Shown here in pieces: positions 1 to 64,000 of a stretch of 64,000 nt of DNA (position 1 is its first letter; each line of letters opens with the position of its first letter). The notes under the pieces were generated by a model. The model saw nothing but the letters and a program-made list of their open reading frames with translations. It did not search any database and was not told the DNA's origin. The position numbers and the translations under genes are program-made. Origin of the DNA: a virus; the IMG/VR virus record IMGVR_UViG_3300023174_005626, positions 45,483 through 109,482 of that record; one strand, 5' to 3'.

Positions 1-655
1 TATATTGTGTAACAACTGGCCAATAATCAGAACCTGGTATTGCACCATAGAATGCAACTGTTGTTGCAGATAATGATGGTTGTTGTGCTATACTATTAAT
101 CTCGGTTGAGAAATCAGCAAATAAGTTAGATGTACTTCCATCGCTCATTCTATATTGAACATAAAGATTTGGTGTGATATAACTATCAAACACCGCATCA
201 GGTGTTGTAAAATTAAACGTATCACCTGTAGAATTTCCACTGAAATCTATAGAGAAAGCTTGACCAACATTTGTTTCTAATCCAATTGTTGTTGGGTCAA
301 CATTAGCTGTTGTTCTAATACTCCATGATGGACCCGCATCATAACCCGAAAGACCCAATACTCTCGTAACAAACAATTGGTTAGATTGTTGTAAATAAGA
401 TTTTGCGATATACGCAGCCTCATATTGTGGGATTTGTGTATTCACAAACTTGACAGGTTCTGTACCACCGAAGTAGGCTTGGAATTCGTCATAGTTTGTT
501 ATAAAGACAGGTTCAAAAGCGGGACCCTTTATAGTCTCACCTACTAAACCTAATGTTGTAACACCCACGCTCTGAGCCACGAACGATAAGTCCGTTTCAG
601 ATGTATAAACACCTGGGGATACAAATACTTTTTGATTAACTTGTGCTGTTGCCAT
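1..655 (-). CDS. gp18: Tail sheath protein, gp18-like (N-terminal part, cut by window edge)
   Basis: The reading frame starts at an ATG whose complement lies at 653-655 and is still open at base 1, giving about 218 residues. The start reads MATAQVNQKVFVSPGVYTSE, and the V-x-PGVY-x-x-E pattern near the N-terminus is a hallmark of contractile tail sheath proteins. A segment with LGLVGETIKGPAFEPV, then FGG and a YIAKSYLQQS helix follow, as in the T4 gp18 family. The sheath polymerises around the tail tube and contracts to drive DNA delivery. It lies last in a minus-strand series after gp14-like and gp15-like genes, the same relative order as in T4. A TATTTAT motif precedes it. Confidence 0.85.
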   Translation of the reverse strand, partial: MATAQVNQKVFVSPGVYTSETDLSFVAQSVGVTTLGLVGETIKGPAFEPVFITNYDEFQAYFGGTEPVKFVNTQIPQYEAAYIAKSYLQQSNQLFVTRVLGLSGYDAGPSWSIRTTANVDPTTIGLETNVGQAFSIDFSGNSTGDTFNFTTPDAVFDSYITPNLYVQYRMSDGSTSNLFADFSTEINSIAQQPSLSATTVAFYGAIPGSDYWPVVTQY

Positions 656-688
656 TATTAAATTATTCTTTGCAGATTTATTTTAATG

Positions 689-695
689 ATAAATA
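689..695 (-). promoter_or_regulatory. TATTTAT late-promoter candidate for tail sheath gene
   Basis: TATTTAT in the sense of the sheath gene, with its 3' end 33 bases from the ATG. One of about twenty orientation-matched copies in the window. Confidence 0.5.
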
Positions 696-773
696 TTCAA
701 TACTAACACAAAAAACTTGACTTTTGGATATGTATTTGTAAACGGTGAGAATAAATTCTGCCTTTTTTCTACC

Positions 774-935
774 ATGAAAACAAAGAAAGAAATAAAGAAC
801 ATAAAAATATCCCCTGAATCACATGAGGTACTGAAAAAGTATTGTGATAAGAGAGGTATTAAAATTTATAAATTCCTTGAGAATTTAATAATTGAAAAGT
901 GTAAAGAGAAGAAAGATATCTACGGAGAAAATTAA
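774..935 (+). CDS. Small basic protein, possible ribbon-helix-helix DNA binder
   Basis: A 53-residue protein. The frame extends upstream to 717, but MKTKKEIKNIKISPESHEVL is the more likely start because the upstream residues are unlike the rest. The pattern of a short beta strand (KNIKISPE) followed by two helices (SHEVLKKYCDKRG and IYKFLENLIIEKCKEK) is what ribbon-helix-helix repressors of the Arc/CopG type look like, but no specific family is recognised. It is the only plus-strand gene in a stretch of minus-strand tail genes and its last four bases overlap the end of the gp15-like gene. The sequence TATTTGTAA, also seen before the bS21 gene, lies upstream. It could be a small transcription regulator; function is inferred from fold pattern only. 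Confidence 0.55.
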   Translation: MKTKKEIKNIKISPESHEVLKKYCDKRGIKIYKFLENLIIEKCKEKKDIYGEN

Positions 936-1975
936 ACCAACTTACTATCAAACTGAATCGCGGCTTCGTTTGATGTGTTTTCTTTAGTAACCTCAATTCT
1001 CAAAACGTCATTAGTTGTTATTTGAATTTTTTGAACATCTGTTCCATAATAGTCGTCATTGATATAAACATCGTATGACGATATGTTACTTGATTTAACA
1101 AATTCCATATTTGCGGTAAAATCAATTCTTTCAACCAACATATCATTACCAACCACATATAAAAAATTAGTTAAGAATTCATCTGGATTTTCAGGAAACT
1201 GATTTTTTTTCTTTTTTAATGTTGACGTGTCAATTTCAAATACTTGAAGGACTCTGGCAATTGCGGGCTTAACTTCAAACTCGGCTTCATCAATAAGATA
1301 ACCCAACATTGTGAAATCATAGTTTTGAATATAATATTTTCTATTCTCAATTTGCATTTGAGACTCATCAGAAATATTGGTTGAAATGATTGGAACATAT
1401 TGACCTTTAATAAAGGTGTATGCTTGTCTTGATGAAAACTTTTGCATTACAACTTTATTTAGCTCGTTAAGTTCCCTCATTCTATTACAAATAATTTTAA
1501 CACTATAGTTAATATCAACGGGAACTGGCTGCGGAATTGTATAAATGTCCATACCTTGTTCATTACCATTCCAAGTCGGAACTGAGGCATAATAAAATTG
1601 TTTTCTATTTGGAATTGTATATTGAAGTGATGGATTTGTACCATACTTAACTTCGGGACTTCTAACAACAGTTATGAATGGTGGAGATGGGTTATTATCT
1701 AAATCAACAAATTGAGATGTTTCAACATATTGAGACCAGTTCTGAGTGGTAACAATAATATCAACCATTGGAACAATTTTTCCTGCCGTAACAACTTTCA
1801 AATCTTCTTTTACAAAATCTAACATACCTCTATCTAAATCAGCATGTAAAACTGATTTAGGTAAATAAGTTCCATCTTTGTTGATATATTCCAACAACTG
1901 CTCTCTTCTAGAATAAAGAGTCTTTTGTGGAACCAAAGGTAATGTAGGTTTAACTTGTGTTTTAGGTAATGGCAT
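932..1975 (-). CDS. gp15: Tail terminator / sheath-stabiliser candidate, gp15-like
   Basis: A 347-residue protein. In T4, gp15 caps the tail tube and sheath and joins the tail to the neck. The central part (about residues 150-240) fits the gp15 pattern: a P-x-P-V-x-I-x-Y strand, a long helix with NRMRELNELNKVVMQKF, a GQYVPI segment, and an R+Y...FTMLGYL segment close to the end of the core. The C-terminal 100 residues form an extra beta-rich region (YDVYINDDYYGTDVQKIQI) not present in T4 gp15. Position supports the call: the gene follows the gp14-like candidate with a one-base overlap and precedes the sheath gene. The similarity is by eye and weak, so a general virion structural role is safer than the exact assignment. 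Confidence 0.55.
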   Translation of the reverse strand: MPLPKTQVKPTLPLVPQKTLYSRREQLLEYINKDGTYLPKSVLHADLDRGMLDFVKEDLKVVTAGKIVPMVDIIVTTQNWSQYVETSQFVDLDNNPSPPFITVVRSPEVKYGTNPSLQYTIPNRKQFYYASVPTWNGNEQGMDIYTIPQPVPVDINYSVKIICNRMRELNELNKVVMQKFSSRQAYTFIKGQYVPIISTNISDESQMQIENRKYYIQNYDFTMLGYLIDEAEFEVKPAIARVLQVFEIDTSTLKKKKNQFPENPDEFLTNFLYVVGNDMLVERIDFTANMEFVKSSNISSYDVYINDDYYGTDVQKIQITTNDVLRIEVTKENTSNEAAIQFDSKLV

Positions 1976-2487
1976 TATATTCCTCTAAATTCATTTTCAC
2001 TTACCCAAGTAGCTGTAACCGTTCTATAGAATGGTTTATACCCACCATAAGTGTGTTTATTATCTGACTTAACAAGTCCGTCGTCAATAACTGTATAATA
2101 TCTAACTCTATCCTCCGTTTCATAATATCCAAGGTAATCACCCATAAAAATATTAACATCCATGTCATCAAGAGTTTTTTGGTAAATAGAAAATTTCATA
2201 TTACCTGGCTCATCTTGTTTAATCTTTGAATTACCAAGAAGTTTGTTCTGTGGTGCCATAACCTGAACCAATCCCTTAAGTTCAACAGGGGCCATGAATT
2301 GAATCCCATCTTCCAATACCTCACCATACACGCTATCAGTTTTAGTCTTGTATCTATCAATTCTATAAAGAATAACTGTGAAGTTCATATCACCCAACAA
2401 CCACTCTTCACCCATACCAATATCCAAGGCGTAGTCTTCCCCACCAAAGAATTTTCCTAAACGTGTAATTGGTACTAACTTTTGCAT
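1975..2487 (-). CDS. Neck or head-tail connector candidate (gp14-like by position)
   Basis: A 170-residue, beta-rich soluble protein with no signal peptide or membrane segment. It contains a VYGE motif, then APVELKG, and later GDYLGYYETEDRVRYYTVID, the type of strand-rich region seen in T4-like gp14 neck proteins, which seal the portal and connect it to the tail. It is the first gene of a minus-strand set reading gp14-like, gp15-like, sheath, and the next gene starts inside its stop codon. T4 gp14 is longer (about 256 residues), so this would be a reduced form. The call depends mostly on order; another small connector or tail-completion protein is possible. Confidence 0.4.
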   Translation of the reverse strand: MQKLVPITRLGKFFGGEDYALDIGMGEEWLLGDMNFTVILYRIDRYKTKTDSVYGEVLEDGIQFMAPVELKGLVQVMAPQNKLLGNSKIKQDEPGNMKFSIYQKTLDDMDVNIFMGDYLGYYETEDRVRYYTVIDDGLVKSDNKHTYGGYKPFYRTVTATWVSENEFRGI

Positions 2488-2493
2488 ATATTG

Positions 2494-2500
2494 ATAAATA
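2494..2500 (-). promoter_or_regulatory. TATTTAT late-promoter candidate for neck/tail genes
   Basis: Sense-oriented TATTTAT six bases from the ATG of the gp14-like gene. The divergent SET-domain gene lacks the heptamer in its own sense. Confidence 0.5.
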
Positions 2501-2509
2501 CTTAAAGAG

Positions 2510-2522
2510 TTATTATATTTCT
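2510..2522 (+). promoter_or_regulatory. Shared 13-mer TTATTATATTTCT before SET-domain gene
   Basis: The same 13 bases occur at 23462-23474 before the first gene of the glycosyltransferase operon. Both copies face plus-strand genes without a TATTTAT motif, so this may be a second promoter class (early or middle). The sequence is AT-rich, so chance is possible. Confidence 0.3.
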
Positions 2523-2528
2523 AACAAA

Positions 2529-2933
2529 ATGATTATGAGATTAGACGCACCGAGTAAAATTTATGTTGACAACAGTCCGATACATGGGTTAGGTGTTTTC
2601 GCAAAAGAAAAAATATTAGTTGACGAAATATTTGAAATTTGTCCTGTAATTGATATGGGAATGAAGTTTGGTGAATCTAGTCACATATTAGTTGACTATA
2701 GATTTAATTGGCCACAAGGTGGTGGTGAATGGACAAAACAAGTTGTAACTGCTGGTTTTGGTATGTTATATAATCATAGTAATAATGCTAATGCAAATTG
2801 GAGGTCTAACTTTGATACAAACTCTTTTGAGTTTTATGCAACTAAAGACATTAACCCTGGCGATGAAATCTTTGTTTGGTATGGTGATATGAGTTATTGG
2901 AATGATGGTAGAAATCATACGAATATTATTTAA
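2529..2933 (+). CDS. SET-domain protein (putative lysine methyltransferase)
   Basis: A 134-residue protein starting MIMRLDAPSK; an in-frame ATG further upstream at 2469 would overlap the divergent neck gene and is less likely. SET-domain landmarks appear in order: the N-terminal SPIHGLGVFAKE block (the usual S-x-IHG-x-GVFA), the central GMLYNHSNNANANW block (the SAM-binding and pseudoknot NHS-x-x-x-N), and the final GDEIFVWYGDMSYW block, in which WYG takes the place of the usual DY. This is a minimal SET domain without pre- or post-SET cysteines, as found in other bacterial and phage proteins. The fold transfers methyl groups from S-adenosylmethionine to protein lysines; the substrate cannot be told. 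The helicase gene follows after five bases, so the two are probably co-transcribed. Confidence 0.8.
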   Translation: MIMRLDAPSKIYVDNSPIHGLGVFAKEKILVDEIFEICPVIDMGMKFGESSHILVDYRFNWPQGGGEWTKQVVTAGFGMLYNHSNNANANWRSNFDTNSFEFYATKDINPGDEIFVWYGDMSYWNDGRNHTNII

Positions 2934-2938
2934 TTGAA

Positions 2939-4690
2939 ATGGAAATTAGTTTAGAATCTAAAGCATTAACATTGTTGGAAACTTACGAGGGGGCAAACAA
3001 TTATATATTGGAGCTCAAAAGAAAATCCCAAGTTAATAGAAAGTTTTACCCAACAAGAAGTCAATCTGAATACATTATTAATAACCACGATAAACAACCA
3101 AAGGTTGCTAAGAAGTGGGTTATACTTGATGCTTATTTTGCACAGAAACTTGCCGATGATAGACTGATGACTGAAATACCTGAAAAGGTTTGGGTTGAGA
3201 AATTATTGGCAGACAAAGAAAAAGCATTTCATATTTGGGGTAAAATAACTGAATCTCAAGAACTACATGACTTTTGGTTACCTAAAGCCTCAATAATTAA
3301 AGACAACACAGTTAAAGATGTTGTTATTAATTATGAAAAATATTCTAATCGTCCTCCACTTACACATCAAAAGGAAGCAATTCAAAAGTTAGTTGAGAAT
3401 AAGAAATTTATCTTAGCTGATGATATGGGTCTTGGTAAAACCACATCTACGATTATTGCTGCTCTTGAAGCTGGCGCTAAAAAAATATTAATCATTTGTC
3501 CAGCAACTTTAAAAATTAACTGGAAGAGGGAAATTGAAAACTACTCGGACAGGTCAACATATATTGCTGAAGGAAAAAACTTTTCAACCGAACACGACTT
3601 TGTTATCATAAACTATGACATTATAAAAAATTTCCATGACCCTAAGAAAAAAGATGATTCGCAAATTCTTAGAGCCGATTTTGATTTGGTCATCATTGAT
3701 GAGGCACACTATATCAAAAATGCTCAAGCCCAAAGAACAAAACTAATTAATGATTTAGTAAAGAAAGTTGACCGATTATGGTTACTAACGGGAACACCTA
3801 TGACTTCTCGCCCGATTGACTATTATAATTTATTAAGTCTAATAGATTCGCCTGTTGCCAAGAATTGGATGGCTTATGTTATAAGATACTGTCAAGGATA
3901 CCAATTTAAAGTTGGCCCAAGAAAGGTGTGGAATGTTATGGGAGCTTCCAATTTGGAAGAACTAAGAGACAGGACTGTAGGGTTAACACTAAGAAGATTA
4001 AAAGAAGATGTTTTAGATTTACCCGATAAAATTATCACACCCGTTTATCTTAGATTAAAATCTAAATTATATGAAGAAGTAATGGGTGATTACTATAATT
4101 GGTACGAAAAAAATCCTGAGGAATCAAAATCTTTAACGGTTCAATTTACAAAACTTACCAAAGTAAGACAAATTATTGCCGATGAAAAGATTGCCCAAAC
4201 AATTGAATTAGCCGAAAATATTATTGAGCAAGATAAAAAAGTTATTATATTCTGTAACTTTACAGATTCACTTAACAAAATTTGTGAACACTTTGGAAAA
4301 GTGGCAGTCAAACTTGATGGTTCAATGTCAAAAGGTGAAAGACAATTGTCTGTTGACCAATTCCAAGAAAATCAAAAAGTGAAAGTATTTGTTGGTAACA
4401 TTAAAGCGGCTGGTGTTGGTTTAACCTTAACAGCGGCTGAAGCGGTTATCATGAATGATTTATCCTTTTTACCATCCGACCACTCACAAGCTGAGGACAG
4501 AGCTTATAGATTTGGTCAAAAAAATAATGTATTAGTTTACTACCCAATATTTGAAAACACTATAGAAGGAATTATCTACGACATATTAGCAAATAAAAAA
4601 CAGGTTATATCTACAATCTTAGGTGATAACCAAAACAGTCCTGATGCGGCTGAAGAAATCTTAAAAAGAATTAATGAAATGCGTCGTTAA
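2939..4690 (+). CDS. SNF2-type DNA helicase/translocase (UvsW-like role possible)
   Basis: A 583-residue superfamily 2 ATPase. About 140 N-terminal residues of unknown fold precede the motor. Motif I is DDMGLGKT (residues 161-168), motif II is DEAH (about 254-257) and motif III is LTGTPM (about 283-288). The C-terminal lobe has GVGLTLTAAEAVI and the SNF2 signature EDRAYRFGQ near residue 520. The residue pattern, including the arginine-rich end motif, is closer to the SMARCAL1/HARP-like branch than to T4 UvsW, but the job may be similar: remodelling branched DNA during recombination-dependent replication and repair. It follows the SET-domain gene with a short gap. A TATTTAT motif and a new gene follow, so it probably ends this transcription unit. 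Confidence 0.9.
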   Translation: MEISLESKALTLLETYEGANNYILELKRKSQVNRKFYPTRSQSEYIINNHDKQPKVAKKWVILDAYFAQKLADDRLMTEIPEKVWVEKLLADKEKAFHIWGKITESQELHDFWLPKASIIKDNTVKDVVINYEKYSNRPPLTHQKEAIQKLVENKKFILADDMGLGKTTSTIIAALEAGAKKILIICPATLKINWKREIENYSDRSTYIAEGKNFSTEHDFVIINYDIIKNFHDPKKKDDSQILRADFDLVIIDEAHYIKNAQAQRTKLINDLVKKVDRLWLLTGTPMTSRPIDYYNLLSLIDSPVAKNWMAYVIRYCQGYQFKVGPRKVWNVMGASNLEELRDRTVGLTLRRLKEDVLDLPDKIITPVYLRLKSKLYEEVMGDYYNWYEKNPEESKSLTVQFTKLTKVRQIIADEKIAQTIELAENIIEQDKKVIIFCNFTDSLNKICEHFGKVAVKLDGSMSKGERQLSVDQFQENQKVKVFVGNIKAAGVGLTLTAAEAVIMNDLSFLPSDHSQAEDRAYRFGQKNNVLVYYPIFENTIEGIIYDILANKKQVISTILGDNQNSPDAAEEILKRINEMRR

Positions 4691-4703
4691 ATAATTATTG
4701 GAT

Positions 4704-4710
4704 TATTTAT
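4704..4710 (+). promoter_or_regulatory. TATTTAT late-promoter candidate for SOD fusion gene
   Basis: Sense-oriented TATTTAT with its end 20 bases before the ATG of the superoxide dismutase fusion. Confidence 0.45.
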
Positions 4711-4730
4711 TATATGGATAATCCAAACAT

Positions 4731-6269
4731 ATGAAGAAATTAGAAGAAAAGGTACAACAACTGGAAACCCAAATACTTGAAAACCACGTTAACAAAGAAA
4801 AAGAACAGTTGCTTACCGAAATGAAGAAAATTGGAATAGAGAAATTACCTTATTCCTACTCAGCCCTTAAACCGTTCATTGACCCCGAGACAATGGACTT
4901 TCATTATAACAAACATTATAAAGGGTACGTGGATAAATTGAATGACGCTCTCTCAAAGAAAAAAAACGGGGATGTAGAGTTAGAGCAAATAATCAAAAAC
5001 ATAAGTCGTTACGACAAATCAATCAGAAATAATGCAGGTGGAGCATTCAATCACGCATTATTTTGGAACATGTTGACACCTAATCCAAAAAAACTTGAAG
5101 GGGAACTTTATAAAAAAATTGTAAAACAATTTGGTAGTTTCACAGCGTTCAAGAAAAAATTTGAGGCGGTTGCCAAAGATAGATTTGGTTCGGGATGGGT
5201 GTGGTTAGTTTTAACTGCGAAGAACACATTAAAAATAATGTCTACACCAAACCAAGATAATCCATTGATGAATGTGATTGAAGGTGGTGGTTTCCCATTA
5301 TTGGGGTTAGACTTATGGGAACACGCGTATTATTTAAAATACAGAAACAAAAGAGACGAATATATTGTAAACTTTTGGAAAGTTATTAATTGGGATTTTG
5401 TTACAAAAATGTATGAAATGAAAACCCAAACAAAGTTAATGGAGTCTGTTGAGTTAGGTAAAATTATTACTGAATCAGCAGATGCGAAATTCTGTGACGC
5501 AAAAGAAATTTTATTTTTTAAAGATTTAATTAACAATTCTAAAATTAAAAGAAGATACCAAGATGGAGTAACTGACGTATTAAGAACAGTATTCCATGAT
5601 TTTTGGGTTGAGAGTACAACAAAAGAAATGTCAGGATTCTACGGAGTTGAATCTAAAGAAGGTAGGTCAATTCTTAATAACCTTAACACCAACTTCAACG
5701 CGTTTTGTTTATTGGTTAAAGCGGTTAACAGACAAATTGAAAATATTGGTAGAACTGATAAGATTTTTAATTTTAGTTTCAAAGAAAATAGAACACTGAA
5801 AGAAGTAGAAAGATTTCTTAATGCTTTAGACCATTTCAAAAAACAAATTTTTACAAAAAATAATGAAGACTTTATTAACATTATTAAAGTTTTAAAAAAG
5901 TTATGGGACAGAGGACAAAAATCTGAAGATAACGTTCAAAAGAAACTTGAAGATTATTTTGAAGGTGACGCAAAAGTTGAAAAAATTGGAGGTCACGGAC
6001 AAAAAAGAGACGCCTTTAAAGGTGTTGATATGGTTATTGAAAAGGATGGTAAAACACATACCGCTCAAGTAAAACCATACTCAACAACAACAATTGACGG
6101 TGACAAAGTTGCTTTATCCGATACAGGTAATGTCAAACCTTACAACGTGAACTGGTTGATTTTTATTCAACCTAAAACTAATAAGATATTAATATTTGAT
6201 AATCATCCATTACAAAACGAAAATCAATATATATTTAAGTTAAGTTCACTTCTTCACGAAATAGAATAA
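4731..6269 (+). CDS. Fe/Mn superoxide dismutase fused to a PD-(D/E)XK nuclease-like domain
   Basis: A 512-residue protein with two unrelated parts. Residues 38-225 are a full iron/manganese superoxide dismutase. All four metal ligands can be placed: H58 (DFHYNKHY), H108 (FNHALFW), D194 and H198 (LGLDLWEHAYY). The second-shell residues Y66 and Q175 (STPNQDNPL) and a glycine at 104 match the manganese type, where glutamine comes from the C-terminal half. About 35 N-terminal residues form a charged coiled coil. Residues 230-400 are helical with no recognised family. Residues 400-512 resemble a PD-(D/E)XK nuclease core: a helix with LEDYFEG, D433 in KGVDMVIEKDG, then AQVKPYS with Q446-x-K448. The fusion lies in one uninterrupted frame and is followed by the gp13-like gene. 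Superoxide removal is well supported; nuclease activity is inferred. Confidence 0.85.
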   Translation: MKKLEEKVQQLETQILENHVNKEKEQLLTEMKKIGIEKLPYSYSALKPFIDPETMDFHYNKHYKGYVDKLNDALSKKKNGDVELEQIIKNISRYDKSIRNNAGGAFNHALFWNMLTPNPKKLEGELYKKIVKQFGSFTAFKKKFEAVAKDRFGSGWVWLVLTAKNTLKIMSTPNQDNPLMNVIEGGGFPLLGLDLWEHAYYLKYRNKRDEYIVNFWKVINWDFVTKMYEMKTQTKLMESVELGKIITESADAKFCDAKEILFFKDLINNSKIKRRYQDGVTDVLRTVFHDFWVESTTKEMSGFYGVESKEGRSILNNLNTNFNAFCLLVKAVNRQIENIGRTDKIFNFSFKENRTLKEVERFLNALDHFKKQIFTKNNEDFINIIKVLKKLWDRGQKSEDNVQKKLEDYFEGDAKVEKIGGHGQKRDAFKGVDMVIEKDGKTHTAQVKPYSTTTIDGDKVALSDTGNVKPYNVNWLIFIQPKTNKILIFDNHPLQNENQYIFKLSSLLHEIE

Positions 6270-6275
6270 TAAAGA

Positions 6276-6282
6276 TATTTAT
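6276..6282 (+). promoter_or_regulatory. TATTTAT late-promoter candidate for gp13-like gene
   Basis: Sense-oriented TATTTAT ending five bases before the ATG. If it is a -10-type element the mRNA would be nearly leaderless. Confidence 0.45.
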
Positions 6283-6287
6283 TTGAT

Positions 6288-7412
6288 ATGGCAGCAATAC
6301 CAGAACCAGAAAGGTCAAAAATTTATACGAGAATTAAACACCAATTAGGTGCGCCCTTAAGAAGTGTAGAACTTGAGGACGAAATGTTAGACTCATTGAT
6401 GGAATTAGCAATTGGGGATTATGAAGAATATATCCTACAATGGTTAATTGATTCTCAATGGGTTAACCTTGTTAATTTAAACATGAATGAAAGGTCTGTT
6501 GCGAGAGCCCTTGTTACAAGAACAATGGATTTTGAACAACAATTTTCATATTCATATTCTAAAATTGTGGGTCTTCAAACTGAAGGTCCTTGGGTTTTAA
6601 AGAAAGATTATTTTATTCTTGAAAAGAATGTTCAAACATACGAAATTCCTGCTGGTAGAGAAGTAAACGAATTATTATGGTTTTCAGACCAAGCTTGGAC
6701 TGCATTTGGAATTGGTGGTATGGGTGGATTTGGTGGTGGTATTGGATTAGGTGCAGACCAACCTGGATTTGCTCAGATGGGTAATACGGGTTCTTATTTT
6801 ATGATGTCAGGTTTTGATTATCTAATTAGAATGCAAGAAGCCAATATTCTTAGTAGAATCTTAGGTGGTTCGTTAACATATAGAATAACAGGACTACCTG
6901 ACGGTAAAAAATTAATTCACTTGATGAATACTCCTGGTGGTAAATTTAACTGGTCAAGTTATAGTCAATACGTGGGTAAAGCTGTTTGGTATTGGTATTA
7001 CGATGTAGAACCTGATAGTAGAGCCGATTGTTTGAAAAACAATCCCGACATTATTAAATTACCAACAGATGTACCTATTGAGGAATTGACTTGGACTGAT
7101 TTAAATGTTCCTGGTCAACAATGGGTTAGAAGATGGTTCACCGCTTACTGTAAAGAAACTTTAGCAAGAGTTAGAGGAAAATACAGTGGTAACCTTAAAA
7201 CGCCTGATTCTGAAATTGTTATGGATTACCAAAGTTTATTAACCGAGGCTAAAGATGAAAAGTCAAAACTTATTGAAGAATTAACAGGTGCTGAAGGTTG
7301 GTTAACCAGAATGAGACCTGACAAAGTTATGGAAAGAGAAGCATTAATTGCTGAAAACCTAAATAAACAAATGAAGTTCAGAGCAATGCCTCGTCAAATT
7401 TACGTAATATAA
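6288..7412 (+). CDS. gp13: Neck protein, gp13-like
   Basis: A 374-residue protein. The N-terminus carries the gp13 signature of T4-like phages: an arginine-rich helix, LGAPLRSVELEDEMLDSL, then a helix ending in GDYEEYILQW. In T4 and cyanophages gp13 together with gp14 closes the packaged head and receives the tail. Downstream are YEIPAGREVNELLWF and a Gly-rich insertion at about residues 140-165 (GIGGMGGFGGGIGLG), and a C-terminal helical segment ending in RAMPRQIYVI. It is larger than T4 gp13 (about 309 residues), mainly through the Gly-rich loop. It is placed on the plus strand, separated from the minus-strand gp14/gp15-like genes by the helicase and SOD genes. The next small gene starts in its stop codon. 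Confidence 0.7.
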   Translation: MAAIPEPERSKIYTRIKHQLGAPLRSVELEDEMLDSLMELAIGDYEEYILQWLIDSQWVNLVNLNMNERSVARALVTRTMDFEQQFSYSYSKIVGLQTEGPWVLKKDYFILEKNVQTYEIPAGREVNELLWFSDQAWTAFGIGGMGGFGGGIGLGADQPGFAQMGNTGSYFMMSGFDYLIRMQEANILSRILGGSLTYRITGLPDGKKLIHLMNTPGGKFNWSSYSQYVGKAVWYWYYDVEPDSRADCLKNNPDIIKLPTDVPIEELTWTDLNVPGQQWVRRWFTAYCKETLARVRGKYSGNLKTPDSEIVMDYQSLLTEAKDEKSKLIEELTGAEGWLTRMRPDKVMEREALIAENLNKQMKFRAMPRQIYVI

Positions 7413-7747
7413 TGGCAATAATTAAGACAGTACCAGTAAGAAAATTTATCAATGGTCATCAAATAGAAACATCTGAAATTACATTAGTTTCAGAATTAGA
7501 TTATCGTACCAATGGTGAAGACTGTTGTATCATTAGAGGTGTTGTACAATCATTCGTAACATTAGATTCAAGAACATCTGACCACATTACCGTAAAGGCA
7601 ATGACTCACCTAACAATCAGACCTGATGTTGGAAAGATTGATGAAGAATACGATGAGATTGTTGCAGACAAATTCGCTTGTATTGAATTCAGATTTGTTG
7701 GTGGAAACTGGTATATCTTATCTTCAGACGGTCTGAAGCAATCCTAA
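7412..7747 (+). CDS. Conserved-looking small protein translationally coupled to gp13-like gene
   Basis: A 111-residue beta-rich protein with no recognised family. Its ATG overlaps the stop of the gp13-like gene (TAATG), which suggests coupled translation and a structural role next to the neck. Strands with VVQSFVTLDSRT, HITVKAMTHLTI and FACIEFRFVGGNWYILSSDG suggest a small beta sandwich or barrel, perhaps a virion decoration or a neck accessory protein. Its final 24 bases overlap the 3' end of the DNA polymerase gene on the other strand. Function unknown. Confidence 0.6.
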   Translation: MAIIKTVPVRKFINGHQIETSEITLVSELDYRTNGEDCCIIRGVVQSFVTLDSRTSDHITVKAMTHLTIRPDVGKIDEEYDEIVADKFACIEFRFVGGNWYILSSDGLKQS

Positions 7748-10513
7748 CTTTTCCTTCCAATTTTCTTCTGCTAAATCATACATATAATCAGCCTTAAGAC
7801 CACGTCTTTCCCAATAATTTAATTCTTGTTCGGTAATATCCAAAACATCTTTTTGTAAATCATCTTGGTCACCTTCACCTAACGGATGTCCATTAATTAA
7901 TTCACACTGAGCTGTTGTAAAGATTCCCCTTTGTTCAGGGTCAGCAACAATTAACCCATTTCTAACTTCGTCTTGGAACACAACCATCAAAGGTTCAATT
8001 CTTTTATTGAATGTTGATACCGCTCTTGGTACATTATAGTCACCCGTTAAATCAGGGTCGTTCTCTAAAATATCTTTATCCAACATATAACAGTTAACCA
8101 TAACCCCATCTGTAATTGGTTTTGCCTTAGGGTTATTAAATATGTTCACTGCGTTCGTATCTTTAATTTGTTTAACTGTCATCTTTTGGACATCCCCTTG
8201 TGATGCCTTTGTTCCGTTATTAACATACATGATTACATCACCCAAGTTAACACTCAAACCGTCTTGTATTGCAAGTTCCATATGAGCCATACGAGACATA
8301 CTATTACCCGATTTAGTCTTAGTTGTTAATCTTTTCTTATATTCATCAAGAGTTAGTTTAACCTTCGCTCTTTGTGCAATCTTACTTAATGGAACCTTCT
8401 TATCAAATATTTTTTGTAGATACTCGTAGTAATATTCAACAAACGCCTTACCATCGCCTTGTAATAACATCTTAATTCCTTTATCCAAGAATTCCTCAAT
8501 ATATAATGGTAACTTTTTAGACTTAATAGAATTGCCAGTCAACTTTATCTTTCCTTTGGCATCCATTACAGCGTAATTTTTTCTGGCAAGATTTATACAT
8601 GACGGCCAAACCCCATCGGTATCAAGTGCCATTTCTCCTCTCATGAATATATCATTGTATTCTGCCACGTCAGCCTCAGGTCCATAATACTCCTTACCTT
8701 CTTTAACCTTCCAATTCAAACCACGACCAACATACACACGGTCTTTTGCTTCAGGTGGGGTTGAGAAGTTCACACCATCCGTATCCATAACCAATGGAAC
8801 ATATCCTTTTGTCATAAAGAATCTAATCATCTGACGAAGATATTGTCTACCTGTACAGGTGATTTGTTCTCCCATATACATGTCACCCCAAGCATAAACC
8901 TGAGGAGCTGACAACGCACCGAACATTGAGTTAATGAAAATCTTAATCGGTAATTGTTTGTTACCATATGTTGCAGACTTCTTTGGGTCGGTTGTATAAA
9001 ATTTTTCAGCGAGTTCTTTGTATTTGATACGGGTATTACGGAAATAACTTAACATTCCTTTCATTGCACCTGTAACATCACAGTCGGGGAATACATCGTG
9101 AACCAATTGAATAGATGGATATAGTGAACTAAAGTCCAACTTAAGTACGTCCTTGGAATATCCAACCTTCAATAATCTTGATAATCCACCAACGAAATCA
9201 GTCTTGGCTTCTTTTGCAGGAATTGCTAACCCATGTTTGTATGACCAAGCCAACATCAACATCTTCCATAATGTTGCGGTACCCATTGTGGACACTCTCT
9301 CATATGTTGTTGGAATCATTGCTGCAAGTAGAAATGAACCTTGGTTAAACTCCGTATCAACCTTTAATGTTTCATCCAAGTCATCGTCAAGATATCTCTC
9401 AACAAGGTTATCGCCAGTAGTTTTTATATATACTCCAGGAAACTTAACATCTAAGTCTTGGTATTCTGACGCCTTCTTATATTTTCCATTCTGAACATTT
9501 AACCAATACTCCTCTTTGTTAATATACATTTTGCCAATACTCTCATGGTCAATGTAAACACGGTCAGGAGCTTCAGCATTAATAAACTTGGTAATATATT
9601 TCAAACCCGCAGCTTTAATACTTGAGTTAATTGCCTGTGCTCTACGAACAGCATGAATAATATCAATTACATTGTAACCCCAAATAGATGTCTGAACATA
9701 TTCTTCCACCTCATTTGCAAGTTTTAACATACTGTCCTTTCTTGTGAATGAATGTTGGGGGTGTAATGAACGACAAGCCTTTTTTGGGTCAACACCTAAA
9801 ATTTTACATCTTTCAAATATCCAATGCCAGTCAAAGTTTGCTGAATTATATCCACCAATAATACTTGGTTTGAGGTCATCTATAACTTTAAAGAACTCAA
9901 TGATAGAATTCTTCTCCTGAGACTCATCAAGACACTCAATGACTCTGTGGTATCCTTTATTAGTCTTTATTCCAATCATGAAAATACGACCATCTTTAGG
10001 GTCAAGAGCAGTAGTTTCCAAGTCAAATACAAGTCGGGTGACTTGTTCGTAGTCTTCAAAACCTTTAAATAATCTTTTTTCTTTTGAAATTAAGTATTGT
10101 TCTACAGGAGGTAGAATCATTATCTTATCCTTTGACTTATCTCCCCAAGGGTCACAACCACCATCTCTAAAGAACTGAATAAGTTCTCTATAACCTTTAA
10201 GTGATTTAACCATATATGTAAGACCTTTTTCAAGTCTTTCATTATCTTTTGTTTCTAATTTATCAATCATGATTCCGTACTTAGTCATAGCCTCTTTTTG
10301 TGCGGCTTTGGAATCACCATAAAACTTTAATCCGCGCAAATCACCGACCCACGCAAACGGAATAAACGTATCCTTACGGATTTCTTTTCCTTTACCAGGT
10401 GCTTCTTTAATTTTGTAAATTGAGTTGGATGCGTAGTCAAATTCTATTGCGACTATAAATTCTTCAGGGTCGTTACCATGTAGGAACGATTCTATCTCTT
10501 CGTTAGATATCAT
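7724..10513 (-). CDS. gp43: Family B DNA polymerase with proofreading exonuclease, gp43-like
   Basis: A 929-residue replicative polymerase (T4 gp43 has 898). The exonuclease domain has Exo I FDLETTALD (D164, E166), Exo II GGYNSANFDWHW (N223 to D228) and an Exo III-like GYNVIDIIHAV near D284. The polymerase domain has motif A LKLDFSSLYPSIQ (D460), motif B around KQLPIKIFINSMFGALS (to about 534) and motif C MDTDGVNFS (D577, D579). A VGGLSRLLKVG segment corresponds to the usual YxGG linker between the two activities. Both active sites look complete, so the enzyme should copy the phage genome with proofreading. It lies alone on the minus strand between the neck gene and the glycosyltransferase cluster and converges with the former. 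Confidence 0.97.
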   Translation of the reverse strand: MISNEEIESFLHGNDPEEFIVAIEFDYASNSIYKIKEAPGKGKEIRKDTFIPFAWVGDLRGLKFYGDSKAAQKEAMTKYGIMIDKLETKDNERLEKGLTYMVKSLKGYRELIQFFRDGGCDPWGDKSKDKIMILPPVEQYLISKEKRLFKGFEDYEQVTRLVFDLETTALDPKDGRIFMIGIKTNKGYHRVIECLDESQEKNSIIEFFKVIDDLKPSIIGGYNSANFDWHWIFERCKILGVDPKKACRSLHPQHSFTRKDSMLKLANEVEEYVQTSIWGYNVIDIIHAVRRAQAINSSIKAAGLKYITKFINAEAPDRVYIDHESIGKMYINKEEYWLNVQNGKYKKASEYQDLDVKFPGVYIKTTGDNLVERYLDDDLDETLKVDTEFNQGSFLLAAMIPTTYERVSTMGTATLWKMLMLAWSYKHGLAIPAKEAKTDFVGGLSRLLKVGYSKDVLKLDFSSLYPSIQLVHDVFPDCDVTGAMKGMLSYFRNTRIKYKELAEKFYTTDPKKSATYGNKQLPIKIFINSMFGALSAPQVYAWGDMYMGEQITCTGRQYLRQMIRFFMTKGYVPLVMDTDGVNFSTPPEAKDRVYVGRGLNWKVKEGKEYYGPEADVAEYNDIFMRGEMALDTDGVWPSCINLARKNYAVMDAKGKIKLTGNSIKSKKLPLYIEEFLDKGIKMLLQGDGKAFVEYYYEYLQKIFDKKVPLSKIAQRAKVKLTLDEYKKRLTTKTKSGNSMSRMAHMELAIQDGLSVNLGDVIMYVNNGTKASQGDVQKMTVKQIKDTNAVNIFNNPKAKPITDGVMVNCYMLDKDILENDPDLTGDYNVPRAVSTFNKRIEPLMVVFQDEVRNGLIVADPEQRGIFTTAQCELINGHPLGEGDQDDLQKDVLDITEQELNYWERRGLKADYMYDLAEENWKEKLGLLQTV

Positions 10514-10571
10514 AATATATTTTTTAGAGTGGTCTATTAGCTTTCACAATATGTGAAATTTACCTTCCTCT

Positions 10572-10578
10572 ATAAATA
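10572..10578 (-). promoter_or_regulatory. TATTTAT motif upstream of DNA polymerase gene
   Basis: Sense-oriented TATTTAT 58 bases before the polymerase ATG, the largest spacing in the set. Polymerase is normally an early or middle gene, so this copy is the least certain as a late promoter. Confidence 0.3.
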
Positions 10579-10603
10579 TAAAAAATCTTGTGAATTAATC
10601 AAA

Positions 10604-10981
10604 TTAACAACAAGCAGTTTCAGAAATAAAACTATCTTGAATATTAACATAAAGTTCTTCTCTGATTGGTAAAATTAAATTTCCCTCGTCATTCTTAATT
10701 AAAAATTGACCTTGGTATCTACCAACAGTATCCGTATCGTATTTTGTAAATTTAAAATAGATATAATATTCTGTGGATGCGCCTTCAGGTAAAATTAAAC
10801 TAACAATTTCACATGGAGCAGAAACTATCTTAGGTATACCTGTTTCTACGTTAATCATAGAAAAATAAATTGAGGACACTTCAAGTGCCTGCATCAACTC
10901 AAGATACCCAGCTCTACCGTCTTTAACAACCTGCATTTTTAAAACAGGTAACGTTGCATTCTTTTTGATAAAAAATTCCAT
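10604..10981 (-). CDS. Small beta-sandwich protein, baseplate upper-protein-like (BppU N-domain style)
   Basis: A 125-residue protein starting MEFFIKKNATLPVLKMQVVK; the frame continues upstream but would overlap the preceding glycosyltransferase. Strands with AGYLELMQALEVSSIYFSM, YYIYFKFTKYDTDTVGRYQG and QFLIKNDEGNLILPIREEL follow the pattern of the immunoglobulin-like N-terminal domain of phage baseplate upper proteins (a G-x-Y-x-x-x-F strand, then an L-x-LP strand and a short V-x-I strand). It is the last gene in this minus-strand unit and has its own TATTTAT copy, so it is probably a late virion component, although it follows glycosyltransferase genes. Confidence 0.5.
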   Translation of the reverse strand: MEFFIKKNATLPVLKMQVVKDGRAGYLELMQALEVSSIYFSMINVETGIPKIVSAPCEIVSLILPEGASTEYYIYFKFTKYDTDTVGRYQGQFLIKNDEGNLILPIREELYVNIQDSFISETACC

Positions 10982-10985
10982 AACA

Positions 10986-10992
10986 ATAAATA
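10986..10992 (-). promoter_or_regulatory. TATTTAT late-promoter candidate for small beta-sandwich gene
   Basis: Sense-oriented TATTTAT four bases before the ATG, inside the short gap after the glycosyltransferase stop codon. The surrounding CATAACAATA...TATTGTTATG is an inverted repeat. Confidence 0.45.
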
Positions 10993-10997
10993 TATTG

Positions 10998-12674
10998 TTA
11001 TGACTCTTTACGAAGGTCTCCGCTATAATGTTCAAATCTATTATGCTCAGTTGGTGTTGCCAACAATAAACCAGGATAAAGTTCATCCTTTTTTATTAGC
11101 TGATACATATGACTCATCCAAGTTTGTTCAAACGGATGTGCCCATGTTACGTCTAAGAACATTTTTTTATTTCCTGGTCTGCTAACAAGTTGAGGCCAGT
11201 TACAATAATAAACATCACCCATAGTATATGGTAATCCTTTATGACTTAAAACATGAGTATATACTGATTTTGGTGCATTTGGGTCTAATCCTTGGACAGG
11301 TAATCTATTTTTACCAGGCCAAAATTGTTCTCTAATGTGTTGAGGTACATTATACCAAGCCCATTGAGTTCCATTATCCCCATAAAATTCTGAATAATTA
11401 AGTTTTAAGAAATCAAAATTTTCTTTCTTCATAACTTCTAACGACTTAGTATAAAGATTTGGAATATATCTATTAAACCCATTTCTGCAAACAGCTCCTT
11501 CATTTGGAAAAAAGAACATGTCATCTTCAAAAAATAAGTAATAATCTAATTCAGTTGCGTCAAAATGTTCTGCAATAAACTGTCTTCCTCCACATATCCC
11601 TAAATTATCTTTCTTTATATGTGTAAAATTATGTTGATTACAAAGTGAGGCATATTCATCAAAAGTTGATTCGTCAGAAGAGTTATCTAATAAAAACTTT
11701 TCAGTCTTAAGTAAGTAATCTTTGTCGTATTCAGTCATTGATTTAATCAACGTTCTGAATTGATTTGGACTATTAAAAGTAATAACATACAATCCAACTT
11801 TAGATGTGTCTAAATTATTAACAGATTCAACTACTTTAGCCTCGTTCTTTAGTTTTAAATTATCGTTTTTTAAGTCCTCAAAGAATTTTCCAACTAATCC
11901 ATTACCCTCAATTTCAAAATAATTTATTAAATCAGAATGTTTATAACACATAATACTGAAAATAGATTCTTCAGTACCCATATAACCTTCTTCTAATGTT
12001 GTTTTTAATAATGAATAATAAATTCCATTAATATCACCAATAGAGTCTTTAGGTCCACCAAAAAACCCACCTCTAGCAACTTTAGTTACTTTATCTCCAG
12101 CAATTGAATTTAACTTATTATATTCAAAACCATGAATTTCGGTTTCAGCCGCATAAGGAAAACAAATAAATGAAAACTTAGAAATGTATTTTGGTAACTT
12201 ATCTAAAACTTTATCGTGTGTAAAATAACCAGGATGAACAGTATTTGTTAATCCACCATCAATCCAAAAAAGATATTCTGAATTAAATTGGTCCATAATC
12301 TTAGCGTCATTTAATAAAAACACTTTAGACATAACCAATGGATTATAGTTTTCTAATCTTGCTTGTGTTGAATCTTTTAACCAACCAGATAAATTAGACC
12401 AACTTTCGTTGTTTCTAATCTTCTGAATCATGTCAAAAAATTCGTTTTCTCTGAACCAACTCAAAGGTCTCGTAATAAACTGAGTATTATCTTTTGACCT
12501 TCTTTCAAAAACAAAATCTTTAAGTTCTTCATCACCAAAAATAATCATATTGGCATCAACACCTAATAATGAACTAAATTTGTCCAAATAATGTTGATAA
12601 GTTCTTGACCATCCTTCAGTTAGTTCATCTCTACCAATGTTCCATATCCCTGTTACTAATGTTATCTTACTCAT
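10998..12674 (-). CDS. Two-domain glycosyltransferase: HtrL/YibB-like domain plus GT-A domain
   Basis: A 558-residue protein. Residues 1-270 resemble the HtrL/YibB (WlaTC-type) family: it opens MSKITLVTGIWNIGRDEL, has the YLFWIDGGLTNTVHP strand where the acidic sugar-nucleotide site is expected, and GGFFGGPKDSI downstream. Residues 293-558 form a second GT-A-like domain starting YVITFNSPNQFRTLIKSM, with LGICGGRQFIAEHF and an acidic YYLFFEDDMFFF motif that would bind the metal and nucleotide sugar. Joining the two in one chain suggests successive addition of two sugars. It overlaps the upstream glycosyltransferase gene by eight bases and belongs to a four-gene minus-strand operon. The acceptor could be host envelope glycan or the Pro-Thr tail proteins next door. 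Confidence 0.75.
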   Translation of the reverse strand: MSKITLVTGIWNIGRDELTEGWSRTYQHYLDKFSSLLGVDANMIIFGDEELKDFVFERRSKDNTQFITRPLSWFRENEFFDMIQKIRNNESWSNLSGWLKDSTQARLENYNPLVMSKVFLLNDAKIMDQFNSEYLFWIDGGLTNTVHPGYFTHDKVLDKLPKYISKFSFICFPYAAETEIHGFEYNKLNSIAGDKVTKVARGGFFGGPKDSIGDINGIYYSLLKTTLEEGYMGTEESIFSIMCYKHSDLINYFEIEGNGLVGKFFEDLKNDNLKLKNEAKVVESVNNLDTSKVGLYVITFNSPNQFRTLIKSMTEYDKDYLLKTEKFLLDNSSDESTFDEYASLCNQHNFTHIKKDNLGICGGRQFIAEHFDATELDYYLFFEDDMFFFPNEGAVCRNGFNRYIPNLYTKSLEVMKKENFDFLKLNYSEFYGDNGTQWAWYNVPQHIREQFWPGKNRLPVQGLDPNAPKSVYTHVLSHKGLPYTMGDVYYCNWPQLVSRPGNKKMFLDVTWAHPFEQTWMSHMYQLIKKDELYPGLLLATPTEHNRFEHYSGDLRKES

Positions 12675-13551
12675 AAATTCTATTAAATTCTTCTAATATT
12701 TTAAAAAAGCTTTTATTTTTTTGGAACAACTCATCTGATGTTCCTTGAGGTGCATTATCTCTACACCACCATATATCAAAATGTTTTCTATAAAATAAAT
12801 CTTGGTGGTTAAAATACATCAAAGTCATAATTTGTTCCTCATGAGGTAACCCATTATCATTACCCAAAACACTTTGGGCATAATTTTCAAAAGTTGTTAC
12901 TACGTTATCCCATTTATCTCTATGACCTCCAAACATTCCACCTATGATATGAATACTTCTATCATAGTTAACATACCATTTCGGGTCTACAGTTCCTGAC
13001 CAATAATTTCTATCATTTTCTTTACCAAATAACAAAAATTTATCTCCAGTGTCTTCAATAACATTTTTTAAGAAATTATTATTAAAAAGATTACTTTCGT
13101 AAAACCTTTTCATTGAATGGTGTTGTTCGTCAAGATATTTTAAAGGAATAAGTCCACAATGGGATAATCCCGCATCAACCCAATAATAGTTGTCATAAGA
13201 TTTATCTTCATTCCACCACCAACTAAATTTAGAATATTGAATTTCAATACATCTATCTCCTCTTTTAATGTCCTCAACATTCTTTCTTGAATTGATTAAA
13301 TCTTTAAATTTACAATTCTCAAGGTCAAAAACTTGGAATTTTAATTGATTCTCAGATATATTATTTTGGGAATAAAAAAATTCTTTTAAGGATTCAATTT
13401 CTCTGTCTGATGTATAACAAAGAAAATCCGCATCAGTCATTTTAAGTAATGAAAGAAGACTATATCTATAATGTGAACCTCTGTTAGGTCTTCCACCTAA
13501 TTCGGTTCCATTTAAATCACTATAAATTGCGGTAATTATTTTAGTTGACAT
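12667..13551 (-). CDS. HtrL/YibB-like glycosyltransferase
   Basis: A 294-residue single-domain relative of the N-terminal half of the next gene. It starts MSTKIITAIYSDLNGTELGG, carries YYWVDAGLSHCGLIP at the expected catalytic strand and GGMFGGHRDKW in the same relative place as GGFFGG in the neighbour. These paired motifs mark the HtrL/YibB family, linked to lipopolysaccharide and cell-surface glycans. An R-x-x-RGSHYRYS segment near the N-terminus could hold the nucleotide sugar. It overlaps both neighbours by a few bases, which indicates one operon and coupled translation. Donor and acceptor are unknown. Confidence 0.65.
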   Translation of the reverse strand: MSTKIITAIYSDLNGTELGGRPNRGSHYRYSLLSLLKMTDADFLCYTSDREIESLKEFFYSQNNISENQLKFQVFDLENCKFKDLINSRKNVEDIKRGDRCIEIQYSKFSWWWNEDKSYDNYYWVDAGLSHCGLIPLKYLDEQHHSMKRFYESNLFNNNFLKNVIEDTGDKFLLFGKENDRNYWSGTVDPKWYVNYDRSIHIIGGMFGGHRDKWDNVVTTFENYAQSVLGNDNGLPHEEQIMTLMYFNHQDLFYRKHFDIWWCRDNAPQGTSDELFQKNKSFFKILEEFNRIYE

Positions 13552-14284
13552 TATATGGTAAGTGTTGTTTTTGAATTTTTATTTTTTTGTTTTCACTTTC
13601 ATTTAAATATTGTCCAGGAATTTTAATTGGAGAATACTGATTCCAATTATATGTTTGAGTATAGAAATTATTGTACATACCATGAGACACGTCAGAATAA
13701 GAATTTTTTTGTGGAGCAATTGGTAATACAGGTGCAAAACATTGTACAACAGGGTAAACATGTTTAACCAATTGTTCATCAATAGGAAGAACATAATCTC
13801 CACTTTGGAAAGCATATTCTTTAATATTTTCTACAAGTTGGAATGATGACACATCATAGATAAGAATATTTGTTGCAAATGTTTCAGTTAATCTATCATG
13901 TGGTTTTGGTGGTAAATTAGTTAAGTCTAACAACATGTTATACTTTTCACTAATATTCATTGGTCTGTTTAAAGTTGGTGCCAAATTCATAACACCAAAC
14001 TCAATACCATCAATTTGTTTTTCCAAATCTTCAATAAATGATTTTGAATATGGCATCACATCACAATCATCTTCTATAACCATTACACGTTTATACCCTC
14101 TTTCTTTAGCAATATTTATAATTCCTAAATGAGAAAGGGTACAACCCATATAACTATTCCTATTAACAGCACTGAATACCTCGTAATCCCAACCAATATA
14201 ATCCAATTCAAATTTAATATCCTCTAATCTATCTGGTCTTGTTTCTAAGTTGACTACAAACTTTGGTAATTCATTAAATTTCAT
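13541..14284 (-). CDS. Glycosyltransferase family 25 (LPS biosynthesis type)
   Basis: A 247-residue protein with the family 25 layout. The N-terminus reads FVVNLETRPDRLEDIKFEL (the family N-L-x-x-R-x-DR motif), followed by IGWDYEVFSAVNR, then MGCTLSHLGIINIAKERGYK, which matches the conserved GC-x-x-SH segment. The acidic catalytic motif is VMVIEDDCDVMP. Family 25 enzymes include galactosyltransferases of lipooligosaccharide and collagen-type hydroxylysine. The start codon lies in the stop of the upstream GlcNAc-transferase-like gene and the end overlaps the next gene by 11 bases. The signature is clear; the sugar is not known. Confidence 0.85.
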   Translation of the reverse strand: MKFNELPKFVVNLETRPDRLEDIKFELDYIGWDYEVFSAVNRNSYMGCTLSHLGIINIAKERGYKRVMVIEDDCDVMPYSKSFIEDLEKQIDGIEFGVMNLAPTLNRPMNISEKYNMLLDLTNLPPKPHDRLTETFATNILIYDVSSFQLVENIKEYAFQSGDYVLPIDEQLVKHVYPVVQCFAPVLPIAPQKNSYSDVSHGMYNNFYTQTYNWNQYSPIKIPGQYLNESENKKIKIQKQHLPYNVN

Positions 14285-15552
14285 TAACTAACAACATTAT
14301 GATTTAGTTGACCTGTTAATCTATCACACCAACCTTTTGATTCTGAGTGTGGCCAAACAACCCAGTATGATGGTAATTCTGTTGTTTGGAACTCTCTCCA
14401 AACTTTACAATAACCATCAGGGTCTCTCATGAAACCAGCAATTTCGTTTTTATCTGCATCCTTTCTAAATAAAGTCTCATCTTTTGCATTATGGAATGCC
14501 ACAACCCAAAAGTCATAATCTTTTTCGGGAACACTTGAATAACCAACATCAATACAATGTTTGTATATTGTTGCAAAACTATCCATCCATTCTTCTTCTG
14601 TTTCAAAGTTATATGGACTTGGTGGATATTGTTTGTCTAAACAATGTTTGTCAATTGCTCTTCTTTCAAACAATAAGCCAGAATATTTTTCATAATCTCT
14701 TAAAGTTCTAACAGTGCCAAATCCAAATGGTCCATCATGACCTTCTTGAACTTCACCATCCATACCAAATAATTTTCTATTAGTTAAATGAGAAACTCTA
14801 TTTTTTTCTCCCCAAGTCTTATCATCATCCCATTGTTTTGTTCTACCCTTACGAGTGTACTCATGGTAAACTACAGGAACATGTGGGTGGAATAAATCAT
14901 AACCCCATGTATAAGCTCTTGCCGCAATTGAAATCTCTTCTCCGTGGAAATAGTATTCAGGGTTGTGTTGAACTTCTACTGAAAACTCACCTAATGTAAA
15001 ACAGAAGTGAGCAGAATAAAATCTTGCTGTTACAGGTTTTGTCATTTCTCTCCAACCTGGAATTGTTTCAGGTAAGAAGAATACAGCACCTTCAGGAATA
15101 AATCTATCAAATGCCATTCTCCAAGCATCTTGTGCTCTACCTGCAGGGTCATTGTCAGGGTCAAAAGATGGGACATAACCCGTAAGTAGAGGTTTCTTGT
15201 ACCCATCCTTTTGTAACCCCTTTATCATTTTGATAAGAACATCATCCCAATCTTTAATGAATCTCATGTGAGAATCAATTTGAAGGGTATATGTTTCACC
15301 ATCATAAAGTTGTTGTGTTAGGTTTCTGGCCCAACAAACTCCTTTGGCGTCTTGATATGGGATATCTAAGATTTTAAATCTTTTATCGGTTCTGAATTCA
15401 TCTAAGTTATCAAAACCATCTGTTTCGCTAAATTGTCTTGCGATTGCAAAAACCAAATTTTTAGGTTTCTTAGCGTTGGCAATCATATCTTTTAACGTTG
15501 GGATTAATTGTGGGTCCCTGTAGGATGCGATTTGAATAAAAATTTTGCTCAT
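14284..15552 (-). CDS. GlcNAc-transferase family glycosyltransferase (Skp1-GnT-like)
   Basis: A 422-residue protein. It opens MSKIFIQIASYRDPQLIPTL, the typical start of the family that includes the Dictyostelium Skp1 GlcNAc transferase and many bacterial and viral homologues. The catalytic region has KGVCWARNLTQQLY followed by TLQIDSHMRFIKDWD, in which D-S-H replaces D-x-D as in this family, and later YYFHGEEISIAARAYTWGYD. It should transfer GlcNAc or a related sugar in the cytoplasm to a hydroxyl of a protein or glycan. The eukaryotic member modifies a hydroxyproline, of interest because Pro-rich proteins are encoded directly upstream. First gene of the minus-strand glycosyltransferase operon, behind a terminator hairpin. 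Confidence 0.85.
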   Translation of the reverse strand: MSKIFIQIASYRDPQLIPTLKDMIANAKKPKNLVFAIARQFSETDGFDNLDEFRTDKRFKILDIPYQDAKGVCWARNLTQQLYDGETYTLQIDSHMRFIKDWDDVLIKMIKGLQKDGYKKPLLTGYVPSFDPDNDPAGRAQDAWRMAFDRFIPEGAVFFLPETIPGWREMTKPVTARFYSAHFCFTLGEFSVEVQHNPEYYFHGEEISIAARAYTWGYDLFHPHVPVVYHEYTRKGRTKQWDDDKTWGEKNRVSHLTNRKLFGMDGEVQEGHDGPFGFGTVRTLRDYEKYSGLLFERRAIDKHCLDKQYPPSPYNFETEEEWMDSFATIYKHCIDVGYSSVPEKDYDFWVVAFHNAKDETLFRKDADKNEIAGFMRDPDGYCKVWREFQTTELPSYWVVWPHSESKGWCDRLTGQLNHNVVS

Positions 15553-15578
15553 TTATAGTATTTTGTCTTAAAAATAAA

Positions 15579-15604
15579 AAACCCTCCACAAAAGTAGAGG
15601 GTTT
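15579..15604 (-). terminator. Intrinsic terminator after Pro-Thr protein gene
   Basis: In minus sense, AAACCCTCTAC pairs with GTGGAGGGTTT around a TTTT loop (one mismatch) and is followed by a T-rich run. It separates the Pro-Thr protein gene from the glycosyltransferase operon and lies close to the start of the latter. Confidence 0.8.
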
Positions 15605-15627
15605 CTGAATATAATAAATTATTATTT

Positions 15628-16704
15628 TTAACAACCTGATGGGTCGACAGCCGTAATCTGTCCAGAACCACCTGTAACTTCAAACACCGCAGTTCCATTT
15701 GAGTAGAAACCATTCATAACTGGGGTAGTTAAACTTGAGTTGTAGTATAAGAATTCTGCAATGTTTGGACCAATTCCTCCTGCAACAGTTCCGTAGATTG
15801 TATTAGGAGCCCCACTGAAATCAATACAAGCTAAGTTTGCTGTACTACCTGTACCTAAAATATAGGTGTAATAACCAAATGTTGGTGTAGGAGATGGTGT
15901 GTTAGTTGGTGTCTTAGTCATTGTTGGTGTCATTGTTGGAGTTGGAGTTAACGTTACACATATTGTAACTGAACCTACAACATTTCCATTAGTATCTAAT
16001 TGTGAAACATATCCACCATTTTGAATAAATCCTGTCATATTAATTGTCGCATCTCCTGTTGAAATATTAGAGAATTGAGTACTTAAATCAAATTGTGAAT
16101 TATTTCCGTAAACAGTTACTGTTGGGTTATATCGTCCACAAGCTTCGTCATGAGTTGTTCCTGAGTAAACAGTAAATGCAACTTTAGAACGTGTTGGTGT
16201 TGGTGTTTGTGTTGGTGTGCACGTTGGTGTCACAGCAGCAGTTCCTGTTGGAGTGTTAGTTGGTGTTTGTGTTGTTGTGCACGTTGGTGTCACAGCAGCA
16301 GTTCCTGTTGGAGTGTTAGTTGGTGTTTTTGTGTTAGTTGGTGTCGGTGTCACAGCAGCAGTTCCTGTTGGAGTGTTAGTTGGTGTTCCTGTGTTAGTTG
16401 GTGTTTGAGTTTGAGTTGGTGTTTGAGTTTGAGTTACGCTTGGTGTTGGTGTATTTGTTGGTGTTAGTGTCGGTGTTGGAGTCGGAGTTGCAGTAGCATT
16501 TAATGGAGGGAAAGGTCCTTGATTAACTAAAAGTATCACATTTGAAAATGCAGTACTGTATGAGTTATTTATCAACCAAATGTTTTTAGTTTCACTTGGG
16601 TCCAAAGGAACTTGGTATTCCCACATATTGTCATCACATCTTCTATAACTAAAATTTGCTATTGAAGTTCCTGTGTTCGTTAAAGTATATTTGCTACATG
16701 CCAT
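15628..16704 (-). CDS. Pro-Thr-rich modular tail/fibre-like protein A
   Basis: A 358-residue protein with three small beta domains joined by Pro-Thr linkers. Domain 1 (1-70) is followed by a linker of TPT and TQT steps and three exact-length 20-residue repeats beginning [15 protein letters not shown] (about residues 107-170). Domain 2 (about 175-250) reads [25 protein letters not shown] and ends in a Cys; the same domain recurs in the next protein. Domain 3 (275-358) has ACIDFSG, TIYGTV, NGFYSNG and a terminal Cys. The linkers look mucin-like: extended, and able to carry O-glycans. There is no signal peptide. I infer a virion surface protein, perhaps a receptor-binding or adhesion element. 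It is last in a four-gene minus-strand series and ends at a terminator. Confidence 0.7.
16201..16380. repeat. Three tandem 60-bp repeats in Pro-Thr linker
   Basis: Three adjacent units of 60 bases share CACAGCAGCAGTTCCTGTTG and the following GAGTGTTAGT at identical phase. They encode 20-residue units with TGTAAVTPT. The unit length is a multiple of three, so loss or gain of a unit keeps the frame. Confidence 0.95.
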
Positions 16705-16723
16705 CTTATTTCTTATTTATCTA

Positions 16724-16730
16724 ATAAATA
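16724..16730 (-). promoter_or_regulatory. TATTTAT late-promoter candidate for Pro-Thr protein A
   Basis: Sense-oriented TATTTAT 19 bases before the ATG. A second copy on the other strand (16713-16719) lies between it and the ATG. Confidence 0.45.
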
Positions 16731-16785
16731 CTAAGATTTTGGCTAATTTATTCAAGAAGAATAAAAAAATATTTTTTGTTAAAAG

Positions 16786-18150
16786 TTAAATATCTTCAAT
16801 TAGAATATATGATGTTTCAGTATTCAATAATGGTTGACCTGGATTTGCCATAAAAATACTAAAATAACCTGATGAATCTAAATTACCTGTAAATATAATA
16901 CCTCCATTAACATAGGTTGTAACTTTACAAGTTCCGTCTGATTGAATCAAACAATAAACTGAAGGACTTTGTGTTGAGTGGTTTCCATAATATGTTTGTC
17001 CTGAACTTACAGGTGTTGAACCCACTTCGTCAGTTAAAGTAAATGGAACCCCTCCATTAGAAGAAAAACTGTCAAGAGATGAACCTTTAGTTGACCTATT
17101 TACTACAATCGTATTTCTTGATATTGTTGGTGTTGGTGTTTTGGTCGGTGTTTCAGTTGGAGTTTCAGTCATCGTTGGTGTTAAACCAATTGTAACTGAT
17201 GGCGTTGGAGTTTGTGTTGGGGTTGATGTATTTGTTGGTGTTTGAGTATTTGTTGGAGTTTGACTTGGTGTTGGTGTTTGTGTAACACATAACGAACCAA
17301 ATCCAACAACCTCACCTTGTGAATCCAACTCAACAACATAATTATTAATATAGTCTTGAATAAACCCTGTCATATCAATTGTTGATGGTCCATTAAGTAC
17401 ATTCCAAAATTCTGATGATAAATCAAATTCAGGATTGTTTCCATATACAGTTACAGTATTAGTTTGCCAACAAGCATCGTCATTTGTTAATCCTGAATAA
17501 ACCAAGAAATAATATCTTGTGTTTGTTGGAGTTGGAGTTTGCGTTGGAGTTTCGGTTGGAGTTTGCGTTGGTGTTTCTGAAGATGTCTGAGTTGGAGTTT
17601 GCGTTGGTGTTTCAGTTGGTGTTGATGTTAAAGTTTCAGTCGGTGTAGGAGTTACTGTGTTTGTTGGTGTTTCAGTTGGTGTTGATGTTAAAGTTTCGGT
17701 TGGAGTTGGCGTTTGTGTTGAAGTTTTAGTTGGAGTTGGTGTAGGTGTTTCTGTTGAGGTAGGTGTTACAGTATTAGTTGGAGTTGGTGTTATGGTTGGA
17801 GTAACAGTTTGACTTGCGGTTTGAGTTGGTGTAATACCCGAAGTAACTGACGGTGTTGGTGTTGAGGTAATCGTTGGCGTTACAGTAGATGTAGGTGTTT
17901 CTGATGGTGTTTTTGTTTGTGTTATAGTTGGTGTTGGTGTTGGTGATGGACACGGAACTTCAACAACATAAGAATAAGCATATGTTGAAACATAACAATC
18001 ATAAGTTCCATACCAATAATCAGTCACATACGTAAACGGAAAAACTTGGTCACCCAAACTAATTGTTCCACCTGTACAAGGAAAGAAAGTAACGTTGGCC
18101 GTTTGACCACTTAAGTTATCACTAAAAATTGAAACTCCACAATATGACAT
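16786..18150 (-). CDS. Pro-Thr-rich modular tail/fibre-like protein B
   Basis: A 454-residue protein with alternating beta domains and Pro-Thr linkers. Domain 1 (1-68) starts MSYCGVSIFSDNLSGQTANV. The first linker (about 69-212) is a long array of TPT, TET, TQT and TST steps. Domain 2 (about 213-295) has [19 protein letters not shown] and IDMTGFIQ and is roughly half identical to domain 2 of protein A. A second linker (296-345) leads to a C-terminal domain (346-454) with a serine- and glycine-rich strand pattern and ending TSYILIEDI. There is no signal peptide. Gene order and the shared domain suggest a paralogue of protein A produced by duplication. Likely virion surface protein; exact place on the particle is unknown. 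Confidence 0.7.
   Translation of the reverse strand: MSYCGVSIFSDNLSGQTANVTFFPCTGGTISLGDQVFPFTYVTDYWYGTYDCYVSTYAYSYVVEVPCPSPTPTPTITQTKTPSETPTSTVTPTITSTPTPSVTSGITPTQTASQTVTPTITPTPTNTVTPTSTETPTPTPTKTSTQTPTPTETLTSTPTETPTNTVTPTPTETLTSTPTETPTQTPTQTSSETPTQTPTETPTQTPTPTNTRYYFLVYSGLTNDDACWQTNTVTVYGNNPEFDLSSEFWNVLNGPSTIDMTGFIQDYINNYVVELDSQGEVVGFGSLCVTQTPTPSQTPTNTQTPTNTSTPTQTPTPSVTIGLTPTMTETPTETPTKTPTPTISRNTIVVNRSTKGSSLDSFSSNGGVPFTLTDEVGSTPVSSGQTYYGNHSTQSPSVYCLIQSDGTCKVTTYVNGGIIFTGNLDSSGYFSIFMANPGQPLLNTETSYILIEDI
17520..17948. repeat. Degenerate Thr-Pro codon repeat tract
   Basis: A run built on the hexamer-like step GTTGGTGTT / GTTGGAGTT (minus sense Thr-Pro-Thr). Longer near-identical blocks, such as GTTTCAGTTGGTGTTGATGT, recur within it. 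A shorter similar tract lies at about 17125-17284. Confidence 0.85.
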
Positions 18151-18155
18151 AATAT

Positions 18156-18162
18156 ATAAATA
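18156..18162 (-). promoter_or_regulatory. TATTTAT late-promoter candidate for Pro-Thr protein B
   Basis: Sense-oriented TATTTAT five bases before the ATG. Confidence 0.5.
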
Positions 18163-18180
18163 CTTTAAAAAAATATTTTA

Positions 18181-18729
18181 TTAAAAACAAATACCGATAT
18201 CTAAAACTTGTCCGTTGGCAATATTAAATTGTGCCCATCTTGCACCATCAGAAACTATGTTACCAACGAAGACAGGTGGAATTGTACAAGAAGGATTTCC
18301 ATATACATAATCACCAATTTGTAGAGCTTCAAATGGAATTGCACTATAAATTGCAACATTTGTTGGACCATATCCCGCATCACCACAAGCATCCTCAAAA
18401 TATCCAGCACCCCACAAATTATATACAGGAATAAACGTTTGAGTAATACTTGGTGTTGGAGTATGAGTTGGCGTTTGAGTAATACTTGGTGTTCGTGTTG
18501 GTGTTATTGTTGGAGTTGGAGTTATGAAAGAACATATTCCTATGAATACAACAGTCAAGGGGGCTCCACAATCTTGAGCATATAAATCAGACGCACATAC
18601 ATAATGAGAATCTAATGGGTCAATTGGTGTAACACTAACAATACCAGTACAACCTGTCCAAGCATAATATCCTTGTTGAACGGTGTTATAGTTTGTTATC
18701 TTAAAGTAGTTACAGTCTGTTGTATACAT
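18181..18729 (-). CDS. Pro-Thr-linked two-domain tail/fibre-like protein C
   Basis: A 182-residue short member of the same family. An N-terminal beta domain (1-70) with several cysteines (CNYF, TGC, YVCASDLYAQDC) is joined by a linker of about 25 residues (TPTPTITPTRTPSITQTPTH and a few more) to a C-terminal domain with YFEDACGD, NVAIYS, GDYVYGN and a final IGICF. This C-terminal domain follows the same DAC...YG...C pattern as in proteins A and B. It lies between protein B and the large LamG-like protein on the minus strand, 11 bases after the latter. Probably a virion protein; no enzyme motif was seen. Confidence 0.65.
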   Translation of the reverse strand: MYTTDCNYFKITNYNTVQQGYYAWTGCTGIVSVTPIDPLDSHYVCASDLYAQDCGAPLTVVFIGICSFITPTPTITPTRTPSITQTPTHTPTPSITQTFIPVYNLWGAGYFEDACGDAGYGPTNVAIYSAIPFEALQIGDYVYGNPSCTIPPVFVGNIVSDGARWAQFNIANGQVLDIGICF

Positions 18730-18740
18730 TTATATTAAAT

Positions 18741-20747
18741 TTAACTTGGGGTTATTGTAGGTGTTATTGTTGGTGTCGGTGTTAGACAGTTATACATTTC
18801 ATATCCCAAATCATTACAAGGTAGTGATAGGTATGTTAAATCAGGACAAAGTAATATTGTTGGTACTAGGTCATTACTAGGTATCACAATTCTACAGTTA
18901 GGACAATCAGGGTCTAATAATCCGTATCTATTCTTCAGAATTCTGAAGTTATGTTTAATCTGAGAAGCGTTGAGTGGTTCAAGATACATTCTAAATGCAC
19001 TTACATCCCCAATTAAACTACCACCAAAAATCTCTTCAAGTTTTATATGTGTTGTTAATCCTGAATAAATTGTGTTATCTAAATCATTTGTCGTCAAACA
19101 TTCAGGGTCTTGTTGGTATACAATATCATCAACGGTTTCAGGGCAACCTCCCGAAAAAGTTAGGTTGTCATGTAAACCTTGTGTACCACCACCAACTGAA
19201 ATGTTATAACCTACACCAATTTGTCTTTCTTTTGGTGTGTTTAATAACCTTGGTATAATCTCTTCAAAATCTTCTGCAACCATGAATAGTCTACCGTTAA
19301 CGTAAAACTTCAATGTACCCAATCTGTATTTTTCTTCTTCGGTCCACATGTCATTGAACTTAACAACTTCTGTTGTTGCTGGGTCGTAAGGCTGTTCGTG
19401 AGTCAATGGAGGTTCAATAAGACTCACACTATTATTCGCTGGTGTTGCCGTGAAAATTGTGTTAACAATTAATCCTAATCCACCTTTTTCATATAGGTCA
19501 CAAGTATCTAACCATTGGTTTCTTTGGAATACCGCGTCAATCTGAACCCAATGTTCAACGTTTGGATATGTTGTTTGAATACAATCATGGAAAATACCTC
19601 TTGTTGAACACCACTCACTTATTGTGACTCCCGTTTGATAAGTAAGACCTGTAAGACAAGTTCCCGAATGTTCACAGTGACCAGTGATTCTATAGGTTTT
19701 GACACATAATCTTGGGTTTCCTGTGTCACCACTTAATCTCAATGAAAGGGCATTTGACACACCATCATATAATGGGTCAGTTTCAGGATACTTTACGGTT
19801 ACGGTACAATTACAAGGACATCCGCAATTGCAATTTGTTGATGTTCCTCCTGATTGTTGGTAAACATGTATACAACTATGTTCCGCGGTTTTACCTGTTT
19901 GTTCACATTCACAAGTGTGCATACAAGTCAAACCTGAAGTTACTCTTGTATATCCTGTATCTTGTTTTGGACTTCCGTCAGGATAGTGGTAGAATTTATT
20001 CTCAGCTCTTGCTCCCATATAAAAGAAGGTACCTTTATTATTCGGATATCTTTTATTTAATCCTGTGTCAGTATTTCCTGTCCATCTATATTTCAACATG
20101 AATTCTGCAGTCCAACCTAATGAAACTCTTTGAGGAAAAACTTGATAATCATATCCTGGTATTTTATAAAACCCTTGGAAGAATCCTCCATCAAGTCTAG
20201 CGAAATAACCAACAGAATCTCCATTTGTTTCATAATTTAAATCATATGTATACGAATCATCATTCCATAATCTATTACTTGAGGTTGTGAATCCTGTGAT
20301 AGGATGCATTTTCATTCTCCTATCGTATTTGTATCTATTGTAAGTGTCTGCTGAGGTTGTATATAACCCTGTTGTAATTTCAATGGTTTCACCAGACATT
20401 TTTTTAGTCAATCCGTTATCAATACCTGTCAAACCAACATCACACAATTCAGTTACAACAGGACAAAAATTAGGGTCAACATAGTCTGGATTCCAATAAT
20501 TTTCAGAAACAATAACATCATTATCAAAACTACAAGAATTGGTTTGACAAATTGTTGTTGCAGAATTATTGAAGTCAAATTTGAATGGCATTCTATTCCC
20601 ATCATCTTCACCAATTAAAAGTGGTGAGAATACAACCTCTTGGTCATAATCTTTTTCGTCTGATGCAAGGCAAATGTCCGTTATTTCATTGAACGGAATT
20701 AGTCCCCATCTCCTAAAATTATATTGATTAATGTTTTGGTATGCCAT
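18741..20747 (-). CDS. Large LamG-like tail protein with Cys-rich insertion and Pro-Thr tail
   Basis: A 668-residue protein. The middle and C-terminal parts have concanavalin/LamG features: GWTAEFMLKYRW, LSLRLSGDTGNPRL, TLKFYVNGRLFMVAEDFEEI, NLTFSGGCPE, then GDVSAFRMYLEPLNASQIKH, the usual closing strand of such domains. Inserted at about residues 275-315 is a Cys-dense stretch (CMHTCECEQTGKT and NCNCGCPCNC), plausible for metal binding or disulfides. The protein ends in a short TPTPTITPTITPS tail, the same linker type as in the following three genes, but without a domain after it. LamG-type folds bind carbohydrates, so a receptor-binding role is plausible. First of the four minus-strand fibre-like genes. 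Confidence 0.65.
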   Translation of the reverse strand: MAYQNINQYNFRRWGLIPFNEITDICLASDEKDYDQEVVFSPLLIGEDDGNRMPFKFDFNNSATTICQTNSCSFDNDVIVSENYWNPDYVDPNFCPVVTELCDVGLTGIDNGLTKKMSGETIEITTGLYTTSADTYNRYKYDRRMKMHPITGFTTSSNRLWNDDSYTYDLNYETNGDSVGYFARLDGGFFQGFYKIPGYDYQVFPQRVSLGWTAEFMLKYRWTGNTDTGLNKRYPNNKGTFFYMGARAENKFYHYPDGSPKQDTGYTRVTSGLTCMHTCECEQTGKTAEHSCIHVYQQSGGTSTNCNCGCPCNCTVTVKYPETDPLYDGVSNALSLRLSGDTGNPRLCVKTYRITGHCEHSGTCLTGLTYQTGVTISEWCSTRGIFHDCIQTTYPNVEHWVQIDAVFQRNQWLDTCDLYEKGGLGLIVNTIFTATPANNSVSLIEPPLTHEQPYDPATTEVVKFNDMWTEEEKYRLGTLKFYVNGRLFMVAEDFEEIIPRLLNTPKERQIGVGYNISVGGGTQGLHDNLTFSGGCPETVDDIVYQQDPECLTTNDLDNTIYSGLTTHIKLEEIFGGSLIGDVSAFRMYLEPLNASQIKHNFRILKNRYGLLDPDCPNCRIVIPSNDLVPTILLCPDLTYLSLPCNDLGYEMYNCLTPTPTITPTITPS

Positions 20748-20756
20748 AAACTAATG

Positions 20757-20763
20757 ATAAATA
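20757..20763 (-). promoter_or_regulatory. TATTTAT late-promoter candidate for LamG-like gene
   Basis: Sense-oriented TATTTAT nine bases before the minus-strand ATG, back to back with the plus-sense copy at 20777-20783. Confidence 0.55.
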
Positions 20764-20776
20764 CCTTGTATCAGAG

Positions 20777-20783
20777 TATTTAT
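20777..20783 (+). promoter_or_regulatory. TATTTAT late-promoter candidate for plus-strand small-protein cluster
   Basis: Sense-oriented TATTTAT 16 bases before the ATG at 20800. In this 52-base divergent gap each gene has its own properly oriented copy. Confidence 0.55.
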
Positions 20784-20799
20784 AGATTAAAAAGAAGAG

Positions 20800-21624
20800 A
20801 TGATTACCACAGATAAAGAATTTTATTCATCACCATATTATTTTTTCCTTAGAGATAAGGGAAAAGATTATTCTTTATACTTCTCGGTTGAAGAAACTTT
20901 AACTGAAGCAAGAAAAAAAGATGAGATGATTAAAGTACCAAAAGATAAGGTTAAACATGTTAAAGCATATTTGGAAAAGTTATTAAAGGGAAAAAAGAAA
21001 AAATCAACAAAAGATGTTTCAGGTGAGTTAGAAGAACTTGTTAACTTGGATGGTGCGATATCAAATAGTAAAATTCCAATCCTTGACCCTAAGCTTCATC
21101 CAAGAAAAACTATGGACCAAACTGTTGCAGCGGCAAGAATTACAAACGACCCAATATCTCGTGGATATAGAACATATTATGGTGAGTCAGTAGAAGAAGA
21201 AGTTAGTGAAATAGATATGTCAAAAGCATTTGGTTACGAAGAAACTGAAGATATGGATGGTAAAGAAACTTTTGACTACATGGTTGATGAATTAGAAATG
21301 GAACCTGAAGAGGCAATAGATAGAACTGAACAACAAGGTAAAGACCCATCAGGAAAGAAAGATAAAAAGTCAGAATATTACCACGACAAGAATTTTATTA
21401 CAAGAGCAACATTATCTGAGATTCAAAAACAAAAAGCAATCAAAATGGTTGAGGATTTGTTAATGAAGAAAAAAAATACAGATAACTCTGAGGTTGGTAA
21501 AAAAGAGTCTAGCTCTAAAGAAGCGTCAAATATTCTAAAAAAGAATCTTAAGTCTCTTCTTAAACAGATGGATAAAGAAGGATTATCAAGAAAAGATATT
21601 CTTAAACTATTAGACGGTGAATAA
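20800..21624 (+). CDS. Unknown charged protein, probable virion or head-associated
   Basis: A 274-residue highly charged protein, not recognised. Lys-rich region at about 45-70 (KLLKGKKKKSTKD), an ILDPKLHPRKTMDQTVAAAR segment at about 95-115, GYRTYYGES next, an acidic middle (about 130-180) and a C-terminal helical part ending LSRKDILKLLDGE. No membrane segment or signal peptide. Its TATTTAT motif and the small genes that follow suggest late expression. The charge pattern would suit an internal head or scaffold-associated protein, but this is only inference. Confidence 0.5.
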   Translation: MITTDKEFYSSPYYFFLRDKGKDYSLYFSVEETLTEARKKDEMIKVPKDKVKHVKAYLEKLLKGKKKKSTKDVSGELEELVNLDGAISNSKIPILDPKLHPRKTMDQTVAAARITNDPISRGYRTYYGESVEEEVSEIDMSKAFGYEETEDMDGKETFDYMVDELEMEPEEAIDRTEQQGKDPSGKKDKKSEYYHDKNFITRATLSEIQKQKAIKMVEDLLMKKKNTDNSEVGKKESSSKEASNILKKNLKSLLKQMDKEGLSRKDILKLLDGE

Positions 21625-22093
21625 AGATTTATATAACTCGGCCAAAGGTGAGATAGAATTTCCTCAAGACAAACAGGAACATATGAGAGTATGTTTCCAT
21701 ATGGTAAAAAATGCCGATGAAAACACCGAGGGATATAACAGAAATAAAGAACTTCAAGTACAATCGTTCATTGATTACAAACAATTAAAAAGAATTAAAA
21801 ACTTTTTTGATAATTTCAAAGGAAGTGAAAAGCATCCATCGTTTATTTTGAACGGAGGTGTGGTTATTAAAAACTGGGTTAATGATGAACTTAGAAAAAT
21901 GAGAGACTACACTAAAATGACAAAAAGAAATAAAATGGATACAGGGATGCAAAATCAATTTTTGGACCCTCATCAAAAGAAAGATTTTAATAATGTAAGA
22001 CCATCTCAAGAACATTCAAAAACTGTGGATAAATACAATGCGGCAGTCACTGAAAGTTTAAAGAGAATAAATGAATTAATATCAAAAATATAA
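21617..22093 (+). CDS. Unknown helical protein starting at GTG
   Basis: A 158-residue protein whose best start is a GTG overlapping the previous stop codon by eight bases; no ATG lies close by. It is rich in Lys, Asn and Gln and mostly helical, with HPSFILNGGVVIKNWVNDEL in the middle and NAAVTESLKRINELISKI at the end. No known family was recognised. The overlap means translation is probably coupled to the upstream charged protein. Likely a virion-associated protein by company; function unknown. Confidence 0.5.
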   Translation: MNKDLYNSAKGEIEFPQDKQEHMRVCFHMVKNADENTEGYNRNKELQVQSFIDYKQLKRIKNFFDNFKGSEKHPSFILNGGVVIKNWVNDELRKMRDYTKMTKRNKMDTGMQNQFLDPHQKKDFNNVRPSQEHSKTVDKYNAAVTESLKRINELISKI

Positions 22094-22097
22094 AAAC

Positions 22098-22391
22098 ATG
22101 GCACTAGAAATCGCAGTTGATTTAACACAAAATGAACCAAACGCACTAACAGCTGTTGCTGATATGGAAAGAGCTAAATTAATCCCAAGAAATGATTACA
22201 ACGAAGTTGGTAATCAATATTCCGTAGTAAACCGTGACGCTTTGGCTGACGGGGATGCTAAAGGAAGAGGTACTGGTATTTTTTTAGATGTTTATAATGC
22301 AAATGCTGGAACAATTACTGATGTAGTTGAAAGAAAAAATGAAATTAAAATAAACAATTACAATTCTTCAAAACCATATCCTAATTTCTAA
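22098..22391 (+). CDS. Small unknown protein
   Basis: A 97-residue protein with no recognised family. It begins MALEIAVDLTQNEPNALTAV and is followed by a Gly- and Asn-rich middle (NVGNQYSVVN-like and KGRGTGIFLDVYNANAGTIT). No transmembrane or signal segment. The last base is shared with the ATG of the next gene, so it lies in the same operon. Probably a minor structural protein. Confidence 0.5.
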   Translation: MALEIAVDLTQNEPNALTAVADMERAKLIPRNDYNEVGNQYSVVNRDALADGDAKGRGTGIFLDVYNANAGTITDVVERKNEIKINNYNSSKPYPNF

Positions 22392-22801
22392 TGAAATTAA
22401 CTGAATCACTTAAAGGTTTAATATGCGAAATTGCGGCAATTGATGACATAATTAATGCCATCAAAAATAAGCATAAAGTAGTAATTTACTATGATGGTGA
22501 TGAACCAGGTGGTAGAGGCATTAGAGAGATTGAGCCAGTGTGTTTAGGTATGAGTAAAGCGGGAAATAAGGTATTAAGAGCTTGGGATATGGAGGGTTCT
22601 TCTCACACTGATTATACAGGTGAACAACCTTTACCAGGATGGAGACTTTTTAGGTTAGATAAAATTTTGTCTCACAAACCAACTGGTGAAGTTTACTATG
22701 AACCTAAACCAGGTTATAATTTTAATGGTGACAAAAGCATGGTTAACGTAATAATAAATGCAAAATTCGGAAACGAAGGTCCACAACAAAACTTAGCTTA
22801 A
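22391..22801 (+). CDS. WYL-like domain protein
   Basis: A 136-residue protein. After an N-terminal helix (MKLTESLKGLICEI) it has a WYL-type pattern: IINAIKNKHKVVIYYDGDE, then REIEPVCLGMSKAGNKVLRA and WRLFRLDKILS, matching the family order of basic pair plus Y-x-Y strand, R-x-x-EP, L-R-A and F-R-x-D-R/K-I. WYL domains bind nucleic acid or nucleotide ligands and regulate many bacterial defence and CRISPR loci. Here the domain is alone, with no HTH part. In a phage it could act as a ligand sensor or may be a virion component, since the neighbours look structural. The fold call is moderately supported; the role is open. Confidence 0.6.
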   Translation: MKLTESLKGLICEIAAIDDIINAIKNKHKVVIYYDGDEPGGRGIREIEPVCLGMSKAGNKVLRAWDMEGSSHTDYTGEQPLPGWRLFRLDKILSHKPTGEVYYEPKPGYNFNGDKSMVNVIINAKFGNEGPQQNLA

Positions 22802-22805
22802 TATT

Positions 22806-23438
22806 ATGAATGAAAACGATTTAATGAGTAGATTGGTAGCGTCAAAGGCTATTATGGATAATCCAAAATTTACTAAAAGCAGAAATACAATGAATGACGG
22901 ATTACCTCCAACATCTTTACAAGATTTTGACGTACCTAATGCAAAATATAATATTCCTCAGGAATTCTTACAAGAATCTCCATCAATGAGTCAACCTTAT
23001 TTATCTGAACTTCCTAAAGTTAATACAAAACCAGTTGGTGTACCAAGTGTTGATGCAATAAAAAGTTCTAAATTACCTGATGAGATTAAAAGATTAATGA
23101 TTGAACACCCAATTGCACAAGCACAACAACAAGGAGGAGGAGCGACATTATCTGATGATTTAATTGAGAGAGCATCAAGACTAATGAAAAATGAAAATTC
23201 AAACAACTATATTCCTGAGTCTATTAAACCCAAAGCACAACAACAACCTCAAACACAACCTACATCACAAATTGATTATAAGTTAATTAAAAAAATGATT
23301 AGAGAAGCTGTTGATGAAGCATTACAAGAAAATGGATTAATGGTTGAGAGTAGTGAAAAGGCTAACGAGATGTTAAGTTTTAAAGTTGGAAAACACCTTT
23401 TTGAAGGTAAAGTAACAAAAATCAAAAAATTACTTTAA
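22806..23438 (+). CDS. Unknown Gln/Pro-rich protein with C-terminal amphipathic helix
   Basis: A 210-residue protein with a mostly disordered middle rich in Pro, Gln and Ser (KPKAQQQPQTQPTSQ) and a C-terminal segment IDYKLIKKMIREAVDEALQE followed by FKVGKHLFEGKVTKIKKLL. The helix resembles short helices found at the ends of several other proteins in this window and of the kind that can target proteins to a phage scaffold. No family recognised. Last gene of the small-protein cluster before the glycosyltransferase operon. Confidence 0.5.
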   Translation: MNENDLMSRLVASKAIMDNPKFTKSRNTMNDGLPPTSLQDFDVPNAKYNIPQEFLQESPSMSQPYLSELPKVNTKPVGVPSVDAIKSSKLPDEIKRLMIEHPIAQAQQQGGGATLSDDLIERASRLMKNENSNNYIPESIKPKAQQQPQTQPTSQIDYKLIKKMIREAVDEALQENGLMVESSEKANEMLSFKVGKHLFEGKVTKIKKLL

Positions 23439-23461
23439 GGCATTTTCTTATTGGATATAAA

Positions 23462-23474
23462 TTATTATATTTCT
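23462..23474 (+). promoter_or_regulatory. Shared 13-mer TTATTATATTTCT before glycosyltransferase operon
   Basis: Identical to 2510-2522 before the SET-domain gene. It ends 19 bases before the first ATG of the operon, and the gap has no TATTTAT copy in sense. Confidence 0.3.
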
Positions 23475-23493
23475 TTAAATATATTAATAATTT

Positions 23494-24705
23494 ATGTCTA
23501 AAATCAATGTACTAGTCGTACCCTCCGATAGAACTGGAGTTGGTAAATTTAGGTCTATAGACCCTCACATTTTTCTTCAAAACTTATATCCTGAAGATTT
23601 CCATATAGACATCATATATGATGTCGCATATGACGATTTGGAATTCTTTAAAAAGTATCAAATAGTTTCTTTTCATAGAAGTATTGGTCCTGATTTTGAA
23701 AGAGCTAATCAGTTAATTCTCAAATTAAATGAACTTGGTATTGCCACTGTTGGTGATATTGATGATTATTGGATGCCAGGTAAAGAACATCCAATTCACG
23801 ATGTTATCAGATTTAATAAAATCAATGAAAAAATTGTTGCAAACTTAAAAATTGCAAAATATGTTTCAACTACAACATCATTATTTGCTGATGAAATAAT
23901 GAAAATGAATAAAAATGTTGTGGTGTTTCCTAACGCAGTTAACCCAAAAGAATCTCAATTTAAAGAACCAACACCTGAATCAGATAGATTAAGGATTGGA
24001 TGGTTAGGTGGTTCGTCTCACTTACATGATTTGCAATTATTAGACCAATCATTTAGTAAGTTAGGTTCAATTAGTGATAAATTACAATATGTCCTTTGTG
24101 GATTTGATACAAGAGGAACTGTTACTGAAATTAATTCTCAAACAGGAGAACATGTTAAAAGAAATATCACACCTGAAGAAACTGTATGGGCATCATACGA
24201 AAAAATATTTACTCAAAACTATTCAACTATTTCTGAAGACTATAAAAAGTTTTTAGAAAAATACGTACAAGAATCTTACCCTAACGAAAATGATGAGGCA
24301 TATGTTAGAGTTTGGACTAGACCTGTACAATCATATGCTAAGAATTATTCAAAATTTGATGTATCTTTGGCACCAATCAAAAACCACATGTTCAATAGAA
24401 TGAAATCTCAATTAAAAGTTATTGAAGCTGGTTTCTATAAAAAAGCAATTATTGCATCAAATGTTGGTCCATATACTTTAGACTTAAAACATTGTTTAGA
24501 CCATGGTAATTTTGTTGATGGGAACGCATTATTAGTTGATGAAAATAGAAATCACTCTGATTGGGCTAAATTCATTGATAAATTGGTAAAAAACCCAAAC
24601 ATGGTAAAAGATATGGGCGAAAGATTATATGAGACTGTAAAAGACACATATGATTTAAATGTTGTAACAAAAGCAAGAGCAGAATTTTATAAATCAATCG
24701 TATGA
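23494..24705 (+). CDS. GT-B fold glycosyltransferase (family 4-like)
   Basis: A 403-residue protein opening MSKINVLVVPSDRTGVGKFR, where the Gly-rich turn resembles the start of GT-B enzymes. A linker VVVFPNAVNP precedes the C-terminal Rossmann half with LRIGWLGGSSHLHDLQLL, and the donor-site region has FNRMKSQLKVIEAGFYKKAI, matching the K-x-x-EA motif of family 4 where glutamate contacts the sugar nucleotide, followed by a C-terminal helix. The first gene of a long plus-strand operon in which starts and stops overlap. Probably a surface-glycan enzyme working in the cytoplasm; sugar unknown. Confidence 0.8.
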   Translation: MSKINVLVVPSDRTGVGKFRSIDPHIFLQNLYPEDFHIDIIYDVAYDDLEFFKKYQIVSFHRSIGPDFERANQLILKLNELGIATVGDIDDYWMPGKEHPIHDVIRFNKINEKIVANLKIAKYVSTTTSLFADEIMKMNKNVVVFPNAVNPKESQFKEPTPESDRLRIGWLGGSSHLHDLQLLDQSFSKLGSISDKLQYVLCGFDTRGTVTEINSQTGEHVKRNITPEETVWASYEKIFTQNYSTISEDYKKFLEKYVQESYPNENDEAYVRVWTRPVQSYAKNYSKFDVSLAPIKNHMFNRMKSQLKVIEAGFYKKAIIASNVGPYTLDLKHCLDHGNFVDGNALLVDENRNHSDWAKFIDKLVKNPNMVKDMGERLYETVKDTYDLNVVTKARAEFYKSIV

Positions 24706-25406
24706 TAAATAATATACCATTAAACAAATTTTTATTCTTAGATATTGAAACAGTTGGATGCGAATCTAATTGGGAAAACTTTAAGAAAAATAAAAAAGAA
24801 CTTTCATTTCAATTTGAACACATTCAAGATAATCTTAGAAAAAGATTTCCTGAGGAATCTGATACACCTATTGAACAATTGTTTGTAAATAGGGCTGCTT
24901 TAGTTCCTGAATTTTTAAAGATAGTTTGTGTTAGTGTTGCATTTGTTATGGATGATGGAACAGTTAAACTACAATCTTTTCATAGTGAAGATGAAGGTAA
25001 ACTACTTCAAGATGTGCAAAAATTATTAAATCGTACAGGTGATTTAGGATTCTACTTGTGTGGCCATAATGTTAAGGGATTTGATATTCCAACACTGGCT
25101 AAACGTATGATGATGTACGGATTAGAACCACCAAAATTATTACCAAGTTATGATACAAAACCTTGGGAAGTTAAAGCGATTGACACTAAAGACATATGGC
25201 AATATGGTGGATATGGTCAATTTGCATCTCTTGAACTAATGTGTGTTTGTATGGGTGTTGAGTCATCTAAAAATACAGAAGTAACAGGGAATAGAGTTCA
25301 TGAGGCGTATTGGATAGATAAAAACATTGAGGGTATTGTAAAATATTGTGAGAAAGATGTTGAAGTTTTGATAGATATAATTAAAAAATTAAAACAATTA
25401 AAATGA
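24702..25406 (+). CDS. PolB-type 3'-5' exonuclease (DnaQ fold)
   Basis: A 234-residue protein of the predicted PolB-like exonuclease family. The three motifs are in place: Exo I FLFLDIETVG (D and E ligands), Exo II LCGHNVKGFDIPTLAKRM (N-x-x-x-FD), and Exo III IVKYCEKDVEVLIDI (Y-x-x-x-D). It overlaps the preceding glycosyltransferase gene by four bases (ATGA) and the dUTPase by four, so it is coupled to both. It should degrade DNA 3' to 5', perhaps as a stand-alone repair or proofreading nuclease; the phage polymerase already has its own exonuclease. Confidence 0.85.
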   Translation: MINNIPLNKFLFLDIETVGCESNWENFKKNKKELSFQFEHIQDNLRKRFPEESDTPIEQLFVNRAALVPEFLKIVCVSVAFVMDDGTVKLQSFHSEDEGKLLQDVQKLLNRTGDLGFYLCGHNVKGFDIPTLAKRMMMYGLEPPKLLPSYDTKPWEVKAIDTKDIWQYGGYGQFASLELMCVCMGVESSKNTEVTGNRVHEAYWIDKNIEGIVKYCEKDVEVLIDIIKKLKQLK

Positions 25407-26032
25407 TGCAAGAAACTAATAGAGAAGAAGAATCTGATTTATGGAAACAGGTTCAAGAACAATTTGAAAAATTAAAATTACAAACAGGTATTGAATCTGA
25501 CGAGGCTTACCAAAAAGAACTTGATGAAATACTTGGATTAACCGATGAAGATTTTAAAGAAATGGATGAAAGTACAACGTTACTATTATCAAGAAAAAAT
25601 GTTCAAGTTCAATTGTTGGACAATCTCGCAGTTTATCCAAAATATGCTTACCCAACAGATTCTGGTTTTGATTTACATTCTACAATAGAATACACTTTAC
25701 CATCTCTTGGTAGAGCCATAATTCCAACAGGAATTAAAGTATCTTTTGATGAAGGTTTGGAATTACAAATTAGACCCAAGAGTGGTTTAGCAATCAATCA
25801 AGGAATTACCGTTTTAAACACACCTGGTACTGTAGATGCAGGATATACAGGAGAACTCAAAGTAATTGTTTTTAACACAAACAAGAATGATTTTACAATT
25901 ACAAAAGGTATGAAGATTGCTCAAGCGGTTTTTGCACCTGTAATAAACGGTAGACACATTAACTTTCAAACGGTTAGTGAAGTAGAAAAAAAAGATAGAG
26001 GTAATAATGGTTTTGGTAGTACAGGTATTTAA
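25403..26032 (+). CDS. dut: dUTPase with N-terminal extension
   Basis: A 209-residue protein. The C-terminal 145 residues form a trimeric-type dUTPase with motif 1 TDSGFDLHS, motif 2 RPKSGLA, motif 3 GTVDAGYTGEL (catalytic Asp and Tyr), motif 4 KGMKIAQAVFAP and motif 5 DRGNNGFGSTG. It converts dUTP to dUMP, keeps uracil out of phage DNA and feeds thymidylate synthesis. The extra 60 or so N-terminal residues are acidic and helical (WKQVQEQFEKLKLQTGIESD) and are not part of the standard enzyme. It follows the exonuclease by a four-base overlap. All motifs look intact. Confidence 0.95.
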   Translation: MMQETNREEESDLWKQVQEQFEKLKLQTGIESDEAYQKELDEILGLTDEDFKEMDESTTLLLSRKNVQVQLLDNLAVYPKYAYPTDSGFDLHSTIEYTLPSLGRAIIPTGIKVSFDEGLELQIRPKSGLAINQGITVLNTPGTVDAGYTGELKVIVFNTNKNDFTITKGMKIAQAVFAPVINGRHINFQTVSEVEKKDRGNNGFGSTGI

Positions 26033-26046
26033 GTTAAGCTTATTTT

Positions 26047-26217
26047 ATGGGAAAGTATTACGAAAATTTATCAACCTTAATAGAACTTATAAATAAATTA
26101 GATAAAAAAAATATTTTAGCAGAATTTATTTTGGACTGTATTGTCATGGCAAAAGACGCTCCTGACAAATCACCACATGAAATAATAAAAGAGGCGAAGA
26201 AAAAAAGACTCAAATAA
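26047..26217 (+). CDS. Small helical protein between dUTPase and glycosyltransferase
   Basis: A 56-residue frame starting MGKYYENLSTLIELINKLDK and ending in a Lys/Arg-rich helix (EIIKEAKKKRLK). It fills the gap between dUTPase and the next glycosyltransferase, and the ATG of the latter overlaps its stop codon by one base. This tight fit and the codon use similar to neighbours support a real gene. No family recognised. Confidence 0.6.
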   Translation: MGKYYENLSTLIELINKLDKKNILAEFILDCIVMAKDAPDKSPHEIIKEAKKKRLK

Positions 26218-27845
26218 TGTTAACAGTAGCATATTCAACAAGAGAACACAAACCAGAATTTATTGAATACCTGAAAAAAAGTTCAGGATTTAAAAAAATT
26301 GAAGTTATTGAAAAAGTTAATAATGGTGAAAAATCTTTATCTCAAGTATATAATGAAATTTTGTCTGAATCAAAAACTGACATAATTGTTTTTTGTCATG
26401 ACGACATTTATTTTGATACGACAGGTTGGTATCATAAATTAATGAAACATTTTGATAAATCAGATTATGGTATTATCGGAATGGCAGGTACAACTGATAT
26501 GCCATCAAGTGGTAAATGGTGGGAAGATAGAAAAAAAATGATTGGAATTGTTAACCACGAAAATGGTGGAAAAAAATGGGAATCAAAATATTCCGAATCA
26601 TTAAACAACAATATTGGTCAAACAATAATTGTTGATGGTTTATTTATTGCAATTGATAGAAGAAAAATTAAAAAAAGTTTTAACGAAGAATTTGAAGGGT
26701 TTCATTTTTATGACATCCCTTTTTGTTTTGAAAACCATTTAGAAGGTGTCAAAATTGGCGTAATAACAAATATTAGAATCACTCATAAATCTATTGGTCA
26801 AACCAACGAACAATGGGAAAAAAATAGACAGTTATTTGAAAAAAAATATAAGAACAACCTTCCATTAAAACTTCCTTTTGACCCAAAAAAAAGGCTTAAG
26901 GTTTTAATCTCTTGTTTATTTTTTAGAACATTCACAGGCTCTGAATTATATGTTTATGAATTAGCCAAAGGTTTACAAAAAGAAAATTGTGATGTTACGG
27001 TTATGTCACAAATAGGTGGACCATTGACCGACATGGCAAAAAAAGCGGGTATTAAATGCATAACATTTGAACAAGCACCAGGTTTTAAACTTGGAGATGG
27101 TGTGTGGACTTTTGACGCTGGAAATGGTGTACAAACTTCAACACCAAATATGATGTATAGAATCTCGGATGTTAATTTTGATTTGATACATATGCAACAC
27201 AAACCAGTTGCTGAAAGAATGATTCAGTTTTATCCTGAAATTGACAAAATATATTCAATTCATTCTGAGGTTATAGAATTAGAAGACCCAATCACACATA
27301 AATCAATTAAAAAATATATTGCAATTAGACCTGAGATTAAAAACTATATGATTAATAATTTTGAAATCCCTGAAAAAGATATTGAAGTTATTTATAATCC
27401 TGTAGACAACGAAAAATTCAAATCAAAACCTTCAAAAGTTCAAAACGCTGTTTTATTTGTTGGTACGATAGATTATCTGAGAAGAGAAACAATTATGGAT
27501 TTAATTGAATATACAAAAGATAATGATAAAGAACTTTGGTTAATGGGAGAAGACAAACAAAATTATTTGTCAACAATTTTAACACAATCTCACGTCAAAC
27601 ATTTTAACCCAAATTGGAATGTTGAAAAACTAATTAATGAGTGTGATGAAACAGCAGGAATACAATTAGGAAGAACTACAATTGAAAGTTGGTTATGTGG
27701 GAAACCAAGTTGGATTTATAAAGTAAATTCATTTGGAAATATTGAGTCTAAAGAAAAATTTGACCCACCTACTGATTTAGAAAAATACCATGTAAATAAT
27801 GTTGTTAAACAAATCAAAGAACAATATTTAAAGATTCTCTCATGA
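26217..27845 (+). CDS. Two-domain glycosyltransferase: GT-A (StrF-like) plus GT-B
   Basis: A 542-residue fusion. Residues 1-220 resemble the StrF-type glycosyltransferase domain: MLTVAYSTREHKPEFIEYLK, SLSQVYNEIL, then the acidic IIVFCHDDIYF motif and GMAGTTDMPS, followed by DGLFIAIDRRKI and EGFHFYDIPFCF. Residues 225-542 form a GT-B enzyme with VLISCLFFRTFTGSELYVYE and the later NAVLFVGTIDYLRR and IQLGRTTIESWLCGKPSWIY segments, the place where family 4 enzymes hold the donor. The two catalytic domains in a single chain suggest a bifunctional sugar transfer. ATG and stop overlap with neighbours on both sides. Confidence 0.8.
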   Translation: MLTVAYSTREHKPEFIEYLKKSSGFKKIEVIEKVNNGEKSLSQVYNEILSESKTDIIVFCHDDIYFDTTGWYHKLMKHFDKSDYGIIGMAGTTDMPSSGKWWEDRKKMIGIVNHENGGKKWESKYSESLNNNIGQTIIVDGLFIAIDRRKIKKSFNEEFEGFHFYDIPFCFENHLEGVKIGVITNIRITHKSIGQTNEQWEKNRQLFEKKYKNNLPLKLPFDPKKRLKVLISCLFFRTFTGSELYVYELAKGLQKENCDVTVMSQIGGPLTDMAKKAGIKCITFEQAPGFKLGDGVWTFDAGNGVQTSTPNMMYRISDVNFDLIHMQHKPVAERMIQFYPEIDKIYSIHSEVIELEDPITHKSIKKYIAIRPEIKNYMINNFEIPEKDIEVIYNPVDNEKFKSKPSKVQNAVLFVGTIDYLRRETIMDLIEYTKDNDKELWLMGEDKQNYLSTILTQSHVKHFNPNWNVEKLINECDETAGIQLGRTTIESWLCGKPSWIYKVNSFGNIESKEKFDPPTDLEKYHVNNVVKQIKEQYLKILS

Positions 27846-28552
27846 TTATTTTAACAACAACATATAATTGTGCTCCGTATGTTGAAAGGAGTCTACTGAG
27901 TATTATGTCTCAGAGATTTAAAGATTTCACTTGTTACATACTTGATGATGTGTCTACTGACAACACAATAGAAATTGTAAAAAAAACAATAGAAGGTGAT
28001 TCAAGATTTATACTTGTTGAAAATCACACCAAGTTTTACCAACCAGGAAATTATAACCAAGTAATAAATTGGAGAGCGATACCTGGTGATGAAATTTGTG
28101 TTGAGGTTGATGGTGATGATTGGTTACCAAACTCAAATGTTTTTGATTTAATTAATGAAACATACAAAGACCCTGAAGTTTGGATGACAAGTGGTTCATT
28201 TAAATATCACGATGGAAGACCAGGGTTTGCGAATCCTCCTACTCACTTCACAAATGTTAGAAAACAAGCGTTTACCCTTTCTCATCTTAGAACTTGGAAA
28301 TCTTGGTTATGGAAAAAAATTAAAGAAGAGGATTTAAGAGATGAAAATGGTAATTATTGGAGCGTTGCTGGTGACTTATCATTTATGTTTCCAATGTTTG
28401 AAATGTCAGGTCAAGAACATTATAGATTTTTACCAAACATAAATTACATTTATAACGAATCTAACCCAATCAATGACCATAAAGTCAACATGTCTAATGT
28501 TACTCAAACGGTAAATAAAATAAGAAATAAAACACCATACACAAAATTATGA
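27842..28552 (+). CDS. Glycosyltransferase family 2
   Basis: A 236-residue compact GT-A enzyme. It begins MIILTTTYNCAPYVERSLLS, followed by YILDDVSTDNT and the metal-binding VEVDGDDWLP motif, all typical of family 2. A later WSVAGDLSFMFPMFEMSG segment would contain the catalytic base region (family ED/GD). There is no membrane helix, so it is a soluble cytoplasmic enzyme. It overlaps its neighbours by four bases on each side. Acceptor and sugar are unknown. Confidence 0.85.
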   Translation: MIILTTTYNCAPYVERSLLSIMSQRFKDFTCYILDDVSTDNTIEIVKKTIEGDSRFILVENHTKFYQPGNYNQVINWRAIPGDEICVEVDGDDWLPNSNVFDLINETYKDPEVWMTSGSFKYHDGRPGFANPPTHFTNVRKQAFTLSHLRTWKSWLWKKIKEEDLRDENGNYWSVAGDLSFMFPMFEMSGQEHYRFLPNINYIYNESNPINDHKVNMSNVTQTVNKIRNKTPYTKL

Positions 28553-29196
28553 GTTTTGACACAAGTATTGAGAACATTATTTTAGAACTCAATGAAACAA
28601 AAAAAATTGATAACATACTTCATATTGGAGCGTGTTTAGGTGAAGAAATATCATTCTACCAAAGACTACAACCTAAAAACATTTATTGGTTTGAACCTAA
28701 CCCAAAATTGGTTAAACAACTTAACGAAAATGTTACTAAACAAGACTTTATAAGTATTGTATTTCCTTATGCCGTTAGTAGTAAAAAAGGTACCGCTGAA
28801 TTTAACATTATTGAAAATACAACTAAAACAAATCCTGGATGCTCTTCATTACAGAATTTAAAAATTCATGCAGAATTATATACAGACATTACAAAAGTTG
28901 ACACTTGCATTGTTGAGACAATTAACATTGATGAATTTCTTCGTGAAAATAACTTAGAATCAAATTTTGATTTAGTTAGTTTAGATACACAAGGTCATGA
29001 TTTTGAAATATTAAATTCAAGTGACATTATTTTTAACGCAAAAGTAATTGTAATTGAAACTGCAAAAGTAGAACTTTACGAAGGACAAAAAGTTGATACA
29101 GAAATTGACGCTCTTTTAGAATCTAAAGGATACTATAAAAACTACTATCATCAATTCCATAATGTTTGGGGTGATAGTTTATACTTAAAAAAATAA
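28549..29196 (+). CDS. FkbM-family methyltransferase
   Basis: A 215-residue SAM-dependent O-methyltransferase. Motif I-like ILHIGACLGEEISFYQRL, then IYWFEPNPKLVKQLNENV (acidic end of strand 2), YAVSSKKGTAEFN, and LVSLDTQGHDFEILNSSD, the FkbM signature with the conserved D-x-x-G-x-x-x-E-x-L. Enzymes of this type cap or decorate sugars. It sits in the operon beside a second, divergent FkbM-type gene, suggesting two different methylation positions or substrates. Starts in the ATGA overlap with the family 2 glycosyltransferase. Confidence 0.85.
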   Translation: MSFDTSIENIILELNETKKIDNILHIGACLGEEISFYQRLQPKNIYWFEPNPKLVKQLNENVTKQDFISIVFPYAVSSKKGTAEFNIIENTTKTNPGCSSLQNLKIHAELYTDITKVDTCIVETINIDEFLRENNLESNFDLVSLDTQGHDFEILNSSDIIFNAKVIVIETAKVELYEGQKVDTEIDALLESKGYYKNYYHQFHNVWGDSLYLKK

Positions 29197-29200
29197 AACT

Positions 29201-29815
29201 ATGTCAGTAAAAACTGAAGTTGATAAGTGGATTGCCGATAAATGTAATGAAAGGTTAATAGCTAATTACCCGTTAGACGAAAACTCTTGGGTAATTGATT
29301 TGGGTGGTTATTTTGGTGCGGCAACACAAAAAGTTGTTTCAAAATATAACTGTAATGTTTTAGTGATAGAACCCGTAGAAGATTTTTACAATATTATTAT
29401 TGAAAAGTTCAAGGATAATTCCAAAGTTATTGTTGAAAATAATGGAATTTCCACAGAAGAAAAAGAAGTTGTTTTGGATTACAACTACGATGGAACATCT
29501 TCATATACAAACACAAGTGAAATAAAAATAAATGTCAAATGTTATCCAATAGATTATTATCTGAAAAAATATAATATTGATAGAATTGATTTATTGATGG
29601 TCAACATTGAGGGTGAAGAATTTCCTCTTTTTGAAAAATGGATTAAAACTGATTTTTTGAATAAAGTTAATTATCTTGAAATACAATTTCATCCTTGGAT
29701 TGATGATTCGGTTGAAAGAAAAAACAAAATTGAAAATGGTTTTGTAAATCTTGGATTTGAAAACCTATGGGATTATCAATTCGCATTTACATCTTGGAAA
29801 AATAAAAATTATTAA
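29201..29815 (+). CDS. FkbM-family methyltransferase (second copy)
   Basis: A 204-residue protein related in fold to the preceding gene but clearly diverged. It has SWVIDLGGYFGAATQKVVSK (motif I), NVLVIEPVEDFYNII, YNYDGTSSYTNTSE and IDLLMVNIEGEEFPLFEKW, the FkbM-type post-I region with N-I-E-G-E. It probably methylates a sugar hydroxyl. Only four bases separate it from the first copy, and the fucosyltransferase gene follows by one base. Confidence 0.8.
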   Translation: MSVKTEVDKWIADKCNERLIANYPLDENSWVIDLGGYFGAATQKVVSKYNCNVLVIEPVEDFYNIIIEKFKDNSKVIVENNGISTEEKEVVLDYNYDGTSSYTNTSEIKINVKCYPIDYYLKKYNIDRIDLLMVNIEGEEFPLFEKWIKTDFLNKVNYLEIQFHPWIDDSVERKNKIENGFVNLGFENLWDYQFAFTSWKNKNY

Positions 29816-29816
29816 T

Positions 29817-30644
29817 ATGGGAAATTTAATCACAGCCAACTTAATGGGTGGTTTAGGTAATCAATTATTTGAAGCCGCCCACGCACTATCACAAGGTTGG
29901 AAACACAATAGAGAAACAGTATTCCTTCCACATTCTTGGACACCTGGTCAAGGTAGAGGTGCCGAAAATTATATTAACAATGTATTCAGAAATTTAAAGT
30001 TTATTGAAAGAGTTGAAGACACGACTACAGTAAACGAAGGACCTTTTGAATATTCAGAAGTTAATCCAGTAGAAGGAGATACCGCATTTCACGGATACTT
30101 TCAATCAACAAAAAATTGGTTTGGATTTGACGAAAAGATTAGAGAAATATTCCAACCACCTGTAGAACTTGTAGAAGAGTTCATGGGAAAATATCCCCAA
30201 CTGTCTCAACCAAATACATTATCACTTCACGTTAGAAGAAGTGAGTATCTTCAGTTCCCTGAAATACACCCAACAATTAGTATTGAATACATCCAAGAAG
30301 CTTTAAAAGTTATTGGTGAATATTCTACTGTGTTTGTATTCAGTGACGACCACGACTTTGTAAAAGAGAATTTAAATTTCCCTTCAGTTATTTTTGTTAA
30401 CGAACCTGAAGATTATAGAGAATTATGGTTGATGGGATTATGTCAAAATCATATTATGTCAAACTCTACATTCTCATGGTGGGGAGCTTTCTTAAATAAA
30501 AAAATAAACAAAAAAATTGTTGCCCCATCTCGTTGGTTTGGTCCAAGAGGTCCTGAAGCAAAAGATATCTACGAACCATACTGGAATGTAATTCCTTGTG
30601 ATTGGGTTGAGGGCGGTAAATTAATGCCGATTAAAAATGATTAA
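29817..30644 (+). CDS. Alpha-1,2-fucosyltransferase-like (GT11)
   Basis: A 275-residue protein starting MGNLITANLMGGLGNQLFEA, the classic GT11 N-terminus (an in-frame ATG at 29751 lies inside the previous gene and is less likely). The donor-site motif is LSLHVRRSEYLQF, in place of the usual H-x-RR-x-DY, followed by STVFVFSDDHDFVKENL and IMSNSTFSWWGAFLNKK, the last being the most conserved GT11 block. It should transfer fucose or a similar deoxysugar from a GDP donor. It matches the presence of a GDP-mannose-epimerase relative and a GT10-like gene in the same operon. The final eight bases overlap the next gene. Confidence 0.9.
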   Translation: MGNLITANLMGGLGNQLFEAAHALSQGWKHNRETVFLPHSWTPGQGRGAENYINNVFRNLKFIERVEDTTTVNEGPFEYSEVNPVEGDTAFHGYFQSTKNWFGFDEKIREIFQPPVELVEEFMGKYPQLSQPNTLSLHVRRSEYLQFPEIHPTISIEYIQEALKVIGEYSTVFVFSDDHDFVKENLNFPSVIFVNEPEDYRELWLMGLCQNHIMSNSTFSWWGAFLNKKINKKIVAPSRWFGPRGPEAKDIYEPYWNVIPCDWVEGGKLMPIKND

Positions 30645-31263
30645 TACAAATCCTAACAACAAAACATGTGAAATATCTCACATCCAATATACCGTAAAAA
30701 CTAACAATTATAACTTGATTGGTGACGTTATTGAATTTGGAACTTTTACGGGAGGGAGCACAAAAACCTTATCATCATTATTTCCTGATAAAACAATATT
30801 CACAATTGACCATTTTCAAGGGTTAGAACAAACCAACAAGAACGTACCAAGTGACAGTGATTGGATTGAAAGAGCATTCGCATTAGATAATCCATTATAT
30901 GTTAATAACCATAATGTACCTAAATCTATTGATGAAGTTAGAGAAAGATTTGTAGGATTTAATAATATCAAAATGATTATCTCTGATGTTCACGAATTAA
31001 CAGAACCATCTGATTATGGTATTGGTAAAATTGCTATTTGTAATTTAGATGTTGATATCTACGAACCAGCAGTGTCAGCGTTAGAGTTCTTAACTAAATG
31101 TGAATGGTCAGAAGTATTCATCAGATTTGACGATTGGCACGGTGGTGAAAAAGAATATGACCAACATGAAAGATTGGCATTTACAGAATGGATTGAAAAA
31201 TATAACTATAAATTTAACATCACTCATGGAGGATATATTGGTGGTGTATATGTAAAACGATAA
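30637..31263 (+). CDS. TylF/macrocin-O-methyltransferase-like protein (copy 1)
   Basis: A 208-residue SAM-dependent methyltransferase-like protein. VIEFGTFTGGSTKTLSSLFP is the motif I glycine-rich loop and TIFTIDHFQGLEQT the second acidic strand; IAICNLDVDIYEPAVSALEF and EVFIRFDDWHGGEKEYDQH supply the Asp residues that bind the metal in TylF-type sugar O-methyltransferases. It lacks the usual N-terminal extension. The next gene is a tandem paralogue with 3' DNA nearly identical over about 110 bases. Probably methylates a phage-specified glycan. Confidence 0.75.
   Translation: MINTNPNNKTCEISHIQYTVKTNNYNLIGDVIEFGTFTGGSTKTLSSLFPDKTIFTIDHFQGLEQTNKNVPSDSDWIERAFALDNPLYVNNHNVPKSIDEVRERFVGFNNIKMIISDVHELTEPSDYGIGKIAICNLDVDIYEPAVSALEFLTKCEWSEVFIRFDDWHGGEKEYDQHERLAFTEWIEKYNYKFNITHGGYIGGVYVKR
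31091..31202. repeat. Near-identical repeat, copy 1 (methyltransferase 3' part)
   Basis: Matches 31710-31821 with about four base changes in 110, while flanking gene parts are far more diverged. It starts TAACTAAATGTGAATGGTCA. Confidence 0.9.
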
Positions 31264-31264
31264 A

Positions 31265-31882
31265 ATGATTAACACAAATCCAAACATAGATTCTTGTACA
31301 TTAGAAACTCTCTGTTCTGTTATCCAAAACTATAATTTAGTTGGGGATGTTTTAGAATTTGGAACATGTACTTGTCAAAGTGCAATTCAATTAGCAACCT
31401 CATTACCTGAAAAAACTATTTTTACAATAGACCATTTTAAAGGGTTAGAAAAAACTAATAAACCTTTACCATTCACAAGTGACTGGAGTGAAGGGTCTTT
31501 CGCTTTAGGTGCTTGGAATGCAATAGGAGAAGATTTTCCAAGAACAATAGAAGAAGCGAAACGTAAATTATCCACAAGACCAAACATTACACTTATCTTG
31601 TCTGACATTCATAAACTAACCGAACCTGCAGATTATAATATTAAAAAGATTGCAATTTGTAATGTGGATGTGGATATCTATGAACCAACCGTATCATCAT
31701 TAGAATTTTTAACTAAATGTGAATGGTCAGAAGTATTTATCAGATTTGACGATTGGCACGGTGGTGAATCAGAATATGACCAACATGAAAGATTGGCATT
31801 CACAGAATGGATTGAAAAATACAATTACCAATATGAAGTCGTATATGGCGGATTATATGGAGGAGCAATAATAAAACGATAA
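31265..31882 (+). CDS. TylF/macrocin-O-methyltransferase-like protein (copy 2)
   Basis: A 205-residue paralogue of the preceding gene, starting one base after its stop. VLEFGTCTCQSAIQLATSLP replaces the glycine-rich loop of copy 1: the F-T-G-G-S block has become C-T-C-Q-S, which removes two glycines and could weaken SAM binding. TIFTIDHFKGLEKT and EVFIRFDDWHGGESEYDQH remain. N-terminal halves are only about half identical, C-terminal halves nearly identical. Different loops suggest separate substrates, or copy 2 may have lost catalysis. Confidence 0.75.
   Translation: MINTNPNIDSCTLETLCSVIQNYNLVGDVLEFGTCTCQSAIQLATSLPEKTIFTIDHFKGLEKTNKPLPFTSDWSEGSFALGAWNAIGEDFPRTIEEAKRKLSTRPNITLILSDIHKLTEPADYNIKKIAICNVDVDIYEPTVSSLEFLTKCEWSEVFIRFDDWHGGESEYDQHERLAFTEWIEKYNYQYEVVYGGLYGGAIIKR
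31710..31821. repeat. Near-identical repeat, copy 2 (methyltransferase 3' part)
   Basis: Partner of 31091-31202, in direct orientation 619 bases further on. Confidence 0.9.
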
Positions 31883-31884
31883 AA

Positions 31885-32718
31885 ATGGAAAAAAAATTAA
31901 TTAGAAAAGTATCTGATTGGTGGGGTGAATATGATTGTTCATCAAACCGTAACATGCCAAAACACATTCAATGGCTATCAAGAGACACCGAAACACCACA
32001 CGAAGTGAGTGTTTATGTTGATAACTACATCAAAGATTGGGGATTCAATGACCCAAAAAGAGATAAGATTGGGTGGTTATTAGAATCACCTCAAATGAAT
32101 GAAGGTACCATCAAATATCTCGTTGACAACATTGATATGACAAGAGAACATTTCAAATGGATTTTCACTTGTATGGATAGTCTTATTGAATTAGGAGCTC
32201 CATTTGTATATAACATTTCAAATGCAGTTCCTTGGATTTGGGAAAAAAACAGAGCAATTCATCCTAAAACTAAATTGGTATCAATGATTGCATCTAACAA
32301 AGGATGGTTACGTGGACACCAAAATAGATTACAGTGGGTTGAAAGATTGAAAGATAAAGTTGACTTATTTGGTTCAGGAAGACCAAATCAATTAAACGAT
32401 AAAGAAGATGGGTTAAGAGATTATATGTTTTCAGTAGCAATTGAAAATGATGACTCAGACACTTATTTCACAGAAAAATTAACTGACTGTTTTGCCATGG
32501 GTACTGTACCAGTATATTATGGTTCAAGAAAAGTTGTTGAAAAATACTTTGACCCAACTGGTGTTATTTTCTTAGAAGATGATGCTGACTTGTCAACATT
32601 GACACCAGAAAAATATCAATCATTAATGCCAGCAATTGAAAGAAATTTTGTTGCAGCAAATAATCTACCTGTATCTGAAGACTACATGTGGGAAAATTAT
32701 CTAAAAAATTTATTTTAA
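31885..32718 (+). CDS. GT10-like fucosyltransferase
   Basis: A 277-residue protein. The C-terminal half has the GT10 alpha-1,3-fucosyltransferase signature: KLVSMIASNKGWLRGHQNR, then VDLFGSGRPNQ, DYMFSVAIENDDSDTYFTEK and LTDCFAMGTVPVYYGSRKVV, where the conserved E-N, Y-x-TEK and G-x-VPVYYG parts hold the GDP-sugar. The N-terminal half is weakly conserved, as usual. No membrane anchor. It lies two bases after the methyltransferase pair and two before an epimerase, so the same operon carries fucose-type transferases of both GT10 and GT11 families. Confidence 0.8.
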   Translation: MEKKLIRKVSDWWGEYDCSSNRNMPKHIQWLSRDTETPHEVSVYVDNYIKDWGFNDPKRDKIGWLLESPQMNEGTIKYLVDNIDMTREHFKWIFTCMDSLIELGAPFVYNISNAVPWIWEKNRAIHPKTKLVSMIASNKGWLRGHQNRLQWVERLKDKVDLFGSGRPNQLNDKEDGLRDYMFSVAIENDDSDTYFTEKLTDCFAMGTVPVYYGSRKVVEKYFDPTGVIFLEDDADLSTLTPEKYQSLMPAIERNFVAANNLPVSEDYMWENYLKNLF

Positions 32719-32719
32719 T

Positions 32720-33535
32720 ATGAAATATCTAGTACTTGGCTCATCAGGGCAAATTGGAGCAGAACTTTGTAAATTTTTAAAGAAAGAAGGTCACGAAGTT
32801 TTAACATTTGATATAGAAAACGATTCTATACAAGATTTAAGAATTAAAGGAATTGTTGATTCACACATTAACGAAGCAGATTTTGTGATGTTTTTAGCGT
32901 TTGATGTTGGTGGTTCAAGATATTTGAAAAAATATCAAAACACTTATGACTTTATTGATAATAATGCTAAACTTATGGTTCATACATTTAACTCGTTGAA
33001 ATCATACAGAAAACCATTTATTTTTGCATCATCTCAGATGTCCAACATGTCATATTCCCCATACGGGATTGCAAAGGCTTTAGGTGAATCTTACACAAGA
33101 GCGTTAGGAGGTATCACAGTTAAGTTTTGGAATGTTTATGGTCCTGAACACAATTTAGAAAAATCTCACGTAATTACTGACTTTATCTTAAAGGCAAACA
33201 ATTATGGACACATTACCATGATGACCGATGGAACCGAACAAAGACAATTCTTACACGCTGAAGATTGTTCAAATGCATTGATGATTCTTTCTCAAAAATA
33301 TAATGAAATAGATAGAGACAAAGAATTACACATTACAAATTTTAAGTGGGAGTCTATTCTTGAAGTTGCATTAATTATTAGCGAAGAAATACCTTGTAGA
33401 ATTACTCCAGGGAAAGATACTGATACAGTTCAACTCAATAAAAGAAATGAACCAGACCCTTATGTTTTGAATTTTTGGGAACCAAAGATTTCATTAAGAG
33501 AGGGTATAAAAAGAATAATTAATGAAATGATATGA
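32720..33535 (+). CDS. NAD-dependent epimerase/dehydratase (extended SDR)
   Basis: A 271-residue nucleotide-sugar enzyme. LGSSGQIGAELCKFL is the N-terminal NAD(P)-binding Gly motif, and SPYGIAKALGESY holds the catalytic Tyr-x-x-x-Lys. Substrate region features are VKFWNVYGPEHNLEKSH and GTEQRQFLHAEDCSNAL, which fit nucleotide-sugar epimerases or reductases. The exact reaction is unknown; a GDP-fucose synthase-type or sugar 4-epimerase step is possible. Overlaps the next epimerase gene by four bases (ATGA), suggesting joint work on one sugar. Confidence 0.8.
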   Translation: MKYLVLGSSGQIGAELCKFLKKEGHEVLTFDIENDSIQDLRIKGIVDSHINEADFVMFLAFDVGGSRYLKKYQNTYDFIDNNAKLMVHTFNSLKSYRKPFIFASSQMSNMSYSPYGIAKALGESYTRALGGITVKFWNVYGPEHNLEKSHVITDFILKANNYGHITMMTDGTEQRQFLHAEDCSNALMILSQKYNEIDRDKELHITNFKWESILEVALIISEEIPCRITPGKDTDTVQLNKRNEPDPYVLNFWEPKISLREGIKRIINEMI

Positions 33536-34626
33536 AAAAAATAGTAGTATTAGGTGGAGGTGGATTCATCGGAGGACACCTTGCAAAAAGATTAAAAGAA
33601 GAAGGTAATCACGTTAGAATCTGTGATATTAAAAAACACGAATACTTCTTTCAAGATGAAATATGTAACGAGTTTATTTTAGGGGATTTAACAGACCCTA
33701 AGGTCGTAGATTTAGTCATTGAAGAGGGAGTTGATGAAGTATATCAATTAGCTGCTGACATGGGTGGAGCTCTTTATATCTTTACTGGTGAGAACGACGC
33801 AAATCTTATGCACAACTCAGCAACCATCAACCTAAACGTATCAAGAGAATGTGTTAAGAAAAAAGTTGGAAAAGTATTTTATTCTTCTTCGGCTTGTATG
33901 TATCCTGAACACAACCAACTTGACCCATTAAATCCAAACTGTGAAGAAAGTTCCGCATATCCTGCGAACCCAGATTCAGAATACGGATGGGAAAAATTAT
34001 TCTCTGAAAGAGTATTTTTGGCATACCATAGAAACTACGGATTAAATGTAAGAATTGCAAGATTCCATAACATATTTGGGCCGCAAGGTACTTGGAAAGG
34101 TGGTCGAGAAAAATCGCCAGCAGCAATGTGTAGAAAAGTCGCTGAAGCTAAAGACGGAGATATTATTGAAGTGTGGGGTAACGGTATGCAAACACGTTCA
34201 TTCTTATATGTTGAGGAATGTGTTGAGGCAGTTCTAAGATTAATGAACAGTGACTTCACTGGACCTGTTAATATTGGTAGTGAAGAAATGGTAACAATCA
34301 ACCAACTTGCTGGAATGGCAATTGCAATTTCTGAAAAGAATTTAGAAATCAAAAACATTGATGGAGAAGAATTTGTTCAAAAATATGGATTCAAATGTCC
34401 ATTAGGTGTTAAAGGTAGAAATTCAGATAATAAACTTTACCGAGAAAAAATTGGATGGGAAGTTAGTCAACCACTTTCAATTGGGCTAAAAAAGACTTAT
34501 AATTGGATTAAGTCACAAGTTGACCATGTAGAACTTAACACTCCTTGGATTTATGAAAGTCCTGATGGTGGTAATTCAATCTACAGAAGAGAACCAGGTA
34601 GTTTAGAAAAACAAAAAATTAAATAA
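33532..34626 (+). CDS. gme: GDP-mannose 3,5-epimerase homologue
   Basis: A 364-residue extended SDR enzyme close to plant GDP-mannose 3,5-epimerase. VLGGGGFIGGHLAKRL binds NAD. Catalytic residues fall at plant spacing: C122 in SSSACMYPE, Y151 and K155 in SEYGWEKL, and K194 in WKGGREKSPAAMCRK (Arabidopsis C145, Y174, K178, K217, all 23 apart). RFHNIFGPQGTWKGGREKSP and MQTRSFLYVEECVEAVLRL also match. The plant enzyme converts GDP-mannose to GDP-L-galactose and GDP-L-gulose. A roughly 15-residue insertion before GRNSDNKLY and a 25-residue C-terminal addition distinguish it. It would supply a rare L-sugar to the operon's transferases. Confidence 0.88.
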   Translation: MKKIVVLGGGGFIGGHLAKRLKEEGNHVRICDIKKHEYFFQDEICNEFILGDLTDPKVVDLVIEEGVDEVYQLAADMGGALYIFTGENDANLMHNSATINLNVSRECVKKKVGKVFYSSSACMYPEHNQLDPLNPNCEESSAYPANPDSEYGWEKLFSERVFLAYHRNYGLNVRIARFHNIFGPQGTWKGGREKSPAAMCRKVAEAKDGDIIEVWGNGMQTRSFLYVEECVEAVLRLMNSDFTGPVNIGSEEMVTINQLAGMAIAISEKNLEIKNIDGEEFVQKYGFKCPLGVKGRNSDNKLYREKIGWEVSQPLSIGLKKTYNWIKSQVDHVELNTPWIYESPDGGNSIYRREPGSLEKQKIK

Positions 34627-34627
34627 A

Positions 34628-35008
34628 ATGGTAACAGTTCCTGTTAGTGTTGGAGAAATGATTGATAAGTTATCAATCCTCCAAGTAAAAAAGAATAATG
34701 TAAAAGATGAAAACAAATTAGTCTTCATCAACAAAGAGTTTGAATTACTTTATAATTTTTCTTCAGAGTATCTTAGTAATTTAGAAACAGAATCAATTTA
34801 TCACAGATTGGTTGAAGTCAATTCTAATCTTTGGGAGGTTGAAGACAAATTAAGAATCATGGAAAAAGAACAAAGATTTGATGATGAATTTATATCCTTA
34901 GCAAGGAAAGTATATTTTACGAATGATGAAAGATTTACATTAAAAAATGAAATTAATCTAATAACGGATTCAGAAATCCGAGAGATTAAAGATTATGTAA
35001 AGTATTAA
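34628..35008 (+). CDS. DUF6165-like protein
   Basis: A 126-residue protein with VPVSVGEMIDKLSILQVKKN at the start, VNSNLWEVEDKLRIMEKEQ in the middle and FISLARKVYFTNDERFTLKN near the end. This pattern matches a domain of unknown function (DUF6165) that in bacteria accompanies lipopolysaccharide and glycan genes. It is almost entirely helical and charged. Placement just behind two epimerases agrees with a glycan-linked role. Biochemical function unknown. Confidence 0.7.
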   Translation: MVTVPVSVGEMIDKLSILQVKKNNVKDENKLVFINKEFELLYNFSSEYLSNLETESIYHRLVEVNSNLWEVEDKLRIMEKEQRFDDEFISLARKVYFTNDERFTLKNEINLITDSEIREIKDYVKY

Positions 35009-35025
35009 ATAATAAAAAAATATTA

Positions 35026-35760
35026 ATGGGTAAAACAACCAGAAGACAACCGACTCAAACTCCCACTCAAGAAGAGGGAATCGTCAAAACAAAAAAACAA
35101 TTAATTTGTTCAATTGTAAAAAAGAAAACTAAACAAAAATTTTTATCTGAAAGTCAAAGAATTTATTACGAAACATTATTATCAAACCAAATAACAATTT
35201 GTTCAGGCCCAGCAGGTGTTGGTAAAAGTTATATTGCAATGAAATGTGCTGTAGACTTATTAGTTGACCCTGAAACACCATTTGAAAAAATTATTATTGT
35301 TAGACCAGCAGTTGAAGCAGAAGAAAAACTTGGAAGTTTGCCTGGCGGTGTTGAAGAAAAATTAGACCCTTATATATTCCCATCATATTATCTTTTAAAT
35401 AAAATAATTGGTAAAGAATCAAGAGAAAAATTGAAAGATATTGAAGCGATTGAGGTTTTTGCGTTAGCTTACATGAGAGGAATGAATATAGATAATTCAA
35501 TTCTTATTTTTGAAGAGGCACAAAACTCAACTCCAAGTCAAATGAAACTCTTATTAACAAGGATTGGTTTCAATTCAAAATTTTTTATATCAGGTGATTT
35601 AGAACAATTTGATAGGCACAAAGATAAAACACAAACAGGATTGTGGGACGCATTGAAAAAATTCCAAAACATGAACGATATTGGTGTTTTTGAATTTAGT
35701 CCTGAGGACATTGTTAGAAATCCGTTGATTTCAGACATATTAAAAAGATACGAAGAATGA
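35026..35760 (+). CDS. phoH: PhoH-like ATPase
   Basis: A 244-residue P-loop protein. ICSGPAGVGKSYIAMKCAVD is the Walker A loop (residues 61-68 GPAGVGKS), IIIVRPAVEAEEKLGSLPGG is the PhoH signature and ILIFEEAQNSTPSQMKLLLT contains Walker B; FFISGDLEQFDRH follows. About 40 Lys/Arg/Thr-rich residues precede the domain. PhoH-type proteins are common in marine and freshwater T4-like phages; they are thought to act as RNA helicases or ribonuclease partners in stress, but the phage role is not settled. Overlaps the next gene by four bases. Confidence 0.92.
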   Translation: MGKTTRRQPTQTPTQEEGIVKTKKQLICSIVKKKTKQKFLSESQRIYYETLLSNQITICSGPAGVGKSYIAMKCAVDLLVDPETPFEKIIIVRPAVEAEEKLGSLPGGVEEKLDPYIFPSYYLLNKIIGKESREKLKDIEAIEVFALAYMRGMNIDNSILIFEEAQNSTPSQMKLLLTRIGFNSKFFISGDLEQFDRHKDKTQTGLWDALKKFQNMNDIGVFEFSPEDIVRNPLISDILKRYEE

Positions 35761-36368
35761 AAATAGGAATAGAAATTAATGGAGTACTAAGAGACACTCT
35801 GAAAAAAGTTCAACAAGAGTATGAAAAGTGGTACCTCAATGAAAATTTGAAGGAACTGAAACTAATTGAGGATGACCCGACCATTGAAAGAAAGATAATA
35901 TCAGATGTTACTTCATTAGAATTAACCAAACATTTATCATTTAAAGATGAAAACGAAGTTTATAATTTTCTATACAAAGAACATACCATGGAAATTTTTG
36001 GTCATGCAGGTTCTGTTGAGTATAATGGGATGAGTGATTTAAATGATTTTTATTTTGATATGAGAGATTCTCACGAAATCATTATTGTTTCTGATGAAAT
36101 TGGAAAATCAAAACCAGCATCTCTATTCTTTTTAGCTAAGTTTGGTTGTTTAGTTGAAAACATTAAATTTTATAGTGAAATTACAATTAATTCATTATGG
36201 GATTCAATAGACATTTTACTTACAGCAAATCCTAATCTATTATTAAATCACCCAACAAATAAACGAGTAATAAAATTTAATACTGATTACAACTCCAACA
36301 TTAAAGTTGAGAATGAAATATCAAGTATGAAAGAACTCAAAACAAAAATAGAACAAATATATGCTTAA
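35757..36368 (+). CDS. HAD-like protein with altered catalytic motif
   Basis: A 203-residue protein with the outline of a haloacid-dehalogenase phosphatase or 5'-nucleotidase: MKIGIEINGVLRDT at the start, HEIIIVSDEIGKSKPASLFF in place of motif II/III (V-S and K-x-x-x), and LWDSIDILLTANPNLL near motif IV. In active enzymes motif I is D-x-D-G; here it is E6-x-N8-G, so both aspartates (nucleophile and acid/base) are changed. It may bind a phosphorylated ligand without turnover or act by another chemistry. The ATG overlaps the phoH stop codon. Role unknown. Confidence 0.65.
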   Translation: MKIGIEINGVLRDTLKKVQQEYEKWYLNENLKELKLIEDDPTIERKIISDVTSLELTKHLSFKDENEVYNFLYKEHTMEIFGHAGSVEYNGMSDLNDFYFDMRDSHEIIIVSDEIGKSKPASLFFLAKFGCLVENIKFYSEITINSLWDSIDILLTANPNLLLNHPTNKRVIKFNTDYNSNIKVENEISSMKELKTKIEQIYA

Positions 36369-36642
36369 TGTTTTAGGAGAAAATTATTATGTAGATTTAG
36401 ATGCCATTGAAGAGTATCTTGATATGACTGATGAAGTATCTATCGAACCAACAAGTGGTACAACAGAAATGAGAATTAATATCATAAAATTTGAAATGGT
36501 TAAAATGATGTTAGAAACTGTATTATCAGAACACGACGATGTTGATGAGAGTTTAGGTATAAAATCATCTACAAAAACAAGTATCCCTTTCAAAATTGCA
36601 TTTAACAGTTTATTAAATAAAAACCTTATCAATCATTATTAA
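36361..36642 (+). CDS. Unknown small acidic protein
   Basis: A 93-residue protein beginning MLNVLGENYYVDLDAIEEYL, acidic, with a helix around FEMVKMMLETVLSEHDDVDE and ending FNSLLNKNLINHY. It overlaps the HAD-like gene by eight bases and is followed immediately by a glycosyltransferase, so it belongs to the same operon. No known family is recognised. Confidence 0.55.
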   Translation: MLNVLGENYYVDLDAIEEYLDMTDEVSIEPTSGTTEMRINIIKFEMVKMMLETVLSEHDDVDESLGIKSSTKTSIPFKIAFNSLLNKNLINHY

Positions 36643-36643
36643 T

Positions 36644-37696
36644 ATGGAAAATACATTAAAAGAAAAAGTACTTAAATCCATTGAAGTATTAAAAAACAAA
36701 CAAGCAAGAATTTATTTCCTAACACAAGATACAAAAGGAAATGCAAAAGCTTCTGTTAGATTTATATACCAAGTAGCAAAAACACTAAAAGATGCAGGAT
36801 TCAATCCAATCATCTTACACGAAAAAAACGACTATGCTGGTGTTGCAAAATGGCTTGGCGAAGAATATATGAATATTCCTCACAGAGTTATTGAAGGTCA
36901 AAATTTAGAAATATCTCCTGAAGATTTTTTAATTATTCCTGAAATTTTTGGTTTCATGATGGAACAAGTTAAACAATTGCCTTGTGCTAAGGTTGTTTTG
37001 GCACAGTCTTACGCTTACATTGTTGAAACTCTACAACCAGGTCAAAACTGGGCACAATATGGTTTCTTTAAATGTTTAACAACAACAAATAATCAAAAGG
37101 ACTATATTGAAAGGGTAATGAGACAATCAACGTGTGATGTTATCAAACCTTATATCTCAGAAAACTTCCACCCTAAATCACAACCACCAATGCCAATTGT
37201 TGGTGTTCATACTAAAGAACAAAGTGACGCAATTAACATTATTAAAACATTTTATTTAAAATTCCCTCAATATAGATGGTTTACATTTAGAGATTTGAGA
37301 GGACTTACAGAAGTTGAGTTTTCTAATTCACTAAGAGATTGTTTTGTTAGTGTTTGGATTGATGACGAAAGTGGATTTGGTACATTCCCATTAGAATCTA
37401 TGAAATCTAATGTTCCTGTAATTGGAAAAGTTCCAAACTTGCCAGCAGAGTGGATGACTGAAGAAAATGGTATTTGGATTACAGACAAAACTTTATTCGC
37501 AGATGTAATTGCAGACTTTATTCAAAATTGGTTAGAAGATAATATCAAACCTGAAATGTATGAAGAAATGAAAAAGACATCAGACAAATACTCAAATAAA
37601 CAAGAATTTGAAAGTTCTGTGACAACTTTATTCTCAAAGTTTTTAAGTAACAGAGCAGATTCATTTGAAGAACAAATCATTAAAACAGAAGAATAA
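36644..37696 (+). CDS. GT-B-like glycosyltransferase
   Basis: A 350-residue protein. ARIYFLTQDTKGNAKASVRF and LKDAGFNPIILHEKNDY suggest the N-terminal Rossmann half of a GT-B fold. The C-terminal half has RDCFVSVWIDDESGFGTFPL and ESMKSNVPVIGKVPNLPAEW, the place of the family 4 E-x-x-x-x-G-x-PV donor motif. There is no membrane segment. It starts one base after the previous stop and ends one base before the next ATG. The domain order fits family 4 or a related class; sugar not known. Confidence 0.7.
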   Translation: MENTLKEKVLKSIEVLKNKQARIYFLTQDTKGNAKASVRFIYQVAKTLKDAGFNPIILHEKNDYAGVAKWLGEEYMNIPHRVIEGQNLEISPEDFLIIPEIFGFMMEQVKQLPCAKVVLAQSYAYIVETLQPGQNWAQYGFFKCLTTTNNQKDYIERVMRQSTCDVIKPYISENFHPKSQPPMPIVGVHTKEQSDAINIIKTFYLKFPQYRWFTFRDLRGLTEVEFSNSLRDCFVSVWIDDESGFGTFPLESMKSNVPVIGKVPNLPAEWMTEENGIWITDKTLFADVIADFIQNWLEDNIKPEMYEEMKKTSDKYSNKQEFESSVTTLFSKFLSNRADSFEEQIIKTEE

Positions 37697-37697
37697 T

Positions 37698-38504
37698 ATG
37701 GAAAATAAATTATCATTATCAGTTATACTACCAATTAAGTCAGCAAAAGCAAAAGACTTTGACGAACTTTTTGGAAAAGCAATTAATTCTTTAAAAGAAC
37801 AAAAAGTTGATTTTGAAGAATTAGTAATCGTCCATACTCAAGAAGAAACTTTAATTAGTGTTTTAGATAACTATGACTTTGGAAATATAAATGTTACCAA
37901 AGTATTATGGGATAAAGAACCAAACTATGCATCACAAGTAAATTATGGTATTGAAAAAGCAAAAGGTACTTGGGTTTCACTATTTGAATTTGATGATGAA
38001 TACTCATCAATTTGGTTTAAAAATATAAAAAAATATTCAGAATCATATCCCGATGTTCAAATGTTCTTACCTGTAGTTGTTGAGGTTGATGAAAAAGGGA
38101 TGTTTGCAGGATTCACTAATGAGGCAACTTTTGCGGCAAATTTTAGTCAAGAAATGGGATTCTTAACTAATGAAACTTTACAAGATTATCAAAACTTTCA
38201 AACCGCAGGTTCTGTTTTTAAGAAATCTGTGATTGAAGATTTTGGTGGGTTTAAATCATCAATAAAATTAACCTTTGTTTACGAATTTTTATTAAGATTA
38301 TCTTATAATTCTGTATCAATCATGACAATACCTAAGTTAGGATATAAACATGTTAACATGAGAGAAGGTTCAATATTTTGGACATATAAGAACGGAGAAA
38401 ACAAAATGATTGAGGACGAAGTTAAGTTTTGGATTCAAACTGCAAAGAAAGAATATTTTTTTACTGACGATAGAGTCATAAAATACCAATCAGAAAATGC
38501 ATAA
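37698..38504 (+). CDS. Glycosyltransferase family 2-like
   Basis: A 268-residue protein starting MENKLSLSVILPIKSAKAKD (an in-frame upstream ATG at 37665 lies within the previous gene). LSVILPIKS is the first strand of a GT-A fold, EELVIVHTQEET the second, and WVSLFEFDDEYSSIWFKNIK contains an acidic FDDE in the D-x-D position. Later NFQTAGSVFKKSVIEDFGGF is the acceptor-side segment of family 2. Last glycosyltransferase of the operon; the sigma-factor gene starts directly after its stop codon. Confidence 0.78.
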   Translation: MENKLSLSVILPIKSAKAKDFDELFGKAINSLKEQKVDFEELVIVHTQEETLISVLDNYDFGNINVTKVLWDKEPNYASQVNYGIEKAKGTWVSLFEFDDEYSSIWFKNIKKYSESYPDVQMFLPVVVEVDEKGMFAGFTNEATFAANFSQEMGFLTNETLQDYQNFQTAGSVFKKSVIEDFGGFKSSIKLTFVYEFLLRLSYNSVSIMTIPKLGYKHVNMREGSIFWTYKNGENKMIEDEVKFWIQTAKKEYFFTDDRVIKYQSENA

Positions 38505-39251
38505 ATGCAAGAAACTCTATCTGCACAAACAGAAGATGTTTCATCCAAAAAAAGAGGTAGAAAGGCAGTCAAAGAAAATTATTTTGATGTAAGAGAAGAA
38601 ACCGCAGTTAGAAAATTTTTAATTGCTGAAACCTCATACGAAAAAAACAAAATATATAATGAATTCTTAAGAGCTCCTCTTGATAAGATGATTTCATCAA
38701 TTATAAGACGTTACAAATTGTATCGTAAAGATATGGATTTTATTGAAATTCATACAGACACACATTCTTTTTTGATGACTAAGGTTGATAAATTCAAACC
38801 AGACAAAAACAAAAAAGCATATTCATATTTTGGAACGATTTGTAAAAATTATTTAATGGGTCAAATCATTAAAGACCAAAAAGAAACAAATCGTAAAATT
38901 TCATATGAAGACATTTCTTCAAGTATTGAAGAGAGACCTGACATGATTTATCGTATAGACGACGATATTGTTGAAACTGATGTTATAATAACTCAATACC
39001 TTAAAGAACTCAAAGATTTCATTGAAACTGAATCATTGAACGATAATGAAAAAAAATTAGGTTACGCATTAATTGATTTATTTGACAATTACGAAACTAT
39101 ATTTTCAGGTGCAGATAATAACAAATTCAATAAAAATGTCATACTACTTTCATTAAGAGAAATGACAAATCTTAGTACAAAAGAGATAAGAAGTTCAATA
39201 AAAAGATTCAAAAAACTTTATTTAGTTATTCAACATAAAATGAAAAACTAA
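38505..39251 (+). CDS. gp55: Sigma factor for late transcription, gp55-like
   Basis: A 248-residue protein with sigma region 2 features: RKDMDFIEIHTDTHSFLMTK, then VDKFKPDKNKKAYSYFGTIC and KNYLMGQIIKDQKETNRKIS, the pattern in which aromatic and basic residues melt the -10 element. This is close in arrangement to T4 gp55 ([21 protein letters not shown]). The C-terminus (LREMTNLSTKEIRSSIKRFK) resembles a region-4-type helix-turn-helix, which T4 gp55 lacks, so it may also contact upstream DNA. It probably directs host RNA polymerase to phage late promoters. Being the last gene of the glycan operon, it would be made with that operon, before late genes. Confidence 0.8.
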   Translation: MQETLSAQTEDVSSKKRGRKAVKENYFDVREETAVRKFLIAETSYEKNKIYNEFLRAPLDKMISSIIRRYKLYRKDMDFIEIHTDTHSFLMTKVDKFKPDKNKKAYSYFGTICKNYLMGQIIKDQKETNRKISYEDISSSIEERPDMIYRIDDDIVETDVIITQYLKELKDFIETESLNDNEKKLGYALIDLFDNYETIFSGADNNKFNKNVILLSLREMTNLSTKEIRSSIKRFKKLYLVIQHKMKN

Positions 39252-39258
39252 TTAAAAC

Positions 39259-39265
39259 TATTTAT
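39259..39265 (+). promoter_or_regulatory. TATTTAT late-promoter candidate for baseplate module
   Basis: Sense-oriented TATTTAT four bases before the ATG at 39270, between the sigma-factor gene and the first structural-type gene. Confidence 0.5.
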
Positions 39266-39269
39266 AGGT

Positions 39270-39635
39270 ATGCCAAGACCACAAAGAAAAGAAATTAATT
39301 TTACTAAAGATTCTATTTTAGCTCTTATGCAAGAAATTTATAATGAACTTGTAGAACAAAGACAAACCGCGATAAGAATCCAAAATAAAATGTTATCTAT
39401 GTTAAAGGACCCAGAGGATATGACAACTATCGGGCCAGTTATTGAAAAACAACAAAAAATTGTCAACGAATGTGTTGAAAAGAAAATTAGTCTTTCAAAA
39501 CTTCAATCAGGCATTTGGGAAAAATCAAACAATAATACTGAATCATTTTCTCTTGCCGATTTAGATGATGATTTAATTCAAAATCTTATAGAGAAAGATA
39601 TTTCCAATGATGAGGAAACTTATAAAATGAGATAA
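39270..39635 (+). CDS. Unknown coiled-coil protein
   Basis: A 121-residue helical protein starting MPRPQRKEINFTKDSILALM, with a long coiled-coil segment (IYNELVEQRQTAIRIQNKML and KQQKIVNECVEKKISLSKLQ) and an acidic end. It is the first gene behind the sigma factor and just before a large virion protein. By position it could be a small structural or chaperone protein; a late transcription co-activator is a less likely alternative. Not recognised. Confidence 0.5.
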   Translation: MPRPQRKEINFTKDSILALMQEIYNELVEQRQTAIRIQNKMLSMLKDPEDMTTIGPVIEKQQKIVNECVEKKISLSKLQSGIWEKSNNNTESFSLADLDDDLIQNLIEKDISNDEETYKMR

Positions 39636-39638
39636 GAT

Positions 39639-41759
39639 ATGCAAGCAGCACCAGATTTAAATTCTTTAGGACTAGATATATCTTCAAAGATTACTGCAAT
39701 TAAAACTGCAGTAGATACCTTAAAGCAAGAAAAAACTTTAAAAAAGTCTGTTGCTAATTCATCATCTTCTGCCGTCTCACAAATAACCTCTCAGTTAGAT
39801 AAAATTAAAGATTTACAAAAAAGATACCAAAGAGAACCTCCAACCTCTTTGGATAAACTATTAGATTTTTTATCACAAACTAGAGGAAATGGTGACAATA
39901 CTATAAAGTATTTAAGAAAAAAAATTTTAGAGGTGTCAGTAAAGATTGAACCTGAAGTGGTCAATATTCTTAAGGAGCAATCTATGAAAGCTTTAGGTTG
40001 TTCACAAGAACAAAGTTATAAAGGAGTTAGCCCACAAAGTCTACAACTACAACCATTACCTTTAATACCACAAGGACCAAATGATGGTTCAATATACATT
40101 CCTGTTCAATCGGTTGATTTTTTTTCTAACTTAAAACAATCACCAACGACAAACTTTGGAAAAGTATATTATGAAAAGCCAGAGCCATCTGCAGACACAA
40201 CTTTCAAACCTTTTGGTGGAGAGACTAACTTTCCAATGAATAAACAATTATATCAACTAACTAACGAAACTGGCAGGTCTTTATCTCAAATTTTAGGTAC
40301 AAATTATAAAGGTAAATCAGGTCAAAATTTGTTTGATGTCCAATATACAAAAACAAATGGATATGGAGTAACTGGTGATTATTTTAGAGTTATATTAATT
40401 GATAGGTTAAATAATAACGGAGCAAGTTTAAATAATAAGGTTGGTGAGTTTATTAGTGATTATTATAGTACAATAAATTTGGTCGACCCTGTTGATATTG
40501 GTGCCCAAATAGTTAATGTAATTTCAGGGGCAATGAACATTAGTGCAAAAATCGGAATTGGAGAACTTCAAAACCAATCAAAATTTGCATTAGTTGTTCA
40601 AAGAATATTAGGGTTATGTTTTGATGACCGTACTGAGATTGATGTAAGTGGTATTGCCAAAGTAGCAGAACTTGATGGAGTTGATGATACTTTTTTTGAA
40701 TTGAACGAAATTGATTTAAGAAACATTGACCAGAACATTTCAAATGTTCAAAACGGGGTAATGGAATTTGAAGAATGTGATAATGTAAAAGTACCTGTTG
40801 ATTCAGAATCTCTTGTTGACCAACTTATCTTATTTAGAGATAAATTAAGTGGACAAACAACTGAAGAAAAAGTTAAAACGTTAGAAACTATAATTGATTC
40901 AATTTCTCAAAATCCTGAGTGGAAGTCAAAACTTCCTTCAAGTTTTAATGCAAACATATCAATTGATAAGAATATTCTAAAGAAAATAGCTTTATCTGTT
41001 GTCGCAGGTATATTAACTCCAAAGAATTTATTACCCGTATTTTCGTTGTTATATGTTATACAATCAGGAGCAACATATACCTACAATCAAGCGGTAACAA
41101 GCGGAAACACATTAGTTAGTTCAGGGAACACGTTAATTAATTCAGGAACCACATTATTATCACAAACAAGTAATATTATTACTGACGGTAAAGACTTCTT
41201 ACAAAAGTGGAGAACATTTTCAATAGAAATGATTACCAAAATTAATGTAATCTTTTTAGAGACATTATTTCAAATATTGAAAAGGGATTTGTTACTTTTA
41301 ATTGGGGAAATTGTCATAGATATTGAGTCAAATAAAATCATGAGAAAGTATCAAAAAATTTTAGCATTAATTGCAGTTGCGTATGGGATTACACAACTAT
41401 TGAAAGATGATTACAGGAAATGTAAACCTTTGCTACAAGACATCTTAGCAATATTGAATGTTGTTGAAAGCGCAGGTAAAGTTCTTGGTATTTTCAAAAA
41501 GGACATTCCATTATCACTATTAGCATTTTCAGATGGATTACCAGGGTATTCTCCTGAAAGAGCTTTTATTAATGTGATTGAAGGTCTTCAAAAGATTGGG
41601 GTTCCTACAGGTGTTTTACCTGATGGGTCTCCTAATTTAATGTTGTTATATAATAAAATTACCCAAGACGGCATTGGTAAAGAAAAAAAGAATGAAAAAA
41701 TTGAAGCCTTTGGTGTTGGTGTTACAGGTATGGTTAAAGTTTATGGAGTTCCAGTATGA
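39639..41759 (+). CDS. Large unknown virion protein with hydrophobic segments
   Basis: A 706-residue protein. Helical N-terminal 120 residues (coiled coil), then a beta-rich middle with LSQILGTNYKGKSGQNLFDV, and a C-terminal third with hydrophobic stretches (KIALSVVAGILTPKNLLPVF and ILALIAVAYGITQLL) and a Gly/Ser/Thr repeat SGNTLVSSGNTLINSGTTLL. It lies in front of a gp5-like OB-fold baseplate protein and overlaps the next small gene by four bases. The hydrophobic helices could insert into the host membrane or line a baseplate pore. No family recognised; assignment as a baseplate or tail component is inferred from the neighbours. Confidence 0.55.
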   Translation: MQAAPDLNSLGLDISSKITAIKTAVDTLKQEKTLKKSVANSSSSAVSQITSQLDKIKDLQKRYQREPPTSLDKLLDFLSQTRGNGDNTIKYLRKKILEVSVKIEPEVVNILKEQSMKALGCSQEQSYKGVSPQSLQLQPLPLIPQGPNDGSIYIPVQSVDFFSNLKQSPTTNFGKVYYEKPEPSADTTFKPFGGETNFPMNKQLYQLTNETGRSLSQILGTNYKGKSGQNLFDVQYTKTNGYGVTGDYFRVILIDRLNNNGASLNNKVGEFISDYYSTINLVDPVDIGAQIVNVISGAMNISAKIGIGELQNQSKFALVVQRILGLCFDDRTEIDVSGIAKVAELDGVDDTFFELNEIDLRNIDQNISNVQNGVMEFEECDNVKVPVDSESLVDQLILFRDKLSGQTTEEKVKTLETIIDSISQNPEWKSKLPSSFNANISIDKNILKKIALSVVAGILTPKNLLPVFSLLYVIQSGATYTYNQAVTSGNTLVSSGNTLINSGTTLLSQTSNIITDGKDFLQKWRTFSIEMITKINVIFLETLFQILKRDLLLLIGEIVIDIESNKIMRKYQKILALIAVAYGITQLLKDDYRKCKPLLQDILAILNVVESAGKVLGIFKKDIPLSLLAFSDGLPGYSPERAFINVIEGLQKIGVPTGVLPDGSPNLMLLYNKITQDGIGKEKKNEKIEAFGVGVTGMVKVYGVPV

Positions 41760-41962
41760 TAAAAGAAGACTTTGAAAATATAATTAACGAGCAATCAAAT
41801 TTAAAAAATTTGCCAAATACAACTTTAGCAAATTTTATGGATTTATTATCTACTGATTTTGAAATAACAAAAGATAATATTATAAAACAAACAATTTATT
41901 TAGATAAATTAGAAGAATTGTATAATAACATTTTAAAAATATATCAAGAAAGAAATGGGTAA
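41756..41962 (+). CDS. Small helical protein in baseplate module
   Basis: A 68-residue helical, acidic protein (MIKEDFENIINEQSNLKNLP and KQTIYLDKLEELYNNILKIY). It overlaps the large virion gene by four bases and the next gene by eight, so translation is coupled across all three. No family recognised; probably a small structural or assembly protein. Confidence 0.5.
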   Translation: MIKEDFENIINEQSNLKNLPNTTLANFMDLLSTDFEITKDNIIKQTIYLDKLEELYNNILKIYQERNG

Positions 41963-43496
41963 GGTAGACGATAATTCAATATTATTTCAGGCACAGGTTT
42001 TAAACTCTGATGACCCAATGATGCTTGGTAGAGTTCGCGCGATTAGATTAATTGACAATCTTGACGATATATTAAGAAGTGTTACCGACCCACCATGGAA
42101 TGAAGAAAAAGATATATGGACAAGTAGAGACCCATTAATATTCACACCATTATTACCGTATTTTATTTATCAAGTTCCAAAGAAAGATGAATTAATTCAA
42201 ATAATGTATCTTAATAAAGATTACAGATTTCAGAATCAATTCTACATACAAGCATCTGCGTTTTCATCCCCAACAACAACTTTAAAAGAATATTGGTATG
42301 GTGGTAATAAATGGTCAGGGAATGGAACTCAAATTGTAAATCCCAATCCTTTAAAAAATCAAAACGGAACTTATAAAGATGGTGCAATACATGCTGGGGT
42401 ATTCCCACAACCTGGTGATAATGCCATATTAGGAAGAGGCAGTGCTGACTTAGTTGTTAAGCAAGATGAAGTTTTATTAAGAGCGGGTAAATTTGCAGAA
42501 GAGAATTTACAACCAAATATATTACCTGTTGCAAATCCAAAAAGAGCCTTTTTACAATTATCAAGATTTCAAACAACTAAAGAAGTACTTCCACCAAAAA
42601 CTTATTTTGAGTTCAAAGAAGAAGTTGTATTAGTAAAATACCTTATTGAATGGGTTATTGTAAATCCTGAAAACACTAAAGATATTTTTACGGGAGATAT
42701 ATACCTATACCAATTAAAATCTGACCCGTCAACTAACTCTAAAAACTTAACTGTTGGTAGTGCGGTTGCTTCAAATCTTAAAACAATTGTTTTTAAACAA
42801 GAAATTAAAGGTAATACATTAGATATTATTGAACAAATTAATTCTTTTATTAGAGCATGTAACAACACTAATTTTTATAATGGAAACCAACTTTTTCCTG
42901 ATAACCAAGACAGTACAAAGTTCCCTATATTCTATAGACCAACAAATGAAGTTTATACTAAAATAAATCCAAGTACTCCTTCAGGTCAAACAAATACAAT
43001 AATCATTAATAATCTTTCAAAGATTTATAAAGGAATTAAAATAAATCCAAGTATTAAAGGTGGATATGGTTTAATTTACACAAAAAATAATGTTGGTATT
43101 GTCGGAGCATACGTTAAGAAAACAGCAGCTCAATCAAAATTTATCACCCAACAAGCAACCTACAGTACTTTAGGTGGTGATAAAGTATTTTTATTATCTC
43201 ACAATTCTGTAATACCTGGTAAAGGTGGTCCGATAAATTTTGACAACACTTTATACGGCATAACACCTCAACAGTATGGTGATGAAATTATGCCAAAGAC
43301 ATCAAGTATGGTAAGGGGAGAAGAGTTAATGGAATTGATTAATTTAATTGTTCAATTCTTAATTACACATACTCACGCTTATCCTGGGTTAGCTCCAGTC
43401 CCTGTGACTGAGAGTGGAGTTAATGTAACATCACTTACTTCAGAACTACAAAATGCCGTTAATAAAATTCTTAACAGAAATATCAGACTTAATTGA
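41955..43496 (+). CDS. Baseplate hub/spike-like protein with N-terminal OB-fold
   Basis: A 513-residue protein. Residues 1-90 match the OB-fold of gp5/VgrG-type baseplate proteins: FQAQVLNSDDPMMLGRVRAI, then DPLIFTPLLPYFIYQVPKKD and ELIQIMYLNKDYRFQNQFYI, the order of strands seen in gp5. A segment GDNAILGRGSADLVVKQDEV (about residue 155-175) is typical of proteins around the hub. The C-terminus has LINLIVQFLITHTHAYPG, a pattern found at the end of baseplate proteins. No lysozyme domain was found, so if it is the gp5 analogue the cell-wall enzyme is elsewhere. Coupled to the upstream genes. Confidence 0.55.
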   Translation: MGKVDDNSILFQAQVLNSDDPMMLGRVRAIRLIDNLDDILRSVTDPPWNEEKDIWTSRDPLIFTPLLPYFIYQVPKKDELIQIMYLNKDYRFQNQFYIQASAFSSPTTTLKEYWYGGNKWSGNGTQIVNPNPLKNQNGTYKDGAIHAGVFPQPGDNAILGRGSADLVVKQDEVLLRAGKFAEENLQPNILPVANPKRAFLQLSRFQTTKEVLPPKTYFEFKEEVVLVKYLIEWVIVNPENTKDIFTGDIYLYQLKSDPSTNSKNLTVGSAVASNLKTIVFKQEIKGNTLDIIEQINSFIRACNNTNFYNGNQLFPDNQDSTKFPIFYRPTNEVYTKINPSTPSGQTNTIIINNLSKIYKGIKINPSIKGGYGLIYTKNNVGIVGAYVKKTAAQSKFITQQATYSTLGGDKVFLLSHNSVIPGKGGPINFDNTLYGITPQQYGDEIMPKTSSMVRGEELMELINLIVQFLITHTHAYPGLAPVPVTESGVNVTSLTSELQNAVNKILNRNIRLN

Positions 43497-43503
43497 TATT
43501 TAT
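43497..43503 (+). promoter_or_regulatory. TATTTAT late-promoter candidate for 502-residue virion protein
   Basis: Sense-oriented TATTTAT starting at the base after the previous stop codon and ending 12 bases before the ATG. Confidence 0.5.
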
Positions 43504-43515
43504 TGAAAAAGATAG

Positions 43516-45024
43516 ATGTCAATTTTAAGGTCATACATAGATAAAAATAATACAATCACATCAAATTCATACGTAAACACGGCAAGAAATCCTGTTGTTG
43601 AGTTGAATTTTGGTGCTTCGGATTATGTTATTCCAAACTACGGATACACAAGATATATCTTTGATTTAGACTTAGTGTTACTTAGAGAAGATATTGTAAC
43701 AGGAGTTATCTCAACAGGATGTACTTCAGCAATGACTCACACACTAAAGATGACAAATACATCTTCATTTGATAATGAATTACTTAATTCATTTATGTCA
43801 AATGAAAGAAGAAGAGCAACATCATTTGATTTAATTTTATTCAGAATCCCTAAGACTTCAGGTGCCACTGGTAACCCACAATATTGGGATGAGGGTGTTG
43901 GATATGATTATAACGACTTTAACATTGCAAAAAATAGTGCAATAGGTGGTTCATCCCCACTTACATACGTAGATAGCAGAGCCTTTTCAACAAGACCTTC
44001 AAACTGGTACCAAACCACAACATTAGATACATGGTCTCAACCTGGTATCTATAACAACAAAAATGAAGGTACAGTTAACTTCTCAGGACTTACAATTGTA
44101 GCAAGACAACATTTCCAATTAGGTAATGAAGACCTTGATATGGATATGACGGATGAAATTAACGGAATATTACACGGAACAATAACAGGTGTTACAGGGT
44201 GGGGTTTGGCTTACTTACCTCAAATTGAAAACATTACAGGACTTACAGACAGTTACAGTGTAGCCTTTTTCTCAAAGGATACTCAAACATTCTATCAACC
44301 TTTTTTATTAACAGATTATGACGATTTAATTAAAGACGACAGAAATCAATTCTTAAAAAACCAAGAAAACAAATTGTATCTTTACGTTTATCAAAATGGT
44401 GATTTAGTTAATTTAGATTCAGACCCATTTGTTAGAATTGAAGATAGACTTGGAGATGCTGTTTCAGGAATGTCATCTTTAAACACTTGTTTAAGAACAA
44501 AAGGAGTATATGAAGTTATTGTACCAAATGGATTTACAGGTTCGCCAACACCTTGTCAATATTTTGATATTTGGTCGGGGTTAACAATTAACGGACAATG
44601 TATCCCAAATGTTAAAAACCAATTTATACTTCAACCATATAGTGCGGGAATTCAAATTGGACCAATATCAAAAGAACCTCAAATCTACGGATTTGATTTC
44701 TACGGTATATTACAAAATGAACAAATTTTAAATTCTGATATTAGAAAGGTTGGGGTTACAATTAAGAAAGCCTATACAGGTCAACAAGTTCTTTTGAACG
44801 TTTCTGCATCATATAGAGTATATGTTATGGAAGGAACTACTGAGGTGTTAGTTCAGGATTGGACACCAGTTAATAGAACACCTAATGAATATTATTTCAT
44901 TTTTGATATGAGAGATAAAATACCAAATCAATATTATGTTGATATTCAAGTGAGCACTTCGGGTGAGAAAGATACTTATAAAAGACAATTAACGTTTAAT
45001 ATCGTAAATACAAAACAATCATGA
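43516..45024 (+). CDS. Virion structural protein, beta-rich (unknown)
   Basis: A 502-residue beta-rich protein starting MSILRSYIDKNNTITSNSYV. It contains NPVVELNFGASDYVIPNYGY, many Thr/Asn-rich strands, a GVTGWGLAYLPQIENITGLT segment and a C-terminal Ig-like part (VLLNVSASYRVYVMEGTTEV and YYVDIQVSTSGEKDTYKRQL). No signal peptide. Similar strand-rich proteins lie near the baseplate in T4-like phages. It may be a baseplate wedge or tail-fibre attachment protein. The next gene overlaps it by four bases. No database family recognised. Confidence 0.55.
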   Translation: MSILRSYIDKNNTITSNSYVNTARNPVVELNFGASDYVIPNYGYTRYIFDLDLVLLREDIVTGVISTGCTSAMTHTLKMTNTSSFDNELLNSFMSNERRRATSFDLILFRIPKTSGATGNPQYWDEGVGYDYNDFNIAKNSAIGGSSPLTYVDSRAFSTRPSNWYQTTTLDTWSQPGIYNNKNEGTVNFSGLTIVARQHFQLGNEDLDMDMTDEINGILHGTITGVTGWGLAYLPQIENITGLTDSYSVAFFSKDTQTFYQPFLLTDYDDLIKDDRNQFLKNQENKLYLYVYQNGDLVNLDSDPFVRIEDRLGDAVSGMSSLNTCLRTKGVYEVIVPNGFTGSPTPCQYFDIWSGLTINGQCIPNVKNQFILQPYSAGIQIGPISKEPQIYGFDFYGILQNEQILNSDIRKVGVTIKKAYTGQQVLLNVSASYRVYVMEGTTEVLVQDWTPVNRTPNEYYFIFDMRDKIPNQYYVDIQVSTSGEKDTYKRQLTFNIVNTKQS

Positions 45025-45491
45025 GTAAGATAGTAAAATTAACCGAATCAGATTTAAGTAATCTTGTTAAGAGAATTCTTGACGAGCAAATGGAAGAACC
45101 TTCAAACTACATGTTCTTCAGTAATTTAGAACAAATTAAAAGACAATGTGAAAGATTATTAGAACTTGACCCTCACATGATTGATGATATTTTAAATAAT
45201 GGTCACGATTGGGCTGATGACCATGTAACTGAAGCCAAAACAAATATGGACCAGGTTTTTGATTTCTTAATGAACGAAACAAAAAAACAACGTCAATACG
45301 TTGATTATGAAGATATTCATGAAGGTAGAAAAAAAACAGGTACAAAACTTTGTGCAAGAGGAAAAGCAGCCGCCAAAGCAAAATTCAAGGTTTATCCAAG
45401 TGCTTATGCAAACGGTTATGCAGTTCAAGTTTGTAAGGGAAGAATGCCAGGTACAGACGGTAAAAAACATTGTTCAGGTACCTATTGTTAA
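45021..45491 (+). CDS. Basic protein with PSAYAN motif and N-terminal helix tag
   Basis: A 156-residue protein. The N-terminus KIVKLTESDLSNLVKRILDE is an amphipathic helix that recalls head-targeting sequences. The C-terminal region KLCARGKAAAKAKFKVYPSA and AYANGYAVQVCKGRMPGTDG contains a YPSAYANG motif with surrounding Cys and Lys found in small phage proteins of T4-like groups. Two Cys pairs could hold zinc. It probably binds nucleic acid or is packaged in the head. Overlaps the preceding gene by four bases. Confidence 0.55.
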   Translation: MSKIVKLTESDLSNLVKRILDEQMEEPSNYMFFSNLEQIKRQCERLLELDPHMIDDILNNGHDWADDHVTEAKTNMDQVFDFLMNETKKQRQYVDYEDIHEGRKKTGTKLCARGKAAAKAKFKVYPSAYANGYAVQVCKGRMPGTDGKKHCSGTYC

Positions 45492-45515
45492 TTCCTAAAA
45501 TTATCCTTATCTTTG
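45485..45515 (+). promoter_or_regulatory. Bacteroidota-type promoter (TTG-N20-TATCTTTG)
   Basis: TTG at 45485-45487 and TATCTTTG at 45508-45515, spacing 20, match the Bacteroidota housekeeping consensus (TTG at -33, TAnnTTTG at -7). The ATG of a 136-residue protein follows four bases downstream. This would allow early expression by host polymerase. Confidence 0.55.
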
Positions 45516-45519
45516 GAAA

Positions 45520-45930
45520 ATGGAAAACAAAGTGGTGGGATATATCCCACGTTTATTATTCAAAATATATTTGAGTCTTAAAGAAAGATTTGACCCTACC
45601 CCTCCTATACCTGAAGAGGAAAGAATCACCGTAGAAATTTGTAAAAAATTAATTAATGACCCTGATTCAGAATTAACCTACGCACCAATTTCCGCAAAAA
45701 GATTTATTAAGAACGAAAGTAAAAGTATGTTTGTTGTTATTGAACATCACACAATTAACTTAATAAATCACGTATATAGTTATTCGGTTTATCTTTCAAA
45801 AAACTCAGACTACAATGAAATTATTGGAGGTTTTGATAAAATCTTAGAAATTAAGAGACAGTCTTTAGAAGATGAAATTACAAGTAATATTCAACATTCT
45901 TTACAGACTATTTTGAAGAAACTTGATTAG
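45520..45930 (+). CDS. Unknown protein behind a host-type promoter
   Basis: A 136-residue protein starting MENKVVGYIPRLLFKIYLSL with a Pro-rich loop (ERFDPTPPIPEEERITVEIC), then YAPISAKRFIKNESKSMFVV and a C-terminal helix. No signal peptide or recognised family. Its final 23 bases overlap the end of a minus-strand gene. The host-like promoter suggests an early gene, perhaps acting on host processes or phage regulation. Function unknown. Confidence 0.55.
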   Translation: MENKVVGYIPRLLFKIYLSLKERFDPTPPIPEEERITVEICKKLINDPDSELTYAPISAKRFIKNESKSMFVVIEHHTINLINHVYSYSVYLSKNSDYNEIIGGFDKILEIKRQSLEDEITSNIQHSLQTILKKLD

Positions 45931-46606
45931 TATTTTCTCTAATCACCCTTCTTATAATTGTGGACAATTCTTCATTTTTTGGTTCATAATGAGTCATCTT
46001 AGGTTTATTGCCTGTACCTGATTTTGAATGTGTTTTTTCTGCTTTTCTTTTTTGTTGACATGCAGATTTTTTTTGTGATGCAGACATTTTAGATGCGACT
46101 CCCGCGGCTCTACATTTTGGATAACCCTTATCACTTGCCTCAGGTCTTCCACAAGGTGGATGTTTACCATCAACTTTTCTACATATATTAACCCAAGGTC
46201 CCTTAGGTTGTTTACTACCCTTTGGTTTCTTTTTTGTACCAAACCAAACTGCCAAATCTTCTTTAAGTGGCCCTACTGCTTTTTGTATTAATTTTTCAGG
46301 TAATTCTAAATCTCCAATATTGCTCCCTTCATCATCATTTTGACCAGTGTAAAATTGTTTTAAATATCTATCAATTTCTGCAACCCTATCTGTTCTTGCC
46401 TCAATTTTTTTTCTTTCTTCAGGTGACTCTTTAAAATCACCATCCGCTTCTTCATACGCCAATTCAGCATTCTTATAATGATAAACAGGTTCAGTATAAG
46501 GACCAAGTTCTTTATTTTTCCAAAGTTGCGGTGCTAATACAATAGGAACTTTAAATTTTCCTGAACTTGATGCACCAGTTGCTTCATTTATTGGTCTTTT
46601 TTTCAT
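45908..46606 (-). CDS. DUF5872-like Cys-motif protein
   Basis: A 232-residue basic protein. The N-terminal half is charged; the central part has AVWFGTKKKPKGSKQPKGPW, then the Cys-containing NICRKVDGKHPPCGRPEASD and GYPKCRAAGVASKMSASQKK, where four conserved Cys may bind zinc. The pattern is like a domain (DUF5872) seen in phages. The C-terminus ELSTIIRRVIREN is an amphipathic helix with an I-x-E that a T4-like prohead protease could cut. Likely DNA-binding or packed inside the capsid. A TATTTAT motif precedes it. Confidence 0.55.
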   Translation of the reverse strand: MKKRPINEATGASSSGKFKVPIVLAPQLWKNKELGPYTEPVYHYKNAELAYEEADGDFKESPEERKKIEARTDRVAEIDRYLKQFYTGQNDDEGSNIGDLELPEKLIQKAVGPLKEDLAVWFGTKKKPKGSKQPKGPWVNICRKVDGKHPPCGRPEASDKGYPKCRAAGVASKMSASQKKSACQQKRKAEKTHSKSGTGNKPKMTHYEPKNEELSTIIRRVIRENTNQVSSK

Positions 46607-46614
46607 ATATTACA

Positions 46615-46621
46615 ATAAATA
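46615..46621 (-). promoter_or_regulatory. TATTTAT late-promoter candidate for DUF5872-like gene
   Basis: Sense-oriented TATTTAT eight bases before the minus-strand ATG. The divergent plus-strand gene at 46636 has no copy in its own sense. Confidence 0.5.
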
Positions 46622-46635
46622 TCATTAAAATTATT

Positions 46636-46863
46636 ATGGAGAACGAAAAAATACCAACAAAACTTTTATTTGGAAGCATTGCTGTTTATAAAACAGAAGA
46701 TGTTGATTTAATCATTGACACAATGAATTTTGAACAATCTTTTTTTTATGTTATGCAAGCAATTCAATATGGACATAATTCAAACCTTTTCACACTACAA
46801 GAAAGTGAATTAATATCAAAAGCATTAAGAATATTAAATAAAGGATTAAATTCTGAAGAATAA
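46636..46863 (+). CDS. Small unknown protein
   Basis: A 75-residue protein starting MENEKIPTKLLFGSIAVYKT; the upstream part of the frame crosses the divergent gene and is less likely. Mostly helical, with FYVMQAIQYGHNSNLFTLQE and a Lys-rich end. It is followed immediately by a two-way terminator. No family recognised. One of several small plus-strand genes inserted between minus-strand structural genes. Confidence 0.5.
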   Translation: MENEKIPTKLLFGSIAVYKTEDVDLIIDTMNFEQSFFYVMQAIQYGHNSNLFTLQESELISKALRILNKGLNSEE

Positions 46864-46889
46864 AAAAAGGACCTCACGGGGTCCTTTTT
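46864..46889. terminator. Bidirectional intrinsic terminator
   Basis: AAAAAGGACC pairs with GGTCCTTTTT around a six-base loop. A-run and T-run on either side serve both the plus-strand 75-residue gene and the minus-strand zinc-ribbon gene, which converge here. Confidence 0.9.
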
Positions 46890-46892
46890 CAT

Positions 46893-47729
46893 TTATAGTT
46901 TGTTTCCACAAGACGGACAGAATTTGTAATTCTTTTTTGTCTTGGTCCCACACTCAGTACAATATTGTCTAATTTCTTCAACATTAATATTTTTTGTACT
47001 CAAAGGTTGAATCTTAAAGTTAATTATATGTAACGTATAATAATTGAATTGTTCATATGAATTGGTGAAGTCTTGATTAGATTGCTCACCTTTTTCAACT
47101 CTACCTGTTTCAATTGATTTATTGTTTTTCTTACTTGGTTTTGATGACCTCAACAATGTATTTGATACATCAAATTTACTTTTTGAAGTGGTTGGTGTAA
47201 CAGAACTTGTAAAAATCGCATTTGAAGTATTGTAACTTGTTGTAGTTGTATTATATCCCACTCCTCCTGTGGTACTAATTGTTGTTCCAAATTGTGGAGT
47301 ATAATCATTAGTACGACTTCCGTAGACTACACCACTCCCATACATAGCTCTGTTAGAAATAAGAAAATTATTATTAATTTCTTGTTCATCATAGAACTCA
47401 ATTAATACATCCCCATTTAAATCAATTGCAGACCTATTTTCAGACGTATCTTTTACATTGTAGGTACTGAACTCAAACTTGTTATTAGAGTCAAGGAAAC
47501 GTTCTAAAAACACTCTCTGACCTGGTCTTAATACAACACCACTCGTGGAAATGTATTCACCATTTAATTTAATCTTACAGAGAACCGATTTTTGTTTAGG
47601 ATTGTGAATTTCAAATTCAAAATTGTCTTTATCATTTAAGAAGACAATGTGGCCATTATAGACCTTTAAACGTGACTTTTTCTTTGTGATGTGCGCAGTC
47701 GGTTTGCCCACTTGTGTTGCGTAATTCAT
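46893..47729 (-). CDS. Virion-type protein with C-terminal zinc ribbon
   Basis: A 278-residue protein. The N-terminal beta domain has RLKVYNGHIVFLNDKDNFEF and EIHNPKQKSVLCKIKLNGEY, then TSGVVLRPGQRVFLERFLDS, a pattern seen in jumbo phage and giant-virus proteins of unknown function. A Ser/Thr-rich low-complexity middle (about 130-210) leads to a zinc ribbon: YCTECGTKTKKNYKFCPSCG, four Cys in two C-x-x-C pairs. It ends at a terminator and converges with a small plus-strand gene. The ribbon may bind nucleic acid or another virion part. Confidence 0.65.
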   Translation of the reverse strand: MNYATQVGKPTAHITKKKSRLKVYNGHIVFLNDKDNFEFEIHNPKQKSVLCKIKLNGEYISTSGVVLRPGQRVFLERFLDSNNKFEFSTYNVKDTSENRSAIDLNGDVLIEFYDEQEINNNFLISNRAMYGSGVVYGSRTNDYTPQFGTTISTTGGVGYNTTTTSYNTSNAIFTSSVTPTTSKSKFDVSNTLLRSSKPSKKNNKSIETGRVEKGEQSNQDFTNSYEQFNYYTLHIINFKIQPLSTKNINVEEIRQYCTECGTKTKKNYKFCPSCGNKL

Positions 47730-47855
47730 GTTTTTTTAATTTTATATTAGCTTATGACTACGTTACCAATACCTTTGTATCCGTGAATACTCTACAGTCG
47801 TTAAGACTGGGGACTGATAAACTAAAATCTATTAATAATTATACAAAAAATTATT
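47730..47855. other. Gene-free gap with a small hairpin and a promoter-like box
   Basis: No credible frame. CAGTC-GTTAA-GACTG forms a five-base stem near 47792-47806. TACCTTTG at 47770-47777 repeats the TA-CTTTGTATC string of the host-type promoter at 47878 but has no TTG at the right distance. Confidence 0.35.
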
Positions 47856-47885
47856 TTGATGAAAACAATAAATTACATATCTTTG
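47856..47885 (+). promoter_or_regulatory. Bacteroidota-type promoter (TTG-N19-TATCTTTG)
   Basis: TTG at 47856-47858 and TATCTTTG at 47878-47885, 19 bases apart, fit the Bacteroidota housekeeping consensus. The ATG of the secreted-protein gene lies five bases downstream, so the mRNA would have a very short leader. Confidence 0.65.
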
Positions 47886-47890
47886 TATCT

Positions 47891-48241
47891 ATGAAAAAAA
47901 TATTATTTCTTTTTTTGATAATTATATCGTCAGTTTCTTTTGGACAAAAGAAAACCGAAGGCAGTCCCTTAGTTAACTATGTTTCAAAAAAAATAAATCA
48001 AGACGTAACTTTTGTCGTTTGGGAAGAAAAAAAAGACTCATTTAGAGTCCATGAAATAACTTATTATGATTTCAAAAAAGAAGATTATATTACTTTGAAT
48101 GAATCAAACATTAAAATAAAATATCCAGAACTGTTAGATTGGTTTACAATTAAAGTAAATTTTCCATTGCGTCGTACCAACAGGACAAACGTTAATAACC
48201 TTAAGATTATCAATACCGTCAACCTTAGGAATTGGCCCTAA
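47891..48241 (+). CDS. Secreted small protein with Bacteroidota signal peptide
   Basis: A 116-residue protein. MKKILFLFLIIISSVSFGQK is a clear signal peptide (Lys pair, hydrophobic core, SFG-Q end) of the type common in Flavobacteriia. The mature part has VNYVSKKINQDVTFVVWEEK and YYDFKKEDYITLNESNIKIK. It is not recognised. The last 36 residues are read from DNA that also encodes, on the other strand, the end of the OmpA-like protein, so the natural C-terminus may have been lost. It lies behind a host-type promoter and could be an early exported protein that changes the host surface or blocks superinfection. Confidence 0.6.
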   Translation: MKKILFLFLIIISSVSFGQKKTEGSPLVNYVSKKINQDVTFVVWEEKKDSFRVHEITYYDFKKEDYITLNESNIKIKYPELLDWFTIKVNFPLRRTNRTNVNNLKIINTVNLRNWP

Positions 48242-49363
48242 ATTTTTAACAATATTGGCACCAATATTTGACGTTATTATACCCCAAGGAAAATTTGGTC
48301 CTAATTTTCTTAAAAGTTTTCCTTTCCGACCATCACCGTCAAATTCTTTAAAGGCATCCATATATTCAAAATTACTTAAAGGGGCACCATATGAAAAAGT
48401 ATTTTTAAAACTATCATTTAGACTCCAATCCCTCATTGCAGGTAAAGCTTTGTCCAATCTTGGGTCATCCATACTTATTCTTTCGTAAGTTGTAGTACCG
48501 TATTGAACAGGCAATTCCCCTCCTCCATATTTTGCCATCAAAGCAGTCCCTAAAAATATTCTATACTCATCTGAAGAATCTCCTCTAAACATGGCATCTC
48601 CATATGTCTTTCCATTATACTCAAAGTATATTATGTCAGGTTGAAAATAGGTTTCAAATGTAATATAAACGTTACCCTCGCCAGCCCCTAATGTTTTGTC
48701 GTATATTTTTGTATAATTATTTTTATGTAATAGGTATCCTCCTCCAGCATTTAAAGGGGATGTATTACAAAGTAATTTTGTTTTTGTAGTTGTTACACTT
48801 TTAGTACCTTCACCAGTAATATCAAAATTTACAAATTGTTCTTCGGAATACTCTTTGGCATATTTTTTTTTGAATGACTGCGATTGTAATTTATCATAAG
48901 GTGTTTTACCTATTACTACATCGGAAGTACTTTTAGGTGCATTTATAACTAGTGTACCTTGTTTTATTAACTCTGGAAATAACTCTTCAAAATATCTTTT
49001 TACACTATTGGCTCTAGCAAATGCTAAGCTACCCTTTTCTTCAAAACCTTTTGGATTTGTTACTTGAGATTCTCCCGCACTGATGTTGACTATAAATTTT
49101 GAAGAATCCGAATCTTTAATAAACTTTTCTATTTGAGGTTTTAAATCAGATAATGATTTTTTAACTACATCAGATTCATATTTACCAAATTCAAATTTAT
49201 TCCCAAGATTTGTTTTTGGAAAATTTTTATTTTCAGTTTTAGTTTCGGTACCAACAACAACAGATGTTTGTTCTGACAAATATAAATTTTTTGTAGCTGT
49301 TTCATGAATATTTAATATTCTATATTTTTCTTCACTACTAATATTCCAACTTTGTTTAATCAT
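48134..49363 (-). CDS. OmpA-like domain virion protein
   Basis: A 409-residue protein. The N-terminal tag has SSEEKYRILNIHETATKNLY, a motif that looks like a conserved tag of T4-like virion proteins. An OmpA-like domain follows at about residues 55-160: FEFGKYESDVVKKSLSDLKP, VNISAGESQVTNPKGFEEKG and SLAFARANSVKRYFEELFPE, the last similar to the OmpA helix with conserved A-x-x-RA. This fold binds peptidoglycan in bacteria. The C-terminal half is beta-rich with YITFETYFQPDIIYFEYNGK. It lies downstream of the major capsid gene behind a terminator, with its own TATTTAT. Probably a virion protein used at entry. Confidence 0.65.
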   Translation of the reverse strand: MIKQSWNISSEEKYRILNIHETATKNLYLSEQTSVVVGTETKTENKNFPKTNLGNKFEFGKYESDVVKKSLSDLKPQIEKFIKDSDSSKFIVNISAGESQVTNPKGFEEKGSLAFARANSVKRYFEELFPELIKQGTLVINAPKSTSDVVIGKTPYDKLQSQSFKKKYAKEYSEEQFVNFDITGEGTKSVTTTKTKLLCNTSPLNAGGGYLLHKNNYTKIYDKTLGAGEGNVYITFETYFQPDIIYFEYNGKTYGDAMFRGDSSDEYRIFLGTALMAKYGGGELPVQYGTTTYERISMDDPRLDKALPAMRDWSLNDSFKNTFSYGAPLSNFEYMDAFKEFDGDGRKGKLLRKLGPNFPWGIITSNIGANIVKNLGPIPKVDGIDNLKVINVCPVGTTQWKIYFNCKPI

Positions 49364-49367
49364 GTTT

Positions 49368-49374
49368 ATAAATA
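49368..49374 (-). promoter_or_regulatory. TATTTAT late-promoter candidate for OmpA-like gene
   Basis: Sense-oriented TATTTAT four bases before the ATG. It lies directly after the capsid-gene terminator. Confidence 0.5.
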
Positions 49375-49386
49375 TCTTATAAATAA

Positions 49387-49411
49387 AAAAAGGGTCCCTT
49401 GTGAGGACCCT
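49387..49411 (-). terminator. Intrinsic terminator after major capsid gene
   Basis: AAAGGGTCC pairs with GGACCCTTT around a seven-base loop. In minus sense the hairpin is followed by a T-run, and it lies 24 bases after the capsid stop codon. Confidence 0.88.
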
Positions 49412-49435
49412 TTCGTATAATTGGTTTGGACCAGA

Positions 49436-51247
49436 TTATCTTAACTCTTTTAAGTCAAATGTTCTAACTCCATCAACTGTGATTCTACCATAGAATCTGT
49501 TGTTCACCATTTTCTTAGCGTATCTAGTCATGATACCTTTGATTGGTGTGAAGTTAAATGGATTGTACATAGTTGGAGTAAGTTGTAAAGGTACATATGG
49601 TGCGTAAATGTAACCAGTGTCTAATAAAGACGTACCTTTATGTCCAATCAACACTTGGTTTGGTGGGAAGTAAGGGTCTCTATAAACTTGGTATCTACCA
49701 GCTAAAGTACCTACTCTCTCAATACCCATGTTGTATTGGTCTTGCTCTGGAGCCGCATTTGATACGTGGAAATATTCCAAATCATCAAAAATTGCACTGA
49801 TTTCAGAAGAAACCACAATCCAGTTAGCACCACCTCTTAAGGTAGACTTGTGAATTTGTGCAGATAATTGGTTGATTGCAGTAATCAATGTTTGGTTCCA
49901 GTCTTTTTGTGTGTAAGGTTGAGCGTTACCGCCTAATCTCTTCCAACCGTTGTAATCCCATCTTAAGTTCCAAGCCGCACCTTTTCTAAGGTCTCTCAAG
50001 ATTTCTCTATCAATTTCAGCTGCAACTTGCTCAGATAATAAAGCTGTTAATTCAGCTTCAGCATCAATGTTGTGGAATGCTGCAACGTCTTGTGCCATTT
50101 CTGGAGACCATTGAGCTCTTAATTTTCTTTCAGTTACAGAAACTGTTACTGACATAAGGTCAAACGAAACCTCACCGATTCTATCTTCAAATTCTAAGTT
50201 CTTATAGATTCTATAAGTCGCTGAGAATGCGTTATTATTTGCAGTTGAAGAAGAGAATGTTGAACCTGTATAACCGTCCATAGAACCACCACAAGTGATA
50301 CATACTGGAACTTGTAAATCAACTTCTAAATAAATTTGACCGTTTACATCACAAATGTTATCATATTGACCACCATCTGTTAATGAGTTAGGGAAAACTG
50401 CAGTTTGGTTGTTGTTACCATATTGAACAATACCTTTACCATATCTTTGAGTTACAACTCTGAATAAGTAAGGACCACCACCTGCGGTTGTTGTGTTTGT
50501 AGAAACACCATTGATTGTTAAATCAGCTAAGAAAGCTTCAGTATCAATTGGGTTACCGTCTGGACCGATTAATTTTCCTGCTGCAACTTGAGCAAAACCT
50601 GACATAATAACTAATACTTTTCTGTAATCAGTCAAAGCGTATGCTGCTGGTTCAAGGTTTAAAGTTGTATTGTTCCATTGTGCTGTAACAACTGTAGTTA
50701 CCGCAGATGTAATAGAACTAAACTGTCCTTTAGAATAATCATATAAACCTGGAGGGTCTAATGCAGGTTCGTTACCTTCGTAGAATCTATCATAAAGGTC
50801 TCTTCCTGTATTATAATCATATCCAGCGTTTGGTGATGCAGGACCACTTGGTGCTCCGTAAGGAGGATAATGTATTCCTTGGTTGTCATCTTGACCACCA
50901 CCTACTTCGTAAGATTGAATGTTAGGTACAAAGTAGAATAATTTACCGATTGGTAAGTTCATCGCTTGTACTGAAACGATATCGTTTGCTAATAATTTAG
51001 AGAAAACTCTTCTAACGATAGGGAAAACAACTGTTTCAAATGCACCTGTATCAGATGTAGATGATGCTTCATTGATTAAAAATGATGCTTGGTTTTCGTA
51101 AAGTTGAGCTACGTTTTCTCTCATGTGACCTTTAAGACCTTCTAAAAAGCCTAATTTGTCCCATTTGTTGATTGTGTCTTCTTTGATAACTTTAAGGTGC
51201 TTAAGACCGATGTTACCAACAAGACCTGATTCTAATAATGCTCCCAT
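49436..51247 (-). CDS. gp23: Major capsid protein, gp23-like
   Basis: A 603-residue HK97-fold capsid protein. The most conserved gp23 part is clear: TGAFETVVFPIVRRVFSKLL and ANDIVSVQAMNLPIGKLFYF. The N-terminal 60 residues form the assembly delta region, ending LINE, and the bond E60-A61 (INE/ASS) fits the gp21 cleavage rule (I/L-x-E). A Gly/Tyr-rich variable region (about 125-330) with many short strands probably lies on the capsid surface. The C-terminus has IKGIMTRYAKKMVNNRFYGR. It is longer than T4 gp23 (521 residues), mostly through the variable insertion. It lies directly downstream of the scaffold gene and ends at a terminator. Confidence 0.96.
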   Translation of the reverse strand: MGALLESGLVGNIGLKHLKVIKEDTINKWDKLGFLEGLKGHMRENVAQLYENQASFLINEASSTSDTGAFETVVFPIVRRVFSKLLANDIVSVQAMNLPIGKLFYFVPNIQSYEVGGGQDDNQGIHYPPYGAPSGPASPNAGYDYNTGRDLYDRFYEGNEPALDPPGLYDYSKGQFSSITSAVTTVVTAQWNNTTLNLEPAAYALTDYRKVLVIMSGFAQVAAGKLIGPDGNPIDTEAFLADLTINGVSTNTTTAGGGPYLFRVVTQRYGKGIVQYGNNNQTAVFPNSLTDGGQYDNICDVNGQIYLEVDLQVPVCITCGGSMDGYTGSTFSSSTANNNAFSATYRIYKNLEFEDRIGEVSFDLMSVTVSVTERKLRAQWSPEMAQDVAAFHNIDAEAELTALLSEQVAAEIDREILRDLRKGAAWNLRWDYNGWKRLGGNAQPYTQKDWNQTLITAINQLSAQIHKSTLRGGANWIVVSSEISAIFDDLEYFHVSNAAPEQDQYNMGIERVGTLAGRYQVYRDPYFPPNQVLIGHKGTSLLDTGYIYAPYVPLQLTPTMYNPFNFTPIKGIMTRYAKKMVNNRFYGRITVDGVRTFDLKELR

Positions 51248-51269
51248 TTTAGTATTTGTTTTGTTTTAT

Positions 51270-52886
51270 TTATTTTATTTTTGTCATCAAATCCTTCATT
51301 CTTAAAAATTGAGGATTTTCGTACGTTTTTGATTCAATTAAAGTTGTTGCTGAACCTGAAGACATTGTGTTATTGATTGTTTTTTCAACTGATTCATTAA
51401 CTGATTTAGTTTCTGTTTTTCCTAACTCATCTTTTAAAGACTTGTAAAGATTTTTAGATTCTTTAAGAGTTTCAACATCGTCAAATCTTCTTAAGATATT
51501 GATTTTCTCTTTTTTAGTTGTTGAATGCTCTGTAAACAATCTTGTAGCATATGCCAAGTTTGAGTTGAATATAGCAACTTCATTAAGTTTTTCTCTGAAA
51601 ACATTTAAAGCTTTTCTATATTCTTCATTCTTTTCTCTTAACATTCTTACTTCAGCCTCAAGAGATTCTACCTTAACACCACTATTACTGTAAACATAGT
51701 TTCTGTTGTTAGTGATACCTTTTCTTAAACCTCTACCTTCTTTTGAACCGTTACCAAAAGTTCTTGCAGCTTCTTTAGTTTCTGCCTTCTTAACAACTTT
51801 TGATTTTCCTTCCATATTTGCTCCCTTCTTGTATTCAAACTTAGCCTTTCCAGTTCCCATTGTTTTAGGACCTTCTTTTTTATCGTCTTTAAAACCACCT
51901 TTACCAGATGATTTGTAAGAGAATTTAGGACCATGACCAAGACCAACACCTTTAGGTTTTTTAACTGCTAATTTTTTGCCCTCTCCAACATATTGTGGGT
52001 TGTAAGATTCCTCCAAATCGTCTTCATCGTCAGACTCATCCATTTCCATTTCTTCAGACTCATCCATTTCCATTTCTTCAGATTCGTCCATTTCCATTTC
52101 TTCAGATTCATCTAATTCTTCGTCATCAGATTCGTTGAATTCAATTTCATAGACAACTTCGTCCATGTCTTCTTCTTCATCCATTTCATAGTCTTTGTAG
52201 TGTCCGTCAACATCGCCAAGTTTGTGACCATCACGTCTTTTAAACTCGTGTTCTTTGCTGCCCCACTCTTCGTCCATGTCTTCAGTTTCTTCCATTTCTC
52301 CACCACCGAAGATTGCGTTGATAACGTCTTCAGTTGATGCATCTTGACTATCGTCAGAATCATCAAAATTTAAGTCCATGTTTTCTTTAATTTTCATTTT
52401 TTTTGTTTTTGATTTTTCCTTTGATTCGCCAAGCTTTACAAGATATTCTACATCGGCGTCATTGTCTGTTAAGTGAACGTTTTCACCATCTTTTTTAACG
52501 ATGATTCCATCTTCTTCACCCATAGCTTTGAACACCTTAAGAATTTCTTCGTCAGAAGCGTCTGTTAAATCTATTGGAGTTTCTTCGGAATCCATGTCCA
52601 TATCAATGTCCATATCATCCACATTATCTGCGTCTAAATCAACGTCATCTTCAACATCAATGTCTGTATCCATCTCTGTGTCTACATCATCTTCTGTGTC
52701 ATCTACGTCAATTTCAGCATCTAAGTCAACCTCATCTTGTTCAGAAAGAGATTCTTTTACTAATTGATTGATTTCTTCCTTCATAGTAGAAGCAAGTATT
52801 CCTTTTGCATTTTCGGCGATAGCTTCTTCAACATTTTTCATTTGAATAAGTGCCTCCTCAACTGGATTTTTTTTAGTTTCTTGCAT
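51270..52886 (-). CDS. gp22: Prohead core scaffold protein, gp22-like
   Basis: A 538-residue, very acidic protein. Helical start (VEEALIQMKNVEEAIAENAK), then long Asp/Glu-rich stretches at about 50-110 and 170-290 with four near-perfect MDESEEME repeats, a basic Gly/Lys-rich middle (FSYKSSGKGGFKDDKK), and a C-terminal coiled coil (VESLEAEVRMLREKNEEYRK) followed by a conserved scaffold segment, LNEVAIFNSNLAYATRLFTE and EKINILRRFDDVETLKESKN. Together with its place between prohead protease and capsid genes, this marks the core protein on which the T4-type capsid assembles; it is then degraded by gp21. The middle is much longer than in T4 gp22 (269 residues). Confidence 0.85.
   Translation of the reverse strand: MQETKKNPVEEALIQMKNVEEAIAENAKGILASTMKEEINQLVKESLSEQDEVDLDAEIDVDDTEDDVDTEMDTDIDVEDDVDLDADNVDDMDIDMDMDSEETPIDLTDASDEEILKVFKAMGEEDGIIVKKDGENVHLTDNDADVEYLVKLGESKEKSKTKKMKIKENMDLNFDDSDDSQDASTEDVINAIFGGGEMEETEDMDEEWGSKEHEFKRRDGHKLGDVDGHYKDYEMDEEEDMDEVVYEIEFNESDDEELDESEEMEMDESEEMEMDESEEMEMDESDDEDDLEESYNPQYVGEGKKLAVKKPKGVGLGHGPKFSYKSSGKGGFKDDKKEGPKTMGTGKAKFEYKKGANMEGKSKVVKKAETKEAARTFGNGSKEGRGLRKGITNNRNYVYSNSGVKVESLEAEVRMLREKNEEYRKALNVFREKLNEVAIFNSNLAYATRLFTEHSTTKKEKINILRRFDDVETLKESKNLYKSLKDELGKTETKSVNESVEKTINNTMSSGSATTLIESKTYENPQFLRMKDLMTKIK
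52031..52102. repeat. Three 24-bp tandem repeats in scaffold gene
   Basis: Units at 52031-52054, 52055-52078 and 52079-52102; the first two are identical and the third has two changes. Each encodes eight residues of the acidic MDESEEME type. A fourth degenerate unit follows. Confidence 0.95.
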
Positions 52887-52909
52887 GAAAATATTTAATT
52901 ATTTAACTA

Positions 52910-52916
52910 ATAAATA
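52910..52916 (-). promoter_or_regulatory. TATTTAT late-promoter candidate for scaffold and capsid genes
   Basis: Sense-oriented TATTTAT 23 bases before the scaffold ATG. The capsid gene follows the scaffold with a 22-base gap and has no copy of its own, so both are probably read from here. Confidence 0.55.
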
Positions 52917-52943
52917 GTGTCAAAACATAAAAAAGTTGATTTT

Positions 52944-53267
52944 TTATATTTGAACAAACGGTCTATTTTGATATTGTAGGTTTTGTAAGCTTTTTCCTGT
53001 TTGAGAATTCACCCAAGAAATAACATTAGCATAAGTATCATAGATTATATATGATGAAATCATACTTGTAACATCATCCTTTAAACCTACATTATAAGAT
53101 TCACTTGAAGATGTGTTATTACCAATAAAATTTTGGTTTTGAATATTAATAGAACTGATAGAATCACCAGTTCCTTCAAGGTATGCAACGCAACTACTCC
53201 AAGTATTTCCGCTGATTAATTTATTTGAATTTATACCTGATATTTGTAATGAGCAACTGAATAACAT
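52944..53267 (-). CDS. Unknown small protein, possible head decoration
   Basis: A 107-residue Ser/Asn-rich, beta-leaning protein starting MLFSCSLQISGINSNKLISG. No hydrophobic signal core, enzyme motif or recognised family. It lies between the protease and scaffold genes, a place where T4-like phages often keep small head proteins, and has its own TATTTAT. A capsid-surface or core role is inferred only. Confidence 0.5.
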   Translation of the reverse strand: MLFSCSLQISGINSNKLISGNTWSSCVAYLEGTGDSISSINIQNQNFIGNNTSSSESYNVGLKDDVTSMISSYIIYDTYANVISWVNSQTGKSLQNLQYQNRPFVQI

Positions 53268-53282
53268 ATTTTTTAATTTACT

Positions 53283-53289
53283 ATAAATA
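53283..53289 (-). promoter_or_regulatory. TATTTAT late-promoter candidate for small head-region gene
   Basis: Sense-oriented TATTTAT 15 bases before the ATG, directly downstream of the terminator at 53306-53326 in minus sense. Confidence 0.5.
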
Positions 53290-53305
53290 TGTTCTTAAAT
53301 AAAAA

Positions 53306-53326
53306 AAAGTGGTACAAGACCACTTT
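53306..53326 (-). terminator. Intrinsic terminator after DUF4494-like gene
   Basis: In minus sense AAAGTGGT pairs with ACCACTTT around a five-base loop and is followed by a run of T. It overlaps the stop codon of the DUF4494-like gene. Confidence 0.85.
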
Positions 53327-53534
53327 ATTCAATTACTTCGTCAATTTTACTTTCCGAAACTGAGGTTATTCTCCAATCGTGAGTAAAACCTTCATATCTT
53401 TTTGTGACTTTTGCTTCCACATCTGTCACTGAAAAACCCTTAACAAGTTTCTCTTCTCTAATTTTTTTGATTTTACCAGAATTCTCATCAGGTAAATCGT
53501 ACTGAATTTTTGCTACAAAAAATTTTTCGTCCAT
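53325..53534 (-). CDS. DUF4494-like small protein
   Basis: A 69-residue protein: MDEKFFVAKIQYDLPDENSG, then KLVKGFSVTDVEAKVTKRYE and DWRITSVSESKIDEVIE. The pattern of a first strand with K-x-x-Y, a turn, and then V-T-D-V-E-A-K-V resembles DUF4494 proteins, which are nearly universal in Bacteroidota genomes. Function unknown. It follows the prohead protease with a four-base gap and ends at a terminator, so it is probably transcribed with the protease. Its relation to a host family supports the host assignment. Confidence 0.65.
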   Translation of the reverse strand: MDEKFFVAKIQYDLPDENSGKIKKIREEKLVKGFSVTDVEAKVTKRYEGFTHDWRITSVSESKIDEVIE

Positions 53535-53538
53535 AATA

Positions 53539-54261
53539 TTATTTTCCCAAAAAATCGTTCAATTTTTTCATTAAGTCAAGAGACTTATCCATTGAACCTG
53601 TTTGAGATTGTTGTTTGTGTTTTATTTCTTCTTCTAAATTTTCTTCGTATTTGTTTCTATCATCAGGATTAGAGAATAAATAAGCTCCTGGTGTTGATGG
53701 TGATGATACTAAGTCAAAACAAATTAACTCAAAATCATCTTGAACTTCATTTCTTTCCCCTACTTTTTTTAAAGAACCAACTCCTCTTGAAGAAACTCCC
53801 ATAGTTACTCCTTGTCTCATTAAGTTCGCTGCTTGGTCTCCTTTAGTTGACACAATACCTCTTTCATGAAATCCTGGTGATGTTAACAATTTAAGTTTAC
53901 CCATCAAAATATTTTTATCCCACCATATATCAGTAATGATGTGTGATACTCTATCTAAATCAATTAAAGATGATTCAGGGTGATTCAATTCTGAAGTAGA
54001 TAAACCTTTAGCTATTGCTTTTTTATAATTTTCGGCTTCTCTTTTTAAAATCCTTTCAGGATAAAATCTACCGTTTCTATTTGGAGTATCGTATTTTTGA
54101 AGAACCGCATAAAATTCAAATGGATTTCTGTAATCCATATTAGCCGCTTCTTTTAAAATGTCCGCATTAAGTCTGTCTTTTGGAGATACATGACCTGCAT
54201 CCATTTCAATTAATATACCATGACCAATTTCGCTAGCCTCTAAAATTCTTAAATTTTTCAT
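53539..54261 (-). CDS. gp21: Prohead protease, gp21-like
   Basis: A 240-residue serine protease of the T4 type. The catalytic His is H94 in TSELNHPESS and the Ser is S157 or S158 in MGVSSRGVGSL; NGRFYPERILKREAENYKKA and ITDIWWDKNILMGKLKLLTS are further conserved parts. It degrades the core scaffold and trims capsid precursors after I/L-x-E sites, such as that at residue 60 of the major capsid protein. The C-terminal 40 residues are charged and probably removed on activation. It lies between the portal/core genes and the scaffold gene as in T4. Confidence 0.92.
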   Translation of the reverse strand: MKNLRILEASEIGHGILIEMDAGHVSPKDRLNADILKEAANMDYRNPFEFYAVLQKYDTPNRNGRFYPERILKREAENYKKAIAKGLSTSELNHPESSLIDLDRVSHIITDIWWDKNILMGKLKLLTSPGFHERGIVSTKGDQAANLMRQGVTMGVSSRGVGSLKKVGERNEVQDDFELICFDLVSSPSTPGAYLFSNPDDRNKYEENLEEEIKHKQQSQTGSMDKSLDLMKKLNDFLGK

Positions 54262-54274
54262 CTAATCTTTTATG

Positions 54275-54281
54275 ATAAATA
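54275..54281 (-). promoter_or_regulatory. TATTTAT late-promoter candidate for prohead protease
   Basis: Sense-oriented TATTTAT 13 bases before the ATG. Confidence 0.5.
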
Positions 54282-54297
54282 TACGGTATTGATAAGT

Positions 54298-54738
54298 TTA
54301 TTCTTTATTGTCTTTTTTAGAATTTGAAAACTCAAAATGTTTGTTCTCCACAATGTTGTTTTTAAAAATGTTTCTTACGATTTGTTTTACAGAATCTTTA
54401 ATTTCATTTGATTTAAAATCTAATTCAGATATTGTAAAAAGATTTACTTCTAAGTTAAAAAAGGATTTTTTTCCGTGGGATATTCCACTTGTCCTTAAAT
54501 CTAAATCAACAATACTTTTTTCTTGAAAAATTTTTTGATTGATTGAATTAAATACGGAATGTTTAATTTCTCTGTTTAAGTTCCCAACAATACGAATCCA
54601 GTTTTCGGTATCATACTTTGGTGTAATCCATGATTGGATGTTAATATATACAGATTTTAGGTTTTTGGAATCAACTGTTCCATAGATTGATTTAATAGGA
54701 TTGTATAAATTCAACTTTACACTTTTGCCTTTTTTCAT
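54298..54738 (-). CDS. Unknown protein in head module
   Basis: A 146-residue basic protein starting MKKGKSVKLNLYNPIKSIYG with beta strands (SVYINIQSWITPKYDTENWI and SFFNLEVNLFTISELDFKSN) and a charged C-terminus. No family recognised. It lies on the minus strand between protease and the bS21 gene, which is on the other strand. A virion assembly role is inferred from position only. Confidence 0.5.
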   Translation of the reverse strand: MKKGKSVKLNLYNPIKSIYGTVDSKNLKSVYINIQSWITPKYDTENWIRIVGNLNREIKHSVFNSINQKIFQEKSIVDLDLRTSGISHGKKSFFNLEVNLFTISELDFKSNEIKDSVKQIVRNIFKNNIVENKHFEFSNSKKDNKE

Positions 54739-54835
54739 TAATTTTCATTGTTATTATGTTTATTTTCATTAAAAAAATAACACATATAACTGTCAATGTC
54801 AAAAATTTTTTAAGTTTTGAAGATATTTGTAAGAT

Positions 54836-55021
54836 ATGCTAATAATAGAAATTAAAAACGGAGAGAATATTGAAAAAGCTCTCAAAACACTTAAGTCAAA
54901 AGTAATTAAGACTAAACAGAATCAAAAACTTTTAGGCAGAAAAGAATTCACTAAGCCTTCTGTTGTAAACAGAAAGAAGATTTTAAAGGCAATTTATATT
55001 CAGAAAAAAAGAATATCTTAA
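54836..55021 (+). CDS. rpsU: Ribosomal protein bS21
   Basis: A 61-residue protein with the full bS21 pattern: LIIEIKNGENIEKALKTLKS, KVIKTKQNQKLLGRKEFTKP and SVVNRKKILKAIYIQKKRIS. The strand E-I-K-N-GENIEKAL, the R-x-x-FTKPS turn and the Lys-rich helix are those of cellular S21. In Bacteroidota, bS21 with bS6 and bS18 hides the anti-Shine-Dalgarno end of 16S rRNA. A phage copy may replace the host protein and shift translation toward phage mRNA. It lies antisense between minus-strand head genes, with TATTTGTAA upstream, no clear Shine-Dalgarno and a four-base overlap with the convergent core-like gene. Confidence 0.93.
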   Translation: MLIIEIKNGENIEKALKTLKSKVIKTKQNQKLLGRKEFTKPSVVNRKKILKAIYIQKKRIS

Positions 55022-55716
55022 ATTGACCCTTCTAAATTTTTAAGTTTTAAGAAATTAACTTGGTCAAACTTTTCAGTCTTAAGTCTGTCAATTGTTTCAG
55101 AAATTTTTGTTTTTAACTCAAATTCTTCTTCTTTATCTAAAATAGATTGTAATTTAGTAATAGTACTTTCTTTTAAATTTTCAAACTTTGTCTCAAGAGA
55201 TTTAGAATCTTCAGAAATTAATTGAAAAAATTCTTTTTTAGTATTTTCATCTAAAGTCTCAATATAAGTTCTTAAAGTTTGATTTGCAATATTAACCATA
55301 GATTTGATTGGTATATTGATTGATTCCTTAATTGTTTTTGAATTAGATGTTAATATAGAAATTATATTTTTCTTTGATTGAATTCTCTCATGAAGATTTA
55401 ATTTGTTAGTATAAACTAACGTATCAATATCAGAATATTTGTTTTCGGCTGATTCTTCTAAAGTTTTTGGAAGTTTAATTGATGGTAAAATTTTACCTAA
55501 AAGACTTACACCTTCCTCTAAAAAATCTTTTGCATCAGATTCTGATAATCCCTGAGGTGTACTTAATTGGTCATACACGGAATAAGCCTTTGAAATAGAC
55601 TTATCATTCAAAACATTGTGTTTGAATTCTCTCAAAGATTTCTTGAATTCTTTTTCGTTCTGATACGACTCAAGAAGATTTTTTTCAATTATGGATTTTA
55701 TTTTACCGAAGGTCAT
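55018..55716 (-). CDS. Unknown helical protein downstream of portal (core-like)
   Basis: A 232-residue helical protein starting MTFGKIKSIIEKNLLESYQN, with coiled-coil stretches (SKSLETKFENLKESTITKLQ and EEEFELKTKISETIDRLKTE). The position between portal and prohead protease is that of small core proteins (gp67/gp68) in T4, although no sequence match can be claimed. The N-terminal helix could be a core-targeting segment. It overlaps the bS21 gene end by four bases in convergent orientation. Confidence 0.5.
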   Translation of the reverse strand: MTFGKIKSIIEKNLLESYQNEKEFKKSLREFKHNVLNDKSISKAYSVYDQLSTPQGLSESDAKDFLEEGVSLLGKILPSIKLPKTLEESAENKYSDIDTLVYTNKLNLHERIQSKKNIISILTSNSKTIKESINIPIKSMVNIANQTLRTYIETLDENTKKEFFQLISEDSKSLETKFENLKESTITKLQSILDKEEEFELKTKISETIDRLKTEKFDQVNFLKLKNLEGSI

Positions 55717-55730
55717 CTTAATATTTTTTA

Positions 55731-55737
55731 ATAAATA
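55731..55737 (-). promoter_or_regulatory. TATTTAT late-promoter candidate for core-like gene
   Basis: Sense-oriented TATTTAT 14 bases before the ATG, touching the end of the portal gene. Confidence 0.5.
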
Positions 55738-57597
55738 TTAGGAATTTAGTAACTTATCCAATTCTTTTGAAATTTCTCCTAAAGATTCTTGTCCATGACC
55801 TAAATCTATGAATGTTGAACCGTCAATTAAGTTACTTTCAATCAACATGTTTAAGCTATTTAATTTTGACTCAGGTATTGGTGGTTCTCCTTCAGTTGGT
55901 GGTGGAGGAGCTTCTCCTCCTAATTCTTCACCTCCTGGAGGTGGTGGCGGTGGTGGTGCCCCTGAGTCTCCACCTGGAGGAGGTCCTAATTCTTCTGTTC
56001 CACCTGGAGTTGTTGATGCTCCCGCTGATGGCGTAGAACCCGAAGGACTTCCGTAAAGTTTGTCAATATTATCAAAAATACCTGTTTTAGTAATAACAGT
56101 TGGAGTTGCTTTAAGTTCTTCTCCAACGGCTCTTTCAATTCTTTGTTGTTGTAAGTCAAGTCTAATTTCTTCGTCTGACCAACCAAAAATGTGTTTCTTA
56201 GCCCAAGTAGATGATGTTGCCTGAATACCATTTCCAGGGTCAGCAACCAAGTCTTTATATAATAATATTTTTTCTTTCCAAATATCTACTTTAAGTAAAT
56301 CTGCTTGTGTAGATGGGTTAGTTAATCCTAATGTGAAGTTTTGTAATTCGTCTTCAAATCCTAATAAGAATAAATGTACAATTGCAATCTTATTAAGTTC
56401 TTGAATCATGCTTTTTTGAATTCTATTAATCGTACGGGCAAATCTGATATCTTGTAACGCCAAATTTTTTCCGTCACCAACAACTTCTTCAAATCCTAAA
56501 AATGCTTTAGGTACACGAAGAGCTGTTAATAATTTCTTTTGAATATATTCAATATCTGCAATTTCTGATAGGTTTGTTGCCCCTGGTAATGTATCAATTG
56601 GGCTTGGTGCCGCTGGGTCTCTAACAGGAACAAAATAATCTTGGTCAACTGCCATTTGATTAAATCTCATATCTACGTTACCTGTCTTACTATCAACAAT
56701 TTGTTCTCTTTTAAATTTGTTTGCAACACGTTGTACATATGCCTCAACATCATCATCATTCATATTTCCAACAAATACCTTAAAGATTCTTCTTTCAGGT
56801 GCTCTTGAAGTTCTATAGATTAACATCGCATCTTCACACAATAAAAGTTGTTTCCAAGTTCTTCTTGCTTTTTCTAACATAGAAGTACCATAAGGAAGTT
56901 TTCTATCATCACCTAATAATCTAAAATGAGCAATTTCCCATGATTGAAATTCCATGTTTTTGTTCTTCCAAGTAAAATGTAATGCTTTTTTATCTTTGTC
57001 TAATTCTTTTGTAATATCTACCGAAATCTTTTGACTAACTCCAACTTCATGTCTTTCAATTTCAATTGTTGGTAATTGTTGAACACCAACAACTCCTTTC
57101 TCAGGGTCTAATTTCAAATACACAAAGTTATCACCATACTTACAAGTGTTTCTTGTCCACATAGGTAAGTTAGTGTTAATGTCTAATGCATTGTTAAATA
57201 AATCGGCTAATACACCCTTAATTCTTTTTGATTCAGAATAAATTTGTAATATAAATCCATCTTCATTTGTTGTTGTAGATTCTTCAGCATAAATGTCCAA
57301 AGCGGCAGAAATCTCAGGAGTATATTCCATTGATTCATAATCATACTGAGAAGATAATCTTGTTGGCTCATAATAAATTGCTTGAGAATATAAGTTATTC
57401 TCAACTTTAGCCCATTGATTTGCTAAATAAAAAGTTTGTTGTGCTTGAAGTTTTTCGGTTTCGTATTCTTGTTTGTCTGTTGTACGCAACAATTCCTTTT
57501 TATCAAACTTAAATGTTGGATAATCTTGTCCTAAAAGTGAATTAGGTCCAAATGTTTGCGACAATCGTTGCCAAACTGTCATGTTCTGTTCTGCCAT
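55738..57597 (-). CDS. gp20: Portal protein, gp20-like
   Basis: A 619-residue portal. Typical gp20 parts are YDYESMEYTPEISAALDIYA near residue 85-105, ELDKDKKALHFTWKNKNMEF, LLGDDRKLPYGTSMLEKARR, LLLCEDAMLIYRTSRAPERR and LPGATNLSEIADIEYIQKKL, the last leading to the wing helices. It forms the twelve-subunit ring that starts head assembly and through which DNA is packed. The C-terminus has an unusual low-complexity tail (about residues 525-580) of Pro, Gly and Glu with SGAPPPPPPPGGEE, absent from T4 gp20. It follows the terminase gene after 37 bases. Confidence 0.95.
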   Translation of the reverse strand: MAEQNMTVWQRLSQTFGPNSLLGQDYPTFKFDKKELLRTTDKQEYETEKLQAQQTFYLANQWAKVENNLYSQAIYYEPTRLSSQYDYESMEYTPEISAALDIYAEESTTTNEDGFILQIYSESKRIKGVLADLFNNALDINTNLPMWTRNTCKYGDNFVYLKLDPEKGVVGVQQLPTIEIERHEVGVSQKISVDITKELDKDKKALHFTWKNKNMEFQSWEIAHFRLLGDDRKLPYGTSMLEKARRTWKQLLLCEDAMLIYRTSRAPERRIFKVFVGNMNDDDVEAYVQRVANKFKREQIVDSKTGNVDMRFNQMAVDQDYFVPVRDPAAPSPIDTLPGATNLSEIADIEYIQKKLLTALRVPKAFLGFEEVVGDGKNLALQDIRFARTINRIQKSMIQELNKIAIVHLFLLGFEDELQNFTLGLTNPSTQADLLKVDIWKEKILLYKDLVADPGNGIQATSSTWAKKHIFGWSDEEIRLDLQQQRIERAVGEELKATPTVITKTGIFDNIDKLYGSPSGSTPSAGASTTPGGTEELGPPPGGDSGAPPPPPPPGGEELGGEAPPPPTEGEPPIPESKLNSLNMLIESNLIDGSTFIDLGHGQESLGEISKELDKLLNS

Positions 57598-57626
57598 ATT
57601 ACAATTTTACTTATTACCTTGATAAT

Positions 57627-57633
57627 ATAAATA
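57627..57633 (-). promoter_or_regulatory. TATTTAT late-promoter candidate for portal gene
   Basis: Sense-oriented TATTTAT 29 bases before the portal ATG, just after the terminase stop codon. Confidence 0.5.
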
Positions 57634-57634
57634 G

Positions 57635-59395
57635 TTATTTGGCACCAAATAACCATCCATATTTTTGATAATCGGCTTTAGTGGCTGCTTGGTTGTTATA
57701 TGGGTTTTGTCTTCCCATTTGAGGAATCATTGGATTAAAGTAATCTGAAGTATTTTTATTCTCATTAACAACTGATGTCCAAGAATTTAACATCGCCTTT
57801 GTATGATTAACCACTTTTTGTAAAGATTGGAATGATTTTTCTGCAACATATATTGCCATAGAAATACCCATAATACAGTCATCGTGATGACCTTTTTGGT
57901 GGTCAGGTCTACCATTTACGTAAATAAATGTGTTCATTTCGTTATATAATCTGTGTGAATATATTTTAAAATCGTGTCTACATGCCTCTTCCAGTGCGGC
58001 AATAATTTGAACTCTTTTATTGTTAAAATTAATACCAGGTATTTTTTCATTCATTTTTGGGTCCCACTTCCACTTATTATTTGGGTCAACATTATCAACG
58101 TACATTCCTCCTTGATACCCCATTTCTTGCATTTTTCTTGCTGTTGCAACTCCCATTCCGCCCGTTAAATCCACAACACAATATGCCGTATACATACTTC
58201 CCCACTTATAAGCAATTTCTGCAGTAATATCTGGAGGAACCTTTCCAACATATTCAAGTACTTGTTCTCTTGTGTCAAAATCAATTATTTGAATGCTACT
58301 AAAATCTTCAGAGTCACCTCTTGATACGTCCACACCCATAACATATTTATGATTATTTTCTGGTTCTTTAAAAATCCAAAGTGAACCACCCATCATTTTA
58401 GCCAAAGGCTCCCTCAATTGATTTTTAGAAATATTTTGCATTAACTCAGAATCAAAAACGTTATCACCTGAACCCAAGAAATTACATTCCAATTCCTGAG
58501 CCACTTTTCTCCTATCAAATTTCAACTTTTTAACCATACTTTCAAACCAAGCTGAACATGGTTTGTATCCTTGATTTATATAATCAGTTGTTATTGCGTG
58601 GTCTCGTTCATACGGATTGTCAATGGATAAATCCACAACAACATCTTTGGCATAATCTTCTCTATTCAACAGAAAGTGAACTAAATCATTTGTTTTAACC
58701 ATATACAAATCTTTAGTATATCTTGGGTCACGATACCAATACATTTCAGAAATTTTGAAGTCATTCATATTTCTTAATGCTTGGTCATAAATTTCATAAT
58801 AAATTGCATCGTACCCATTTGGTGTAGATACAACAATAACCTTACCACCCGTAGATAGTGAGGCCATACACGCTGACCAGAAATCTCCGTCAGCCTCAAT
58901 GAACGCAGCCTCATCAAAAATAAGAATAGTCGGGGTATAACCTCTCAACGCATCCTTTGATGTTGCAACCGCCTTAACTTCACAGTCATTAGTAAGTTTA
59001 AAATGTCTTTGTGCGTTTTTGTCAGGTGAAAATCCAACACCTACCCAAGCTGGCCATTGTTCTGTAAAATTTCTAATTTTGTTAGCCATCTCAACTGATG
59101 TATCTAACTTGTTGGCAATAATTAGAATTTTTTCTGGCTTTTGTTTTTTAGCGAATACAAGTTTTTTTGATGCCCATGCAGCTGTAACGGTTGATACACC
59201 AGCCTGACGATACTTTAAGGCAATGTTTTCATTGTGGGAATCGTAGTCTTCAATAAGTCTTACTTGGTCAGGAAAAAGGTCCAATGGAACATACTTTGAT
59301 ACTGTGTTATCGTATGTCTGTAAATAAGTACGAAGTGCGTAAGGAGTATTCCTCATACACTTCGTAACTTCTATAATTAATTGTTCTTTAGTCAC
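57635..59395 (-). CDS. gp17: Terminase large subunit, gp17-like
   Basis: A 586-residue packaging motor. The ATPase has a Walker A-type loop ALKYRQAGVSTVTAAW (residues 61-69), Walker B TILIFDEAAFIE (D161, E162) and the coupling VVSTPNGYDA. The nuclease domain has VMGVDVSRGDSEDFSS (D356), CVVDLTGGMGV (D409) and HHDDCIMGIS (D505/D506), the three acidic positions of a RNase H-like nuclease. It cuts the DNA concatemer and pumps it into the prohead through the portal encoded next. It lies after a 434-residue gene with a gap of six bases. Confidence 0.96.
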   Translation of the reverse strand: MTKEQLIIEVTKCMRNTPYALRTYLQTYDNTVSKYVPLDLFPDQVRLIEDYDSHNENIALKYRQAGVSTVTAAWASKKLVFAKKQKPEKILIIANKLDTSVEMANKIRNFTEQWPAWVGVGFSPDKNAQRHFKLTNDCEVKAVATSKDALRGYTPTILIFDEAAFIEADGDFWSACMASLSTGGKVIVVSTPNGYDAIYYEIYDQALRNMNDFKISEMYWYRDPRYTKDLYMVKTNDLVHFLLNREDYAKDVVVDLSIDNPYERDHAITTDYINQGYKPCSAWFESMVKKLKFDRRKVAQELECNFLGSGDNVFDSELMQNISKNQLREPLAKMMGGSLWIFKEPENNHKYVMGVDVSRGDSEDFSSIQIIDFDTREQVLEYVGKVPPDITAEIAYKWGSMYTAYCVVDLTGGMGVATARKMQEMGYQGGMYVDNVDPNNKWKWDPKMNEKIPGINFNNKRVQIIAALEEACRHDFKIYSHRLYNEMNTFIYVNGRPDHQKGHHDDCIMGISMAIYVAEKSFQSLQKVVNHTKAMLNSWTSVVNENKNTSDYFNPMIPQMGRQNPYNNQAATKADYQKYGWLFGAK

Positions 59396-59401
59396 AAATT
59401 A

Positions 59402-60706
59402 TTATTTGGGTCTTGATATACCCAAACTACCGAAGAAATCGTCAAGTCCGTCATCTTCATCTTCAGGGTCAATACCCTCCTCTTCTTTATAATCCTCAAA
59501 ATCACTCTTCATTTCTTGAGCTTCCTTCATGATTTCTTCAAATCTTGCAGTTGCTTTTTTTACTTTAGACGTATCTTCAGAGATGGCGTTTCCTATGATT
59601 TCCAAAAATTCTTGAGCAGGTACTTGGTATAACAAGATATGGAACCAGTTTATCAGGCCTTTGTTTGATTCATCAAACATTGAATCAGGTAAGGCAAATC
59701 TTATTTTTTCTACAATTTCAGGGCCTATTCTTAATTGCATTGGTTCGTTAGATAACACATCAACAGCACCTCTAACTTTATCACGAATATCTGGATTCTT
59801 AGAATGACCATGTCTACCTTTAGCTTCTTCTAAACCTTTAATAATTTCGTGACATAAAATTGGGAAAATTAAACCTTCTGCAATAATCTTTGTGTCAGGT
59901 TGTTCTTCACCACCCTCTTCTCCACCACCTTCTTCTCCTTCATCATCAGCATCATCTAATGAGACTTTACCTGCAACACCTTGACCTGTTTGACTCATCA
60001 TTTCAATCATTTGGTCCATGGTAAAATACATAAAATCATTAATTGCCATGATACCTAAATAATCTCTGTACAAAGTTGGGTCAATAGCATCTAATCTTGC
60101 TTTAACATCAGGTTTTTGAAAAATATAATGTCCTTTTTTGGCTGCCCCTTGAATAATTGCATTTATAATATTTCTCTTATGTTTTTCTAATTCTAACTCT
60201 TCTTCGTCTGTTAAATCTTCCACATTAAAAGAAGGTATTTCTAATTTTTCTTCGTCATCTTCTTCTTCCTCATCATCTTTAGGTTCTTCAGGTTGATATC
60301 TGAAATCATCCGTTCTAGGTTGTTCACCTAAGTGAGCCTCAATTTGATACCATCCTTCAGGAACTTCCCCTTCTTCTAAAGAAGCATCAATTGCTAATTG
60401 TATAAGTTCGTCTTTATGTGCAGCTTCAATTCTCATGATGTTAGGAAGTTTCCTCATCATTTCGTTGTAAATCATTCCTTGAACCTGTTGTGAACTTAAA
60501 TCTTGAATTCCTGTAACTTGTCTTAATTTGTCAGCAACCTTTTGAAATCTTTGACTAACTAATCTTTGAACATCAGCTGGCCCTTTTTTCATTGCAGGAT
60601 TTTGTGCATATAAACTATCAGGACTAGCTAATTTTCTCACTAAACTTGGGTCCATTCTTTCAGGAGTATTCCCGTAATCTATTTGTTCTTTTAATTTTTT
60701 TGCCAT
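59402..60706 (-). CDS. Unknown acidic virion or packaging-associated protein
   Basis: A 434-residue protein, helical and acidic, with low-complexity Glu/Asp stretches (about 145-160 and 250-270) and Gly-Glu runs. Conserved-looking parts are SPDSLYAQNPAMKKGPADVQ, RQVTGIQDLSSQQVQGMIYN and DFMYFTMDQMIEMMSQTGQG. It lies immediately before the terminase gene in transcription order, where a small terminase or capsid-related gene could be expected, but it lacks any recognisable gp16 feature. Function unknown. Confidence 0.5.
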   Translation of the reverse strand: MAKKLKEQIDYGNTPERMDPSLVRKLASPDSLYAQNPAMKKGPADVQRLVSQRFQKVADKLRQVTGIQDLSSQQVQGMIYNEMMRKLPNIMRIEAAHKDELIQLAIDASLEEGEVPEGWYQIEAHLGEQPRTDDFRYQPEEPKDDEEEEDDEEKLEIPSFNVEDLTDEEELELEKHKRNIINAIIQGAAKKGHYIFQKPDVKARLDAIDPTLYRDYLGIMAINDFMYFTMDQMIEMMSQTGQGVAGKVSLDDADDEGEEGGGEEGGEEQPDTKIIAEGLIFPILCHEIIKGLEEAKGRHGHSKNPDIRDKVRGAVDVLSNEPMQLRIGPEIVEKIRFALPDSMFDESNKGLINWFHILLYQVPAQEFLEIIGNAISEDTSKVKKATARFEEIMKEAQEMKSDFEDYKEEEGIDPEDEDDGLDDFFGSLGISRPK

Positions 60707-60708
60707 AA

Positions 60709-61458
60709 TTATTTTTCTAATAAATTCATAATAAGGTCAATAACCTCGTCTTTAGCTTTGTCCGCATCAATTTTTTTTGCCTTTGGGGATTCTTTTTCAC
60801 CAGGGTTTGGATTTTTGCCAGGATGTGATGGTCTTGGTTTTTTATCAGGGGCTCCTGGTTTTGTTGTTGGTGATGTCTTTGGTTTTGATGGTGCAGTTGC
60901 TGGACCTGCTTCCGACAAATACTTAACTAAATCACCTTTAGTAATTCTTGGTGGGATGTTTCTTTCAACTATTCTCATAATTTCATTTTCTAAAAACAAA
61001 GATACGGGATTTTTTCCTTCTCCCAATTGTTTTTTAACCGCTTTTACACATCTTTCCCATTTTCTTGATTTTTTTGGTCCTACTTGAGAATGACAGATAG
61101 ACCATGGGTTTGATTTACCTTCATAACTTTTTTCTTCAAACATACCCATTCCGTCATCTTCATTACCAAATCCATCATCTGATGATGGACCAACTTGTTT
61201 TGAGTCCTGAGTTTCAGTTTCTTTGTTTGGGTCTACGGTTACTTCTTCCTCTTCGTCAAGTTCTTTTTCATAAACTTGGAACGGCTTTTTCTCACTTTTT
61301 AATTTGCTAATCATAGCAGTATCCGTTTTAGAAACATTAATTTGTTCAACAAATAATTTTTTGTATAAAATGTCAATCTGTGATTCATCTAATTTTGAAA
61401 CAGTATTAGCAGATAAACCTTTATCTATTAATCTCAAAGCTTTTTTATTAATTTTCAT
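60709..61458 (-). CDS. Unknown protein with PW-x-x-C motif and Pro/Lys-rich part
   Basis: A 249-residue protein. The N-terminal helix (MKINKKALRLIDKGLSANTV) is followed by an acidic middle, then a short motif SNPWSICHSQVGPKKSRKWE with a second Cys nearby, similar in shape to PWVNIC in the DUF5872-like protein. A Pro/Lys/Gly-rich stretch (about 185-225, SKPKTSPTTKPGAPDKKPRP) follows, and the C-terminus is helical. It begins inside the end of the upstream gene (11-base overlap). Probably a head or DNA-associated protein; not recognised. Confidence 0.5.
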   Translation of the reverse strand: MKINKKALRLIDKGLSANTVSKLDESQIDILYKKLFVEQINVSKTDTAMISKLKSEKKPFQVYEKELDEEEEVTVDPNKETETQDSKQVGPSSDDGFGNEDDGMGMFEEKSYEGKSNPWSICHSQVGPKKSRKWERCVKAVKKQLGEGKNPVSLFLENEIMRIVERNIPPRITKGDLVKYLSEAGPATAPSKPKTSPTTKPGAPDKKPRPSHPGKNPNPGEKESPKAKKIDADKAKDEVIDLIMNLLEK

Positions 61459-61843
61459 ATACTACTTTCTTTTCAAATTCTAAAATCAAATCTCTTTCGT
61501 AGAGTTTGTCTTTTATTTCTTGTTCTGTTGTACCAAATCTGAATACTAATCTTTTTTGACTTTCTTCTTCATCGGTTTCCCAGGCTAATGCAACTACATC
61601 ATCAATTGCATCTATCATACAAAAAAAATCGGAGTTCTGAATCAATTCCAACTTTACATCAGTATTTCTCAGAACTCCTACTTTTTTAATATATTTTAAT
61701 TCAGGTGGTCCAGGATAACCATTACATGGTTTACTTTCCCAAGATTCTCCCCAAACATCTTCAGTATCAGAGAATATAAACTCGTAAAGATTGTCTCCTT
61801 TATAATTAGGACCTAAACCATTTACGTAGATTAATTTACTCAT
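61448..61843 (-). CDS. Unknown small acidic protein
   Basis: A 131-residue protein starting MSKLIYVNGLGPNYKGDNLY with EFIFSDTEDVWGESWESKPC, IDAIDDVVALAWETDEEESQ and RLVFRFGTTEQEIKDKLYER. It is rich in Asp, Glu and Trp and has no recognised family. It is tightly packed, overlapping the upstream gene by four bases and the downstream gene by eleven. It belongs to a run of uncharacterised genes just upstream of terminase, so a virion or packaging function is possible. Confidence 0.55.
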   Translation of the reverse strand: MSKLIYVNGLGPNYKGDNLYEFIFSDTEDVWGESWESKPCNGYPGPPELKYIKKVGVLRNTDVKLELIQNSDFFCMIDAIDDVVALAWETDEEESQKRLVFRFGTTEQEIKDKLYERDLILEFEKKVVYEN

Positions 61844-63060
61844 ACTAAAAATCCTTCAGGTGAAATTTTTACTTGTCTTCCTTTATTCTCAAACACTAAG
61901 TTTTTTTTGTTTGTTATTCCAACAATTTTAGCATTTTTATTTTCTTCTAAAAATTTCTTTGATGCCAATTCTTGTTCAATTGTTTCAGTAAACTTTACAA
62001 CTTCTTTCATTTGTCTTTTAACTTCAGAAATTTTTTGAATTTGTTTTTGTGCGTTTTTTTCTCTGTTTTCTAATATTTCTTTTTTTGTTACTTCAAAATA
62101 TTTTGAAATTACTTTGTCAACTTTTGATTCACCAAAAATATGGTCCATAATCGCTCCATATGATGGAGTTTCTTTCATTTCACTTTCTACAGGTACTTCC
62201 GCACTCATCTCAACATCTCCTTCAGGACCTTCAAAATCAGCAGTCATTTCCTCTTCACCACCAAAATCAGAACCTTCTTCTCTTTCTTCTGCTTCTTCAA
62301 ATTTACCCATAATATCTTCTTTATCTTCTTCAGATAAATTTTTCAAATCTAAAGATGATAAAACCATATTAATAACATATTTGATATTTTCAGAAGTCAT
62401 TCCTTCTTCATTATCTAATGTTCTAATTTTTTGAGTTAATTTACCTGTAAGTTTTTGGATTGATTTAAAAGTTACTTTTTCTTCTAAATCTTGTCCTTCT
62501 TCAGAATCCATTTCCATGCCATCTTCACCTGCTTCTAAATCATCACCCATAGGCAATTCTTCTCCCCCTTCAGAAGGTGGAAGTTCTCCCATTGGAGCTG
62601 GTGGAAGTTCTGGTGAAGGAACTGGTGGGGGTGCCATTGGAACCTCAGCAGCTGGTGCTGGAAGTTCTTCAGGTGCTGGTTTAGGTGTTTTCAAAACGAA
62701 TTTTTTTTGTTCACCATATAAAGAAACACCTTCTTCATTCTCGTTTAGACGATTTAATTCACCCGCAAGTAAATTCAATCTTTTAAATGCCTGAGAATAT
62801 GAAGAATAGTATTTTCTATTTTTCATTGGTTCAATGTAATCAGTATCAGATTCTGAAATAGTTTTTTTAATGATATATCCTTGTCTTTCTTTAACAATTT
62901 GATAGTCATGTCCATCCGCTAAATTTACTGAATATTCTTTTTTGGCAGTTTCATTTATTTTTTCAGGAATAACTTCGTTGAATCTTGCGATTTCCATTAT
63001 TCTTTTCATTTTTTCTTGACCAGTCAGTTTTTCGCTTCCTATTGGTTTTAAGTCTCCCAT
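61840..63060 (-). CDS. Unknown acidic virion-type protein with Pro-rich region
   Basis: A 406-residue protein starting MGDLKPIGSEKLTGQEKMKR. The N-terminal part has VNLADGHDYQIVKERQGYII (about 48-70), a compact folded-looking segment. A Pro/Ala/Glu-rich stretch (about 125-185; PAPEELPAPAAEVPMAPPPV) and Glu/Gly-rich acidic stretches (about 245-300) make up the middle. The C-terminus is helical and basic (VDKVISKYFEVTKKEILENR). No family recognised. Position upstream of packaging genes suggests a core or head-associated protein. Confidence 0.5.
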   Translation of the reverse strand: MGDLKPIGSEKLTGQEKMKRIMEIARFNEVIPEKINETAKKEYSVNLADGHDYQIVKERQGYIIKKTISESDTDYIEPMKNRKYYSSYSQAFKRLNLLAGELNRLNENEEGVSLYGEQKKFVLKTPKPAPEELPAPAAEVPMAPPPVPSPELPPAPMGELPPSEGGEELPMGDDLEAGEDGMEMDSEEGQDLEEKVTFKSIQKLTGKLTQKIRTLDNEEGMTSENIKYVINMVLSSLDLKNLSEEDKEDIMGKFEEAEEREEGSDFGGEEEMTADFEGPEGDVEMSAEVPVESEMKETPSYGAIMDHIFGESKVDKVISKYFEVTKKEILENREKNAQKQIQKISEVKRQMKEVVKFTETIEQELASKKFLEENKNAKIVGITNKKNLVFENKGRQVKISPEGFLV

Positions 63061-63079
63061 ATCTAAAAATTTATATTTT

Positions 63080-63919
63080 TTAATTATTTAATCCGTATTG
63101 TCCTCCAAGGGCAATTGCGTTTAGTTGTGTTACTTGTGTTGTAGTACCATCATTATTATCAGTTACATATTGAGCGTAAGGAACAACTGTACCTGGAGGT
63201 AATGTTCCACCACTAAATGAACCTAACATAGCCGCAGTATATTCATAAAATTCATTTACCGAAATACCACTATAGAATGGTGTTACACTTGGTGTTGGTG
63301 TGTTAGTTGGTGTTATTGGTGGTGTTTTTGTTGGTGTTGGCGTTGTTGTTTTTGTTGGTGTTACATTTGGTGTATCAGTTGGAGATGCGGTAATACTTGG
63401 TGTTACATTTGGTGTTCTCGTTTGTGTAGTGGTTACACTTGGTGTTGGTGTTTTTGTTGGTGTTACATTTGGTGTATCTGTTGGAGATGCCGTAATACTT
63501 GGTGTTGGTGTATTAGTTGATGATGGTGTATCTGTAGGTGTTGGAGTATGAGTTGGTGTTACATTCGGAGTATCTGTTGGTGTTGCAGTGTTTGTTGGTG
63601 TTACATTTGGAGTATCTGTTGGTGTTGGTGTTTGAGATTTTGTTGGTGTAGGTGTAGGTGTTTTTGTTACCGTTGGTGTTGGTGTTACAACCGCTAAACA
63701 AGTTGCACAATCAGTATAATCTACGGACATTGTTAATACTTTATCAGTACCTGTGTTAGGTTCTGCATTATCAATGATATCATAACATCCAGGTGTTGAA
63801 GCACCAGTGAATGTTAAATAATAATTTCCATTAACCGCAGGTAATGATGAACTATCAAAATCAACTAACTTAGCGGGTCCTCCACCACAATAACCTATGA
63901 GATATGTAACTAATGCCAT
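63080..63919 (-). CDS. Pro-Thr-rich modular protein D (distant copy)
   Basis: A 279-residue protein with an N-terminal beta domain (1-80; TYLIGYCGGGPAKLVDFDSS and later VDYTDCATC), a long Thr-Pro linker (about 82-215) and a C-terminal globular part starting YSGISVNEFYEYTAAMLGSF. The linker contains repeats of TPSITASPTDTPNVTPTKT. The plan is that of proteins A-C at 15.6-18.7 kb, but the gene lies more than 40 kb away in the head module. Probably another exposed virion protein. A TATTTAT motif precedes it. Confidence 0.65.
   Translation of the reverse strand: MALVTYLIGYCGGGPAKLVDFDSSSLPAVNGNYYLTFTGASTPGCYDIIDNAEPNTGTDKVLTMSVDYTDCATCLAVVTPTPTVTKTPTPTPTKSQTPTPTDTPNVTPTNTATPTDTPNVTPTHTPTPTDTPSSTNTPTPSITASPTDTPNVTPTKTPTPSVTTTQTRTPNVTPSITASPTDTPNVTPTKTTTPTPTKTPPITPTNTPTPSVTPFYSGISVNEFYEYTAAMLGSFSGGTLPPGTVVPYAQYVTDNNDGTTTQVTQLNAIALGGQYGLNN
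63285..63690. repeat. Thr-Pro codon repeat tract
   Basis: Built on GTTGGTGTT and GGTGTTACATTTGGTGTATC blocks. Two long near-identical units occur at about 63352-63405 and 63456-63505. Confidence 0.85.
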
Positions 63920-63932
63920 CTATTTTTTCTTA

Positions 63933-63939
63933 ATAAATA
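63933..63939 (-). promoter_or_regulatory. TATTTAT late-promoter candidate for Pro-Thr protein D
   Basis: Sense-oriented TATTTAT 13 bases before the ATG. Confidence 0.5.
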
Positions 63940-63954
63940 TACGATTATACCTAA

Positions 63955-64000
63955 TTATTTAGGTGTTTCTTGAATTTGTCTTTCTACAGACAACTCTTTA
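63955..64000 (-). CDS. C-terminal end of an unknown gene (cut by window edge)
   Basis: The only open minus-strand frame entering from the right ends KELSVERQIQETPK followed by TAA. Too short to identify. It would be the next gene upstream in the head module. Confidence 0.4.
   Translation of the reverse strand, partial: KELSVERQIQETPK

Follow-up and report, generated by a model that had tools for sequence, protein, structure and literature searches.

Why would a phage carry a ribosomal protein gene in its head module, on the strand opposite to the capsid genes, and what might the product do to the ribosomes of its host? The gene lies at 54836-55021 (+) of the window, i.e., the whole 64,000-nucleotide stretch of viral DNA analysed here, and runs from an ATG start to a TAA stop. 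Its 61-residue product (MLIIEIKNGENIEKALKTLKSKVIKTKQNQKLLGRKEFTKPSVVNRKKILKAIYIQKKRIS) is a member of the bS21 family, matching Ribosomal_S21 (PF01165) in Pfam over residues 4-54 (E=1.5e-10, 41 bits vs a cut-off of 27), and among solved structures its best matches are bS21 proteins of Bacteroidota, that of F. johnsoniae (7jil) being one. A preliminary description of this DNA, made from the letters alone, had reported a complete bS21 with GENIEKAL and FTKPS motifs, and both are present. The source record (109,482 bases) has one bS21.

Among the ribosomal proteins that phages carry, bS21 is by a wide margin the most frequent (PMC6375957, PMC9976891). Chen et al. 2022 (ISME Commun., PMC9723584) described bS21-encoding Bacteroidetes jumbo myophages (clades a-e, Bacteroidetes hosts, genomes of about 290-330 kb, tRNAs) in which the gene sits antisense in a module of terminase large subunit (TerL), portal, protease and major capsid protein (MCP) genes, between two hypothetical families. 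They found the nearest bacterial bS21 in Flavobacteriia, a conserved aromatic residue 54, divergence at Arg21, Phe23, Asp25 and Thr28, and, in lake samples, late transcription of phage bS21 together with MCP. The window shares with these phages the antisense place in the module, aromatic residue 54, a Flavobacteriia-type bS21 and an AT-rich genome; relatives were found on 317-321 kb contigs, and the window has no tRNA. Its bS21 is an ordinary example of this published system, to which it adds some new points open to testing.

An old antisense place in the head module

The module is T4-like and reads leftward. On the minus strand lie TerL (57635-59395; PHROG 2, E=6e-39), the portal protein (55738-57597; PHROG 213, E=3e-66), a conserved 232-aa hypothetical protein (55018-55716) that is convergent with bS21 and overlaps it by 4 nt at the stop codons, a conserved 146-aa hypothetical protein (54298-54738) that is divergent from bS21 and kept in relatives, the head maturation (prohead) protease (53539-54261; PHROG 207, E=1.2e-42) and an MCP of the T4 gp23 type (49436-51247; PHROG 138; Pfam Gp23, E=1.3e-70). 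bS21 is thus antisense between two hypothetical genes, themselves flanked by portal and protease. The preliminary description placed it on the opposite strand to all neighbours, which is right for TerL, portal, protease and MCP but too broad for the module edge, where there are further plus-strand ORFs of uncertain status (46570-46863 and 47891-48241).

From gene order only, we take the 146-aa and 232-aa genes to be putative positional counterparts of the T4 prohead core genes 67 and 68 (gp67/gp68). The fold model of the 146-aa protein is a confident alpha/beta one (pLDDT 89) with no solved or named relative, its sole match being an uncharacterised viral protein (A0A8S5L9A5). The 232-aa model, helical and of low confidence (pLDDT 66), was too weak to use and was set aside. 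A DNA pattern search of six phage records gave no match.

The arrangement is widely shared. An IMG/VR scan found at least 578 bS21 relatives, and we examined the layout in the best 80. The order divergent gene, bS21, convergent gene holds in all of these with a sufficiently long contig (one contig stops short of the convergent gene). Between bS21 and the 146-aa gene the spacer measures about 92-104 nt, with a single exception of 52 nt that reflects a different choice of start codon. With few exceptions, the stops of bS21 and the convergent gene overlap by 4-9 nt. Given this number of relatives and the layout kept in the best 80, the ORF is not a chance one. Where it was computable, dN/dS in pairs with the window bS21 lies at 0.05-0.42.

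A second set of loci was picked by portal, with bS21 playing no part in the retrieval. It contains 63 loci with bS21 and three without it but with both neighbours (L262, L264 and L267); L284 was considered as a further bS21-less locus and rejected, as it has an intact bS21. In every portal-selected locus with both bS21 and protease, bS21 is antisense, and distant phages whose portal is 69-71% identical show this layout too. We therefore reject a recent insertion, and the word "inserted" in the preliminary description is misleading because the antisense arrangement is ancestral to the clade. In two other distant phages (L182:3995 and L190:2054), a divergent bS21 lies between protease and MCP and is read from their strand; these copies form a separate lineage in the bS21 tree.

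In the bS21-less loci, about 125 nt separate the two neighbours (L262:6833-6959, L264:7098-7224, L267:7569-7694). This site holds an intrinsic-terminator-like hairpin with a T-run (z -3.3 to -5.1), followed by the candidate promoter of the next head gene, TTGACA-17-TATATT. No bS21 was found elsewhere on these contigs (9.6-47.7 kb). The portal tree, rooted with the distant phages and weak in its backbone, unites the bS21-less rows in a single clade (100/100), and one change fits the pattern. With bS21 present at this site in the outgroup, a single loss in one clade is the simplest reading, and bS21 would then be dispensable at least there, or replaced in the unsequenced remainder of those genomes. 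This clade of close relatives offers a natural matched comparison. Neither it nor the far phages with the same synteny were found in the main text of Chen et al. 2022.

There are two further ideas to weigh. Chen et al. 2022 suggested a functional tie between bS21 and an opposite-strand neighbour, which is weakened by the three phages that retain both neighbours with no bS21 at the site. The other idea is that bS21 poisons host translation or is packaged in the virion. Packaging was raised by Chen et al. 2022, and the gene does lie within the head module. Poisoning has a precedent in Mizuno et al. 2019 (PMC6375957), where the bS21 of Pelagibacter phage HTVC008M entered E. coli ribosomes and cut their in vitro translation to about 5%. 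That protein is likewise phage-borne and related to its host's, but it belongs to an alphaproteobacterial lineage with a non-Bacteroidota host, and the E. coli result is cross-species. With late expression (Chen et al. 2022), poisoning would also hit ribosomes just when they are needed for capsid synthesis, so we consider this idea very improbable.

A Bacteroidota-type protein with its own first helix

A bS21 tree of 116 sequences and 64 columns unites the near and far phage copies in a single clade (99/95), with a Flavobacteriaceae sequence next to it (93/83). The phylogenetic objection that the preliminary description raised against itself, a placement outside Bacteroidota, falls away because the phage copies group in this manner, in a tree whose bacterial rows are Bacteroidota only. 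The tree supports a flavobacterial-type origin of phage bS21 and gives no date for it.

To see where phage and host proteins differ, 75 phage sequences were compared with 53 Flavobacteriaceae main copies; L16, K25 and T26 are invariant by construction because the phage set was filtered on them. Phage and host have in common K17, K20, K22, K40, S42, R46, K51, A52 and an aromatic residue 54 (75/75 phage copies: Y 66, H 8, F 1), and the C-terminal half of phage bS21 matches that of hosts. Tyr54, which stacks on the anti-Shine-Dalgarno (anti-SD) sequence in F. johnsoniae (PMC9723584, PMC9976891), is retained in the window. With the F. johnsoniae protein (7jil; PMC9976891), the window bS21 thus shares fold family, Tyr54 and the conserved C-terminal half. 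By its aromatic residue 54 and this C-terminal half, it is of the predicted anti-SD-occluding Bacteroidota type.

Phage copies are consistently unlike hosts at E13, T18, S21, V23, I24, Q30 and L50, and five of these positions (18, 21, 23, 24 and 30) fall in the region of a first-helix block. Residues 19-28 (LKSKVIKTKQ) are intact in nearly all portal-selected phage copies, while the rest of the protein varies. Since bS21 played no part in selecting this set, the invariance of the block is not a product of retrieval bias. The preliminary description expected that the surface differing from the host could be named, and it can: residues 18-30.

One possible role is a specialised ribosome in which late phage mRNAs are preferred over those of the host, the model of Chen et al. 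2022 and of the preliminary description, here acting through the altered first helix. The block is nearly invariant and unlike hosts, and in Chen et al. 2022 this helix is positioned at the expected site of mRNA binding. Stability, or exchange with host bS21, would account for the block just as well, and we found no feature that sets phage mRNAs apart from host ones (window genes being equally devoid of a Shine-Dalgarno signal), so we think such a preference unlikely. Another role is repair or supply, with phage bS21 only topping up the pool when host synthesis stops, so that ribosomes remain able to initiate on SD-less mRNA, without preference or specific effect on feedback. The conserved C-terminal half fits this, as does the weak initiation on SD-less mRNA of F. 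johnsoniae ribosomes that lack bS21 or its C-terminal region (PMC9976891). Supply leaves the invariant phage-specific helix block unexplained, and we rate it as somewhat doubtful, if less so than the specialised ribosome.

Start signals of phage and host genes

Shine-Dalgarno (SD) pairing was computed between the 25 nt upstream of each start and a 16S tail (GGAUCACCUCCUUUCU) that was assumed and may not be the host's. By this measure, the window bS21 pairs at -1.7 kcal/mol. Phage bS21 genes have a median of -1.5 with 0/81 below -9 kcal/mol, a second phage set has 0/31 below that value, and the minimum among portal-selected phage copies is -8.8. Flavobacteriaceae main rpsU copies have a median of -17.9, with 49/53 below -13 kcal/mol. 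The contrast is strong when distinct proteins are counted and relatedness is ignored (44 phage vs 53 host, Fisher p ~2e-23). The extended SD (below -13 kcal/mol) of autoregulated host rpsU is therefore absent from the window bS21 and the phage copies, which differ from host rpsU in this as well as in the first-helix block.

The window genes as a whole behave in the same way: 0/69 pair below -9 kcal/mol, with a median equal to that of shuffles, which bears out the earlier claim that the phage mRNA is SD-less. The phage bS21 gene thus follows the phage default, without the host autoregulatory element. Because all window genes lack an SD, its absence at bS21 could be simply that default.

Nearly all Bacteroidota mRNAs are SD-less too, so the proposal in the preliminary description that the phage swaps the protein to favour its own SD-less mRNA is incomplete: it does not separate phage from host. 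Neither is the inference new, as Chen et al. 2022 made the same one from the same gene arrangement. The SD absence at the phage gene and the TATTTAT-type motif described below were not found in the main text of that paper.

Many Flavobacteriaceae genomes have a second, divergent bS21 paralog (L194, L198, L221, L313-L315, L320-L323, L325, L328, L330, L334-L336, L340, L341, L345 and L346). It has no extended SD (0/20 below -9 kcal/mol, vs the main copy above) and so may stand apart from the autoregulatory loop. We considered this second paralog as the source of the phage gene and rejected it: by score the phage copies are nearer to the main paralog, and they do not cluster with the second.

Upstream of the phage gene there is a candidate late promoter, TATTTGT (54824-54830, +), 5 nt before the bS21 ATG. 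It is a variant of TATTTAT, the most frequent 7-mer in the 45 nt preceding window genes (18/69; the reverse complement has 5, and letter permutations average 3.7). TATTTAT is commoner at the starts of putative transcription units (13/24) than inside them (5/45, p=3e-4), with units by our own definition and a motif chosen by eye ahead of testing. In relatives, ATATTT is conserved upstream of bS21, with TATTTGT, TATTTAT or TATTTTA depending on the clade. The 18 genes with TATTTAT include those starting at 49363, 54261, 55716 and 57597 (-), and the distance from motif to start codon is often 4-20 nt; many phage mRNAs may therefore be leaderless or have a very short leader. If TATTTGT acts like the T4 late TATAAATA, the bS21 mRNA may likewise be leaderless or nearly so.

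The divergent 146-aa gene has a candidate promoter of its own at 54774-54802 (-), consisting of TTGACA (54797-54802), 17 nt and TATTTT (54774-54779), and this overlaps the region upstream of bS21. GTCAAAA at this promoter is conserved in relatives.

A possible takeover of the bS21 pool

In F. johnsoniae, rpsU is autoregulated via its extended SD by ribosomes that lack bS21 (McNutt et al. 2023, PMC9976891; these authors also speculated on phage bS21). The strong autoregulatory SD of the host and its absence from the phage gene turn a vague ribosome hijack into a specific prediction, in a system where the F. johnsoniae rpsU circuit has been worked out.

We propose, with a probability of roughly 0.6, that bS21 made late replaces the host copy in the 30S subunit and keeps the anti-SD hidden, taking over by dosage while bypassing host feedback. 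A working Bacteroidota-type bS21 would be made late alongside the capsid proteins, a timing taken from Chen et al. 2022, and would take the place of bS21 in host 30S subunits. Its C-terminal half would still shut the pocket in which the anti-SD is hidden, leaving phage-loaded ribosomes in the SD-independent mode that phage and host mRNAs both use. Having no extended SD, the phage gene would be translated by bS21-replete ribosomes and so escape host feedback, and as the bS21 pool grew, host rpsU would be switched off. A preference for certain mRNAs or factors is possibly added by residues 18-30, the first-helix block.

A stronger form of this takeover is that the phage exploits the host autoregulatory circuit, such that feedback alone displaces the host bS21 pool, with no protease required. 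With the anti-SD kept closed and translation SD-less, phage-loaded ribosomes would repress host rpsU but spare the phage gene. We put this stronger form forward tentatively, holding it possible but short of even odds.

Several other genes in the window merit a brief description. In a 512-aa protein (4731-6269, +), the first 226 residues contain the N and C domains of an Fe/Mn superoxide dismutase, both complete, and a long tail follows. A 134-aa SET-domain protein (2529-2933, +; PF00856, E=4e-13) adjoins an SNF2-type helicase. Several glycosyltransferases (GlcNAc, family 25, family 2/4) and an HtrL_YibB protein are encoded at 10998-15552 (-) and 23494-27845 (+), perhaps for surface or DNA glycosylation.
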